Shown one piece after another: positions 1-64,000 of a stretch of DNA of 64,000 bases (position 1 is its first letter; each line of letters starts with the position of its first letter). The notes below the pieces were generated by a model, which had not been told where the DNA came from, did not search any database, and worked only from the letters and a program-made list of their open reading frames with translations. The DNA comes from Polytrichum commune (taxonomy: Eukaryota > Streptophyta > Polytrichopsida > Polytrichales > Polytrichaceae). A program made the position numbers and the translations under genes. The stretch spans positions 62,501-126,500 of the forward strand of contig OX485805.1 of the NCBI GenBank assembly GCA_950295325.1. The letters run 5' to 3'.

Positions 1-1110
1 TATACCCCTAAATATATCATAATGGATTAACCCCGACCCATACACCACACTTATACGTAAGTGTGTCCAACCCCATTCTTGTTTTGTAAAAGTAATTTCA
101 ATCGGCCCCTAAGTAAACACATAATCGGACCCCTTTTTACCCTGTTCCCTGAATTAGACCGAAATAGACAACACTTTTCACCCTGTTTGCCTAATTTTAG
201 TGTACCCTTAAATAGATCATAATCGATTCCACCCCACCCATCCACCGCGCTTATACGTAATTGTGTCCAACCCCATTCTTTTTTTGTATAAGTAATTTCA
301 ATGGGGCCCTGAATAAATCCCAATTCGGACCCCTTTTTACCATGTTCCTGAATTAGATGTCTTTTTCACCCTGTTTGCCTAATTTTAGTGGACCCCTAAA
401 TAGATCATAATCCATTCCACCCTACCCATTGACCGCACTTATACGTAAGTGTGTCCAAACCCGTTCGTGTTTTGTAAAATTAATTTCAATGGGGCCCTAA
501 GTAAATCCCTAATCGGAGCCCTTTTTACCATGTTCCTGAAATAGACAACATTTTCACCCTGTTTGCCTAATTTTAATGGGGCCCTAAATATATCATAATC
601 GATGTTACCCGATTCGTATACCGCACTTATACGTAAGTGTGCTGAAACCCATTCTTGTTTTGTAAAAGTAATTTCAATGGGGCCCTAAGTAAATCCCAAT
701 TCGGACCCCTTTTTACCATGTTCCTGAAATAGACAACATTTTCACCCTGTTTGCCTAATTTTAATGGGGCCCTAAATATATCATAATCGATGTTACCCGA
801 TTCGTATACCGCACTTATACGTAAGTGTGATGAAATCCATTCTTGTTTCGTATGCCTATTTTCAATCCGGGCCTAAATAAATCCACATCCGGACCCCTTT
901 TACCCCGATCCTGAAATAGATATCACTTTTTCACCCTGTTTGCCTAATTTTAGTCGGGGCCTAAATAGATCATATTCGAATCCACCCGACCCATATACCG
1001 CACTTATACGTAAGTGCGTCCAACCCCATGTGTGTTTCGTGGACCTACTTTCAATTGGCCCCTAAGTAAATCCAACATCGGACCCCTTTTTACCAGGGTT
1101 TCCGATTAAC
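1..1110. repeat. Tandem satellite, about 188-200 bp unit
   Basis: A unit containing the marker CTTATACGTAA recurs near 50, 250, 438, 626, 814 and 1002, so the period is about 188-200 bp with five to six copies. Each unit also carries a phrase like CGGACCCCTTTTTACC and a CCTGTTTGCCTAATTTTA phrase. Copies are diverged by substitutions and small indels. No coding sequence is supported. The same family reappears in reverse orientation at 42540-43400. Confidence 0.85.
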
Positions 1111-1480
1111 ACCCAAGTGTGCTGAATTCCATTTGCATTCCACCCTGATAGCCTAGTGTGTTGAATTCCATCAACACACTAGTATTCCATCAAATAGTGT
1201 AGGGTCTCAAGATAATGTGCTGAATTCCATTTGTATCCAACACCCTAAACGAATGGAAATCGAATCCATAATAATGTGCTGAATTCCATTTGTATGTATA
1301 ACTCACATACAACCATGTGAATCGCCCCTAAACGAATGACATTCCTAATATCCAAGTGTGTGGAATTCCATTCCATTCGTATCCAATCGTAAATAAATCC
1401 GCTCGTAAATAGATGAAAATATATGCCTATTTTCAATCGGTCATAAATAGATGAGATAAATATTTTTATCAGCCACCTAC
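1110..1480. repeat. Degenerate short repeats with GTGCTGAATTCCATTTGTAT core
   Basis: The phrase GTGCTGAATTCCATTTGTAT or close variants occur near 1117, 1156, 1217, 1273 and 1352, and again in the downstream module near 1835 and 2245. Spacing is irregular. No gene is seen here. Confidence 0.55.
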
Positions 1481-2390
1481 TTTTAGTCGGGACATGTGGC
1501 AGAGGGGCTATTTTCCAAATTTTATATTCATTTAACTGACTAAAATGGCTATTATATAGATTTTTCTTTATTTGTTTTATCTGCGGGAGGAGTGACAGAG
1601 CCGCGCCGGGAGGCAGGCAGGCAGGCGGGGGAGTGACGGACCAGCGGCGGGAGGCAGGCAGGCGGGGGAGTGACGGACCAGCGGCGGGAGGCAGGCAGGC
1701 GGGGGAGTGACGGACCAGCGGCGGGAGGCAGCGAGAGGGAGGGAGCGCCGGGAAGCAGCGCCGGGATTGAGGGAGCGCCGGGAAGCAGCGCCGGGAGGGA
1801 GGGAGGGAGGGAGGCACTCCACCCCGAATACCCAAGTGCGTGGAATTCCATTTGTATCCAACCCTTTGAATCCGCTCGTAAATAGATGAAGATATATGCG
1901 TAAATAGATAAATAGATGAGATAAATATTTTTACCCTAACCCCTACTTTTAGTCGGGACGTGTGGCAGAGGGGTTCTTTTTCCAAATTTTATATGAATTT
2001 AACTGACTAAAATTGCTATATAGATTTTTCTTTATTTGTTTCATCTGCGGGAGGAGTGACGGAGCCGCGCCGGGAGGCAGCGTGTAAGGCAGGCAGGTGG
2101 GGGAGTGACGGAGCAGCGGCGGGAGGCAGCGCGAGGGAGGGAGCGCTGGGAGGGAGCGCTGGGAGGGAGCGCCAGGAAGCAGCGCCAGAAAGCAGCGCCG
2201 GGAGGCAGCGCGCGGGAGGCAGCGAGGTACTCCTAAACGAATACCCAAGTGCGTGGAATTCCATTTGTATCCAACCCCCCCTTTTGAATCCGCTCGTAAA
2301 TAGGTGAAAATATATGCCTATTTTCAATCGGTCATAAATAGATGATAAATATTTATATCAGCGACCTACTTTTATGCCTATTTTCAATCG
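1480..2390. repeat. Direct duplication of a 430-bp module with GC-rich minisatellite
   Basis: Two modules (about 1480-1925 and 1950-2390) share the same order. Each begins with GTCGGGAC(A/G)TGTGGCAGAGG, continues with an AT-rich stretch ending in TTTTCTTTATTTGTTT, then a purine-rich GC block (1590-1815; 2050-2230) and a tail with GTGGAATTCCATTTGTATCC. The GC block is built of short units such as GGGAGGCAGGCAGGCGGGGG and GCGCCGGGAAGCA. The open frames that cross it on both strands are low-complexity by-products. Confidence 0.75.
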
Positions 2391-5160
2391 GTCCTACTCA
2401 TCTTCCTTGTAATTATCAAAATAATGCTTGACTTAATGCCCTTAAGATTAATTGTTACAATTTGCAAAAAATTTAGTAATGAGTTACTAAATTCTAGCGA
2501 AACCTAAACGGTCGAGTCCGTATACGAGTGACCAAAGCCTAGTACCTCCGGCCTAAATATCCGGCCCCATGTCACAAGTAGTGAGTTTCATGGTGTGTAG
2601 GCTACAGTCTAAGTAATCCGTATGCATGTAGTGAAATTCAAAGGTTAAACATTCGCCTATTGCTTATATACCAGCCCTGTGCAACCTCTCCAACGCATAT
2701 GGGATAGCTCTACGCCACTGCTTCAGGACCTCGATACTCCGTCCGTCTCTAACTCTTCGCCTCCTTCGACCATCTTCCTTGTTGTAGGCTATGGACTTCT
2801 TTCAAATCCTTAAACTTTGATTTGTTTTTGTCAAAAAATGATTTGAAATATGGAAATTCTATAGTAGCATTCAACCTGTTTGCACTTCCAAATTTGAGAA
2901 TTTTTATAATGACAAATAGCCATCCATTAACAATTTAAAGTTTTGCTTGACGAGAGGTTGTGGAAGTCTTTTTTCTATGGCCCTGCAAAAAATCTATTTT
3001 TTAAAATTTAGGCTTGAGCCGCATGGGTTTCAGAGAGGGCCTCACACCCAGGAAGTTCACAAAGAGCAATTATTTTCAGATATTGTGCTCCCTATGACGA
3101 TTGAGAAGGACTCACAGTTAGTTACCGATGAACCGGCAGAGTTTGAGAAGTAACTGGTTGAAGTTCAAGAATCCAGGAACCTCACTAATCACTTTAGAGC
3201 AATCCATTAAACATACCTCAAATCAATATAACGGAGACTAAAGGTGTCAACATGTAACAGGTTGGATTAGCAAGCAGCAGGATCTCAACCGATTATGCTC
3301 AAAAATCTCCCCCGATCACCGCTCCACTTTCCTCACTCTTATTCGCAAGAGCCGAGGAGAATGTCTCCTCCTTTAGTGAACCCCGTGCGTACGTTTTCTT
3401 CCGAGAAAAGGGATTGTGTATCCCTCAATTCTTACAGGGTAAAGGTTCAGGGAGATTCATTAATCAAGTGACACACAAGTACGACCAACCGGCATTGATC
3501 ACATCCAACACTGCTTTCAGTTTATGGTCAGCACATAATTAAACTTCAAGAAAAATTTTCACTCTCTTCCCGAGAATGGGAGTGAGGGCTTCAACTATTA
3601 TGTATTAAAATAATTGACATACTTGAATATGATTGACACAGAATTAAGGTGGCCAGGGAGAAGAACATCATAACTTGTGACTTAACCTTAGACGATGGTC
3701 ATACACATTCTCAAGGCACTGATAGATCCTCGCACATGACATTAATATGATAAACCAATCACTCCATACAATCACACTGAGACAAAAGTCATAGCCACAT
3801 GAGGATTGCGACAAATCATTTCACAGGAACAACGGGCTTCACACCCGACTAGGAATTGGAAAGGTGATTATTAGATAGTTATCCGTAGATCGTTGTCATA
3901 CACCTAATTGATTGCGCACCAAATTATATCTGCTCACAAAAGAACTATGCACACACAAATATATGACTTTAGACAATGGCACGTGACAGATTCAACCTTA
4001 ACCAAACTCAACTCCCTTCTCGAGAGATCAGTTTCCAGATTCACAAAATAGTCATAATTCTCCTTATTCTACTCAAGATCATTCAAATTACTCCGCCGAG
4101 AACAAATTGGCTTCATGCCTACAATTCAGTAATGTTATGACAATGGCTAGACTTACAATGTAAAGAAAAAATCCTCTCTCTTCTCGAGAGGGACATACTC
4201 CACACTCTCCTCTCTCCCCCGATTCTCTCTCCCCTTTTTACATATGTATTTTTGCAAAGTGAAGACCTTCACTAACAGAAGGTGTGCCGGTTTGTAGCCA
4301 GGCTCTGAAAAATCTTCTCAAATTCCCCCCACATGTCTATAATCCACTCCTTAACCTCATGGCCAAAGCCCATATATACCTCTAACCACTTCCTGGTACT
4401 CTTTTAGTTAGTATAAGCTAATATGAGTGGTGTTTTTACATTTCAAGTTAAGTATGTGGATTTTGACTACAAAAATCTTCAAAATTTAGAAATGTATCCA
4501 GAAAACCCAAAAAATCTAGTTTACAAGCATGGAGGTCCGCGGTATGGGAAGCTAACCATGCACGTGTATGGGATGTGCAGGTTGCTTTGTGACACTTACT
4601 AGAGTTGCGAAGAAGTCAAGATAAATTAAAGGGCACTAGCAAAGGTTGCAACAACAAATGACTTCATGCCCCAAATGCTTACTACTTTGTTGAACTCACA
4701 ACGGCCATTACTTGTTTCAAGGGTCCATCCATGCTCATGATGTCCCTAGTGGAAGTAGGCGATGTATTCTTGGGGTTGAGTGCCAATGTCATGTCCTCCT
4801 TCAATCTAGAGGGAGTTGGTGAGGTTGGTATTGACTGTAGAACTCAACTACCTTCACTTGTTCCTAGGGTTGACCGTATCGTAGTGACTTAGAGCATCCT
4901 CCGAATTAAGATGACTAAAATACCTAATTTCTTTGTCGTATTTTGTTATTGATTTGTGGTTGTCTTCTCTTGATATATTGGTAGGTGTCATCATTCTCCT
5001 TTCAAAAGCTCCTTTGCCTTGTATTCAACATGATGGACTTTTAAGTAACTTCAAAATCCTCTTTTGTTGTAAGAAACTATTTTCTTGGTGATATCTCTTG
5101 AAGTAGTCTTGTATGTTCAAATGTTTCTTCTAATTTTTTTATTTGTTTTTTGTAATTTTT
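2391..5160. other. Repeat-derived spacer without recognisable gene
   Basis: No open frame of convincing composition is present. A CT-rich, LTR- or promoter-like stretch (TATATACC near 2665) and phrases with CTCTCGAGAAGAGAG-type self-complementarity near 4160-4200 are seen. Phrases of the same kind recur in opposite orientation around 44000-44220, so part of this block may be an old retroelement, but no LTR pair or coding domain could be established. Confidence 0.4.
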
Positions 5161-5169
5161 TTCTTTTTT

Positions 5170-5281
5170 GGACTTCTTTATGTGCTGCAGTTGTTTTTTT
5201 ACGCTCAAGTGTACTTTCTAAGTTTTGATCTAGATCATGTTCACTTCTCTTCGTGCGTCACAATTTTGTAATTCCTTCATG
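5170..5281. repeat. Flanking repeat, left partner of 8342-8460
   Basis: The segment before the hAT-like element reads TTTATGTGCTGCAGTTG, then CGCTCAAGTGTACTTCTAAG-like text and TCTAGATCATG. A related segment follows the element at 8342-8460 in the same orientation. The element therefore sits between two diverged direct repeats of about 110 bp, apparently a pre-existing tandem duplication. Confidence 0.5.
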
Positions 5282-5764
5282 CACGGGGGGGGTCACACCC
5301 CCTTACATTTTGTAACCACGTGCGATAATGGGGTATTTAATGGGGGGGTATTTATGCACCTCTCGGTATTTTTTCCCTCCCTATTTGTAGATATAAAGTT
5401 ACTTTGACATATTTTTAAGCACCCTATGTTTATTTGTAAATTTTTAGAGAGACCAATTTTTGGCATCATTTTTTTTTTATAAATCGTACAAGTACCAAAT
5501 AATGAACGGAATACTATAGCATTGCAAAATCAACTATGTAAGCAACAAACGTTCCACACCATCCATCTTATCATTTAACCGGTTTCAATTAGTTATACCA
5601 ATGCTAAAGCATTCAAAATGCCATTCAAAACACAACCAATAACACTTGGAGTTTAGTTAAAAGATTACCAATGAACATGAAGATAACAAAATGTACAAGC
5701 TAACATAGACAAGTTGTAAACACGGATAGAACAAAACAAGAATTATAATCAATTGTCATAAGAC

Positions 5765-6001
5765 ATGAAATTTTGCATAATTATCTACTCCAAAACAAAA
5801 GATTGCATTCAATTGAAAAAACCAAATACAAAAATTGAAAACATTTACTTTAATTGTGTTCACAAACACATTCAACCTTGTACCAAATATTTACAATGTG
5901 AAGGGTTAGGATATAACTATGCACCCTCCGATACATATCAAGGTACATATCGATATCCTCTACAATGTCATGATAAGACAAAATGTTTTGGAGAGGTTTA
6001 A
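5765..6001 (+). other. Short open frame of 78 codons, not recognised
   Basis: A 78-codon frame lies inside the hAT-like element. Its composition is AT-driven (many Lys, Asn, Ile, Tyr) with several Cys and His, but no spaced metal-binding pattern I recognise. It is probably a chance frame and is listed only because nothing else explains this part of the element. Confidence 0.12.
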
Positions 6002-6479
6002 CACCAATGATGACAAATAACTAAAACTAATTATTGGCATGAGGCGGGAAACCTTCGAAGTCTCCAACCACTCCATCACGTATCCTCCAAGGCAAAGCGC
6101 AATCCTCTGAGTCTACCATGGTGAGGTGCCAAATGTTGTAGCAAATCATCGATCATCTACAAAAGGTTGTTGTAGCAAAAAGGCAATGAATAGAATGTTG
6201 GCATATTAGACACTACTAGCAAGACAAGTAAAACTAATAACAAAAATTTATGAAGAACGAACTACATTCCAATCTTAATTCTCATAATTTCATGGCTTGA
6301 AAACTAGATTTTTTGAGCTAAATAACTTATAAAAAGTTACATAAATTATCTGATCAGCTGCAGCACTAATAATCCTTTCTTCTGATTGCCAAACATGTCT
6401 ACTAAGACTAAAAAAATATCTACCTTGTAACCCACTCCCTTCAACTTTAGGTCCACCAATGTTGGTCTTGATCATCATT

Positions 6480-7235
6480 TTCCGTTTCTTTTTTTATATA
6501 CGTGAATGGACCCCCTCACCCATATACATGCTCGGAAGTTCCTCATCCTGACCGTCACTTAGAAAATCTCCAAAGCCAAAGTCAGCTCCTGTAGGAGCCA
6601 CTTCAACACCTTCTGCAGGTGTCAAGGCCTCTGCTTCAGCAGCAGCTGCTGCCCATTTCGCTTCATGCTCCTGGGAAGTTTCCAGAAAATAATGAGAATT
6701 CCACCGTACTTTTGGAAAATTGGCACATTATCAAGACAGCATGGTCAAAACAACACCTTTCTACCCAAAGTGTGAGGAAACACTCATTAGTTTTAGTTGC
6801 TTCAAGCTCCCTATAGAAGCTTTCAAATTTCTGTAAGCAAGAAAAAGTTAGAAAACATTCATACCTTTTCAGCTCTTGCATGCTCTGTTTCTACAGACAA
6901 CCGATATTCTTCCATTGACCCCATGGGTACAACATAGAATAATGGTTCCTGGAATATCAGACAATGCAAAAATTAAACCATGCTTGTCTTAAGTAATGCA
7001 TGAGATCGTTAAGAACCCAGAATGCCAATAGAGGGCACAATACTAAAGCGGTCTTCCAACTAGAAGATGATTACCCATCAGCCCATGAATCATAATCTAC
7101 AGGCGCAGGAAACAACGGGTTTAGGAAAGCTTCAAGATGAGGAAGATAGGGGTGGTCAGAAGGGAAGGCCTCTTCCTCATCGAAGTACAGACACACCAAT
7201 TTGATAAACCTCTTTGCCGACTCTAAGTCGGCCAT
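6480..7235 (-). pseudogene. Exon-like fragments of an unidentified captured gene
   Basis: Read on the minus strand, four segments look like exons bounded by splice-like sites. They are 7235-7075 (starts MADLESAKRFIKLVCLYF, ends at GG|GTAAT), 6948-6865 (EPLFYVVPMGSMEEYRLS..., AG before and GTATG after), a piece near 6830-6780 (KFESFYRELEATKTNE) and 6663-6480 (EHEAKWAAAAAEAEAL... acidic tail). The composition is protein-like, but the 7075/6948 junction is out of phase, so the set does not assemble into one intact frame. I do not recognise the family. Lying wholly inside a TSD-flanked hAT-like element, it is best read as transduplicated gene sequence; an element-specific gene is the alternative. 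Confidence 0.35.
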
Positions 7236-7467
7236 AGTTCTCCAGATTTTTTGATTTGTACCAATCGCCAATTCCAATCACTACCCAATTTGGTATCTGT
7301 TCCCTCCCAGGCTCCTCTGGATGCAACCACTGATGCCCAGAAACACATCCGATCGTATCCCTCGAAATACAAAACCCCAAGATCCAATCCCACAACGCAC
7401 ACACCCAATACTCGTACTCAACCGCAACCGACCCAACAACTTCTTCACACCCAATACTCTTACTTCT

Positions 7468-7557
7468 TCAGGGTCTTCCCGCTACGGCATCGGGAGCGGC
7501 CTCCTCCTCATCCTCGTAGTTGAGAAGCTCCTCAGGTTCCGCATAAGTCTCGGCCAT
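7468..7557 (-). pseudogene. Short frame resembling the N-terminus of UAP56/BAT1 DEAD-box helicase
   Basis: A 29-codon frame on the minus strand begins MAETYAEPEELLNYEDEEEA and stops at TGA. Its acidic ELL-YEDEE pattern resembles the extreme N-terminus of UAP56/BAT1-type mRNA-export helicases (MAE...ELLDYEDDE). No helicase core follows, so at best this is a captured first exon. The resemblance is short and low-complexity, and chance similarity is a real possibility. Confidence 0.25.
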
Positions 7558-8341
7558 TTTCTCCCAACGTTTTGTCTGCACAACCAAAAACTATCTGTTT
7601 CTTGAAGCAGAGGAGCAGAAACTCCGGCGCTTTGGCTCCAAATTGCACAGGAGGATGAATGACAACCAGGTAATACAAAGTTGAATCTTACCGCACAACA
7701 ATCAAGAAAAATCAAGAAGTTGGAGTTCGAAATTGACTCTTACTGCAAGAGGAGCAAGCCAAATCTTTGGCGCTTGTGAAACACCTGTGTGAATGTTGTG
7801 AATGCTATGGAGCAACGAAGAAAGCTCCAAAAAATGTGTCTTACCTACCGCCTTTGTGCCACGCTTCACTGCTTCACCCCTTCACGCTTCACCAACGCAA
7901 GACCTCCTACCCAAACGCTTCACCGCCTTCACGCCACTATGTTTGTCCAAACCCTAAGCCAACCCAAGGGCCGTTGAGAAGTCACAATGTTCCTTCCCCC
8001 AAAAAAATCCACAACATTTTCCCTCCATACTAATACTTTTCATTCAAATTTTGACAGAATTTACACAATTCTTCATCCAAGTAGTCAAACCCATAATTAT
8101 TCTATTGATTCTACTACACACATTTGGGGGGATCCAATATCTATAATCCTATTTTTTTTCTACTGATTACTAAAATGGAGGAATTATTCACTGCCCTATT
8201 TTATATATAATCATGTATGGGACATATTTCCAAAGCTATGGTAAATCTAACAAAGTTATAAAATTTACCCTCAACGAATTAAATTGACTCTATTTTTTTA
8301 TCTCACGTGGTTTCTAAAATTCCGATAGTCACCCCCCCGTG

Positions 8342-8629
8342 CCTTCATGTGTTGTAGTTGTCGTTTCAAGCTCAAGTGTTACTTCTAAGTGTTGTTCTAG
8401 ATCTTGTCAACTCCTCCTCGTATGTTGTGTCATTGCAACATCTTCAAGTGCCAAGCATATGCATCCTCCTGTAAATGCATTTGATACCAAGCAAATGCAT
8501 CCTCCTGTAAAGAGGCAGCGAAAACCTCTTGAAATTTAGCAACGGGAATATCATTTGCGGCATTTGTGCATGTGATTTTGCATGTGCAGGTTCCAGTATG
8601 AAAACTGCAGATGCTTACTGTGTTTAATT
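8342..8629. repeat. Flanking repeat, right partner of 5170-5281, and short direct repeats
   Basis: The segment 8350-8460 repeats, with divergence, the sequence left of the hAT-like element. It is followed by two copies of GCAAATGCATCCTCCTGTAAA-like text around 8455-8515. No gene is seen. Confidence 0.4.
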
Positions 8630-9062
8630 CTACCTAATTGACTTCACACACCGCTTTCTTCCATTTAAGCATAATCTTTCAAAATCAACAAAATCCTCAC
8701 CTTTGAAGGAATTATCCGAAAAATTGGGGATGTTCACACTAGAAGGATTGAATGGTCCGTAATAAAAACAAGCTTCACTCTTAGTGAAAAACCCACCATT
8801 CCAACAACCGTACCCAAATTTATTAACTGGGAAATTTTCAGCTTTGTGTTGGCTATAAACCAAAAACAAAAACCGGAGATCCACTCTCAATCTTGGGTAA
8901 CCGTTGCGAATAATAATTTCATTAAAACCATCACCACCATTCCAAACTTTGCCAAAAATCTTTTCTTGGAGGTGAATAGGTAGATTAAGGAAATTTGTCC
9001 GAAATCCTTTCAGGTATATTGGGTGGTTTGGTCCTATGTGAATACCAACTCCCCAATATTGG
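8630..9062 (-). other. Unidentified open segment joined to the hAT 5' break
   Basis: On the minus strand this stretch stays open for about 144 codons (ends ...CLNGRKRCVKSIR) and has protein-like composition rich in aromatic residues (FGYGCWNGGFFTKSEACFYY). It is fused, at about 9063, to the GC-rich minisatellite of the truncated hAT element, where the frame continues only as low-complexity Ala-Lys-Arg repeats. It is absent from the complete hAT copy at 48704-55399. It may be a remnant of a gene or of another element brought in at the break; no family is recognised. Confidence 0.25.
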
Positions 9063-9250
9063 GCGGTCGCTGTCGCCGCCTTGGCCTTCTTCGCCTTCAC
9101 CCTGGCCTTCCTCGCGTTTGCTGTCGCCGCCTTGGCCTTCCTCGCCTTCGCCCTGGCCTTCCTCGCCCTGGCCCTGGCCTTCCTCGCCTTCGCTGTCGCC
9201 GCCTTGGCAATCCTCGCCTTCGCCCTTGGCCTTCCTCGTCGTCGCATTCG
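9063..9250. repeat. GC-rich GCCTTCCTCGCC minisatellite in hAT 5' region
   Basis: Units such as GTCGCCGCCTTGGCCTTCCT and CGCCCTGGCCTTCCTC are repeated in tandem. The corresponding block in the right copy (54229-54467) is about 51 bp longer. Long frames run through it on both strands because the unit length and composition avoid stops; they are not evidence of extra genes. Confidence 0.7.
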
Positions 9251-9253
9251 AAG

Positions 9254-12200
9254 ATGTCTCCAGGGCCTTCTTCCTCCGCGAAACGGCCAACTTTCAAACA
9301 GAGGGTGTTGCTCATAACACCTAGGGGAGACTTGTCCACTGCGGCAATGGTGGAGGTCGTGGCCAACAAATCCGATGGAGCAAGCTTGGAGGACTCCTCC
9401 TCCACCCCAACGCCCAGGGCCTCCCCATCCCCAGCTGCATCTACCGACATTGGTGGTTCTCAAACCACGGTTGAGGCTCCGGAGATTGGTGGAGACACCG
9501 AGCTCATCCCCTCCGTGCATGAGGTGCCTTCGAAACAACGGAAAGCTGCAAAAAGAAGGTATGTTTGCACCTCTCTGATTTCCTTACAATCCAGCCATCA
9601 AAGCTTTAGATCTTTCGCACTACTTCCTGTTGTTGCTCTTCACTAACTTATTCGCGTTTTGCATATAGTTTCTGCAGTAGTTTCTGCTGGCTTGTGTTCT
9701 ACAAGCACTTTGCCATACTGGTTATGTATACGTTGCGCATCTAGAAACTTCTGTTTTGAGGTTTAAAAATGGGATAGGTCTGTGATTGCGACATGATCAT
9801 TGTTTATTCTTGCCAATGTTGTTTGTTTCCGAGATGTTTCCTGTATGTAGTTGCCAAGAGCCTCAGTTCATTTTGACGTCCCTGCTGCTGTGCTTCTAAG
9901 ACTTCCCCAGTGTCTTATGGGGGGAGTCAACATGCAATTAGGTCATTCAAAAATGCCTGGTAGATTCTGCTCTTGCTCTTGCTCTTGCATTATGTTTTTT
10001 CCTCAGGGTGTAGGTCTTGTAATTTTATTGTTTCTTTTGCAAATGATGTCTGCATATATGTTCTTACTGTTACAAGCTCTAGTCTTGCATTCTTGCTCCA
10101 TATGAAGTGGATTGTATTAGCCACAGTAGTAGTTAAAGCAACGAATTTGGGTTATATTCTGTACATTGAGTGCAAATGGCTGTGTTATTTTTCTGCAGTC
10201 TTGAACTTCAACAGGTTATTTCTTAACCTCAACCGGCTCATCTGTAACTAACTGCCGATTCTCCCCGATCGTAGGTCTGTCGTATTTTCACTCTTCAGAG
10301 ACGAAGTAGATTTCAGAGTGTGAACAAGAATTATTAGTTGGCAGCAGCTGGCCCTAATTGAAGAAGACTTCACTCTTTCTCAATTCTGAGTTACGATTTT
10401 TTTTCTGTTGGACTTAATTCTCTAAAATTCAATTGTGAGAAAATCTCATCACTTCAAGGATTAACCTATGAGCAGAGTTCTAATTATCACATATACAACA
10501 GTAACCCCAGGTGTTATTCCTACTTAACGGTTTCAGACTCAACTGGTTCATCTGTAAGTATGTACATTCACTTTGTCTCTTTCTCCTCTCTCAAGAAATC
10601 AAGGTAACAGATTTGACCTGCTAATCTGAACAATATCTGTTTCTGTTGACTGTTTTTCTTGAATTTGAAAGGCCTTGGTCGCCATCAGAGAGCTTTCTCT
10701 TGGCAGTTTCAATTCTGAATGTAGCCCTACGCTTCTGAAAGGTAAAAACACCTTACTTTTGTGCACTCGGCAATTTTTTATCCTTCAGCGCTCAATTCTT
10801 GCTTCTGTTCTTCCACCATCCACTTTGCATTGTCCTCATTCAATGAGAATAGACTACAGACCTAAAAAGGATTTCATGGGTGGTACACTGCATCTTATTC
10901 CCTCTCTGGTTCACTAAAATGTTCTGATGTTTCACTTGAAGTCTCAGACTGTGCACCCCTTATTTCCCAGGCTCAACTGGTTCATCTGTAAGTATGTACT
11001 AGTCGGTTCTCCCGAGCATTGGGTCCCGTTGCTTTGAGCACTAACCTGGAACTTACTGTAGGAATGTCTATTCGTACTCATAATTGTTGGAACTCATATG
11101 ATTATCTTATTCATTGTCAATGTGCTAATTCTCTTTCTCATTGTGTGGTGCAGATTCCAGGACACTTGGCAAGCCAAGTACCCTTGGTCAGAGCAGGATG
11201 CGGAGGGTGATGGCAGATTTGAGAAGGTCAGGTGTGTCATTTGCTCGAAAATCAATGGCAGGGATAAGATTCTTGATGCTAAAGATGACAACTTAAAAAA
11301 ACATCAGGGTTGGAAAAAATGTCTCTCTGATATGCCTAACATGAAGTTGAAGAGGGGGGAGTGGTATTGGGACTCAAACTCCGGCCACAAGCGCGCTGAA
11401 AGGGCATTTGCTGCACTACCAACGGGCGACATTGCCACAATGGTTGCAGCAGGGGCTCCTCCCAAAAGGAAAGAGGTTCAAATGGCTATCATCTTCCACT
11501 TGCTCCAATTCGGGAGGCCAATGACCGAGTATCCTCCTATGAAGGAACTCTTGCAATTCCTTGGTGTCCCTAAGGTGAGTACCCTAACCTTATTTAATTT
11601 TCATTTTTTTCTTTTTTCTCATTTTTTGTTGCAGCATTAGCTTTGTTGATAATGTGCTTTGAATGGCTTTGTAGGTTCCATTGAAGCATTGGACCGAGGG
11701 TGCAGGTTGGGAAATGGGTGAGAGCTTGCTTAATGTTGTGCAAGCCAAGACAAAGGAAATAGTAAGTGCTGCCCCATATTTTTCAATCAGTTGTGATGAA
11801 GTAACAACGCTGGACAACCAGTCTTGGATTAGTATTCATGTGTACACAATTTCTGATTGGGAAAGAGTGTCCTCTCTTCTGTCTTTGGAACGCGTGATCG
11901 ATGGTGGTTCAGCTGAAAACATAACTAAGATCATTGTTGGTGCCCTTTCTAAACAAGGTGGGCTAACCCCCCAACAAATAAGGGATCGGTTCATGGCATT
12001 CGGGGCAGATGGTGCTTCGGTCCTACAAGGCAAGAGGAATGGCGTTACTAACAAATTGCAAGTCTCTCATGCGCCACACATGCAAGGCATGCATTGTGTG
12101 GCACATCGAAGCAACCTTGCAGTGCAATGTCTATCAGATCTGGAGATGGTGAGTAGGATAGAAACCCTACTAGCAGCCTTGCACAGGTATTTCAGCAAGT

Positions 12201-14151
12201 CCCCAAAACGTCATTTGGAGCTCCAAAAACTTGCTGATTTGCTTGAGACAAAGGGTAGGAAGATACTTCAAAATGTGAAAACTAGGTGGATCAGTATGTT
12301 AAGTCCTTTGCAACGTGTTTTGTCTGAGTACCGCACTCTCTTGGTGAAGATGTACTCGGATCAATTTGTGAAACCGGCAATCCCAGCTGCAAAGGTAAAC
12401 TACGAACTCCTGGCTGACATCATATGTTTGTTGACAATGGCGGCGGTGGTGCCCCTTCTTGAGGCGGTAAAGGCCTTGGTTGTCTTTGTACAATCGCCCT
12501 CAGTGTATGTGTGTGACTTCACAAGGGCTTTCAATCTTTGCATACAAGATGTGCATGACTTGTATTGCTCTGAGAAAGCATTCACTTCTGATGCATTTGC
12601 ATGCTTCATTCAGATTTGTGAGCTCTCTCATGATAGCATTCGCTTGAGGTGGCATCCGGATGTCAATGATTGTGTTGAACATTTAGTCTTCGAGGCCTAT
12701 CTTTCTACTTCAGCGGGCTCACACCTTAATGCTACTTGCATTGATCCTCAAACTTCGATGAGGACCTTCGTAACAAAAGAATTATTTGACATCACCATTT
12801 CAAGAGTGAAGACTGAGGTTACAGGTTTGTTTCTCTAACCTTTTTTTTTTCTTTTTTTTTTTGCAAGTTCAATGCACTTGCTAAGTTCTGCTCTTGCTAA
12901 GTTGTTAAGTTCTGCAACATGTTAAGTTATGCAACAGGCAAGTTCTGCTCTTGGTAAGCTCTTGGTAAGTTGTTAAGTTCTGCTCTTGCTAAGTTCAGCA
13001 CTTGTTAAGTTCTGCTCTTGCTAAGTTCTGCTCTTGCTAAGTTCACCTCTTGTTAAGTTCACCTCTTGTTAAGTTCTGCTCTTGCTAAGTTCAGCTAAGT
13101 TAAGTTCAGCTCTTCTTAAGTTCAGCTCTTGCTAAGTTGTGCACTTGTTAAGTTCAGCCTTGCTAAGTTCAGCTCTTGCTAAGTTCAGCTAAGTTAAGTT
13201 CAGCTAAGTTAAGTTCAGCTCTTGTTAAGTTCAGCTCTTGCTAAGTTGTGCACTTGTTAAGTTCAGCCTTGCTAAGTTCAGCTCTTGTTAAGTTCAGCTC
13301 TTGTTAAGTTAAGTTCAGCTCTTGCTAAGTTCAGGTCTTGTTAAGTTAAGTTCAGCTCTTGCTAAGTTGTTAAGTTATGCTCTTGTTAAATTCTGCTCTT
13401 GGTAAGTTGTGGTGTGAAGTATTGGTGGTATGCTTGCAGAGGCGGCCGCAATGATGGTAATGGAACTTGGGAGCAGGTTTCCACCAAGTGAGGTGATGGA
13501 CGCATTGTCAATTGTGTACCCTCAATTTTGGATTGAGCCAGGGCATGAGGACAAGCTAACATCTCACATGAACACTTTGAAGGCAACCTTTTGTGTGCCC
13601 AAACAGATTTCTAGCACTCCATTACAGTATGAAACTAGCCCAGCATTGTTGGATGCAGCTGCACTTGATCGGCAACTGCACTGGTTCGGGGTGGCCATGG
13701 TGAACAATTCCGAGCATGCAATGCGTGCATTGGACTTGAATGTTCATCCCATAACGAAGGTTTGGCGTAACTTTGCACAATCTGGTCCATTGAGGGGGAT
13801 GTTCCCTGAGTTCTTCAAGCTCGCAGAAATTGCGATGATTCAGGTATGCTTTGCTTGGTTTTTTTGGATTCATTTCTTGCTTTTATATTCGTGTTGGTTC
13901 TTTGCTGATTTTTTTATCTGTTTTTGCTTCCCACCTTGCAGGTTCTTGGGAGTGTAGAGGATGAAAGAACATTCTCCAATGTTGCTTTCTTGAAGAACAA
14001 ACTCCGCAATCAATTGATAGAGCACTTGCCTCTTGTTACCACTATGTTTGCACAAAAACATTACACTTTGACTTCATTCCCTTACAAGGAAGTTGTTTCG
14101 GATTGGAGGGGTTTAAAGCCGAAGCGGGGTAGATATGCATTGGGTGTTTGA
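9254..14151 (+). CDS. hAT-family transposase, five exons, 829 aa
   Basis: Exons 9254-9558, 11154-11574, 11675-12824, 13440-13843 and 13942-14151 join with GT-AG introns and matching phases into one 829-residue frame. The protein would cut and paste the element. Residues 129-158 carry a BED-like zinc finger (CVIC ... H152 ... C158). The RNase-H-like core has D283 in SISCDEVTTLDNQSW, D354 in AFGADGASVLQG and the CVAHR motif. The C-terminal dimerisation segment has the hAT signature DERTFSNVAFLKNKL near 766-780. The start at 9254 (MSPGPSSS) is chosen because upstream codons lie in low-complexity repeats. Coding exons match the right copy exactly as far as I can compare. The copy lacks its 5' terminus, so it is probably immobile itself but could supply enzyme. 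Confidence 0.85.
10205..11000 (+). repeat. Three copies of CTCAACTGGTTCATCTGTAAGT inside hAT intron 1
   Basis: Near 10220, 10535 and 10973 the intron repeats CTCAAC(T/C)GG(T/C)TCATCTGTAA. Two copies are preceded by a CAG-like acceptor and followed by GTAAGTATGTAC, so they look like tiny skipped exons or decoy splice sites. The direct junction 9558/11154 is already in phase. Confidence 0.4.
12845..13420 (+). repeat. Intronic minisatellite, GCTAAGTTCAGCTCTTG units
   Basis: Intron 3 of the transposase is almost entirely made of 16-17 bp units such as GCTCTTGCTAAGTTC and GCTCTTGTTAAGTTC, with occasional shortened units AGCTAAGTTA. The matching array in the right copy (about 50025-50620) is 57 bp longer. 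The unit contains a TAAGT step resembling a 5' splice site core. Confidence 0.8.
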
Positions 14152-14575
14152 TTCACATAGAATTATTTACAATGGAAACTTATTTAGGGGGTTTTTCACA
14201 CTTCTTAGAGCATTCAAATTTCAGAGTAGAAGCAACTTATTGACTCCAAAGATATACGCCAATTCACATGGCTAAATGGCAATGTATGCCTATTATGAAT
14301 GAAGAAGTGTTTTCCTCCTATATTTTTTGTGTGTCATGGTTTCAATTTCGCATAATACATGCTACATTTCATCCATGAAATAGTTCCATTGAATTGTGTT
14401 TTTTTTTGCACATAGCTGAATTTCTCCCGCCCTTTCAATGTTATATCGCATGTGTAATGATTTGCTCACATGGAAATATAGTGCCAAATGAAACTAAACC
14501 CTCCCTCTTATTCGCAAAATATTATACTGAAATATATGCCCAAATAGGCTCCAACACGTCATTCACATTCAATAA

Positions 14576-14640
14576 AATAGTTACTTCATCTCCAAGGTAA
14601 AAGTGAAAAATTGTTACTTCACCTCCAAGGTAAAAGTGAA
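14576..14640 (+). repeat. 3' subterminal 31-bp repeats of hAT, two copies
   Basis: Two tandem units of the form GTTACTTCA(C/T)CTCCAAGGTA plus AAAGTGAAAA lie just inside the 3' terminus. The right copy has four such units. Subterminal repeats are usual binding sites for hAT transposases; that role here is inferred from position. Confidence 0.7.
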
Positions 14641-14653
14641 AAAAAATTCGGTG

Positions 14654-14661
14654 GTTATGGC
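14654..14661 (+). other. Target-site duplication half GTTATGGC (left copy, 3' side)
   Basis: The 8 bp after the element end read GTTATGGC. The same octamer, read on the minus strand, precedes the 5' end of the right copy (GCCATAAC at 55400-55407). Confidence 0.75.
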
Positions 14662-15550
14662 AATCTGTTTGGACCTCATGTCTCCGAAACCAGAGGAAGA
14701 TTCACTAACATAATTGCATTGCCATCATCTTGATTCTTGATTGATGTGGCCCTTCAAGAATCATGGATGCCGACATTGACATCAATTATTTCCACATGAA
14801 ATCCTAGAAACTGGGTCCATCATTCATACAATGACTCACATGGAGCTCAGACAAGTATGGGCTTACTTTGAGGTTACTTATTTTTAACATTATCACTGCA
14901 ACAATACAGGTTTTTAATTCCAACACCCACTTCATTACATGCCTTTTGTTACTATTAACAATGAATTGGTAAAATAAACGTTGTCCACCTTTACTTATAG
15001 TATGTCCGAGTTAACTTCGTAGTGAAATGTCAATGAAATGGGACATAAATTCACTTGGAAACATACTTAAGAACATGTTTGGTAACGTCTTTGAGAACGT
15101 GCATGACTATGGATAGTGAAGTGATAGATTTGGTATAGTCAAGTTCAATATATCGTATGTTTCAAAATGTACACTGAATACTCACAAAAATTTCCATTTG
15201 TAATGGATTAATAATGAATTATACAAAAGAATACACAATATGGCATGTCTAAGCACTAAACATATTCTAATTTAATCTACTGGGGCATTTTCATCTTCTT
15301 CAATTCCAATTTCATCCTCATCTTCGAAAGATGGTTCATCCTCATTTGTGTTCAAAGCTACTACCACTTAATCATTGCTTTAAATCACAACCTCATCTAA
15401 TTTTGGATCAGTTGGTGTTGCATCATTGTTCAATGATTGTGGTATTAATCCACAATGTTCTTCAACATTGCCTAAAGATAGGCATGCTATGTCCGCATGG
15501 AATCTTTGCCAAAGACAACTCTTGCTTCCCTTAGCTCTTTGTGAAGAACC
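14662..15550. other. AT-rich spacer, no gene seen
   Basis: Nothing recognisable apart from AT-rich sequence. No splice-bounded protein-like segment is visible on either strand. Confidence 0.4.
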
Positions 15551-15555
15551 ACCTT

Positions 15556-17200
15556 TCATCCAAGATTGTTCAAGTTAGCCTCAAAGAAAACTTGTTCAAC
15601 ATTGAGTGAAAATGCAAAAGACTCAGCCAATAATGGCACTAATTTGTCGAACTTCACGAGGCTAAAACCATAATCATTTGGCTTCATAGTAGCATTTTGC
15701 CCAACCATGTTTGATGTCACCCAATTACAATACAACACAACCAACTCATAACGACCATAGTCCACGGCCAATATTTCCTCTACCCATCCAACATACTTCA
15801 AATTTGTTGCCTTCAAGTTTATGTTACATACACTTGAGCAACAATATTGAGAGAATTTGGTGGCTACACCATAGTCGACAGTTGTCAAAGTCTTTTCTGC
15901 ACTACGCACACAAATATGGTTTCGAAAGCATATATGGAGCGGTACAATGTTGCTTGGCTAGAAGGTGGAAGAGACAAAACCAACACATCATTGTTAATAT
16001 CTTGACCTACTTGTTTGGCATGTGAAAACCTTTGATTTGAACCATTTGGGAAAATGTTGATCTTGGAGATTTTCAGGGTATACAATCATGCCACCTCATT
16101 TTCTTCTTCAAATGTCTTCACGATTCAATTTGCATTGTGTGACATCTTTAATTTTAATTTTAATGCATTAATATTTTGAAAATACGTGCACACTAAATAT
16201 TAATAAGTGGCATGTATTAGTGACATGCATTGTTTTATATCACTCACCAAATTCATTGTCAATTAATATAATAAAAAACAAGATTGAACTCTATTAGTGC
16301 CAAGAAATTGTTTATAAATATCAATGCATTTTACATTTGGGATGGAGTTGTTTGTTCTCCATGACTCTAGGGAAACCACATTATTCACCACAAATTCATA
16401 GATCCAATCTCGTAGCTCATGTGTTAGTATCCTTGGTTGTCCAACACCTTCAAGTATTTCATTGTTCATTGTAGGATCTTCCTTATCATCCTAGACCCTA
16501 TGACTTGTAATGGTATATGTATGTATTTATTCCGTGCAAAAGCCAAGAGCTTCGTCTATGGCATATCCTTCAGCCAAATTTACTTTAGGTCTTGCACGAT
16601 ATCAAACATAGCCCTTTAATGTCTTCAAGTACCTTTCCATAAGATACATCCAATGGACATGTATGGGCCCACAAATATCTAATTCTTCAACCAAGTGCAC
16701 CAACAAGTGGATCATCACATCAGAAATTGTCGGCGGAAACTTTTTTTAAGCATGCACAAGGTAATGGCCGTATCCTCTTGTAATTCAATCATTTCTGATG
16801 GGTCAATGGTTTTTGCACGTAAGCATTTGAATATCTGACTTAGTCTTATTATACACATACGGACCTCCTTCAACATGATTGTGCATACACAAAGGGGTAA
16901 GACTTATTGCATAAGGACATGGTAATCATGGAATTTCAATCCCTTGAGGCTCTCATCCACCTGAACTATTTTTCGCAATTGGCCAATATACTGAGTTGGA
17001 GTTTTCAATTGTCGCATGATATCCACAAAAACTTCATTCTCTTTATTTATGAGCACATATGAGATTTGCAACAAAGTCAAGCTTTCTGATTTTTCCCCCG
17101 GCATGGGCCACATATACGGCTGTATGTTGGCTTCCTTCAAGTCCATACGAACCTTCAGTGTATCCTTCTCCCCAAATATGATTTTCATGAGATTTTTTTG
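15556..17200 (-). pseudogene. Decayed CACTA (En/Spm) TNP2-type transposase remnant
   Basis: Translated on the minus strand, the block shows the C-terminal half of a CACTA transposase in order. About 17190-16900 gives DYHVLMQ preceded by a typical TNP2 linker. About 16900-16740 reads like the IRGxLP...IIRLCxFF segment. About 16740-16570 reads FPPTISDVMIHLLVHLVEEL, then YLKTLKGYV and AEGYA, the DUF4218 signature. About 15909-15556 (YVGWVEEILAVDYGRYELVV, then NDYGFSLVKF and SFAFSLNVEQVFF) matches DUF4216. Frames change several times and stops interrupt, so the gene is dead. No CACTA termini were found, so the element limits are unknown. Confidence 0.75.
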
Positions 17201-18320
17201 TTATGTTTTTCTCATAATACATAACATCCAATATATTGCGTATAAGGAGGCCATATTGTACCAAAATATATCATATTAACTCTAGATGCATACCAAATAC
17301 AAGATGACAAAATTTCACATGATGTTACAATATATATGACCCCTTATGACTATACAACTACACAGAGATATTTGCTTTCATAATCATTACATATATAAAT
17401 ATTGGAATATTAGCATGACTACAACTAGACATGTTTCATTATTTGCGATAGTCATGTTCAATTACTTCCAATAATCATGATCTAGATTTACTTTGACACT
17501 GACACTAGAAAATTATTTACTATAAAATAAGTAATATTCAACTAGGACTTATAAGATATGACCAATAATTACAATATAAGTTTACATATTACACCTTCCA
17601 ATACGGTAATGCAAAGAGGGAATTCTTCCTCTTCACTCCATATTAGATTTAGTTTGTCTTCTTCTTTCTTGTAGGTTGACTATACCGAGCAATCTTCTCT
17701 TTGTGTTGCAAAACGCAAAATGTCATGCGGAAGCAAGACCTGCAAGGGTGCTTGGTGCTTGACCCTATTCATCAAGGCTAATTTTCAGTCATCTATAACA
17801 CTATATTCGTTAAATTGAGACTTTCTCTAGTCTCAAATTAATATATGGATCAAACAACATGAAGATGCCTGAAACTATATTGTCAACAATCTCAAATATA
17901 TTAAATGTTCTAATATCCCACACCTATGATGTGCGGACATAAGCACATATGGTAGAGCACTCAACACCAATTTCATCAACAAAAACACATTGGGTAGAGC
18001 ACTCCAAACAAGTTTCACCCAAAAATATATATAATGATTTCTATTATTAGCATGCTCCATAGAATATAGACATTGCAACATACAAAGTGCATGTAATAAA
18101 TGCATATTTTTTCAATGGACAATTTAGTCCCAAACTTAATAAAAAAATGAACTTCACATTTGTATTGAAATATAGTAAATGGATATTCATCCAACTCCAA
18201 AACAATATAGTATTCGTAAGTTCTACCCAAACTCTGCCCCAATTTTGAAGAGCACACATATGAGTAATATATGTTCGTAGAATTACTGTTTACACTATAA
18301 TCATGCTAACACAATCCTAC
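17201..18320. other. AT-rich spacer, no gene seen
   Basis: AT-rich sequence with only short frames; possibly the rest of the decayed CACTA element, but no motif supports that. Confidence 0.35.
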
Positions 18321-18327
18321 CAACTTC

Positions 18328-21300
18328 TCATTCAACGTGGGTTGCTTCTTCTGCGATCTGAGCAAGGTTGTCTTTTGCAAAAGTTATGTACTTTTGAGGG
18401 ATGGACACTGATCCACTATGATTTTTCCGTGGTTTCCATGCTATGAATATGGAATCTGTATCTACCCAAGATGGACCGTGCTCAGAATCCACCTTCCACC
18501 GAAAGTTAGGGTTTGTATCCCAGCCTGTATAATGCCGAATCACATCTTCATTCCTTGCCGTCGGTCGGTAGTACTCCACTTGTATTTGTCGAAAATGAGG
18601 GCTGGAAGTTACAAAATTGGGTTTGGATAAAGCTCTTGCCACCCACACTGGCTTCACATATGTCTCATCTCCAGGACGCAAAATGAGCATATATCCTTCA
18701 TGACAATCCACTGCAATGCGGAAAGATGGTGGCGGACGACTACTAGCAGGCCCCACGTAATGGTCGTCCACATCAAACTCCTCTCGAACCTCTCCATTTC
18801 CCAAAAGACTAGCCTCTGAAGCTTGTACATCGACTCGTGTTTGTGGCCAAAATCCATGCCTCAAAGTATGAGGGCTATCTTGGTGGAGGTCTACCAAGGC
18901 GGCACGAACACGTGTCCAATAATGTATCCAACTCCCATAACGATGCCAACATGATCCGCCAACATCCGCTATCTTCAAACTCTCCCAATATTGTATGAAG
19001 CCTGATATACCTTTCAAAATATCCTCCAAATTCTTCATGGCTATTGGCTTACAAGGGCTAGGCTCCCCATCCGGTAACATGGTCTTCCCATCCGCATCCA
19101 CGCGCCACACAAGAAGACCCTCCGGCGGGCTCCAGTCTTGTGTCGTGCACAACAACTTGTATTGCATGGCCGGGACACCATCGTCACGCATGTAGAACCG
19201 GAATTGTTGTGCCTTCGTATGCCCGATCAATCGGTGAGCTCCACTTCGAATATAAGGTTCTATAAATGCCTTGAAGTCTGGCACCTCCTCAATCATATGG
19301 GGGATGACGGGAACGTTCTCCAAATCCATGTACGACTTCATCAATAATGGGATTGTAGGAAAATCCTCCTCCCGCAACTTCATGCTCCACCGCCCAAAAG
19401 ATGCATCAATATCATCGTGCGTGTGGCCTACCAATAGGAAGGACACAAAAACCTCCTTGAAAATGCCTTTCGCAACCAACAACGACCAATATGCAAATAC
19501 ATATCTGCTTTTATTGTCCTTGGCACAATTGTCCAATTGGACACGCAAAGTTGGAGGCAACTTCTTGGCAATCACGGGTTCATTGGGTGGCTCGGGCAAC
19601 GAATGCAAGCATACATCTTTTCCATCCAACACCGCTTCATATAAAGGTGTTGAACCCGTGTTCTCAAATAACAATCCTGAAGAATAGGCTGGTGGTTTCT
19701 CTAAATCACGTAAAAGCCTTGCAAATGATCCTATCGTGTGGTTTGAATCCGCTGGATACAAATCAAGAGCATAATGAGCAAACTTGACATCACCGTGTCC
19801 ATGTGCAATCATTCCTGCAATGCCAACCCAACGTGATTAGCATCTATGTATGAATAAACCATTATGAAGGAATCCATGTTCTCCAGTACATCACGGAATA
19901 AAAAACCACAACATTTAGGGTATGTCATGACATTGTTTCGAAGTTCACCTGTAACCGATATAGGCAACTTAAAAAACCCATCCGTGGCCTTGATTCGATT
20001 TGCAAAACATGGGGAGGCTATTTTGGCATGGTCCATTTTGTCATGGATGACCGTAAGAACCTCCAAGGGCCTGGAGATGGACAAAGCTCTATTTGTGTAG
20101 TAATCATTACGGTGTGCCTCTTGCATGTTTACGTGCTTGAAATAGTTCAATTGATGCGCTGCATATGACTTGGTACCCATCGTGTGTGCATCCCGGAGGC
20201 GCTTCAACTTCTCGCAATTAGAGCACCTGGCAAATTTGTCCCCTCGTCTTTTTGTAATGTATTCGCTAAAGTTTTGTTTCTTGATTGCACTTAATTTTGA
20301 CAATGAAATTGGCTCCAACCCAATCTTCTCGCCAACTGCATTAACGTCCAACAATATGTCTTTCCATTTTGTGCCTGTGGGAAGAACTTTCTCCACAACC
20401 TTTTCACCGGTTGTGAGTGTGCGTGTTTTGTGCGGCATTGCATCAGCAAGGGGGACAATGATGGTTGCTAGAGTTGCCGTTGCTTGCCTTGTTGCTTCCC
20501 TAGGTTTCTTTAAACCCACGTTCCCATGGTGACGGGACCGGCGGCCTTCCTTGGCATAAGCAGCTTGTCTATAGAAGTCCGCCTTCGACACACCGTAAAT
20601 GGTGTACCATGCCTTACAACACACGTCTATGCTTTCAATGGTGATTACCTTGCGACCCGTCCCATTCACATGTATTGCCCTATGGACATCAAGTTTTTTT
20701 GTGGATCTTAGACGAAAATCTCCAAGCCACATTTCTTCACGGATGGCCTTCAATTTATCCCTTGGAAACAATTGGCAACAACAATGCACACAACAATCCT
20801 TTGTGGCAACTTCTCTTATGGACTCCTCCCCAAGCAGCCTTTGACGTTTACAATCAGTTGCAGATGGAGAAGGACGTGCCACAGTATCGTACTTTCTTTG
20901 ACCCTTGCGTGGCCGCATGTTTGATTGCATTTCCTTTTCGAGTTGCATGTGTCGTTGCTCATGTTCACGCAAGCTAACTCCATCAGTCGTGACATTCCTC
21001 AATGGCCACCTGCGGAGGGAGAACCTATGAGTGGGATCCACCTCAGAAGGAACGAGTGACTCCAATATGACAATCCCAACGTCCTCGGTGCCAAGCGGAT
21101 TTTGATCAATGCAATCTTGTGGATGGGTGTTACGACAGATACCCTCCGCCACAACAACCCCATTGTCATTAAGAAGTAACACATCCAAATTCACCCATGA
21201 AGCTCTTGAAAGCACGGCACACTCTGGAATGGGACAGTCCAGTACGGAACGCGAAGGTATATCGAAATGCTCTTCATCTGAACTCTCATCCATAGTAGCC

Positions 21301-21452
21301 TCCCCGACAATGTCTAGCTCTTCCTCAGATGCAGATGGCCAAGTGGCCATGTCTTCTCCAGACGAATACCCTCTTCCAGTATACCCATCCATTTTGCCTA
21401 CACACATGAACATGGAACCTTGTAAAGAATTGACAAAAGCTATAGGGTCCAA
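18328..21452 (-). CDS. DUF7869-type protein, two exons, about 996 aa
   Basis: Exon 1 (21452-19949) ends ...KLPISVTG at a strong donor (ACAG|GTGAAC). A 134-nt intron ends TTGCAG, and exon 2 (19814-18328) continues MIAHGHGDVKFAHY in matching phase, so the apparent overlap of two frames at 19809-19812 is simply a retained intron. Residues about 594-642 contain VQLDNCAKDNKSRYVF and SFLLVGHTHDDIDASFGRW, the hallmark of the DUF7869 family: conserved Asp-Asn and His-Thr-His-Asp-Asp-Ile-Asp residues that look like a metal-dependent RNase-H-like core. Exon 1 has Cys clusters (CCVHCCC near 222; CSNC near 414) that may bind zinc. Function is unknown; a recombinase-like role is inference. The first Met is uncertain because a splice-acceptor-like TGTGTAG|G precedes MDGYTG. 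The gene is intact, with TGA stop. Confidence 0.7.
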
Positions 21453-21579
21453 TAGAAAAACACAGAAACCTTATCATAACACATGTTGTATGAATATTAT
21501 ATCGATGGGTTCCAAAAAGATGGAGCGCACAACAGTTTATTCAGGATCCGTCTATGCACATCCCCATTGTGTGCATGAG

Positions 21580-22535
21580 GGTGGGTTTGGGTCGAGCAAC
21601 CCAAACCTCGTGATAGGATGGGCCTGCTAATCCAGGCCCAACCCGTGACAGGGGTGGGTTTGGGTCGCTCGACCCAAACCTCACAATGGAGGTGGGTTTG
21701 GGTCGCTCGACCCAAACCTCACAATGGAGGTGTGTTTGGGTCGAGCGACTCAAACCTCGTGACAGGATGGGCCTGGTAATCCAGACCCAGCCCTTGCTAG
21801 GGGTGGGTTTGGGTCGCTCGACCCAAACCTCGTGACAGGATGGGCCTGGTAATCCAGACCCAGCCCTTGATAGGGGTGGGTTTGGGTCGCTCGACCCAAA
21901 CCTCGTGACAGGATGGGCCTGCTAATCCAGGCCCAACCCCTGACAGGGGTGGGTTTGGGTCGCTCGCCCCAAACCTCACAATGGAGGTGTGTTTGGGTCG
22001 TGCGACCCAAACCTCATGACAGGATGGGCCTGGCAATCCAGGCCCAGCGCGTGATAGCGGTGGGTTTGGGTCGCTCGACCCAAACCTCATAATGGAGGTG
22101 GGTTTGGGTCGAGCGACCCAAACCTCGTGACAGGATGGGCCTGCTAATCCAGGCCCAACCCGTGACAGGGGTGGGTTTGGGTCGCTCGACCCAAACCTCA
22201 CAATGGAGGTGTGTTTGGGTCGAGCGACCCAAACCTCGTGACAGGATGGGCCTGCTAATCCAGGCCCAACCCGTGACAGGGGTGGGTTTGGGTCGCTCGA
22301 CCCAAACCTCACAATGGAGGTGTGTTTGGGTCGAGCGACCCAAACCTCGTTACAGGATGGGCCTGCTAATCCAGGCCCAACCCGTGAGAGGGGGTGGGTT
22401 TGGGTCGAGCGACCCAAACCTCGTGACAGGATGGGCTTGCTAATCCAGGCCCAGCCCGTGATAGGGGTGGGTTTGGGTCGCTCGACCCAAACCTCACTAT
22501 GGGGGTGGGTTTGGGTCGAGCGACCCAAACATTCC
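21580..22535. repeat. Hairpin satellite built on TTTGGGTCG-NN-CGACCCAAA palindromes
   Basis: About 17 copies of the palindrome TTTGGGTCG(CT or AG)CGACCCAAA lie in tandem. They alternate with two spacers: ACCTCACAATGGAGGTG, and a second inverted repeat TGGGCCTG-CTAATC-CAGGCCCA. The higher-order unit is about 111 bp. Substitutions mostly fall outside the arms (exceptions near 21597, 21745 and 21971). Frames on both strands are products of the repeat. The array begins about 130 bp upstream of the DUF7869-type gene start. Confidence 0.9.
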
Positions 22536-22559
22536 GCAAATTCCGCCTTAAATTGCGGT

Positions 22560-23225
22560 AATCTTCCATATTCAGCTACGTGGATACTAATTGGAAGAAT
22601 TCAGGCCGTGCATGGCTGTTGTAATTAGCTACTCATCAACGGATGCATACACGAACCTTGCACTCCACCACTACTTGAGAGAGCTTGCAACCATTTCAGA
22701 ATGGAGAGATGAGAAAAAAGGAGCAAAGTTTGGGGGGTTTGGTACTTTATACTACCCGCCTCCGCCTTGGCCTTCCTCTTTGGATCCCTTTCCCGCCCGA
22801 ACGTAAACCCTAAACCTAAGTTCAAACCTTCTGACAGAATTTCCCGCTTCTTGTTGGTAATAGAGCATCCATATTTAGCTTGCCTCTTCGTGGCGCCAAC
22901 CATCAAATGACCTTGGACAACTAACCTCCTAATTCCGCTATTAAATAACTACACAAAATATGATGTGTGGATTTGATTATATGTAGTGTTGTTACCACCA
23001 GTGTCCGAAAAGTTTTTGAAGTTATTGAGGTTAATTGCCTACCTCTTTAAAAGGGCATAGGCTATTTCCCTCATGGCATAGGTTGCATCCTACAATATCA
23101 AATTTTTGTAAGTTGAAAACCTTTTGAGTTTTTAAGTTACCTGCCAATTGCCTTTAAAACTAATTTTTAGTAGGTTAAAATCCTTCATATCTTTTAATGT
23201 TGTAGGCTTTAAATTCAAAATTTGA
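22560..23225. other. Spacer, no gene recognised
   Basis: A 93-codon minus-strand frame (22906-22625) has Lys/Arg-rich composition but no family resemblance and no splice context. It is not called as a gene. Confidence 0.3.
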
Positions 23226-23227
23226 GT

Positions 23228-23300
23228 ACTAAGTGGTATCCTTGGCAGGAATTGAACCTGGCTAAGCCCTTCACCACGTTTGAAGGCCAAGGATTAACCA
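23228..23300 (-). repeat. tRNA-like SINE head
   Basis: Read on the minus strand, the stretch contains GGTTCAATTCC (a B-box / T-arm), an anticodon-arm-like CCTTCA...TGAAGG hairpin and an A-box-like AGTTGGTTAATCC. The acceptor stem does not pair and the anticodon loop lacks the usual T33, so it is not a working tRNA. A tRNA-derived SINE or tRNA pseudogene fits better. The related block 23030-23760 (repeated phrases with ATAGGCT and TAGGC) may be its body. Confidence 0.35.
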
Positions 23301-24401
23301 ACTCCTTTTTAAAGAGTTGATTATAAGTTATGAAAGGTTGCTAAAATTCAAATGAGTTTAAGGGTGAAAGTCCTCACCATCTTCTGATTCAACCTCTATG
23401 CGGTGATGGGGCTTGGGCTGTGGTATTTGTAAAGATCGACGGGGAGGGAGTCAGGGCTATTATTGATATCCGCCTATGTGCCACTCAAGAGCCCCGAGTA
23501 TTAGCCTAAAGATATGTACTTAGGCCAACTAATTTCCCAATTTGAAGAAGGATGAATGGCTAAAATCCGCTCTTTTAAAAACTTTGTAGGCAAAATTTCC
23601 TACATGTTTTTTACCACATAGGTTGATATCCTATGTTTTAAAATTGTCCATAGGCTCTTTGTCCTACACTTTCAAAATTTTATAGGCTAAGTCACAAATT
23701 TTGTAGGCTGCATTTACACTAGCCTTAGGCTCTTGGCGGACTATGGTTACCACCCTTACATGCTCAACATTAATTTTCAATCCTATGACAGTTAGTGTTA
23801 GAAGTAAATGTGTTGCTACCTTCTACTCTCACGTATATTTCTTCTTTTCACATCCTTACTAACACTAAATTCAAACATGTCAATGCCACATATTACTATA
23901 GCTTATATTTAATGTTTATTACTTTCATATGGTTATTGATATATTGTGTATTCACTTGTATTTAGTGTATCAAACACTAAATATCATACTTATTGTAGTT
24001 GTGTTTTGTACCTATAGTTTTTATTGATTTGGCTTGCCAAAAAAAATGTAATCAACTTTATTTGTTTTAACAAATGTTTGATGAAAAATCTAAACATATA
24101 TAGTTGTATCTATTCAATGCAAGTTGAGCAGAACATGTCCTTAAATACATGTTGGTGTGTTCTAGTGTCACTACACTAAATAAGATATTTAGAGATTTAT
24201 ACACTAAATATGAACGCATCTACGACGTAACATAACATACATAACAAACATAACATGAAATGTAACCAACGTTCATGTTCATGAATTAGACTATTGTGAT
24301 ATCTATATACATTTGTTTTTAGAACCACAAGCGACTTGGCCCCCTCATTTGACCTATGCGCCATTCATTTATGGCTTCGAGTGCAACAAGACACATTTAT
24401 A

Positions 24402-24436
24402 TACCCTAAACCCTAAACCCTACACCCTACACCCTC
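24402..24436 (+). repeat. Short interstitial CCCTAAA run
   Basis: Two CCCTAAA units followed by CCCTACACCCTACACCCT lie directly left of the MITE at 24459. This is plant-type telomere-like sequence but far too short to be a telomere. Confidence 0.5.
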
Positions 24437-24458
24437 GTAGTTGTTCAGGGTTGCTTCC

Positions 24459-25017
24459 CACGGGTAGGTCACTTAGTGCATTTTAAAAACGACGTGCGGC
24501 ATAATATAGAGAGGATTGAAATCATTTGAAATAAAAATTATAAAGGAATTCCAAATAATGAAGGGGCCATTAAATGTAGACAATCCCATTATAAGTAAGT
24601 TAGATGGACATAAAATGTGGGCCATTATTTTTTTGTAAAATTAATATAGGGGCTGAAGATAAGGTTCCTAGAAGGTATGTTTAGTATAATGTTTGCTATG
24701 GTCTCCTATGTGTTTTCTTCATAACTTTGTTTGCAATGATATTATTGTTTGCACCCTTCTTTGTTTCCATGGTTTCCCTTAACAGGAAGTAGATTAGCTT
24801 TTATTACTTAAAAGGAATATAGAGTACAAAAAATTGCAGTGACTTGGACAATATAAGTAATGGAAGGGTGCAAACAAATGGGCCATTTTTGAAATTCAAG
24901 TAATTATAGGGAGGCTTTAATTCAACCCTTGAAGGTAAATAGCCCCAAAACAAAAAACCCTGAGCCGCACATGGTGCACAAAAATGCCTTAGAGTGACCT
25001 ACCCGTGTGGCTTCCAT
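24459..25017. mobile_element. hAT-like MITE, 559 bp
   Basis: The ends are CACGGGTAGGTCACT and AGTGACCTACCCGTG, and the inverted similarity continues inward for about 45 bp to GTGCGGC. Flanks are TTGCTTCC (24451-24458) and TGGCTTCC (25018-25025), an 8-bp duplication with one mismatch. No coding capacity. The CACGGG(T/G)(A/G)GGTCAC terminus is shared with the 3060-bp element at 5282-8341, so both may be mobilised by one unseen transposase. Confidence 0.7.
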
Positions 25018-25025
25018 ATAGAACA

Positions 25026-25870
25026 CCATCTACTGTAATTTGTGCCTCATTTCCTAATAAGATATGTTGTTTAATATATGTGGAGGGATCATCCAACAAC
25101 AAAGTGATTGCTTAAATGGCTTCATATAATGTTGAACTCCACATATTAGTATTTGATAGCTTCATATTTGTATACATGGTGCTTCTCTCATTTACTATCA
25201 CTATATTCAATATTTGTAGACTTTATCTTGTCTCAACTAAATATATGAACAACAACAACATTGTCTAATGTTTGGGTCGTCCTACCTAAACCATCTTCAT
25301 ATGAGTTCTTAATTGGGTTCTTCAGCAAAAACACCCGCTTCAATATATTTGTATCTCATAAATATGTAAACTTGTAAATAAGTATGTTAATGTTCCATCA
25401 TGCTATAAATCAAACAACATCTTTGTTGCTTTTCGCAAACAACAATGATATTAAGTTGTCAACACTTAATATTGCATAATTCCATATTATAATGAATGAC
25501 ACTACATAAACTTGTATAATTAGATTTAGTTCAATGGTATGTGTTAACGGATCCATCGTAGGCTATAGCATTGTCCTTTACCAACAACCTTCATAGATAA
25601 TTACAATATATAACTCGAAACCATTCATTGTGTAAATGGTTACCATAGTTATATTATTCCATTATGTAATTGCCTACGAGGATTGCAATATAATTATTAA
25701 ATACTCCTCTTAGTCTAGTATCTATCATTCTCGATTCATGCATATGTGTAGATTACTAAAATTACAAAACCAATACAGTTTCATTATTTGATATTAGCAA
25801 ATCCATCGGGGGACCATTAAATTAAAAACCTTAGGCTATAAAGGTTTTTTAGTATCCTCAAGGATGGTAT
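25026..25870. other. AT-rich spacer, no gene seen
   Basis: No protein-like segment. One degenerate copy of the window's palindrome (GTTTGGGTCGTCCTACCTAAA) is present near 25271. Confidence 0.4.
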
Positions 25871-25879
25871 GGGATAGGT

Positions 25880-26310
25880 GGCTAAAGGATACCCACCTGC
25901 GAGGCCTATCGACCGTCGATGGGCCTGGGGCTCTCCAATGGCTCAGATTGTGTATTCGTTTGGGCCATGGAGCGCCCCGTGACACGTGGCGGCCATGAGC
26001 CGAACGGACACGAAAGGCGCCGGCCCGAATGGGTCCCGCCCTTGAGTGACCTTCCCCCTTTCACTCTCCCCTCCGCACTTTCTCCTTCTCTCTCCTCCGC
26101 TCCAAGCTCCTCCTCCTTTGTACGTTCCTCATACTTTCTGGAGGCGCCGCCGCTCTTGAAAGCGCCGCCTCCTCCCTTGCATTCTCTCTCTCCTTGTCGA
26201 ACTCGCATTCCCTCTCTCCTTCCCTCTTCATCATTATCTCATTCTCTCTTTCACTCCTCTTCTTCTTTTGATCTATTTTGTTGTTCATTGAGTGCGCATT
26301 GACCGAGTTC
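25880..26310 (+). promoter_or_regulatory. CT-rich leader-like region upstream of the ParB/methyltransferase locus
   Basis: After an abrupt shift from AT-rich DNA, the sequence becomes GC-richer and then strongly pyrimidine-rich on the plus strand (26040-26280, runs of CTC/TCC). Such pyrimidine patches are common near plant transcription starts and in 5' leaders. The downstream locus is in the same orientation. No TATA box could be assigned with confidence, and a promoter role is inference. Confidence 0.3.
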
Positions 26311-26555
26311 TGAGTGTAGTATGAGTTTAGGGTTTGTTTTTGTATTAAAGTCTATACATTTTAGCCATTTCAGAACGTCTTTGTTGTTTTGGAGTGTGAG
26401 TGTTGTTTCAAAGTGGTTGTGTCAGTTCCTCCTGGTCTTAGAAACATTCATGTGTGAGTGTAGAGTGATTTCGGAATTAGAATGATTGTTCGAAAATCAG
26501 GATGCATGTGTGGCCTTCAGATAGCTTCTTTGTTCATGTTTGTAAACACTTGTTA

Positions 26556-26712
26556 CATTCAGAGTGAATGTTTGTGAGGGATTGTTTAATTCTGAGTGAA
26601 TGTTTGTGAGGGATTGTTAATTCTGAGTGAATGTTTGTGAGGGATTGTTTAATTCTGAGTGAATGTTTGTGAAAGCTTCTTCAATTCAGAGTGAATGTTT
26701 GTGAGGCGTTCT
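26556..26712 (+). repeat. Five tandem 32-bp units, GAGTGAATGTTTGTGAGG
   Basis: Units reading (ATTC)(T/A)GAGTGAATGTTTGTGAGGGATTGTTTA repeat five times, the last two diverged. They lie between the CT-rich leader-like region and the first recognised exon, so they may be in a leader intron. Confidence 0.75.
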
Positions 26713-26987
26713 TAGTTTTCTGATATCCAATCCTTTCTAGAATCAGCTTCCAAGACTAGCTTGTTAGAACTGCTTCCAACAGCAGCTTGTTGTGTAGTTT
26801 GCAAAGCAAGGTGATTTCTTCAACTTCTTTATGTGTGTCAATTTCTTTAGAGTTTCGCAGCATCTACAATGCATAAGCATTGTATATGCTGCGTAAACAC
26901 ATTATAAAGGTCTCTGGAATCAAAAGTGTTTCGAGAGACGACCCAAACTTCAGTTTGAAACCCTAAAACACTAAACTCTGCAGCTGG

Positions 26988-27678
26988 TTTGGGTAGAGCG
27001 ACCCAAACTCTCCAGCTGGTTTGGATCGTTCGACCCAAACTCTAAAGATGGTTTGGGTCGTTCGACCCAAACTAGCAGATGCTCTGGGTCGTGGGCGCCA
27101 ATCCATCTGCAGAGTTTGGGTCGCTCGACCCAAACCATAAGCATTGTTTGGGTCTAGGGTTTAGCCAAACTCCGCATCAAATGTTCATTTATAATTAATT
27201 TAATCATCATCTTGGGTGAATATCTAACCCTATCGACCCAATCCATCTGCAGAGTTTGGGTCGTTCGACCCAAACAGCGCATGAAATGGTAATTCATAAT
27301 TTAGGTAATCATCATCTTGGGTATGATCTAAGGCCATAGCCGATCATCCATACCGCTACAAAGTTTGGGTCGAACGACCCAAACTTTGCGTAAATTTTTA
27401 CTGCTTACGAACAATACTTACACTTATAAACAACAACTCAAACACCCAAGCAATAATGAAATGACCCACAACTAGAACAGTAGCTCGTGATGATTGTTGT
27501 ATCCATGAACTTAAAGATTGGTTTTCGTAGCCAAATAATATATTATTCATTAGCCATTGTAGGCACAGGTTTGGGTCGTTCGACCCAAACCTGTGAAAAG
27601 TAACCCCATATATAAATGTTACTAAACCCAGACATAAGCCTATATGATTTGAAAGAGTTTGGGTCGCCCGACCGAAAC
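26988..27678. repeat. Palindrome cluster upstream of the ParB/methyltransferase start
   Basis: Copies with arms TTTGGGTCG and CGACCCAAA lie at 26988-27007, 27019-27040, 27051-27072, 27114-27135, 27254-27275, 27363-27384, 27569-27590 and 27657-27678 (some with one or two arm mismatches). The central dinucleotide varies (AG, TT, CT, AA). Flanking sequence between copies is not repeated, so these are dispersed copies, not a tandem array. Confidence 0.85.
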
Positions 27679-27702
27679 TAACATATGTATTTCTACTTGC
27701 AG

Positions 27703-30700
27703 ATGCCCCCCAAGAAAAGACCTGGAGAACGATGGTTCAAGCCGGCACCAGACGCGATCTGGCAGGAGCACGAAACTCCTAAAAACCAATCCTACGTAGC
27801 AAAAGAAGACCTTGTAATTGCATGGTCCTTTCTTGTAGTAAAGGCAGCTCAATTCAAAATCCTCCTTGTTTTGAAGGTTGGCACGGAGGAGCAACACACA
27901 TGGGATGCTTTGACGGGATGGGAGGTGGCATCAGTTCATGCTCTAGGAGAGCACGTTGACGTCATCCTGGAAAACTCTTCTCTGGAAAATGTGCACATGT
28001 TCATGCATGAGCAAGCCGAGCCATTCGATCCGGTATACGTGAAGGAATCCTGCGCTGAGCCAGACATTGTTAAACCGGATACAATCTTCATAGATGCGAT
28101 CATTTCAAACACGAAGGTTGCAACCAGGTTCACTAAACTTAAGCAGGCAATCAACGCAATAAACAAGACCCAGCAAAGCAAGTCAAAATCTCAACAAGCT
28201 GTGAGGCGCAAGGCGACTGCTGAAGAGGGCGCAGGGTCGTCAAGACCTCAAACAGTGAGGAAGCCCCGACCGGTTCCAGCTGACTCGAGGAGAACAACAC
28301 CTACGGCAACTCCTGCTGATAGTGAAACACCGACGCCATCACAAAGCCGGCAGACGACACCATCTAAGAGGCCGAGAGAGTCAGTATCTGCCATGACAGA
28401 TGAGCCTGTTTCACCGGAGCTACGTATGCCCAAGCCCGGGGAAGGAGTGGAGCCATCGGAGATCCAGAAAATACTCAACAATTTTGACACCAAGTGTTTA
28501 CATTGTTTTTTCATGGGCAGAGAATTCAAGTTTGATGTCAACATCGCACAATGCCACCTAGCGCCACCAGAGAAGTGCGTTCGGGCAAAGGAAGATGCGT
28601 ATGTTGATTGGTTAATCGCCCAGATGGTGAGCGACTAGTTTAAACATGATAGGCAGACTATTGTTGTCATGCCTCAGGGACACAAAAGAATGCCTACACC
28701 GGATATGTGGCCTTCTATAGAGAAAGGCGATTTTTGGCTGATTGACGGTCAGCACAGTGTTGAAGCTTCAAAGAAACTTCAACTGATGACGGAGTGGAAT
28801 GATCCTAATGGTCTAAAGGAAAAATTGAAGGTATGGAAGGCATTGGTCGTGTGGTCGGACGACGAAACCCGGCTGAGCGATATCTCCCGCTATTTCAACA
28901 TGAATAACAAGAAGCGGGCATATCAAGCTTCTTGGATTAGGAACATCATGGCATCGCGGGATGTGTGGGAGTTCTACGGCCGGCCTCCCAAGGAAAGGGA
29001 GAATGCAAAAGACAAGAATCCAAAGTGGGAGGTGAGCATTGTTTCTCAAACAGAGTTTGGGTCGCTTGACCCAAACTTTGGGTTTCTTCATACAGTTTGG
29101 GTTGCTCGACCCAAACTTTGCGTTTCTTCATACAGTTTGGGTCGCTCGACCCAAACCTTGTGTTTCTTCATACAGTTTGGGTCGCTCGACCCAAACCTTG
29201 TGTTTTAGTTTGTGTTTGTCTACGCAGTTTGTTGTTCATCATTTTTCTTCTTTGTTTGGAAACAACATATTGAGAATTAACACGCATTCTATGCTCTTGT
29301 GCAGCTTTTCAAATACCAAATGATAAACAAGTTCTCCTCAATTGACAATTCAAGTCACAAGCAAAAGAAGTACAATGAGCTAAGAGGAGAGATCTACTTG
29401 ATTACATCATCCGACATGGTTTGGCAGAAGTGGAAGACAGTGTTTGAGAAACACGAGACAGGGGATCTCATGGATCCTGACACATGCAACCTCTTCAACT
29501 CGTCCTCTCGATTCAAGGCGATGAAGCCTCTCATGAGAGAATTCTTTAGAAGTCTGCAGGGTCTTTCGGAGGCGGAAATGGGGAAGGCGGCAACGCACAT
29601 CTTGCACAACAACCCGACCCCTAAGAGATTTTGGGTGTAGCCCAAAATAGTCTTCACCAAGCCGAAATCCTTTGTTCCTTCATGCTACACAATGAAGGAA
29701 TGGGCGGAGAATAGGAAGAAGAAAACAACGATCGTCCAGGAGCTGCAGAAGCTAATCCCGGAAAAGAACATTTTTGTCGATGACGAGGTGAACGAGGTGA
29801 ACTGGAGAGCGTTCAAGGCTGAATACAACTTCACCAGTGCATCCATGGCAGCTCTGATCAGGGAGGCAGGAGAAGACTTCCTAAAGTCAAAACTGGTGAA
29901 GGGTGGGAAGAACCTGGTTCTTCCAGAACACTCGACGCGTGCCTTCTCAAACTTTATAAAGGAGAAGAAGATTGTAAGTTTTGAGGGGGATGCGCATTTC
30001 AACCTTGTCGCTTTTGACCCTATTAAAATCCAGGGATGGCCCGGCCTTGATTCCAGGAAAGAAATACGAGTAAAAGCAGCGGACCGGTTCCCCTTTGGTA
30101 TAATAGACTTCCGGAGCATTCCTGGGAGTACGTTTGAGGGCACAATGGGTACACCCTTCTACGAGCCCTTCATGTCGAAGTTCGTGGAGTATGCAAGCCC
30201 TAAGCTTAGGGAGGTCGATATGTGGCTGTGGATAGTAGAGGATAGGAGAGCAGAGCAGGTGTATGAAATTGTGAGGAAATTGCAGCCTGAGTATGCGGTG
30301 TCTAAGTCTCACTACATTGCTGCACCGGCGGAGGGGGTGTACACGACACTAAAGGACAAGAAAACCAAAGTCATGAATTTGTTGTGCTTGTACTTTGTGT
30401 TCAAAGCAACCTTGCTAAAGGTGGAGAACCACCCCATAACCCGGATGCAGAAACTATTCCAAGTTCCAGAAGGCCTGGGCGCAAGTAAGTCCCTCTACGA
30501 CGAGGCAAAATATGCCATATACCATTCGGACGAGTTGCGGATGGAATTCTATCTCCGAATAATGAGGGCCTTGACGAGAAGAGGGGACTGTATATTCAAC
30601 GTCTTCGGCGGCACCAAGCCCGTCTTCGCTGGCATGGTAAGCTCCTTACCATAATTGTTTTCATAGTTTGGGTCGAGCGACCCAAACTAACACCGATGCT

Positions 30701-32325
30701 AGTTTGGGTCGCTCGACCCAAACTATAACCTTTGCAATTGATATTAGGTCTTGTATGTACTTCCCCTTTTCGGTGGAATCACATGTTATGCCATATAATA
30801 ACATCTGGTGGGATTTCTGCAGATGCTGGGGCTGAACGTGTACAGCTATGTAGACCTTAATGACATCCAATTCTACAAGGCCCAAAAATCATTGGCGAAG
30901 AAGATGGATATACTAGACTGGATCCCTGGGAGCTACGCCGAGGAGACTGTTGAAGGGGGTGAGAGCCCGCTGGATAAGGCGAGGCGTGTCAACCCTGAAG
31001 AATTGGCCATAAAGGTTCCAGTTGCTGTACCAGAGCCTCTGGTCCAAGTGCATCCAGGCACATCCTCTTGGCGACCGCGTGACGAGGAGGAGGAGGAGGA
31101 TGAGGAGGTGGAAGAGGAGGAAGAAGAGGCTAAAGTGGAGGGCGAGGTCGAAGAAGGGGGAACAGGCTTCACTCAAGAATCTGAAGCCCCTCAACGAAAG
31201 AAGGCAATGCGGGTAGCAACTCCACAAAGTAAGTTGGTGCCCGTCCTGACGGTTGATGATGCCCGCGACATGTACTCCAGGGATGCGACTGCCGCGTTCA
31301 GGGAGAGGAGGAAACTAAAAGGCAAGAAACTCTATGGCGACTATGCCATCGAGGAGACAATTGCCATTAGCAGCGAAGACGAGGACGACATGGAGCTCGC
31401 GAAACGGCTCAGGTCGGACCCTCCCTCTCCAGGTGCCTTCGCAGGGATGGTGAAGGTGAAGCCGGAAGTCCTCACCGTGCAAGAAGCCAACGAGAAGATG
31501 TTAAGGGACGAAGAACAACGCGTCCGCTTGCAAAAGGCCGCTGCTGAAGAACCCTCAGTGCGGAACGAAGTGGCAGAGCTAAGGGCTCTCTTATTGGAGC
31601 AAGAGCGACTGCGGGCATTGGCGCAACCTCCAACTAGTGCGGACTTGATCACGCAAGTGATTCGAGGCATGTGGGCGCAGGGTTTGGTGGTGGCTCCCCC
31701 GGGCTCATTTCCACACTTGCCCCCCGGCTTCCCTCCCCAGAACATTCCTCCGCAGCCCGTGCCACAATCCTCCTTCAGCTTTCAGCACATGGTTCCCCCC
31801 CACGTCCGTCCGTATCCGCCGGTTCAACAAGCGGATGACCCCAATATATGGCGCCTTCCCGGGTCTTCTAGACCTGTGACCCCCCCACCACTTCGGCCGC
31901 CCCTGGTGATCCCCCCGCCCCATCAGCAGGACGACCCCCACATGTTTGGGTCGTCCGACCCAAACCCGCCCCCCCTTACAGTGCAACAAGGCCAATCTCA
32001 TGATGCACGAGAGTTTGGGTCGGCCGACCCAAACCCCGTTACCGCTCAGTCTTCAATGGACCAGCATGGGTCTGAAAGAGACACACCCATGCCTGATGTT
32101 GAAGGTCCTCGAGGGCCTGGTGATACCTCTACTCCTATCCCAATCGATGAACCTATGCATGATGCACATGCGGAGGTTGGGTTAGGAGAAGGTCCTGACA
32201 CTGAGCGCTTGCAGGAGAGGGGTGCTGACATCGTCGGAGAAGGCGGTGGCAAGAGAGAACGACAAGCGGAGGCGGTGGAGGCTTCCATGGCGTCCAGGCA
32301 TGACCAGGGAGAGGTAATACACTGA
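27703..32325 (+). CDS. ParB-like / DNA-methyltransferase-like protein, interrupted by two in-frame TAG codons
   Basis: Exons 27703-29031, 29305-30636 and 30823-32325 join by GT-AG introns, all phase 0, into 1387 codons. Two TAG codons interrupt the frame (28636-28638, codon 312; 29638-29640, codon 555), yet the protein reads on coherently through both. Residues about 323-430 (GDFWLIDGQHSVEASKKL, then VVWSDDETRLSDI) match the ParB/Srx-type DGQH fold. Residues about 660-930 follow the order of a class-beta N4/N6 DNA methyltransferase: the position of the catalytic D/S-PPY motif reads IDFRS (711-714), then GDCIFNVFGGTKPVFAGM (motif I-like FxGxG region) across intron 2. The missing PPY suggests lost catalysis. 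The C-terminus has acidic, coiled and Pro-rich parts. ParB-methylase fusions are known in phages and bacteria; the plant role is unknown. It may be a pseudogene or use stop readthrough. Confidence 0.5.
28636..28638 (+). other. In-frame TAG, codon 312 of ParB/methyltransferase frame
   Basis: The codon lies between ...AQMVSD and FKHDRQTIVV, with protein-like sequence on both sides in the same frame. An intron removing it would have to be only about 30-50 nt (GTGAGC at 28627 to CAG), which is shorter than plant introns normally are. Confidence 0.7.
29055..29196. repeat. Four palindromes in intron 1 of the ParB/methyltransferase gene
   Basis: Copies at 29055-29076, 29095-29116, 29135-29156 and 29175-29196 are spaced exactly 40 bp apart, with the spacer TTTGYGTTTCTTCATACA between them. 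Unlike the dispersed copies nearby this is a short tandem array. It starts 23 bp inside the intron. Confidence 0.85.
29638..29640 (+). other. In-frame TAG, codon 555 of ParB/methyltransferase frame
   Basis: The codon lies between ...TPKRFWV and PKIVFTKPKS in one uninterrupted frame. Both TAG codons could arise from CAG by a single C-to-T change. Confidence 0.7.
30666..30723. repeat. Two palindromes in intron 2 of the ParB/methyltransferase gene
   Basis: Perfect copies at 30666-30687 (centre AG) and 30702-30723 (centre CT) lie 14 bp apart, just after the donor at 30637. Confidence 0.85.
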
Positions 32326-32357
32326 GACCTCCTCAGTTTGGGTCGCTCGACCCAAAC
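31944..32357. repeat. Palindromes inside the last exon and the following intron
   Basis: Copies at 31944-31965 (centre TC) and 32013-32034 (centre GG) are inside the open frame and are translated as FGSSDPNP and FGSADPNP. A third at 32336-32357 follows the stop or, if spliced at 32313, lies at the start of the intron. Confidence 0.85.
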
Positions 32358-32803
32358 TCCTGGTCTATTGTCTTGTTGCCGTGGTCGTGTCCCCCCTAGC
32401 TAGGAGGAACTGCCCCCACCCCGTCCATCCGCTCTCGCATCCCTTCAGCCCCCCCCCCCCGACGATCACTAACGTCGCCCGTCCCACGATTTTACTCGAA
32501 CTTGGAGGCGTGCACACAATTTTGTAGATGTTGAATTAGGATAGTTTGAACGGATCGTTCAACGCGGCTTCGCACCCCTAGGCATTTTGTACATAGAGCA
32601 TTGCAAACAATAAAATTATTATTTTGTGCCCTTATGTTTGTTTTCGTGTTCAAATGTATATTTTTTCCTCTTGCCCCCTCTTGCATTTGTATGGCCGCCT
32701 ATGCATAGTGGTTCTTGTATTTTTCACAGAAAATATTGTATTCACTTTAAGTGGACATAGCATGACATAGTCTTCCCCCGCCTTATGTCGCTCGTCTCCA
32801 CAG

Positions 32804-33616
32804 GGATCGGAGCATAGCGTCGCGGCTCCCCGCCGGGCCTCTCCAAGAAGCGAGGAAGGTAGCGCGATGGTCCCCCCCATTTTACCCGTTCCACCTTTGC
32901 CGCCTAAGACCCGGTTCCTGGTGTTAGACCTCAACGGGGTCCTCGTCCAATGCGTTCATTGCCCGAGGACACCCACGGTGGCCTTTTGCAAACCCGAGGA
33001 CGCGAATTACGACGGGCCGCCCACGTTCATAAAGAGCAAGCTAGTTCACCTCCGCCCGTGGCTTCGGACCTTCCTCCAGATCGCCCAACAACGATGGTGG
33101 GTGGTCGTGTGGAGCTCCATGAAGGCCGAGAACACCAATGCAGTCGTGGAGTTCATCTTCAAGGGCATCGAGCCCCCCTGCATGGTCCTAGCACAGGAAG
33201 CCTGTAGAATATTGTACACACCGGACGGCAAAGTCGTCAAAAAACCAAACAACCCCGCTTCCCCCCAATACCTCAAGGTCTTGAAGCCCATTTTTTGGGA
33301 CCAGCGTCCGTCATTGATAGGTGTCCCCTACGACGTCCGTCCCACCCGGGAGAACACGCTCATGGTGGACGACAGCGCCGCAAAGAACATGTTGAACCCG
33401 ACGGCCAACTTAATAGTTTGCCCTACGTGGACGGTCGAGAAGGTCCGGGACCGATTTTTGTTAGACCTTAGTAAATACCTCCAGGCGCTCAGGGGAAGCG
33501 GACTACCTGTAAACAATTTTGTTAGGAATAATCCGATAGGCGAGAGATACTTGGATCCACGAGACCATTTGTACAGAGAGTTGTTCTCTCACGCGAAATT
33601 TAACAAGCTCATTTGA
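32804..33616 (+). CDS. FCP1/NIF-type (HAD) phosphatase domain, possibly the 3' part of the upstream gene
   Basis: From Met at 32867 the frame encodes 249 residues. FLVLDLNGVL (residues 18-26) is the HAD nucleophile motif in the D-x-N-G form seen in plant NLI-interacting-factor-like proteins. VVWSSMKAEN is the second motif and LMVDDSAAKN the acidic third motif. FCP1/NIF enzymes dephosphorylate phospho-Ser, classically in the RNA polymerase II CTD; the substrate here is unknown. The frame is open upstream to a splice acceptor (CTCCACAG|GGATCGG at 32804, phase 0). A donor GAG|GTAATA at 32313, also phase 0, closes the methyltransferase exon, so the two may be one protein. A phase-0 donor CCT|GTAAAC at 33508 could also splice onward to 33758. 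Otherwise the frame ends at TGA 33616. Confidence 0.65.
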   Translation, partial: GSEHSVAAPRRASPRSEEGSAMVPPILPVPPLPPKTRFLVLDLNGVLVQCVHCPRTPTVAFCKPEDANYDGPPTFIKSKLVHLRPWLRTFLQIAQQRWWVVVWSSMKAENTNAVVEFIFKGIEPPCMVLAQEACRILYTPDGKVVKKPNNPASPQYLKVLKPIFWDQRPSLIGVPYDVRPTRENTLMVDDSAAKNMLNPTANLIVCPTWTVEKVRDRFLLDLSKYLQALRGSGLPVNNFVRNNPIGERYLDPRDHLYRELFSHAKFNKLI

Positions 33617-33625
33617 GGCAGCACG

Positions 33626-33650
33626 TGTGTGTGTGTGTGTGTGTGTGTAT
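33626..33650 (+). repeat. (GT)n microsatellite
   Basis: About eleven GT dinucleotides follow the phosphatase stop. Confidence 0.9.
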
Positions 33651-33757
33651 GCGCCCGCCCACTTTGTGTAATATATGCTTCATATGTATCTTGATTTTCA
33701 CGCGCTCTAGCAAACCCTCTTCCTTTGGGTTTTGTTTCGTTTCCTTTTTTGCGCCAG

Positions 33758-34547
33758 CGTTTGGAGCCCTCGATTGACATCGTCAGCGAGTCAGAGTTGG
33801 GGAGCTTCTTCTACGAGACCGTTTACGACGCCGCGTCAACCATTGACTACTCCAAGGAGCCTATTGACGCCGGCGTCGTCGATAGCCCCCCACCCAAGCA
33901 AATCTTACGGCGATCTCCGTCCCCGTCGCCGCTCAAGGGCATAAATCGCAAATGCGTCCGGACATCCCCCTCTCCGCCCGGCGGAAGTATTACACCTCAA
34001 CGGCGGCTGCGGATGGACGCACGGCCAACGAAGAGTGGAGCCCTTCCTATTCCTTTGCGGGACGCCTTGCCCCTCCTTGCCAACTCCGATGGGAACGCCC
34101 CCGGTGACAAGGTGAACCCCCCCCCCCTCTAAAACATGGTTAACCGCGCGTTACAATCATTTTGCACTTAAAAAATGATCGTGTGACACGTTTGGGTCTT
34201 CCTCCCTAAACTAACACATGTGGTCTTGCAATGACGCGTTGCAGGTTGCTCCCACCCGTAAACCTATGCGGTCTAGTGCGTCCATCGAGTTCGAGCGTAT
34301 GTACGCCATGACCAGAAATGCGAGACAATCCACTTCATCGTATTCGAATTCTTCGACGTATATTTCGGGCGGCCGACGGACTCCAAAATGTCTTATGGAT
34401 GGCGGTCACCCCAAGAATGGCTATAGTCGCGGGGCGGAGATTTTCAGGAATGTTGAAGCAATGCGAGCAAAAGAAGCCGCAGCAAAAGAAAAAGAGGCAA
34501 AAGATAAAAAAGCAAAAGAAAAAGAGGCAATCTCCGAGGCTAGATAG
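33758..34547 (+). CDS. Basic, Ser/Pro-rich tail, two exons, probably 3' exons of the same locus
   Basis: Exons 33758-34111 and 34245-34547 are bounded by GCGCCAG|CGTTTG, ACAAG|GTGAAC and GTTGCAG|GTTGCT, all phase 0, and end at TAG. No ATG opens the first exon near its acceptor, so it is likely downstream coding sequence rather than a separate gene. It contains an acidic stretch (SESELGSFFYETVYDA), Ser-Pro repeats (RRSPSPSPLKG; TSPSPPGG) and a Lys/Glu/Ala-rich helix at the end (AKEKEAKDKKAKEKEA). No family is recognised. The shared phase-0 junctions suggest continuation of the phosphatase-containing gene. Confidence 0.45.
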
Positions 34548-34659
34548 GCCATAGTAGGCGTAGGGTTTTGGGCCATAGGCAACATCATTTTGGGTCGCAC
34601 TATCCAATGTATGTGTGGTGTTAGCATGCTATGCATTTTACATGCCATACTTTGTATGT

Positions 34660-34960
34660 TTTTTTTGCAATAATATAAGTGTCACATGATTTCCCCTTCA
34701 ATATGGTCCAAGGTTTGGATTGCCCTAACTAAACCATCACAAATATGAGTTTGGAATATTTTGTATGTTATATTATATTGGTTCACATAGTTCCCCTTCA
34801 ATATGGTCTAAGGGTTTGGAGTGCCCTACCTAAAACATATTCATACAAGATCTCATATTTTGTGTGCGATAATATGAATGTTTTAAGATTTCCCCTTCAA
34901 TTTGGCCTAAGGTTTGGATTGCGCATCCTAAACAATCCCAAATATGAGTTATTAATGGGG
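34660..34960 (+). repeat. Three 95-110 bp tandem units with decayed palindrome
   Basis: The phrases TTCCCCTTCAATATGG, AAGGTTTGGATTGCCCTAAC and TAAACCATC...AAATATGAG repeat three times. The core GGTTTGGATTGCCCTAACTA resembles a decayed form of the window's palindrome. Confidence 0.6.
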
Positions 34961-35740
34961 TTCTTGTTCTAAATACCCGACACAAAGTGTTCGCATCTTA
35001 CAACTTTCTCCAATATGTGTTCCATTTATCCTTGTTCTTATTTATGTGAATGTCTCAAAATGCCCAAAAAGTCTCAATTTAACGAATATAGTGTTCTATA
35101 TGAATGGTGCATTCTCAAATAACGACGATGACCAAGATAAACATTTTTTCCCAAAGACTTGGACCTCCTCGTTGACACATTTGGCCCACATGGGGGGGGA
35201 ACCTCTATACCCCTTTGCGACTTACTTGGCAAGCAATCCATAAGCTAGAAAGTCATGAATGCTCCACATAAGAATCACTTGAAGCTTGAAATATGGGTTT
35301 TGCTTATTTTTATCTACTATATACATTATTTCGCCTTCTCCAATAGTGATTCATCAATTGCCTTCACCTCTTTTCACAGCCTTTTTAGTTCCTCAATGTG
35401 TGGTACTAAGTATACGTGTATATTTTCCTCTTTAACATTATCTTTGTCGAGAATGATGAAGGAGAGCATCATAAAAAATTGTTTGGTAATCAACCATGGT
35501 GGTAAATTATAGTTTAGCAATACAATTGGCCATATAGAATGACTTAAGGATTGGTGATATTTCTAAATTATTTGCCACAGGACACTAGTGTATGTGAATC
35601 ATTGTGCACTCGGTTTATTAGTGGAAGTGAAACCTTCTATGTTGTGGTTGTAAATTGTCCTCAATTTGTGTATATGCTACAATCTGCTAAATGCTCAATG
35701 CTTATACGCTCAATTTGTCAAGAATAATATGTGTCTGAAC
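34961..35740. other. AT-rich spacer, no gene seen
   Basis: Only short frames; no exon of ATG7's N-terminal domain could be recognised here. Confidence 0.4.
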
Positions 35741-35999
35741 ATTCTTGAAATATCCACTCGATGCTGTGTTACAGATTTGGGATGATATCACATCAGGAAG
35801 AGCAGAGGCATATAGCAGTCTTCTAAGTAGATTTTTCATCATTTCATTTGCTGATTTGAAGAAATGGACTTTCACGTACCGGTTTGCGTTTCCTGGTTTG
35901 GTCATGTCACCACAAGCTACTGCCGCTGCTTGTCAACTTGCCTCTGATGTCTTCAACAGCGATGAGGTGACCTATCTGCATGGGCCGTTTCAATTTATT

Positions 36000-36030
36000 T
36001 ATTTATTTATTATTATTATTATTATTATTT
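36000..36030 (+). repeat. (TTA)n microsatellite in ATG7 intron 1
   Basis: TTTATTTATTTATTATTATTATTATT follows the exon 1 donor by about 30 bp. A similar ATT run occurs at about 37884-37902. Confidence 0.8.
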
Positions 36031-38729
36031 ATGTATATGTCTATACTACAAGGTCACTTTTACACACTAGCTGTGAACATTATATTGTGGGAATATCTCA
36101 AGTACAATCTGATGATCCATGGAACCTGAAACCCTCCAACATGAATTGTTACATATTGGAGGGTTTGGAGTTGCAGATTACAAGCATTGGTCAAAACTTG
36201 TGACCTAAACTATGGCCTGGAGATGATTTTAAGACATTCATTAATATATATTTTGTCAGGCTACAGGGGTCTTGACAGCATGCACAGTGTGGCGAGGTTT
36301 GCCATCAGGAGCAAGTGAGCTACAACTTTCAAAGATAGTTTTGTTTTGAAGTTTTTGAGACACACTTTGTTTTATGATTTGGTCACTTCTAGCACTAATT
36401 ATATGTATATAGATCAGTGATTTGTTCTTGTGACAATCTGGGCTAGAGGGGTGTTTTTTCATACATACTACATGTTAGAAGAATTAGTGTTTAGAATTTT
36501 CTTTTTGCATCATTAGCAAGAAAATTGCTGGAGATGCAAAGCAAGACCCAAACTAATGACATCAACACTTCGTGGTAACTGACTCTTGAAAGTGGCAGGG
36601 CATGTTTAGGACCCAATCAAACTTATTGTTAGATTCTAAGAACCCATCAAAGCATGCAGCCAAATTTTAGCAGAATTTTAAAAGCTGTCATTTTTGAGGA
36701 AGTGGTAAGATAGCAGTTGATTTTGTATTCAGCGTTTTAGGTAAGTTTGTTTGGCTTCAAACTTGGCAGTCAATGTGAAGCTGTGTCTTCTTTACAGCTG
36801 ATATCTGATTCCCGAGTTAGAGCTCGATCTTTAAAAGACTGGGACAGTGCACAACAAGAAGGTGGAAAGGTGAATGGTCTGCTATGTATGAATTATGTGT
36901 ATGGTCTTTCCTAATCAACTTTACTTCCCGATATCTGGTGCCCCTTGTACCATCTTATTATGTTCATGTCGCTGGTGTTTTTCCGGTGGTATGCAAATAG
37001 TTTATTTTCTTGCTGGTCCTCTCTCAATGATTCTGACAAGGAGTATATTGGTAGATTTTGAATCGAGCAATGTGAATTTCAATGCAGATAAGCTTTTTGG
37101 CTCCATAAGTATAGTCTTTTTAGCTAGATCCAAGTTGATAGAAAAATCATATTTTGACTATCTTCCAAATATCTTCCAGGTTATTTTAGCATTTTATGAT
37201 CCTTGCAACATGGTAGCAAACCCTGGGTGGCCACTCCGGAATCTCCTGGCCTTGGCAAGTGTGAGATGGGGGTGTCACAAGAGTACAAGCTCTCTGCTAT
37301 CGGGAGAATGGGGGTGGTCATTTAGACCTTGAGCATTCTCCAGTCCTTGATATAATTCTGCCACCTAAGCCTGGTTAGTATCTAAGGTCACTAGATTCAT
37401 ATGCACGCTTATCTTTGTTATTGCTCCCAGTCTGGTCTTAAGTGGAGTCTGCATATAATTCTTCTTTCTTGCTTTCTGTTGCAGTCTCATGTGTAAGTCT
37501 TACATTGAAGTTTTTGAGGTTCTTTACAATTTTATTAAAGTAGAAGATGTATGTCACATGCCCATGTCTTGAGCTTGTTCTGTTGTAGCATTGGTTTATT
37601 ATTTAGGAGGCTATGTTTGACTAATAGTATTTAAAGACTTGCTCTCTTTGCAGAGTGGAAAGAACGAACTGGGTGGGAAAGAAATGCACGTGGTGGCAAT
37701 GGTACTAAGCGAGTTGACCTTGGTCAATCAATGGATCCTATTAAGTGAGTTTTTGTGTAAATGAGTAGTCAACTAGAAGAGGATGATATGTATCTGATGA
37801 TAATTTAGTTAGTATCTGCACTATAATATGTCTAGTTTGGAAAAGAAAGGCACTTGATAAGGAATCCAAATTGTCACATGAATTATTATTATTATTATTA
37901 TTTTCAAAATATTTTGATTTGACATGTTAGCTTCTTTGGTAGGTTGGCTGAGTCTGCAACAGATCTAAATATGAAGTGATGAGATGGAGATTATTGCCAT
38001 CACTGGACTTACCACGTATGGCATCCACTAGATGTTTGCTTCTGGGAGCAGGCACTCTGGGTTGTCAAGTTGCACGCACACTCATGGTAAGCAGGAGGTT
38101 GAACGGATAATTCATTCACCCCATTGCTTGTATGAATACCTCGTTACTGGTGCGAACTCAGAAAAGTAGAACTTATCTCCTAATGAAGTCTTCAAATAAC
38201 TGAATTACTTGTTTGCATGTCTGTTCACTATCCCAGTTACTATGACATGGGATTTAAGTTGTGTTTGAATGGTAATATTCATTTACTTTCTTTTCTAACT
38301 CGGATTTGAACTTGGTCTTGAAAGGCATGGGGAGTGCAGAATATCACACTGGTCGATTATGGAAGGGTTGCCATGTCAAATCCTCTTTGGCAGTCACTCT
38401 TCACTCATGAAGACAGCTTAAACAATGGGAAGCTGAAGGCTGAAGCAGCTGCCGAGAACCTCAAGCGAATCTTCCCTAGTGTGGTAGTTTTCCAAACCTT
38501 GGTTTCTCTGCAAATGACTATGAGCCATCAGCCATGGAATCGTGCTACTGTAGGGATTGTTGGTGGTGGAGAATCTTCTCCTTTCGCCTGATTGTTGCCT
38601 GCCATGATGGTGTTGCATGACTATCTGACATAATATTTTTTCTTGTGCTTTTAATTAGCAACACAGGGTATTTCTCTTAACTGGAAAGTGTATCAGCTTG
38701 CATAAATACCTGAGTGCTAGGTTCCTTTG

Positions 38730-38975
38730 GGCCGGGGATTCGTGGCACTCAAGTAAAATCATCCGTGCGGATGAAAAAAACGCAGGAATCATCTAAATGG
38801 CTATTTTTGGGCAATTTGATGCCGGAAATAGAGTCAAAGGCCCCGAATTAGTCTAGTGACGTCACATTCGAATGAATCGGCCCTCAACCCCATAGGGGGG
38901 CTTTTTTTATTGGAGCCACTTCATCCACGATATCTTGGATGGATGATTTTACTTGAGTGCCACGAATCCCCAGCC
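38730..38975. mobile_element. Mutator-type MITE, 246 bp, in ATG7 intron
   Basis: Ends are GGCCGGGGATTCGTGGCACT and its complement AGTGCCACGAATCCCCAGCC; the inverted repeat is about 35 bp with one mismatch. The flanks are identical 9-bp duplications, GTTCCTTTG at 38721-38729 and 38976-38984. A 9-bp duplication is diagnostic of the Mutator superfamily. The inside has no coding capacity. Confidence 0.85.
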
Positions 38976-39260
38976 GTTCCTTTGCCTTTGATACTGACCT
39001 GCCTGGTCTCATTTCTGCTCTGTTCTATTCCAGACAGCTTCAAATGTGGTTTTTTTTCTTCCTGTGGACAGAATGCTGTTGGTGTTCGCTTGTCAATCCC
39101 TATGCCAGGTCACTCTGTTGGGGATAATGAAGTTCCTGGGGTGCTCCAAGACTGCCACAAGCTGAAAGAACTGGTGGATGAGCATGACACTGTATTCTTG
39201 TTGACTGATACACGTGAAAGTCGGTGGCTGCCCACTTTGTTATGTGCAGACTCCAATAAG

Positions 39261-42200
39261 GTACACCCAAGGTTATACTGCTGTGATTACAAGGTCATGT
39301 TCCTTTGTAAGTCCTTGAAGTAGGAGCTAAGTACAAAATGTTGACTCTCTTTTCTTATAATCTGCAGACAACTACTTCGCTATTAACATCCACAACAACG
39401 TCAAAAGTAACAATCTGATCTTCCAATCCAATCCATTTTCATTCGGCAATATAAATCTTTGTCGTTATAACTTCCATCATATTCGACCCTCCCCCATACC
39501 CACGCTCATGCCTTGTCAACATGCACAGAAAAACATCAAGTAAATTCTTCTGGTTGGAATCTTGGATTTGTTTCATGATCTTTGCCAAGATTCGATCATG
39601 CCCTTTCAAATTGTGAAAAGATAACATGTTCTTTGTACTTGTGACGCAAGGGAATGGCGAGCTTTCTAGGGAAGATGCCACTACGCTCTTGGAGAAGGAC
39701 GAGTGGAGAAGGACGATGGTTGAAGGAGGCGAAGAGTTAGAGACGGGCGGAGGATCAAGGTCCGGAAGGAGTGGCGAAGAGTTATCCCATATCGGTTGGA
39801 GAAGTCGCAAAGGGCGGGAATATAACCAATAGGTGAGTGCATCAACATTGAATATCACAAGACACTTATTGGTTACTCAGACTTTGCTCTACACCATGCC
39901 GTGAGACTTATCACTTGGAACTTGATATATGATGATTATAGCCATTTCATACCGGGCTATAGGGTTTCATAATATGACTTCAGCCACTTGATACTGCACG
40001 CCGACTCAATACCTTGTTCACTTACTTTCCCAGACTGAGTTATTTAGTTACTCGCTAGAAGATTTTTTTTGATGAGTAGGGGCCAATTTAATCATAAATA
40101 GCTTGTTTAATTACTGTAAATTTACAAAGGGACCAATTGATAATTATTAGGAATGATGAAATTAATTTGTGGTAGTATGTGTCTTTGCTAATGTGTTTCG
40201 GCCTATAGACACCGGATACCCACATGATTGATACGGCTTAACAAATTGGTAAGGACAATGGTCCCACTGCCTCATTAAATATGAAGATAAGTTAAGGTAT
40301 TGAAAACCCGTGGGGTTGAACTACAATATTTCTTGATCCATTGAATTATCATTTAATTAAGGAGACACTATAGATCATATCGGGGCACCTTTGGCCTTGG
40401 TTATATGTGGTTACTAGTTACTCCAAAAGACTATTGACGAGTTGTGACTCCTTGCATTGAAAAACCTTGGTAAAGCGAGTCGTTACTACTGGACTATGGT
40501 TGTGAGGGAGAGACCGAGCAATTGCATGTACATAGTTGAGAGACCCTTATACCCCATTCCTCAAAATAATAAGTCCCATAACTCACCTAATAAGTTGTTT
40601 CCTCCATGATTATCATAGTAATCCTATTCCTACTCCATTGCGATCTATCAATTCACCTAATAGTGACACCTAGAGTTGAAATTGACACTTATTCAACTTT
40701 TCATGTGTGGTTTTGTTAATCAGAACCCAAACCAAAACCTATCTATAGGTTGATTTTCTTCTTGTTGGCAGCCAATTCCAACAACCCGTGCACGTAAACA
40801 ACCCTGAACTTCCTATACAAGTATTTCTCAAAGGATTCAGCCATCTCGCCCGACAGGAAACACCTCTATTCTAATCCAATCCAGGGGCTAAGTTAATTAT
40901 CACAGACTCTCATCGAAGTCCTCCGTTTCTAGCCAACAAAACAAGCTTATTATTAGCGTGAAATGTCTCGGGGGGGGGGGGTAGTGTGTTAAAAAGTTAA
41001 GGATATAGGTGCGAACAACCACTATTTTATAGAGGGGTATTACTTTCAATTCTCTTCTTTTTTCACATGCTATCATTATATAATTTTCTATGTTGGGTTA
41101 ATAGAAAAATGGCTTGCATTACTTATAATTCCAAATTACATATTATTCCATACCATATAGTACTTTAAAGATGTCATGTGCCATTTTTGATACCCTATAT
41201 TACTTTTAAGTCCATTTATAAATTTTTGCCCCCATGTTTTTAAAATACCCTATCATTTGTTCGCACGTATATTGCTACTCCAACCAATGACTACCCCCCT
41301 CGAGTGAAATATATGGCTCTGCATAATTCACCGCGTTGACATGTTCATCAATTGTCAGGCATGTGTCTGTATTAGGGTTGGCATATTCATCAAGTGGCGT
41401 AGTTTGTTTCATAATCATTGTAGAGGCCCCCATTTCCGTGGAAAGCTTTAGAACTAAAATGAAGTGAACTGAAACATTAATTTCCCACACCCAATTTCCC
41501 ACACCCAATTTCCCTAAAATCTGCCCAAAAAATGTGACCTCAATTTCAGAATTGTAGTTTCACATCTAAAGTTTTTTGACAAATCCAACTGTATAGAGGC
41601 TTGCATGTTAGAGGTGACTACATAGTGTCTAAATATTAAATGTTAAAGTTCTATAATGTAGGAGACTATAATAGGAATGTTAATAGTGGTCTTGAGGGGC
41701 AACAAGTCATAAATTAATTTAGGTTGATTTTTGGATCGAACCTCCACTAAAATCATCTCCAAATGACAAAAATGCTGCTCACATTCAAAAGAGGGGCAAA
41801 TACACCTACTCAAAACAACTCACAAATCTTGAAACCACTATTCTATGATTTTTTTGGAAGCTTTGCAATTTCAGGCAGTGGTGTCACAACTACGCACCTT
41901 CTACATGGATATTGCACACACCCACACATGTCCAACTAGAAATTCCAATAACAAAATTTAAGGATATGCTACGTTTGATTGTCATGCAAATTTTTACATC
42001 AATTGGGAATCATTTGCACAAATGGATCAACAAAAAACATGTTAAGGATATGCTACCCCTAACCCGCGGAGGTGACAAATGTCAAGCAAGCGTTTCACTG
42101 TAAACTAGTTGAGAGCACACTCTCAAATTCAAATTAATCTAAAATTATGTCCAAAAATCTCCCTGAACATTGTCATGGTTCTTTAGAAACTGTTGTTTTG

Positions 42201-42530
42201 TTAAAGAGGCATCCACAATAGTGCAGGTATCATGCAAAGGACATGCCAACAAGGATTTGGGAGGTGTCCATGTAGGTGCTTGATGACGTGGAGTCTCCAA
42301 AAACAAGCCATCAAGTGTATCTTGTGATGATAATGACAACAACAACATGCCCAAACTTGTTGCTCACATATTATTTGAATGGAAATCGATTTGATATTTA
42401 TGCCTTACACACGCCTTTGGAGAGTCCATTCGTCCATTCCTCACCTAAGGTAGCCAAACCTATGACCACCCTAGCTTTAGGGTTGCATCTATTTATGACT
42501 GGATTAAAAAAGGGGTCTTGATTTGGGTTT
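39261..42530. other. Spacer, no gene recognised
   Basis: A 139-codon minus-strand frame (39858-39439) is hydrophilic with Ser/Pro runs and has no recognised family. The rest is AT-rich with a run of about twelve G at 40971. Nothing resembling the C-terminal ATG7 exons (catalytic Cys region) was found. Confidence 0.4.
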
Positions 42531-42539
42531 AGGGTGGTA

Positions 42540-43400
42540 CGAATAGAATAAAAGTGGATCTAGGGGATTTAGGGTTATTCATGTAAGAACATAGTAAAAA
42601 GGGGTTTGAATTTGGATTTATTTAAGGCCCCGCTAAAAAATAGGTATACAAAACATGAACGGGGTTGGACACAATTAGGTATAAATGCGGTCGATGGGTT
42701 GGGTGGATTTGATTATGATCTATTTAGAGACCGACTAAAAATAGGAGAATAGTGTGATCTATTTCAGGGCACATATTAAAAAGGGGTCCGAATTTGGATT
42801 TATTAAGGGCCCCGCTGAAAATAGGTACCCAAAACACGAATGGGTTTGGACACACTTAGGTATAAGTGCGGTCGATGGGTCTGGTGGATTCGGTTATGAT
42901 CTATTTAGGGCCTGACTAAAAATAGGTGAATGGTGTGATCTATTTCAGGGATGGATGAATGCGGGAGGTACGAAATAGTTAATTCAATCCGAGGCACATT
43001 TAGGTATGAATCAGATAGGTTGGTATTGTGGCAGATTCGGTTTTCTTTCATTCGTTTAGGAGAAAACTTTGAACGGAACGGAACGGAACACATTGGGGTG
43101 TCAATCCGAAACCCTGGTAATTGGTGGAATTTACGGCCGGATGGGGGGGAAAAGGAGGTCTGGATCTTCTTCACCTATTTACGATTTTGATGTGTTTGGG
43201 ACCCGATTGAAAAAAGGTGTCGATGTTGATCTATTTGGGTGTTTGGGGTATTTACGAGGGGATTAGGAAAAGGTGTGGAGTGGAAGCAATTATGGGTTTC
43301 GTGTGTTTAGGAGCGGATTTAAAAAAAGGTGGGGATGTTGATGTAAAATATGCGACGGGATGAAAAAGAGGGTTCGATGTTAATCTGTTTAGGGATAGCA
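42540..43400. repeat. Satellite of the 1-1110 family, reverse orientation
   Basis: Phrases AGGTATAA(A/G)TGCGGTCGATGG, AATAGGTGAATGGTGTGATC and AAAAAGGGGTCCGAATTTGG are the reverse complements of the marker phrases of the first repeat. The period is again near 180-190 bp and the copies decay toward 43400. Confidence 0.75.
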
Positions 43401-45480
43401 GGGGAATTTAGGGAGGAGTAAATAGATATTGCTATAACATAATAAAGCCAGCCCAAAGAAATATATATAAATTATAATGTATTAATTTCAAAAATAATGC
43501 TTGCATCATGCATAGTGAGTTAGATGTAAGGATATAACCTTACTACCCATTCTTTTTAACTATAAGTGAATTTAAGTAGGCATTATTTTCATAAATTATT
43601 TCTTGATAATACCAATCATATTAAACGATCATTATATAACGTGGATAACTTTCATCTAACAAAAATTGCTCACATTTTTTATTTTTTATTAAACCTACAG
43701 TGAAGGTTCAACCTTGGTAGAATTCTACATCCTATCAACCCTAAGATTGAACATTGAGGGACTCCTTAATTCATTTGGCATACTTAGGACTCAATTGTGG
43801 TAAGAGATTGTAGACCAAATTTATTTTTATTTTTTTGATAACTTTTTGCATTCTCAGTTTATATAGATGGACAGATGCCACTTCATAATTGAAAATCAGT
43901 GGTAAGTTTGTACATAGATCATTTAAAGATAGGATTAGTGAAAATTTAGTGACAATTACTCAAAAGACAGTTTGGCAGACCATAGTTAGTAGAAGGAGGA
44001 AACTGTAATTAACGGACTATAAGCAAGTAAGGTAGTTAGTAACCGAACCATTCCCCTCAAGGGATATAATCGGAAGAGGAAGAGGACACAAGTAGTCAAG
44101 TGTAGACTCGAGAGTGATAGAAGATAATAAGTTACCCTCTCAAGAAGAGAGTGGTATTTTTTGTGGGCAATCTTCTTTTCCTAAGTAATTACAAGTTTCT
44201 AAGAGGATTAGAGCCTCACCATTTTCCGAAGTATGTTTTGTGTGAATCGACAAGAGTGAGAGTAGGTGTTTCTATTCTGTCTTCACCGAGGAAGTAAAAT
44301 TTGCATTTGTAAGAAGTTGTGTAAGAATGACTTGTATGCTTGAGTTTGCAGTGGATATCTTATTTATGTGGATGAATAAGAAGAAGTGTCTGGAGGGGGT
44401 GAAGTTTTACAGGTTATACATAAGGTCTATCGGAATCTATCTGGTGTGTAAGTGTATGCTGAGAGTTTCAAACATCTCTTCTTAATCATGTGAAAGGGTG
44501 AGAGTTCTTTGTCTTATGAGTAAGTGAATAATGAAATTGGGAATAATATAGGGCTCTCATACATGAAACACTAAATTTCAGTAGACTCTAAGTGGTTGTT
44601 CTTTATCATATGAATTACTTGATGAGTAAGCAAGTTCAAGAATCGGTGTTTAGGATAAAAAAATCCTTGATCCCTGGGAAAGGGTGGAAGGTAGTTTGAT
44701 TACAAGTGCGAAGTTAACCCTGGGAAGAAGATTTCCGAAAAAGAGAGTTATTCATAAGCGATGAGATTAATATCGGATAATGACATGAGTCGGTGAATGA
44801 GGGAATGTACAACTCATACCTTTCTGGTGGGGATGGGAATTGATGAATGAATGACATGAGAAACTTGCAGCATGATCTCTTGATTCTTAACTTATCAAGT
44901 TCAACTAAGTGATGTGGCCCAAATAGAGAAAATAAATCTTTGTTAAAGCTTAATTATAGATCAGTGTTGAAATTGATATCTGTATGAACTTGAGGGTGAG
45001 AGATTCCAAATTTGTGAAATTGTCGCGAGGGCAAATGATCTTGATAAAGTAAGCAGCCTCAATGCGCGGCCATAAGTATCCGAGTCTTGAGTAGGTTGTT
45101 CCAGGGAAGAAGAAAGAATATATTACAGAAGTTGGGGCAAGACTTTAATGTGTACCTCGAATTTCCCGTTAGAACTGCCTTCCTTCACTTTGAATTAGCG
45201 AGAGCAAAAATTTGTCAAATTGCAAACGCTCCGAAGTCAAGACGGGAGTTGTTTGTAATTGAATGAGTGCGTAAGCAGATGAAACTCTCACAGTGGGAAG
45301 AGTAAAGGAGGAGTGAAAGTAGTGAGCAACCCCAAGTGGGAGAGGAATGAGTGTGTAGACGTGGGAGAGCGTCTTACCCATTAAACCCATATCATTTGGG
45401 CGAGAGCCAAAGGGTAGGTATAAAGGGAGGGCCTTACCCCCCTCCTCTTGAGTATACTTGGACTATGACTTGGTATTCAG
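43401..45480. other. Repeat-derived spacer without gene
   Basis: Phrases such as CCCTCTCAAGAAGAGAGTGG (about 44140) recall, inverted, the 4160-4200 region. A TATAAAGGGAGGG phrase lies near 45420. Possibly old retroelement sequence; no coding domain or LTR pair was established. Confidence 0.35.
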
Positions 45481-45487
45481 ATTGTGG

Positions 45488-45630
45488 ACTGTCCCACTAT
45501 GGTTATTGGTGACATTACTTGGAACTGGTTACTCCACACTTGTCTAGACTGCCCCATTCTGGTTACTGGTGATGTTACTTGGAACTGGTTCCTCGATACT
45601 TGTCTGAGGCTCTGGTTACTGGTACGCTAG
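45488..45630 (+). repeat. Tandem repeat, about 65-bp unit
   Basis: The unit TGGTTACTGGTGA(C/T)(A/G)TTAC followed by TTGGAACTGGTT(A/C)CTC(C/G)A occurs about two and a half times. Confidence 0.7.
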
Positions 45631-45779
45631 CTCAGTCGCTTGGGTCCCTGTTCGCTTAGGCCGTTCGTAGTTCTTGTTAATAGTTACTAGGTTTTTGTTG
45701 GAATTTATAAACTAACACAAGTATAATCATGACTTAAAAGATGTTTTATGCAATTTTATCTAAGAAACTAAGTGTTAAC

Positions 45780-46580
45780 TTAACCTTCTAAGGAGGGGGC
45801 CACACCCGGGGGGTCCATGCCCGGTACTGGTGCCGGCACCGGTGGGGAATAGCTAATGGGCACCCCACATGGGGTATCCAAAACGACCCTTGTGGCATGG
45901 TGTCAGAAGTTGTCCCCTCGCCCTTCCTACCGGAAAGGGGTTCACAGCTGCCCAGAACACTGCTTTCTCGACGTAGCCAAATACCAGCGTTTCGAGGAAG
46001 TGGATGGATGGTGTGAATGAAAATACAGAGGTCGGGATGGATGTCATCCACTGCCAGAGCCGCAGCGCAATGAAAGCGGGCGATGAAGGTCGGACATTCG
46101 AGGGCGGGACGGGGGTTCGGTCGAACATGGTGCGCATGTGGCCTGCGGTGAGTCGATGCGACTTGGGGGGGCCGCCACTCCTCTGTGGTTTCTTGAAGGT
46201 GAGTGCCACGCCCACAAAGAAAATCTGCGTGTCCCATAATGTGAGGCACGTGCACAGAAGAAATAGGGGTTGAGAGATGGAGAGTATGCGGGAACGTGGC
46301 CCACCGCATTTGTTTTGGGGATTTGTGTTGTGAATTGCCCTCAGCAGGATAAGAGACCGGCGTCGCCACACAGGCCGCCCCCGGCCGTCCCCAATTCCAA
46401 TGCTTGTGTTTGCGGGTGCGCTGTTGGGTTCATGTGCACACATAATTTTGGAAACCCACCATCGCTCCGCACACAGAACCAGGGGTCAGCGGAGTGCTCC
46501 TCCGAGCAGGAGACGTCCAGTTCAGACACTTCGGGGCCCCAATTGTGGCACTTGTGTCGCAACCCTTGCTAGCCCCCCCT
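45780..46580. other. GC-rich region, no assignable gene
   Basis: Overlapping frames exist on both strands (largest 193-196 codons on minus, 46443-45788), as expected in GC-rich DNA. None has a motif I recognise, and the two longest minus frames overlap each other, so at most one could be real. A stray unit of the 47.5-kb satellite (GACACTTCGGGGCCCCAATT) occurs near 46525. Confidence 0.25.
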
Positions 46581-47515
46581 TGACCATCTTGCCAATTTTC
46601 AATTCTAGCAAAGGTTACGAGTCGCTAACCCTTCGCATACCGCCATGCTAATGGTTAGCTCCTCTAACCCTGGACCATTAGTTCATAGGAGGGGAACCAA
46701 CCCTCCTACTTTGATTTCGGGACTCACCCCTTTAATCGGTAACCAATCCTTAGATGTGGACTTCCATCCATGGAAGTCCAATCTTATGTTGATCATCGCG
46801 TTGCCGGAGCAACACTACAACAACCCGAAGCATACTAGGCAACTATGGCCTCACAATGGGCCAAAGCCCATGGAGGCCGTGCCGTTCGGCCTCGGGTGGG
46901 TGAGGCCACACCACCTCACCCATATAAGCCTCTAGGACTTCACGCGGGGCCCCTACCCCACCGTCAACCAACCTCTTGTCTCTCTACCAAGAGTTGGGGC
47001 CAAGTGGACATTTTCCTTTAGCTGCTGGGCCTAGAACCCCCTAGCAGCTTCAGACCATCATAACTTCCTTGTATGATGTCTGATCATAACAACCAACCAA
47101 TCCATCTTCATCTATGCTTCACGTAGATGCCGATGGACTCCTCACTTGCCCCATTCGGACAAGTATTGAGGACGTTATGCCTGTTTGAACCTTGGCAGTC
47201 CCGGGAATCACTCCCAGGCACTGCTGTACCAGGGCGCTGTCCCGGGACAGCGCCCCACTCAAATGGCCATAACTCCTAGCTCACACCTCCGATTGAGGTG
47301 TTCTTGAGCTTTCTAGAATCACCACGCCATGAGCTACGCATAGCTCATGGCCTTACCCTTGTGCCTCCTAGTCTTCGTGGGTGGGAGGCGTTCCCAACGC
47401 CCGGGGCCCTCACCCACACTAGGATCACTTGGGCCCTCTCACCAACGGCGCCACAAGTCCCGGGTGTCACTCCGGGGTCCCCCTTGTGCCCATGGTGTTT
47501 CGGGCACTCCTCATG
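46581..47515. other. Spacer, no gene recognised
   Basis: Moderately GC-rich sequence with short frames only. A palindromic phrase TGTCCCGGGACA lies near 47240. Confidence 0.35.
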
Positions 47516-47519
47516 GAGA

Positions 47520-48400
47520 GGTGCGCGACAACTTGGGGCTCCAATTTCTACACTCGGGGCTTGAAGTGCTACAACTGGGGCCGGAGTTGAGACACTTCCG
47601 GGCCCCAATTGTGGCACTTGGGGCCCGAAGTGCTACAACTGGGGCCCGAGTTGAGACACTTCGGGGCCCCAATTGTGGCACTTGGGGCTCCAATTTCTAC
47701 ACTCGGGGCTTGAAGTGCTACAACTGGGGCCGGAGTTGAGACACTTCCGGGCCCCAATTGTGGCACTTGGGGCCCCAATTTCTACACTCGGGGCCCGAAG
47801 TGCTACAACTGGGGCCCTAGTTGAGACACTTCAGGGCCCCAGTTGTAGCACTAGGGGCCCCCATTTCTACACTCGGGGCCCGAAGTGCTACAACTGGGGC
47901 CCGAGTTGAGACACTTCGGGGCCCCTGTTGTAGCATTTGGGGCCCCAATTTCTACTCTCGGGGCCGGAAGTGCTACAACTGGGGCCCGAGTTGAGACACT
48001 TTGTGGCCCCAGTTGTAGCACTTGGGGCCCGAATTTCTACACTCGGGGCCCGAAGTGCTATAACTTGGGCCCTAGTTGAGACACTTCGGGGCCCCAATTT
48101 CTACACTTGGGCCTGAAGTGCTACAACTGGGGCCCGAGTTGAGACACTTAGGGGCCCCAATTGTAGCACTTCGGGCCCCAATTTCTACACTCGGGGCCCG
48201 AAGTGCCGCAACTGGGGCCCCAGTTCAGACACTTCGGGGCCCCAGTCGTAGCACTTGGGGCCCCAATTTCTACACTCGGGGCCCGAAGTGCTACAACTGG
48301 GGCCCCAGTTCAGACACTTCGGGGCCCCAATTTCTACACTCGGGGTCCGAAGTGCTACAACTGGGGCCAATGTTGAGACACTTCGGGGCCTCAATTTTTG
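47520..48400. repeat. GGGGCCC-punctuated satellite
   Basis: The palindrome GGGGCCC(C) recurs every 18-22 bp, separated by a small set of spacers: AATTTCTACACTC, GAAGTGCTACAACT, GAGTTGAGACACTT and AATTGT(G/A)GCACTT. Their order forms a loose higher-order repeat of about 75-110 bp. Frames on both strands are by-products of the array. Confidence 0.85.
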
Positions 48401-48695
48401 AGCAATTTTGCATCTACACCCGGGTGGAATATAAACCACCGTGCATATATCCGACACGGTGGCCCCTCTGTGTTAGGCCCCCCTGTCGTTTAAACCACTA
48501 TCCCTTGTAGTGGAGGTCAGACGACGGTGGAGCGTGTGAGATGAGAGTCCATTCGAGTTGAGAGGCCCTCTGCGCGCGAGGCCGGACAGAGTACAATGGA
48601 TGAATGTTTGGGCTGCACCGGCTCATGTCCGGCCGGTGCGGGCCCCGGCATGGTTTCGGCTCCAACTACGGGTATTTCCGCTACCCGGCAGGTAG
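48401..48695. other. Spacer between satellite and hAT element
   Basis: No gene. The sequence immediately before the element ends CTTCCGAC (48696-48703), which does not match the duplication at the other end of the element. Confidence 0.4.
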
Positions 48696-48717
48696 CTTCC
48701 GACCAGCGAATTTTTTT

Positions 48718-48850
48718 TCACTTTTACCTTGGAGGTGAAGTAACTATTTTTCACTTTTACCTTGGAAGTGAAGTAACTATTTTCACTTTTACCTTGGAGG
48801 TGAAGTAACAATTTTTCACTTTTACCTTGGAGATGAAGTAACTATTTTAT
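48718..48850 (-). repeat. 3' subterminal 31-bp repeats of hAT, four copies
   Basis: Four tandem units of CACTTTTACCTTGGAGGTGA plus AGTAACTATTTT lie just inside the 3' terminus, against two in the left copy. Confidence 0.8.
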
Positions 48851-49270
48851 TGAATGTGAATGACGTGTTGGAGCCTATTTGGGCATATATTTCAGTATAA
48901 TATTTTGCGAATAAGAGGGAGGGTTTAGTTTCATTTGGCACTATATTTCCATGTGAGCAAATCATTACACATGCGATATAACATTGAAAGGGCGGGAGAA
49001 ATTCAGCTATGTGCAAAAAAAAACACAATTCAATGGAACTATTTCATGGATGAAATGTAGCATGTATTATGCGAAATTGAAACCATGACACACAAAAAAT
49101 ATAGGAGGAAAACACTTCTTCATTCATAATAGGCATACATTGCCATTTAGCCATGTGAATTGGCGTATATCTTTGGAGTCAATAAGTTGCTTCTACTCTG
49201 AAATTTGAATGCTCTAAGAAGTGTGAAAAACCCCCTAAATAAGTTTCCATTGTAAATAATTCTATGTGAA

Positions 49271-52200
49271 TCAAACACCCAATGCATATCTACCCCGCTT
49301 CGGCTTTAAACCCCTCCAATCCGAAACAACTTCCTTGTAAGGGAATGAAGTCAAAGTGTAATGTTTTTGTGCAAACATAGTGGTAACAAGAGGCAAGTGC
49401 TCTATCAATTGATTGCGGAGTTTGTTCTTCAAGAAAGCAACATTGGAGAATGTTCTTTCATCCTCTACACTCCCAAGAACCTGCAAGGTGGGAAGCAAAA
49501 ACAGATAAAAAAATCAGCAAAGAACCAACACGAATATAAAAGCAAGAAATGAATCCAAAAAAACCAAGCAAAGCATACCTGAATCATCGCAATTTCTGCG
49601 AGCTTGAAGAACTCAGGGAACATCCCCCTCAATGGACCAGATTGTGCAAAGTTACGCCAAACCTTCGTTATGGGATGAACATTCAAGTCCAATGCACGCA
49701 TTGCATGCTCGGAATTGTTCACCATGGCCACCCCGAACCAGTGCAGCTGCCGATCAAGTGCAGCTGCATCCAACAATGCTGGGCTAGTTTCATACTGTAA
49801 TGGAGTGCTAGAAATCTGTTTGGGCACACAAAAGGTTGCCTTCAAAGTGTTCATGTGAGATGTTAGCTTGTCCTCATGCCCTGGCTCAATCCAAAATTGA
49901 GGGTACACAATTGACAATGCGTCCATCACCTCACTTGGTGGAAACCTGCTCCCAAGTTCCATTACCATCATTGCGGCCGCCTCTGCAAGCATACCACCAA
50001 TACTTCACACCACAACTTACCAAGAGCAGAATTTAACAAGAGCATAACTTAACAACTTAGCAAGAGCTGAACTTAACTTAACAAGACCTGAACTTAGCAA
50101 GAGCTGAACTTAACTTAACAAGAGCTGAACTTAACAAGAGCTGAACTTAGCAAGGCTGAACTTAACAAGTGCACAACTTAGCAAGAGCTGAACTTAACAA
50201 GAGCTGAACTTAACTTAGCTGAACTTAACTTAGCTGAACTTAGCAAGAGCTGAACTTAGCAAGGCTGAACTTAACAAGTGCACAACTTAGCAAGAGCTGA
50301 ACTTAAGAAGAGCTGAACTTAACTTAGCTGAACTTAGCAAGAGCAGAACTTAACAAGAGGTGAACTTAACAAGAGGTGAACTTAGCAAGAGCAGAACTTA
50401 GCAAGAGCAGAACTTAACAAGTGCTGAACTTAGCAAGAGCAGAACTTAACAACTTACCAAGAGCTTACCAAGAGCAGAACTTGCCTGTTGCATAACTTAA
50501 CAACTTACCAAGCCTAAACCCTTAACAAGAGCTGAACTTAACAAGAGCATAACTTAACATGTTGCAGAACTTAACAACTTAGCAAGAGCAGAACTTAGCA
50601 AGTGCATTGAACTTGCAAAAAAAAAAAGAAAAAAAAAAGGTTAGAGAAACAAACCTGTAACCTCAGTCTTCACTCTTGAAATGGTGATGTCAAATAATTC
50701 TTTTGTTACGAAGGTCCTCATCGAAGTTTGAGGATCAATGCAAGTAGCATTAAGGTGTGAGCCCGCTGAAGTAGAAAGATAGGCCTCGAAGACTAAATGT
50801 TCAACACAATCATTGACATCCGGATGCCACCTCAAGCGAATGCTATCATGAGAGAGCTCACAAATCTGAATGAAGCATGCAAATGCATCAGAAGTGAATG
50901 CTTTCTCAGAGCAATACAAGTCATGCACATCTTGTATGCAAAGATTGAAAGCCCTTGTGAAGTCACACACATACACTGAGGGCGATTGTACAAAGACAAC
51001 CAAGGCCTTTACCGCCTCAAGAAGGGGCACCACCGCCGCCATTGTCAACAAACATATGATGTCAGCCAGGAGTTCGTAGTTTACCTTTGCAGCTGGGATT
51101 GCCGGTTTCACAAATTGATCCGAGTACATCTTCACCAAGAGAGTGCGGTACTCAGACAAAACACGTTGCAAAGGACTTAACATACTGATCCACCTAGTTT
51201 TCACATTTTGAAGTATCTTCCTACCCTTTGTCTCAAGCAAATCAGCAAGTTTTTGGAGCTCCAAATGACGTTTTGGGGACTTGCTGAAATACCTGTGCAA
51301 GGCTGCTAGTAGGGTTTCTATCCTACTCACCATCTCCAGATCTGATAGACATTGCACTGCAAGGTTGCTTCGATGTGCCACACAATGCATGCCTTGCATG
51401 TGTGGCGCATGAGAGACTTGCAATTTGTTAGTAACGCCATTCCTCTTGCCTTGTAGGACCGAAGCACCATCTGCCCCGAATGCCATGAACCGATCCCTTA
51501 TTTGTTGGGGGGTTAGCCCACCTTGTTTAGAAAGGGCACCAACAATGATCTTAGTTATGTTTTCAGCTGAACCACCATCGATCACGCGTTCCAAAGACAG
51601 AAGAGAGGACACTCTTTCCCAATCAGAAATTGTGTACACATGAATACTAATCCAAGACTGGTTGTCCAGCGTTGTTACTTCATCACAACTGATTGAAAAA
51701 TATGGGGCAGCACTTACTATTTCCTTTGTCTTGGCTTGCACAACATTAAGCAAGCTCTCACCCATTTCCCAACCTGCACCCTCGGTCCAATGCTTCAATG
51801 GAACCTACAAAGCCATTCAAAGCACATTATCAACAAAGCTAATGCTGCAACAAAAAATGAGAAAAAAGAAAAAAATGAAAATTAAATAAGGTTAGGGTAC
51901 TCACCTTAGGGACACCAAGGAATTGCAAGAGTTCCTTCATAGGAGGATACTCGGTCATTGGCCTCCCGAATTGGAGCAAGTGGAAGATGATAGCCATTTG
52001 AACCTCTTTCCTTTTGGGAGGAGCCCCTGCTGCAACCATTGTGGCAATGTCGCCCGTTGGTAGTGCAGCAAATGCCCTTTCAGCGCGCTTGTGGCCGGAG
52101 TTTGAGTCCCAATACCACTCCCCCCTCTTCAACTTCATGTTAGGCATATCAGAGAGACATTTTTTCCAACCCTGATGTTTTTTTAAGTTGTCATCTTTAG

Positions 52201-54225
52201 CATCAAGAATCTTATCCCTGCCATTGATTTTCGAGCAAATGACACACCTGACCTTCTCAAATCTGCCATCACCCTCCGCATCCTGCTCTGACCAAGGGTA
52301 CTTGGCTTGCCAAGTGTCCTGGAATCTGCACCACACAATGAGAAAGAGAATTAGCACATTGACAATGAATAAGATAATCATATGAGTTCCAACAATTATG
52401 AGTACGAATAGACATTCCTACAGTAAGTTCCAGGTTAGTGCTCAAAGCAACGGGACCCAATGCTCGGGAGAACCGACTAGTACATACTTACAGATGAACC
52501 AGTTGAGCCTGGGAAATAAGGGGTGCACAGTCTGAGACTTCAAGTGAAACATCAGAACATTTTAGTGAACCAGAGAGGGAATAAGATGCAGTGTACCACC
52601 CATGAAATCCTTTTTAGGTCTGTAGTCTATTCTCATTGAATGAGGACAATGCAAAGTGGATGGTGGAAGAACAGAAGCAAGAATTGAGCGCTGAAGGATA
52701 AAAAATTGCCGAGTGCACAAAAGTAAGGTGTTTTTACCTTTCAGAAGCGTAGGGCTACATTCAGAATTGAAACTGCCAAGAGAAAGCTCTCTGATGGCGA
52801 CCAAGGCCTTTCAAATTCAAGAAAAACAGTCAACAGAAACAGATATTGTTCAGATTAGCAGGTCAAATCTGTTACCTTGATTTCTTGAGAGAGGAGAAAG
52901 AGACAAAGTGAATGTACATACTTACAGATGAACCAGTTGAGTCTGAAACCGTTAAGTAGGAATAACACCTGGGGTTACTGTTGTATATGTGATAATTAGA
53001 ACTCTGCTCATAGGTTAATCCTTGAAGTGATGAGATTTTCTCACAATTGAATTTTAGAGAATTAAGTCCAACAGAAAAAAAATCGTAACTCAGAATTGAG
53101 AAAGAGTGAAGTCTTCTTCAATTAGGGCCAGCTGCTGCCAACTAATAATTCTTGTTCACACTCTGAAATCTACTTCGTCTCTGAAGAGTGAAAATACGAC
53201 AGACCTACGATCGGGGAGAATCGGCAGTTAGTTACAGATGAGCCGGTTGAGGTTAAGAAATAACCTGTTGAAGTTCAAGACTGCAGAAAAATAACACAGC
53301 CATTTGCACTCAATGTACAGAATATAACCCAAATTCGTTGCTTTAACTACTACTGTGGCTAATACAATCCACTTCATATGGAGCAAGAATGCAAGACTAG
53401 AGCTTGTAACAGTAAGAACATATATGCAGACATCATTTGCAAAAGAAACAATAAAATTACAAGACCTACACCCTGAGGAAAAAACATAATGCAAGAGCAA
53501 GAGCAAGAGCAGAATCTACCAGGCATTTTTGAATGACCTAATTGCATGTTGACTCCCCCCATAAGACACTGGGGAAGTCTTAGAAGCACAGCAGCAGGGA
53601 CGTCAAAATGAACTGAGGCTCTTGGCAACTACATACAGGAAACATCTCGGAAACAAACAACATTGGCAAGAATAAACAATGATCATGTCGCAATCACAGA
53701 CCTATCCCATTTTTAAACCTCAAAACAGAAGTTTCTAGATGCGCAACGTATACATAACCAGTATGGCAAAGTGCTTGTAGAACACAAGCCAGCAGAAACT
53801 ACTGCAGAAACTATATGCAAAACGCGAATAAGTTAGTGAAGAGCAACAACAGGAAGTAGTGCGAAAGATCTAAAGCTTTGATGGCTGGATTGTAAGGAAA
53901 TCAGAGAGGTGCAAACATACCTTCTTTTTGCAGCTTTCCGTTGTTTCGAAGGCACCTCATGCACGGAGGGGATGAGCTCGGTGTCTCCACCAATCTCCGG
54001 AGCCTCAACCGTGGTTTGAGAACCACCAATGTCGGTAGATGCAGCTGGGGATGGGGAGGCCCTGGGCGTTGGGGTGGAGGAGGAGTCCTCCAAGCTTGCT
54101 CCATCGGATTTGTTGGCCACGACCTCCACCATTGCCGCAGTGGACAAGTCTCCCCTAGGTGTTATGAGCAACACCCTCTGTTTGAAAGTTGGCCGTTTCG
54201 CGGAGGAAGAAGGCCCTGGAGACAT
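49271..54225 (-). CDS. hAT-family transposase, five exons, 829 aa (second copy)
   Basis: Exons 54225-53921, 52325-51905, 51804-50655, 49982-49579 and 49480-49271 give the same 829-residue protein as the left copy, with the BED-like finger (residues 129-158), D283, D354, CVAHR and DERTFSNVAFLKNKL. All junctions are GT-AG and in phase. With both termini present, this is the copy most likely able to move. It could also mobilise deletion derivatives with the CAGCGAATTTTT terminus. The start (MSPGPSSS) is set where the low-complexity 5' repeats end; an alternative upstream Met at 54732 would add a Cys/Leu-rich low-complexity extension that I do not believe. Confidence 0.88.
50025..50620 (-). repeat. 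Intronic minisatellite of right hAT copy
   Basis: Same 16-17 bp units as 12845-13420, here on the opposite strand, about 57 bp longer, including the inserted phrase ACCAAGCCTAAACCCTTAAC near 50497. Confidence 0.8.
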
Positions 54226-54228
54226 CTT

Positions 54229-54467
54229 CGAATGCGACGACGAGGAAGGCCAAGGGCGAAGGCGAGGATTGCCAAGGCGGCGACAGCGAAGGCGAGGAAG
54301 GCCAGGGCGAAGGCGAGGAAGGCCAAGGCGGCGACAGCAAACGCGAGGAAGGCCAGGGTGAAGGCGAAGAAGGCCAAGGCGGCGACAACGAACGCAAGGA
54401 AGGCCAAGGCCAGGGCGAGGAAGGCCAGGGTGAAGGCGAAGAAGGCCAAGGCGGCAACAGCGACCGC
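54229..54467. repeat. GC-rich minisatellite at hAT 5' region (right copy)
   Basis: Units GGCGAGGAAGGCCAGGGCGA and GGCGAAGAAGGCCAAGGCGG repeat and drive long frames on both strands. It is about 51 bp longer than the left copy's block. Confidence 0.75.
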
Positions 54468-54529
54468 AGCGACAACGAAGCGACAACGAAGAGGCAACAA
54501 AGGCAACAAAGGCGAAGTCGAAGACAGAA

Positions 54530-54612
54530 GATGCACAAAGCAATGCACAAAGCAATGCAGAAGATGCACAAAGCAATGCACAAAGCAAAGCACAATATGC
54601 ACAAAGCAACAC
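54530..54612. repeat. Twelve-bp tandem repeat ATGCACAAAGCA
   Basis: ATGCACAAAGCA and variants (AGCAATGCAGAAG) repeat about six times in the hAT 5' region, a part absent from the left copy. Confidence 0.8.
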
Positions 54613-55039
54613 AAAGATGCAAAAAGAAGCACATTGCCACATACCTGTTGGATTCGTTGCAGCCATAACTCTCACGCCGCCACTGACCACCACGCCTCCT
54701 CTCTTGCATCCAATATTCAAATCCATCCCCAATGCCCATTAGTGATAGCAAATCACAACAAAACCAAGAAACCCTACCTAACACAACCATGCATTGAAGA
54801 ACCTCTCATTCCCATCAACAATGCAAAATTGCAAGGCACTGTCTATCAGATCTGGAGGCCCGAGGCGAGGGGGTTGGCAATGGCAACTGGGCAAGCACTT
54901 GCAGGTAGCGATGTGTGCAAATTGGATGGAGGATGAACGAACTAAACTCACCTTATGCGCGGCGAGGTTGTGGCGAATTGATGAATTGACAGAATGCGTC
55001 CAACGCGATGGATGGGAGGGACAGACGGCTGAACTTAGC

Positions 55040-55260
55040 GAAGGCGGGCGACGGAGGGACCCTACACCAGCGACGGGAGGCGACGAAGAGGGAGGGAAAG
55101 AGCGACGGGAGGGAAAAGACAGGGCAGGGCAAGAGCGACGGGAGGGAAAAGACAGGGCAGGGAAAGAGCGACGGGAGGGAAAAGACAGGGCAGGGAAAGA
55201 GCGACGGGAGGGAAAAGACAGGGCAGGGAAAGAGCGACGGGAGGGAATGAGACAGGGCAT
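55040..55260. repeat. 31-bp minisatellite near hAT 5' terminus
   Basis: The unit GAGCGACGGGAGGGAAAAGA plus CAGGGCAGGGAAA occurs five times, the last diverged. It lies about 140 bp inside the 5' terminus and may be the 5' subterminal repeat counterpart of the 3' repeats. Confidence 0.8.
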
Positions 55261-55399
55261 GCTAGCAAACGGGCGGCTCCCACGGGGCAGATCTAGGCGA
55301 TTTGAAATGCCTAGATCTGCCCCATTATTAAAGGGCATTTCGTACCTTTCTAAAAAATATAGCAAATATTACGATAAATCACCAAAAAAAAATTCGCTG

Positions 55400-55407
55400 G
55401 CCATAAC
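55400..55407 (-). other. Target-site duplication half GTTATGGC (right copy, 5' side)
   Basis: Plus strand GCCATAAC directly follows the element terminus TTCGCTG. Its partner is at 14654-14661, beside the other copy. Confidence 0.75.
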
Positions 55408-55639
55408 CATGTCCCTCATTTGCTGCTAGCGCCAAGCTTGGACTAATTTGTTGCCCAGGTGCATTGCAATTTTAAGTGCGATTCGCCCTGTGCTAAAATC
55501 AAGTGAAGATTGCCGGAGTCTGCATCTGAACTCAACATAATGGCCACCGATGTGAAAGAAAGTGGTAATTACAGATGAAACAAGGTTTGGTATAATTTGC
55601 ACCCTTAAAAACCTGTAATGTGATATTTTCTTGTAGAAT

Positions 55640-57215
55640 TGAAATTTGGATGAAAAATCACTTAGTAAGTGACAATAAATGCAACATTGTAAATATACAA
55701 TCTCCAAAATATTTAGAAGGAATGACAAATAATGCTGGGTTAACATTCAGTGTTGGTGACACTACACCGAGGTTTACAATTAGTATTGAACACGACAATT
55801 AGAATTGGTGACACTAAATATCATATTTAGTGTAGTTGCATGCAAGTATATTGAGAATAAACCTAAGAGAAATCTGATTTTATTCCAAGCCCACAAAGCC
55901 TCTCACAAGGACTTAGTAATGTTATTATTATTATATATATATATTTTTGGGGGGGGGGGGGTCATTGATGAAAAATGTACTGAAGTATAATGTGAGTGTT
56001 ATTCAGTTTATTTTCATGTTCTCCAACTTCTACCAAGTGGAACACAATGAAGCATCAACAAAGATTGGATTGAAAACCAAACCTCCCCTAATTGAGTTGT
56101 GCTTATCGGAGGTGCATGTTTATTGATTCCTTAATTGAACACCTCCAATTATGTTCATTATGAAGTGTGGAATAATCATTAAAGTTTGAAGATGTAGTCC
56201 AATCTTATTGGAACATACATGTCTCTATGATGCTTGTTCTCCGATACCCACCTAAACATGCACCAATCAAATATGTGTTTCAAATTAAGAAAAATTGTCG
56301 AAAAACACCTGCATACCTCAGGCTTGGTTGAGACAAGTGCCTAGACAAATTGTGAACAATGACACCCCAACCAATCTTTTGTCCCCCAAAGTGCTTTTGC
56401 ATCATTGGGCATTGTGTGTGCTGTCCAAGATTAGATGCAACTTCAAACCTACCAACAACCTTGAATAGCCTTAACCAATCAAGCAAAAACGTTCCTCCAC
56501 TAGAGCAGTTTGGAACCTCCCCCCCTGGGGGCAAAACCAAAACTTCTCCATCTTTTCCACTAGGTGACTACATTGGTTAGTGGCATGGCGGGGTGATGAA
56601 GTGGACTGACCCTAAAGTTGCTCATTCGGCCATAGACCTTTGACATATCTTTTGTCCATGCGCTTGTTTGAGCCGGCCTTAAGGTAGATGGGTCTTAAGC
56701 GGCTTGTCTTCTTAATTAAACCTCTAGATTTGATTGGTGTGTGGTTTGGTAAGAATCAAAGAACAAGCATCATAAAGCCACATGTTTAAAAGAGATTGGA
56801 CCACGTCTTCAAATATTAATAACTACACCAAATATGATATTTAGTGTCATATGGTATTTAATGTCACTATGGTAACTTTTTGAATGACACTTCTCATGAA
56901 TAATTTTGCAAACATTGTCATGGATGATGGATGAGTTCATATATTTACCAAATCCATACCTTCCCTTGTCAACAACTTGTGATGAAATATTGTCATGGAT
57001 GATTGAAATTTGGATGAAATCACTTAGTAAGTGACAGTAATTGCAACATTGTCAATCTATAATCCCCCAAAACATTTAGAAGGAATGACAAATAAAGTTG
57101 GTTAACATTTAGTGGTGGTGACACTATACCACGGTTTTAAATTAGTATTGAGCAAGGCAATGAATATTGGTGATACTAAATATCATATTTAGTGTATTCT
57201 ACATCCAATTAAACA
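55640..57215. repeat. Direct repeat pair of about 210 bp
   Basis: 55640-55850 and 57000-57215 share CACTTAGTAAGTGACA, TTTAGAAGGAATGACAAATA and GACACTA(A/T)A-type text and end with a palindrome around CTAAATATCATATTTAGTG. The second copy lies within the foldback-like element. Confidence 0.65.
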
Positions 57216-57420
57216 CAATTGGGAGGAGCTATGTATCTAGTTAAGAAATCAACAAACATGGACTTATGATAACCATAACTAAACAAGGGGACGTCTGATT
57301 TTCAAACATGTTTTGCATATGTTTCATTGTAGATTTGCTAATGTAACTCGAGTTTTATTGTGTAAATTTAACCGATAAAAGTTGGAGAACATGAAAAACG
57401 AACCAAATAACACCCATATA
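55990..57420. mobile_element. Foldback-like element with long imperfect inverted arms
   Basis: Left-end text GTGTTATTCAGTTTATTTTC and CATGTTCTCCAACTT is matched inverted at 57365-57418. Further in, 56185-56275 (AGTCCAATCTT ... GATGCTTGTTCTCCGATACC) is matched inverted by 56725-56820. The arms are interrupted by the 57000-57215 repeat. No transposase is visible. Superfamily and target duplication are not established. Confidence 0.5.
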
Positions 57421-57421
57421 A

Positions 57422-58165
57422 GGTAGAGGGTGCTAAAACCAACACCCCACCCAAAACCAACACCTATAAACGCCTCCCAATCACCAACACTCTATTGCCT
57501 TGAAGTGTCCCCCATGGTGTAGGAGTGTATGGGCCCACAGAGTGACGCTTTTAGGTGTCATTAGTGACGCCACCTCATAGCGACCTCCACTACCTCTATG
57601 TAAGGTAGGTAACGGGCTCCACTCTATCTCGGGTTGGTTCAAGGTGGGTTCAGGGTGGCTTGCCAATGCCTATTCTAGCCATTTTATACATTGCAGGGGG
57701 AGGGGTTATAGCCATTCTATTCATAAAGTTACGGAGGTAGGCCCACAAAACACAAAGGGGGTTGGTACCCAGGATGCAAGGTGATGGTTTTGCAAGCGAA
57801 CTAGGTGGGATCATGGAGGTGGCCATGTGGCTTTGCGTATTGTTACTAGTTGGTCTTTGATCTAGCTTGGGTATAGTATCCAACTATGTTATGTTGGTTT
57901 TAGGTAATGAAGGTGGGGGTCCTCATCATATCCAAGGTCGTCATACACGGGGCCTATATATTGGTTTAAGGAAGCTAGTGGTTTTGACTTGAAATATTCA
58001 TCAAATATCTAATTGAGGCTAAAAATACATGTTCCTTCGTTATAGCTATGTTTAGAACAAATGCTTATTTTTTAAATATATACTTTTTATATCAACCATG
58101 TAGCCATATGTATGTGCAATAGCTTAAAGTGTTGGTTTAAGCACCCTCTACCCTTACCTTAGTTC
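57422..58165. mobile_element. TIR element of about 740 bp
   Basis: Left end AAGGTAGAGGGTGCTAAAAC plus CAACACC; right end is the inverse, GGTTTAAGCACCCTCTACCC plus TTACCTTA. A TA dinucleotide flanks both sides, compatible with a Tc1/mariner-like duplication, but the ends cannot be placed to the base. No coding sequence is recognised inside. Confidence 0.5.
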
Positions 58166-58865
58166 ATTGCTGACAGTAACATGACACCTCACACAGACCA
58201 AGGCCGGGCCAAAGAGTGACTAGCCAGGAAAAGCCAGGTTTTCTAACCCACGTTTTAATCAAGCCCCCACTCTCTGGAAGCTACCGTGACTGGCTTCTCG
58301 GCGGGTCCCTTAGTGACAACGATGGGCCCCATCGATGCCAGGGCGGGACGGACTGTGGCTGTTAGGGTGCCCACACGCACACACATTTGTCTCGCACAAG
58401 TGGCAGACAACAATTTGTGAGAAGGATTGGAATGAAAGCAAGAGCAGGATGAGGAGGGCGATGGCGATGGCGATGATGCTGGTGGGTGCTTGAACCCATG
58501 GATGCCCCTCTCCTGGTCTGCCCCTCCCTCCATCCCTCTTTCTCTCTCATCACATTTCTCCCATGCATTTTTATTCGGAGCTTCTCAATGTTTACTACTA
58601 CTACTACCTCCACCTATGAGCTTAGGTCATTTCACAATAAGGAACAATGCATTTCATGAATACCTAGCCATTGTATTAGGAAGCTTTAGCCATTGAATTT
58701 CGTATGAAAACAAGCACTGGGAAGATAAAAAACTTCCAAGACAATGAAGACATGGTTCAATGATAATCTGGGGCGTATGATTGGGTTAAATATGCGAAGT
58801 AGTCATTGTAGATACATCAAGGAATAAAATTGGGGGGGGGGGGGGTGGGGGGGGCGGGGGGGATA
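58166..58865. other. Spacer with long G-run, no gene seen
   Basis: Frames of 83-92 codons on the minus strand have no family resemblance. A near-continuous G tract of about 30 bp (58831-58862) could form quadruplex structure and is also a likely sequencing weak point. Confidence 0.35.
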
Positions 58866-58869
58866 TTGT

Positions 58870-60125
58870 AAGAGTGAATGTTGTTGGTGAATAGGAATTG
58901 CACTGAGAAGCTAAAGCCACCAGAATCGCACAATTTGATCGATTCTGCATGAATCAACAGAAACGATTCAAAGTTCAGAAACTGGAGGATTCACAATTCG
59001 TGAAGGGTTGCTGTGAATTGTGAATTTTAATCTGTGCATGTTCAGGAAGGGTATCTGGTGGTGGATTACTTGTGACGGGACGTTTTTGGGGTAGGTTAAG
59101 TAGAGCATTGACCTAAGTAAGGTTAAGATGGGTTCTTTTATGCAAGGTTTAGGGTCCATCTTATCATACTCTTCCTTTTTTGCTCTTCCTGTTTGTCCTC
59201 ACTTTTTTGTGATGCATGCTTCGAGTATTTTCAAGCTTTGGTAAGGTAGGCAATTGCAATCTGGTGCCTCTAGCTTTGAGCATATTTTTACACTCATTCC
59301 GCAAGAGAAAGATTGTTTTTGGCTGAATAGCAATTGCACTAAGAACCTATAGTGGTCGAAACTGTGCAATTTGAGTGAGTTTGCATGAATTAGGAGGAAA
59401 TATTAAAGTTCAGAAACTGCTTGATTCGGAATTTGTAACCCTAAAGAAGAGCATCATAAAGGGTGGTCGAAATTTTGATCAACGGGTCTTAGATGTAGCA
59501 TAACTTGTGACGGGAGATTATTAGGATAGGTGGAACATTCACCTAGGTTAGGTCAAGTTAAGATCTTTTATGCACATTTTCTAGCAATCTCTCGCCTTTG
59601 CTCTTTCCTCTACGTTATCCAATCTATTTGTTTCTATCAATTCTCAGTCAGGCCTCTGTCTTCAATGCCTGTTTCAAGGTTTTGTATGGTGCGCCTGCTA
59701 CCTCCAGCTTTGAGCTTATTTTCACACTGATTCTGAAAATGAAATAATGTTTTTGGCTGAATAGCAATTGCACTAGGAATCCAAAGCGATCAAATTCAGT
59801 GATTCTGCGCGATTTACCAGAAAATATTCATAGCAGAAACTGGATGATCTGGGATTCATGCACCTAATGAAGGGTTGGGTGTTTGCTGTGAAATTGGTTT
59901 TGTGTATGTTGATCAATCTTTCGCTTTTGCCATTAAATACGCATTCAGGCCTCTATCTTCAAAGTCTTTTCTTGCGCAGCCCACTTGCAGAGGTTTCCTA
60001 TTTATGATATGATTCATATTGATTTGTTTGTTGATCGATGTGTCCTTTTTTATTTGCATTCTCTGTTTTTGCATGATTTGATGCATATTTGGAGCTTGCA
60101 TAATTTTGGTCAAGTAGTGGATTTG
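58870..60125 (+). repeat. Three degenerate tandem copies, about 430 bp, upstream of the APD-like gene
   Basis: Copies at about 58880, 59310 and 59745 each start TTTTTGGCTGAATAGCAATT or GGTGAATAGGAATTGCACT. They continue with a GCACAATTTG...GATTCTGC(A/G) phrase, TTCAGAAACTG, then ACTTGTGACGGGA and an AGGTTAAG...TTTTATGCA phrase. They lie in the presumed promoter or leader of the next gene. Confidence 0.7.
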
Positions 60126-60337
60126 GGAAACCGTTTCGCATAGATTGTGGCTGAGAGAATTATTAGAGGGGCCATGGCAAAGTGGTGATGATTATGATGA
60201 TTGGGAGGTTAACTGTCCATCGGATTACTATGTGTACCACCAGGGAAGAAAATAGAAGAAGTGGAGGGTAGATCAGCTACAGTTAAGGACCAAGGGTAGG
60301 GTAATTTGAGGATCACTACAAGGGAGGGAAGCTTAAG

Positions 60338-63300
60338 TTGAAGAGAATGGGGCATTTCGGAGGGGGAGGGGGAGGGTTTGGAAGTTCAAGTGGCGATGCT
60401 TTCAGTGAGTCAGGTAGGTCAGGCACATTTGGGTCTTCCTCCAACAACGATTCACGCTTTAATTACAGTGATCCTTATTACTACAACAATCAGCAGCAGC
60501 CATACAGGGGTCGTTATGGGGGCAGCGGCGGTGGCGGTGGCAGTCCTGATGTCAAATGCACAAAGTGTGCCTCCATCTTCCTCCCCTTCTTCACCGTCTT
60601 CGGTACTATCTTGAACTCCACCATTTTTTCACCATTGTTTTTCTAGTAAGTTATGTGGGTGCTAAATGGTTTGTTTTAGCTCTGCACCCACTTCTTGTAG
60701 GTTTTGAAACATGCAATTAGTGTGAGATGATTGCCAATTCCATATGGTCTTGTAGCCATTTGCTGCATAATTTTTGGAGCTCACAAGAGTATCTTATTCA
60801 TTGTCAAAGTGAAGATTTTTGTGGACATTAAGTGGTCATATAGGTCCTCCCCAATTATGTTGACTATTGAGCCTAAAATGGTTAACATATTTTGAGCACG
60901 TACTCCAATCCCTATTAAACATATGATGTCTTTTTGGTGTCTGTTTGTACATCCGCACCTAACCCCCCACCACTCAAATGTAGTTGTCTGATTAAAAAAA
61001 AGTGACCATGAAAGGTCCGCTTATTTTAATCCTTTGCCCTGGATCAGCACTAAGAGGTTCCTAACAGCCAGTCATGCCTGAACCTCATTAATGTAGCAGC
61101 AATTGACACTGAGAGTGTTGGATATGTGGCTTGGTTCTCAACAAAGGAACTTTATGGATGCTGTTTGGAGTGTTCAAATCAGACCAAGTGGAAATGGGAT
61201 TGAACTATTCACGTGTCATCAAGGCAAATTCTCTTTTTGTAAAGGGAGTTCAGGTAGGGATTCTTCCTACTCCAGAGGCTTCTTGAGGTTTTGCACAATC
61301 CTTAGTATGCAACAGACATTGTCCTGGAAGGTCAGTGTCTATATAGCTTATGTATACAAGACTTATATGGTTCATTTTATTCCGAGTTGGAAGATTGGTT
61401 CACTTTTTGAATAATGTCAGTTCAGTTCTTTCATTCAGATTGGAATCAATTCTCTCATCAGTCTACTTCTGCTCTCACCAACTGGTCATGACCAATCTGA
61501 CAGATACGAAATCTGAGGGACCCAGGTCCTGTGGTCTATGCTCTCTCCAAGGGGCCACCTCTCAGCGAAGTTATAGATTTTTCACAGGATCATCAAGCTG
61601 TGGTGCCACAATACTCTCATCAGGTATACTATGTCAAGTTCACTCTGGTTCTTCTCTTGAATGTCATTGCTTCCAGAGTTTCACAAAGTTTGGAGGTCAA
61701 GTATCCTAGAAACATAGATCGCTAATGACTGCTGTTTTCACATCACAAACTACTGGAGGCTAAATTATCACAGAAAACTTTGAAATAACATCATCAATTT
61801 CAACTTATGTGGTGATTATTACACTACTTTGTTATCCTCCTTTATTGTGTGTCACTTTATACTATTGAGAATAATTGTTTACATAATAAGAATACATATT
61901 CATTATACTAATTACACTATACACCGCTTGGTGTAATAACTACATTATATTCTACTTTCTGAAATTTTGTGATGCAAGCCTGGGACATCGGCCATTCTGT
62001 TGGTGCTATTCTTCAGGTTGGTGCTATTTTCATGCATTGCATGAAAAATATTGTTCATACGATTGTTCCAAAGTGACTGATGTACTTGTGGTTGCAGGAG
62101 TATGGGTTCTGGCTCAATAAAGGGTCGTCTATCAAGCTCTCATATGAAATGTTGGGTATCTCACAAAATTACCTTGTGCTCGCCTTCATTATAGGTACCT
62201 GACTGCATGATACCTATTGGCCTTGGTTCAGACATGTCTTGTTCATTTAAGTTTACTGTCTACCTTTACTGCCTTCGGGTCAAATTTATATTGTTATAGG
62301 TAGTCATCTTGACCATTTCGAACACTTAAATGTTAGGAACCAGAACAAGCAAGAGATTTATGGGTGCTAAATAACATAACAAAGCATTCAAATGTAAAAC
62401 TGATATTGGTTATGGTACAGGTGACTGATCTCTTGTAGCCTATTTATCCTCACAAAACTTCGTTCATGCCAGTATACAGTAGTACCATGATGGATTGCCT
62501 CTCTGCTCACAAGGCTGTTTTTTTGCAGGGAGGGATGGTTTGGAGGACTGGATTCGAGCACCTGAAACTCCAGCCAAAGCTCTAAAGTGGTATCGTATTC
62601 ATGGTACACTAGTGTGCCCTGTGCCATTGAGCACATTATGGCAATTTGGGTCAAATCTTAAATTTGCTAGAAAATCCTAAACCCCCAGAATTAAAACTGT
62701 AGACCTCAAATTAGCCAATGAATGTGCCCCTGACATCATGGAATCATGGATTCCTCTGGAGAGATTCATGTGTTGAGGAGCACTTTGTGTTTACTTTGGA
62801 CGCAATGTGATGATTTTATTTCTATGTATAAACCTGCTCAAGGGGTAACATAAAAGGCTAAGTATTTGGTGAATTACATTTGATTGCCACAAAGATCATT
62901 TGTCTTTATGATAAGTAGTTTCCAATGCTAAAAACATTTGGAATCTAGAACTTCTCAAGTGAATCTAAAATTGGGAAACCACCATGGTGCACTTGTCTGC
63001 ACTCCGAGTTTTTTGATGGTAAGAAAGTGGGAGACTGGCTTGCCAATCCAGGAGATGTCAACATCACTTTCATAAAAATCACTTAACAAGATCCTAAGTG
63101 TGAAAAACAAGTGCCATGAAGTTTGTTAACTTTTCCTACTGATGATTAAGAATGTTTTGCTTCCATTTTCAGTGGCTTGAAATTTTCTTGGGAGGGCATA
63201 TAGGAGGCCTGATCAGTACCCAATAAGTACATATATTTAGAACATGAAATCATCCTATCCAGTGTAGTAATGGATATGCTTCTGTGGGTTATGCAGGCAC

Positions 63301-63896
63301 TGGTGTCAAAGAGTTCTTTGCAGATAGGGATGCTGAGTATTTTATTGCCCTTGGCAATTTAAATCGAGTAGATACAGAGGTAAGATCTGTTCATGTACTT
63401 AGTAGGTATGTTTGCTTAATGAGTTTGCATGAATTTCTTTGTTCATGCATAAGAACCTCATCTTCAAGACTTTGCACATGGACTTTGTTGCATGTCTGTT
63501 TTCTAGTGGTAATTGTAACCCATTGTGATGGAACACAGGGTCTGGTGCTTTAGTACTAGGGCTTAGATGAAAATTTCATGAAAACTAAGTTGCATGCTAT
63601 TTCAGATCATGGACATTTCTCAGATCATGGGGGGATAGGCTTTTAGTATTAGTGCACATATGTTGGCTTCATGAAAACTTTTGGACAGAATTGCGACTCA
63701 TGGAAAAGGTTCATTGAATAATTATGTGGTTGTCTTGAAACAGTTTAGCGCACAATTAAAGATTCACAGCACACTCTATAACCCTAAAGATGCATATAAG
63801 AAGACAGCTTTTACATCTGAAATTGAGACATTCAGTTTTGCGGTCCCTCTTTTAGGGTCCAACTGTGCAGTGCTGACAACACCTAGTAAACCACAG
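60338..63896 (+). CDS. APD-like RING E3 ubiquitin ligase, 5' part (continues beyond window)
   Basis: In-phase exons 61526-61623 (GPVVYALSKGPPLSEVIDF), 62098-62194 (EYGFWLNKGSSIKLSYEM), 62529-62603 (GRDGLEDWIRAPETP), 63297-63379 (YFIALGNLNRVDTE) and 63744-63896 (LLGSNCAVLTTPSKPQ) match the DUF4792/DUF4793 ectodomain of plant ABERRANT POLLEN DEVELOPMENT proteins, membrane-anchored E3 ligases with a C-terminal RING finger. The RING lies beyond the window. A likely first exon starts near 60338 or 60350: Gly/Ser/Tyr-rich, then CTKC and a hydrophobic segment (FLPFFTVFGTILNSTIF) suitable as the first membrane span. One exon between about 60560 and 61525 (perhaps 61095-61260) is not resolved. No frameshift was seen in the resolved part. 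Confidence 0.65.
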
Positions 63897-64000
63897 GTAT
63901 GATTTGTTTTATTCAATTTACACAGTAGCCATCAGTTCAATCTTGGGAGTTTGATGCTTAACATTCAGTAAGTTGGGAGATTATTGGCAGCTATCCTTTG
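63897..64000 (+). other. Intron of the APD-like gene at window end
   Basis: Begins with donor CAG|GTATGA and runs to the window edge without a recognisable exon. Confidence 0.5.

Follow-up and report, generated by a model that had tools for sequence, protein, structure and literature searches.

A terminal inverted repeat transposon of Polytrichum commune with a ParB-like accessory gene and family-specific palindromes

We identified a DNA transposon of 17,299 bp with terminal inverted repeats (TIRs) in a 64,000-nucleotide stretch of the moss Polytrichum commune genome, referred to here as the window. Judged from its sequence, the element carries two genes on opposite strands, one for a DUF7869 protein that is a candidate transposase and one for a large accessory protein with a ParB-type fold. 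In the reading we favour, and consider reasonably probable as a whole, the accessory protein of this TIR transposon acts on palindromes specific to its own family and keeps the element's promoters expressed against silencing. The element would then be a candidate for an independent anti-silencing system built on a bacterial ParB fold.

The transposon and its copies

To find the limits of the element, we compared the window with six further copies, each represented by a 30-kb stretch around it: C1a and C1b on C1, and one copy each on C3, C4, C6, and C7. Identity blocks are mostly 98-99.8%, and the right limit of homology is sharp at 35095-35097. In five of the six copies the match extended to the left limit of the stretch compared; the C3 copy lacks the left part of the element and begins at window position 23958. 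With extra sequence the left end was fixed at 17797 in the window, C4, C6, C1b, and C7, and in C1a with a mutated TIR. The unit has perfect 28-bp TIRs flanked by a target site duplication (Table 1), as a TIR DNA transposon does. The 4-bp duplications CTAT, CCCA, CTTG, TTAC, GTGA, and AAAT are identical on both sides in 6/6 A copies for which both sides were read, the last being that of C1a, which was read by eye and whose left TIR has one changed base. Duplications of 4 bp, together with a Sola transposase, characterize the Sola superfamily, to which this element may belong.

The sequence-only reading had described a plant gene spanning 27703..34547, which is only part of the real unit (~40%). 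Its guess of a mobile origin proved right, the gene belonging to a multicopy TIR transposon rather than being a plant cellular gene; the viral origin that it also considered found no support, as the exon 1 profile had no relative among IMG/VR contigs.

Table 1. Positions of the transposon, its genes and its palindromes within the window
Feature	Position	Strand	Basis or remark
DNA transposon, 17,299 bp	17797..35095	.	homology with six other copies
Target site duplication CTAT, left	17793..17796	+	
Left 28-bp TIR AACACTATATTCGTTAAATTGAGACTTT	17797..17824	+	
Transposase candidate exon 2, DUF7869 (PF25273)	18331..19814	-	E 1.2e-42
Transposase candidate exon 1, open frame	19949..21470	-	start codon provisional
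Motif A array, tandem repeats	21585..22530	.	just upstream of transposase gene
Motif A palindromes upstream of ParB-like gene	26987..27678	.	first, second and last with one mismatch
ParB-like gene exon 1	27703..29031	+	PH/PTB-like ~27730-28182; ParB-type fold ~28495-28992; model of relative P0065
Motif A palindromes in intron 1	29055..29196	.	40-bp tandem units
ParB-like gene exon 2	29305..30636	+	helical part, then degenerate beta-class methyltransferase fold from ~29974; model of relative P0001
Two palindromes in intron 2	30664..30725	.	
ParB-like gene exon 3	30823..32313	+	probable end of methyltransferase-like fold, then acidic and Pro-rich region
Two palindromes inside exon 3 coding sequence	31944-31965 and 32013-32034		
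Palindrome in intron 3	32335..32358	.	
ParB-like gene exon 4	32804..33616	+	FCP1/NIF-type HAD phosphatase domain (PF03031 match 32918-33496), DLNGVL, to conserved stop
Putative exon 5, basic, Ser-Pro rich	33758..34111	+	attachment provisional; F261 similar, 42% over 86 aa
Putative exon 6	34245..34547	+	attachment and constraint provisional; F261 similar, 43% over 68 aa
Right 28-bp TIR	35068..35095	-	perfect inverse of left TIR
Target site duplication CTAT, right	35096..35099	+	

Three features make the DUF7869 gene the candidate transposase: it is the second gene of the element, lies between TIRs, and is conserved with invariant acidic positions (QLDN and GHTHDDID). Its product may be a DDE-type enzyme. 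The intron, 19948-19815, was placed by eye with the A3 majority line KLPVSVTG-MIAHGHGD as a guide. There are 241 DUF7869 homologues; among the 120 of them listed, those named by organism are from the mosses Ceratodon and Physcomitrium.

Searches of the genome (408 Mb in 64 contigs) yielded at least 152 matches to the PF03031 profile, presumed host genes included, with 150 of 965 candidates scored. At least 150 ParB-exon matches were scored at identities of 89-100%, and 143/150 have no internal stop. The copy numbers from both searches are lower bounds. On C3, three ParB-exon matches (10603569, 10687344, 10771186) are spaced ~83.8 kb apart, as are two HAD matches (10620739 and 10704571), which suggests tandem duplication of an 84-kb unit containing such elements. 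In the window, a 5.6-kb stretch occurs twice in inverted orientation at 98.6% identity (9063-14642 and 48780-54395), with the transposon between the two. A second dense tandem array, of GGGGCCC-type repeats, lies at 47527-48397 and is possibly part of a different element.

The accessory gene and its protein

The accessory gene was delimited with the help of database homologues, 74 for exon 1 (35 aligned) and 64 for exon 2 (30 aligned). Exon 1, whose end lies near ..PKWEV, and exon 2, which runs from ..FKYQM to ..FGG.K, each form an open frame of their own with much the same limits across the aligned relatives, and exon 3 starts alike in another family, F261 (..Q|MLGL). All five phase 0 GT-AG junctions proposed earlier (29031/29305, 30636/30823, 32313/32804, 33508/33758, and 34111/34245) are present in the sequence when checked by eye. 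Relatives back the first three; 33508/33758 is doubtful, as the frame continues past 33508 in conserved form to the stop at 33616 (..FNKLI before the stop in the window, ..LNKLI or ..YNKLI in other loci). Because of this conservation, a protein ending at 33616 is taken as at least one main form.

Relatives indicate that exons 1-4 form one spliced gene, which agrees with the earlier proposal that the three domains, all present, belong together. An ATG lies at 32867 in the window copy, whose exon 3 frame stops at 32325, as would be expected of two transcripts, one for a ParB-methyltransferase gene ending at 32325 and one for a separate phosphatase gene from that ATG. However, 5/5 loci of other families or subfamilies (near-identical copies of the same family were left out) have no Met upstream of DLNxVL, so that exon 4 must be spliced on there, and a CAG acceptor lies just upstream; we give the two-transcript arrangement very little credence. 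The window copy itself contains in-frame TAG stops in exon 1 (28636-28638) and exon 2 (29638-29640) that the sequence-only reading did not report. Exon 1 is open in C4, C7, and C1b, and exon 2 is open in C1a and C1b.

Nei-Gojobori dN/dS values show exons 1-4 to be constrained as coding sequence. For the pair F261 and F257, exon 1 has dN of 0.11 and 0.03 with saturated dS, exon 2 has dN of 0.05 and 0.08 with dS of 1.5 and 1.1 (the second value over 174 codons), and dN/dS is 0.19 for exon 3 and 0.14 for the HAD domain; exons 5 and 6 give ratios of 1.48 and 0.52 on very few changes in sequences too similar to judge. Between the window element and an 81% relative beside copy C3b, dN/dS is 0.16 for exon 3, 0.20 for the HAD domain, 0.18 for exon 5, and 2.46, on few changes, for exon 6. 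The exon 6 ratios therefore do not support constraint on that exon. Between the window element and F261, dS is saturated in both transposase parts and in exons 1b and 2b, and the HAD ratio is 0.40. At L029 and L031, of families F261 and F257, synonymous divergence is saturated in exon 1 and drops to 0.015 in exon 5, the pattern that a recent exchange of the 3′ end between the two families would produce.

The ParB-type domain noted earlier is supported by fold and weakly by sequence, the exon 1 region being predicted to adopt a ParB/Srx fold. The phosphate-binding motif of the ParB family bears an Arg. At the corresponding place, located by eye, 34/35 aligned relatives read DGQHS and 1/35 reads DGQYS, and the Arg-bearing motif of ParB-CTPases occurs in 0/35. 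A helical region follows, where ParB proteins of the segregation type have a helix-turn-helix DNA-binding domain; fold matches barely cover it. The HAD phosphatase domain of the earlier description is an FCP1/NIF (PF03031) match with E 1e-15 and 58.2 bits against a cut-off of 21.8. In place of the DxDx motif I of FCP1/NIF phosphatases, a search that allowed Asp or Asn at this position gave DLNGV in the window, L006, L007, L008, and L029. A presumed host gene at locus L002 encodes a plant FCP1/NIF-like protein of the same family, 32% identical to the accessory HAD domain, with Asn at the same motif I position (DVNGLL).

For the methyltransferase-like domain the earlier description holds as to fold, which is predicted for exon 2, and falls short as to motifs. 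Canonical beta-class DNA methyltransferases carry a DPPY-type motif IV and an FxGxG motif I. In 30/30 aligned relatives, with places assigned by eye, the DPPY place reads DFRxxP and the FxGxG loop reads N(V/I)FGGxK, and DPPY, DPPW, or DPPF occurs in none of the 30. Accessory proteins of algal transposons that combine ParB and methyltransferase parts are predicted to methylate (PMC12477816), and the moss protein could likewise be an active enzyme that attaches to its own element and deposits N4mC or 6mA there; the fold does match active enzymes. Set against motifs replaced in every aligned relative, such activity seems to us highly improbable here.

Palindromes in two families

The element contains many copies of a palindrome with a 10-2-10 bp layout, GTTTGGGTCG-NN-CGACCCAAAC (motif A). 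Of the 29 palindromes with arms of at least 9 inside the window element, 27 are motif A, all exact but for one mismatched copy, and the remaining two lie at 22025-22046, within the tandem array, and at 29906-29924; outside the element, motif A accounts for 0/7 such palindromes in the window. There are 26 exact copies in the window element, and 25-31 in five other elements; with a tolerance of up to 3 mismatches, the count per element is 32-41. Motif A also occurs three times in the 81% relative, and not at all in 126 kb of element flanks.

Family F261 is represented by one copy on C1, a contiguous 17 kb with the same gene order as the window element. Its TIR has 3/28 bases changed on the left and 4/28 on the right, and this single copy read has no exact target duplication (left ..AAAT, right TAAAT..). 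In place of motif A, it carries 21 cores of TTTACGAACG-NN-CGTTCGTAAA (motif B), of which 15 are full exact copies. By comparison with open frames, nine of these sites are at or upstream of the transposase gene, seven upstream of the ParB-like gene, one in intron 1, two in intron 2, one in exon 3, and one in intron 3. Motif B is found in a third locus, F257, as well, and 12 times in one flank; since this flank holds a second FCP1 match (C1:68342210), those occurrences probably belong to an adjacent element of the other type. Sequence comparison shows one palindrome exchanged for another from family to family, with gene order and most of the TIR kept, and the element has family-specific motif arrays in its noncoding regions, as VANC-type systems do.

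Intron tails of database relatives, compared through amino acids only, permit a 10-2-10 palindrome in 47/71 cases against 170/1420 shuffles, and some of these matches are ambiguous or likely chance. In P0012 and P0049, a single intron tail is compatible with GTTTCGGTCG arms as well as with GTTTGGGTCG arms, and these two are perhaps intermediate in palindrome change.

The palindromes could lack a reader and be satellite-like sequence that multiplied through tandem duplication, given that the arrays are tandem and that near-identical elements differ in number (25-32 cores). We regard this as scarcely probable, because the other family has the same sites and the same 10-2-10 CG-NN-CG layout with a different sequence, single palindromes occur in introns and exon 3, and the arms recur in relatives.

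Candidate readers and related systems

Two families in one host with nearly one TIR have different palindromes at the same sites, so the reader is most simply an element-encoded protein that differs from one family to the other. Of the two proteins, the accessory one fits better, being more diverged than the transposase and containing a ParB fold, and the palindromes are probably its own binding sites. The transposase could be the reader instead, with internal or subterminal sites needed for transposition and another role for the ParB-like protein; the densest array is directly upstream of its gene, and other transposons have subterminal transposase or accessory sites, TnpA of Spm being an example. 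We find this unlikely, as the sites are in both promoters, introns, and one exon and not near the element ends, and as the families differ in palindrome but hardly in TIR. From family to family, moreover, the transposase keeps 59-65% identity, against 29-52% for exon 1 and 34-44% for exon 2 of the accessory protein.

We therefore return to the accessory protein as the probable reader. The protein (PH-like domain, ParB-type fold, helical region, degenerate methyltransferase fold, and FCP1-type HAD domain) would bind the 10-2-10 palindromes of its own family, probably as a symmetric dimer, at the sites flanking and interrupting the element's own genes. From there it might spread as ParB proteins do, perhaps with nucleotide binding; its occupancy would keep the element promoters expressed against host silencing, by anti-silencing or activation, and the phosphatase domain, if active, may act on RNA polymerase II. 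A more specific version is possible but doubtful: a eukaryotic parS/ParB-like system in a plant transposon, in which a nucleotide-gated clamp loads at the palindromes, spreads, shuts out silencing, and supplies the promoters with a polymerase II phosphatase, with co-divergence of protein and palindrome giving non-cross-activating families in one genome. Two clearly different palindromes in one genome, with further arms suggested in relatives, make such protein-DNA co-divergence directly testable.

An anti-silencing function is proposed because the sites are placed like VANC motif repeats and because VirB, a ParB relative, is an anti-silencer in bacteria. VANC is the best known sequence-specific protein route by which plant transposons escape silencing, and the VANDALs that encode it are MULEs. 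VANC motif repeats are described in introns of VANC21 and VANB21 and upstream of VANA21 (PMC5735166), and, like the moss palindromes, the VANC/VANDAL motifs of Arabidopsis are short, family-dependent, and arranged as tandem repeats upstream of or within introns of the element's own genes (PMC5735166, PMC10398659). The VANC motif is the 9-base YAGTATTAY rather than a 10-2-10 palindrome (PMC5735166), and binding and demethylation have been demonstrated for VANC, whereas the moss element is known from sequence; the portions of these two papers used here make no mention of a ParB or methyltransferase fold (PMC5735166, PMC10398659).

Bacterial parS sites are palindromic and similar in size to the moss palindromes. 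The accessory protein differs from ParB, KorB, Noc, and VirB in having DGQHS in place of the Arg-bearing motif, a downstream region recognizable as helical but not as a helix-turn-helix, and a gene in a eukaryotic transposon. What it has in common with these proteins is a ParB-type fold (PMC12704722, PMC10653881) and, in its putative sites, palindromic DNA of similar size. VirB is described as an anti-silencer that spreads on DNA and requires its CTP pocket (PMC10653881). A survey of ParB folds reports methyltransferase fusions in phages and archaea and gives sulfiredoxin as the commonest eukaryotic form (PMC12704722).

The closest published counterpart is Sola1-1_Ec32, a 21.5-kb Sola1 element of Ectocarpus with a ParB-like and methyltransferase accessory gene opposite the transposase strand; similar green and red algal proteins are cited there (its refs Iyer 2011, Petroll 2025) (PMC12477816). 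Both are giant DNA transposons with a second gene, opposite the transposase, that combines a ParB-like and a DNA methyltransferase domain. Compared by published description, the moss element differs in its replaced methyltransferase motifs, PH-like N-terminus, fused FCP1/NIF domain, family-specific palindromes, and land-plant-type host (PMC12477816). The combination of ParB and methyltransferase parts in accessory proteins of eukaryotic transposons had thus been published for algae, which the earlier statement on the architecture missed. An FCP1 fusion, a land-plant case, or such palindromes did not turn up in the parts of the literature searched. The moss case offers a testable role for the ParB-methyltransferase accessory proteins of algal transposons.
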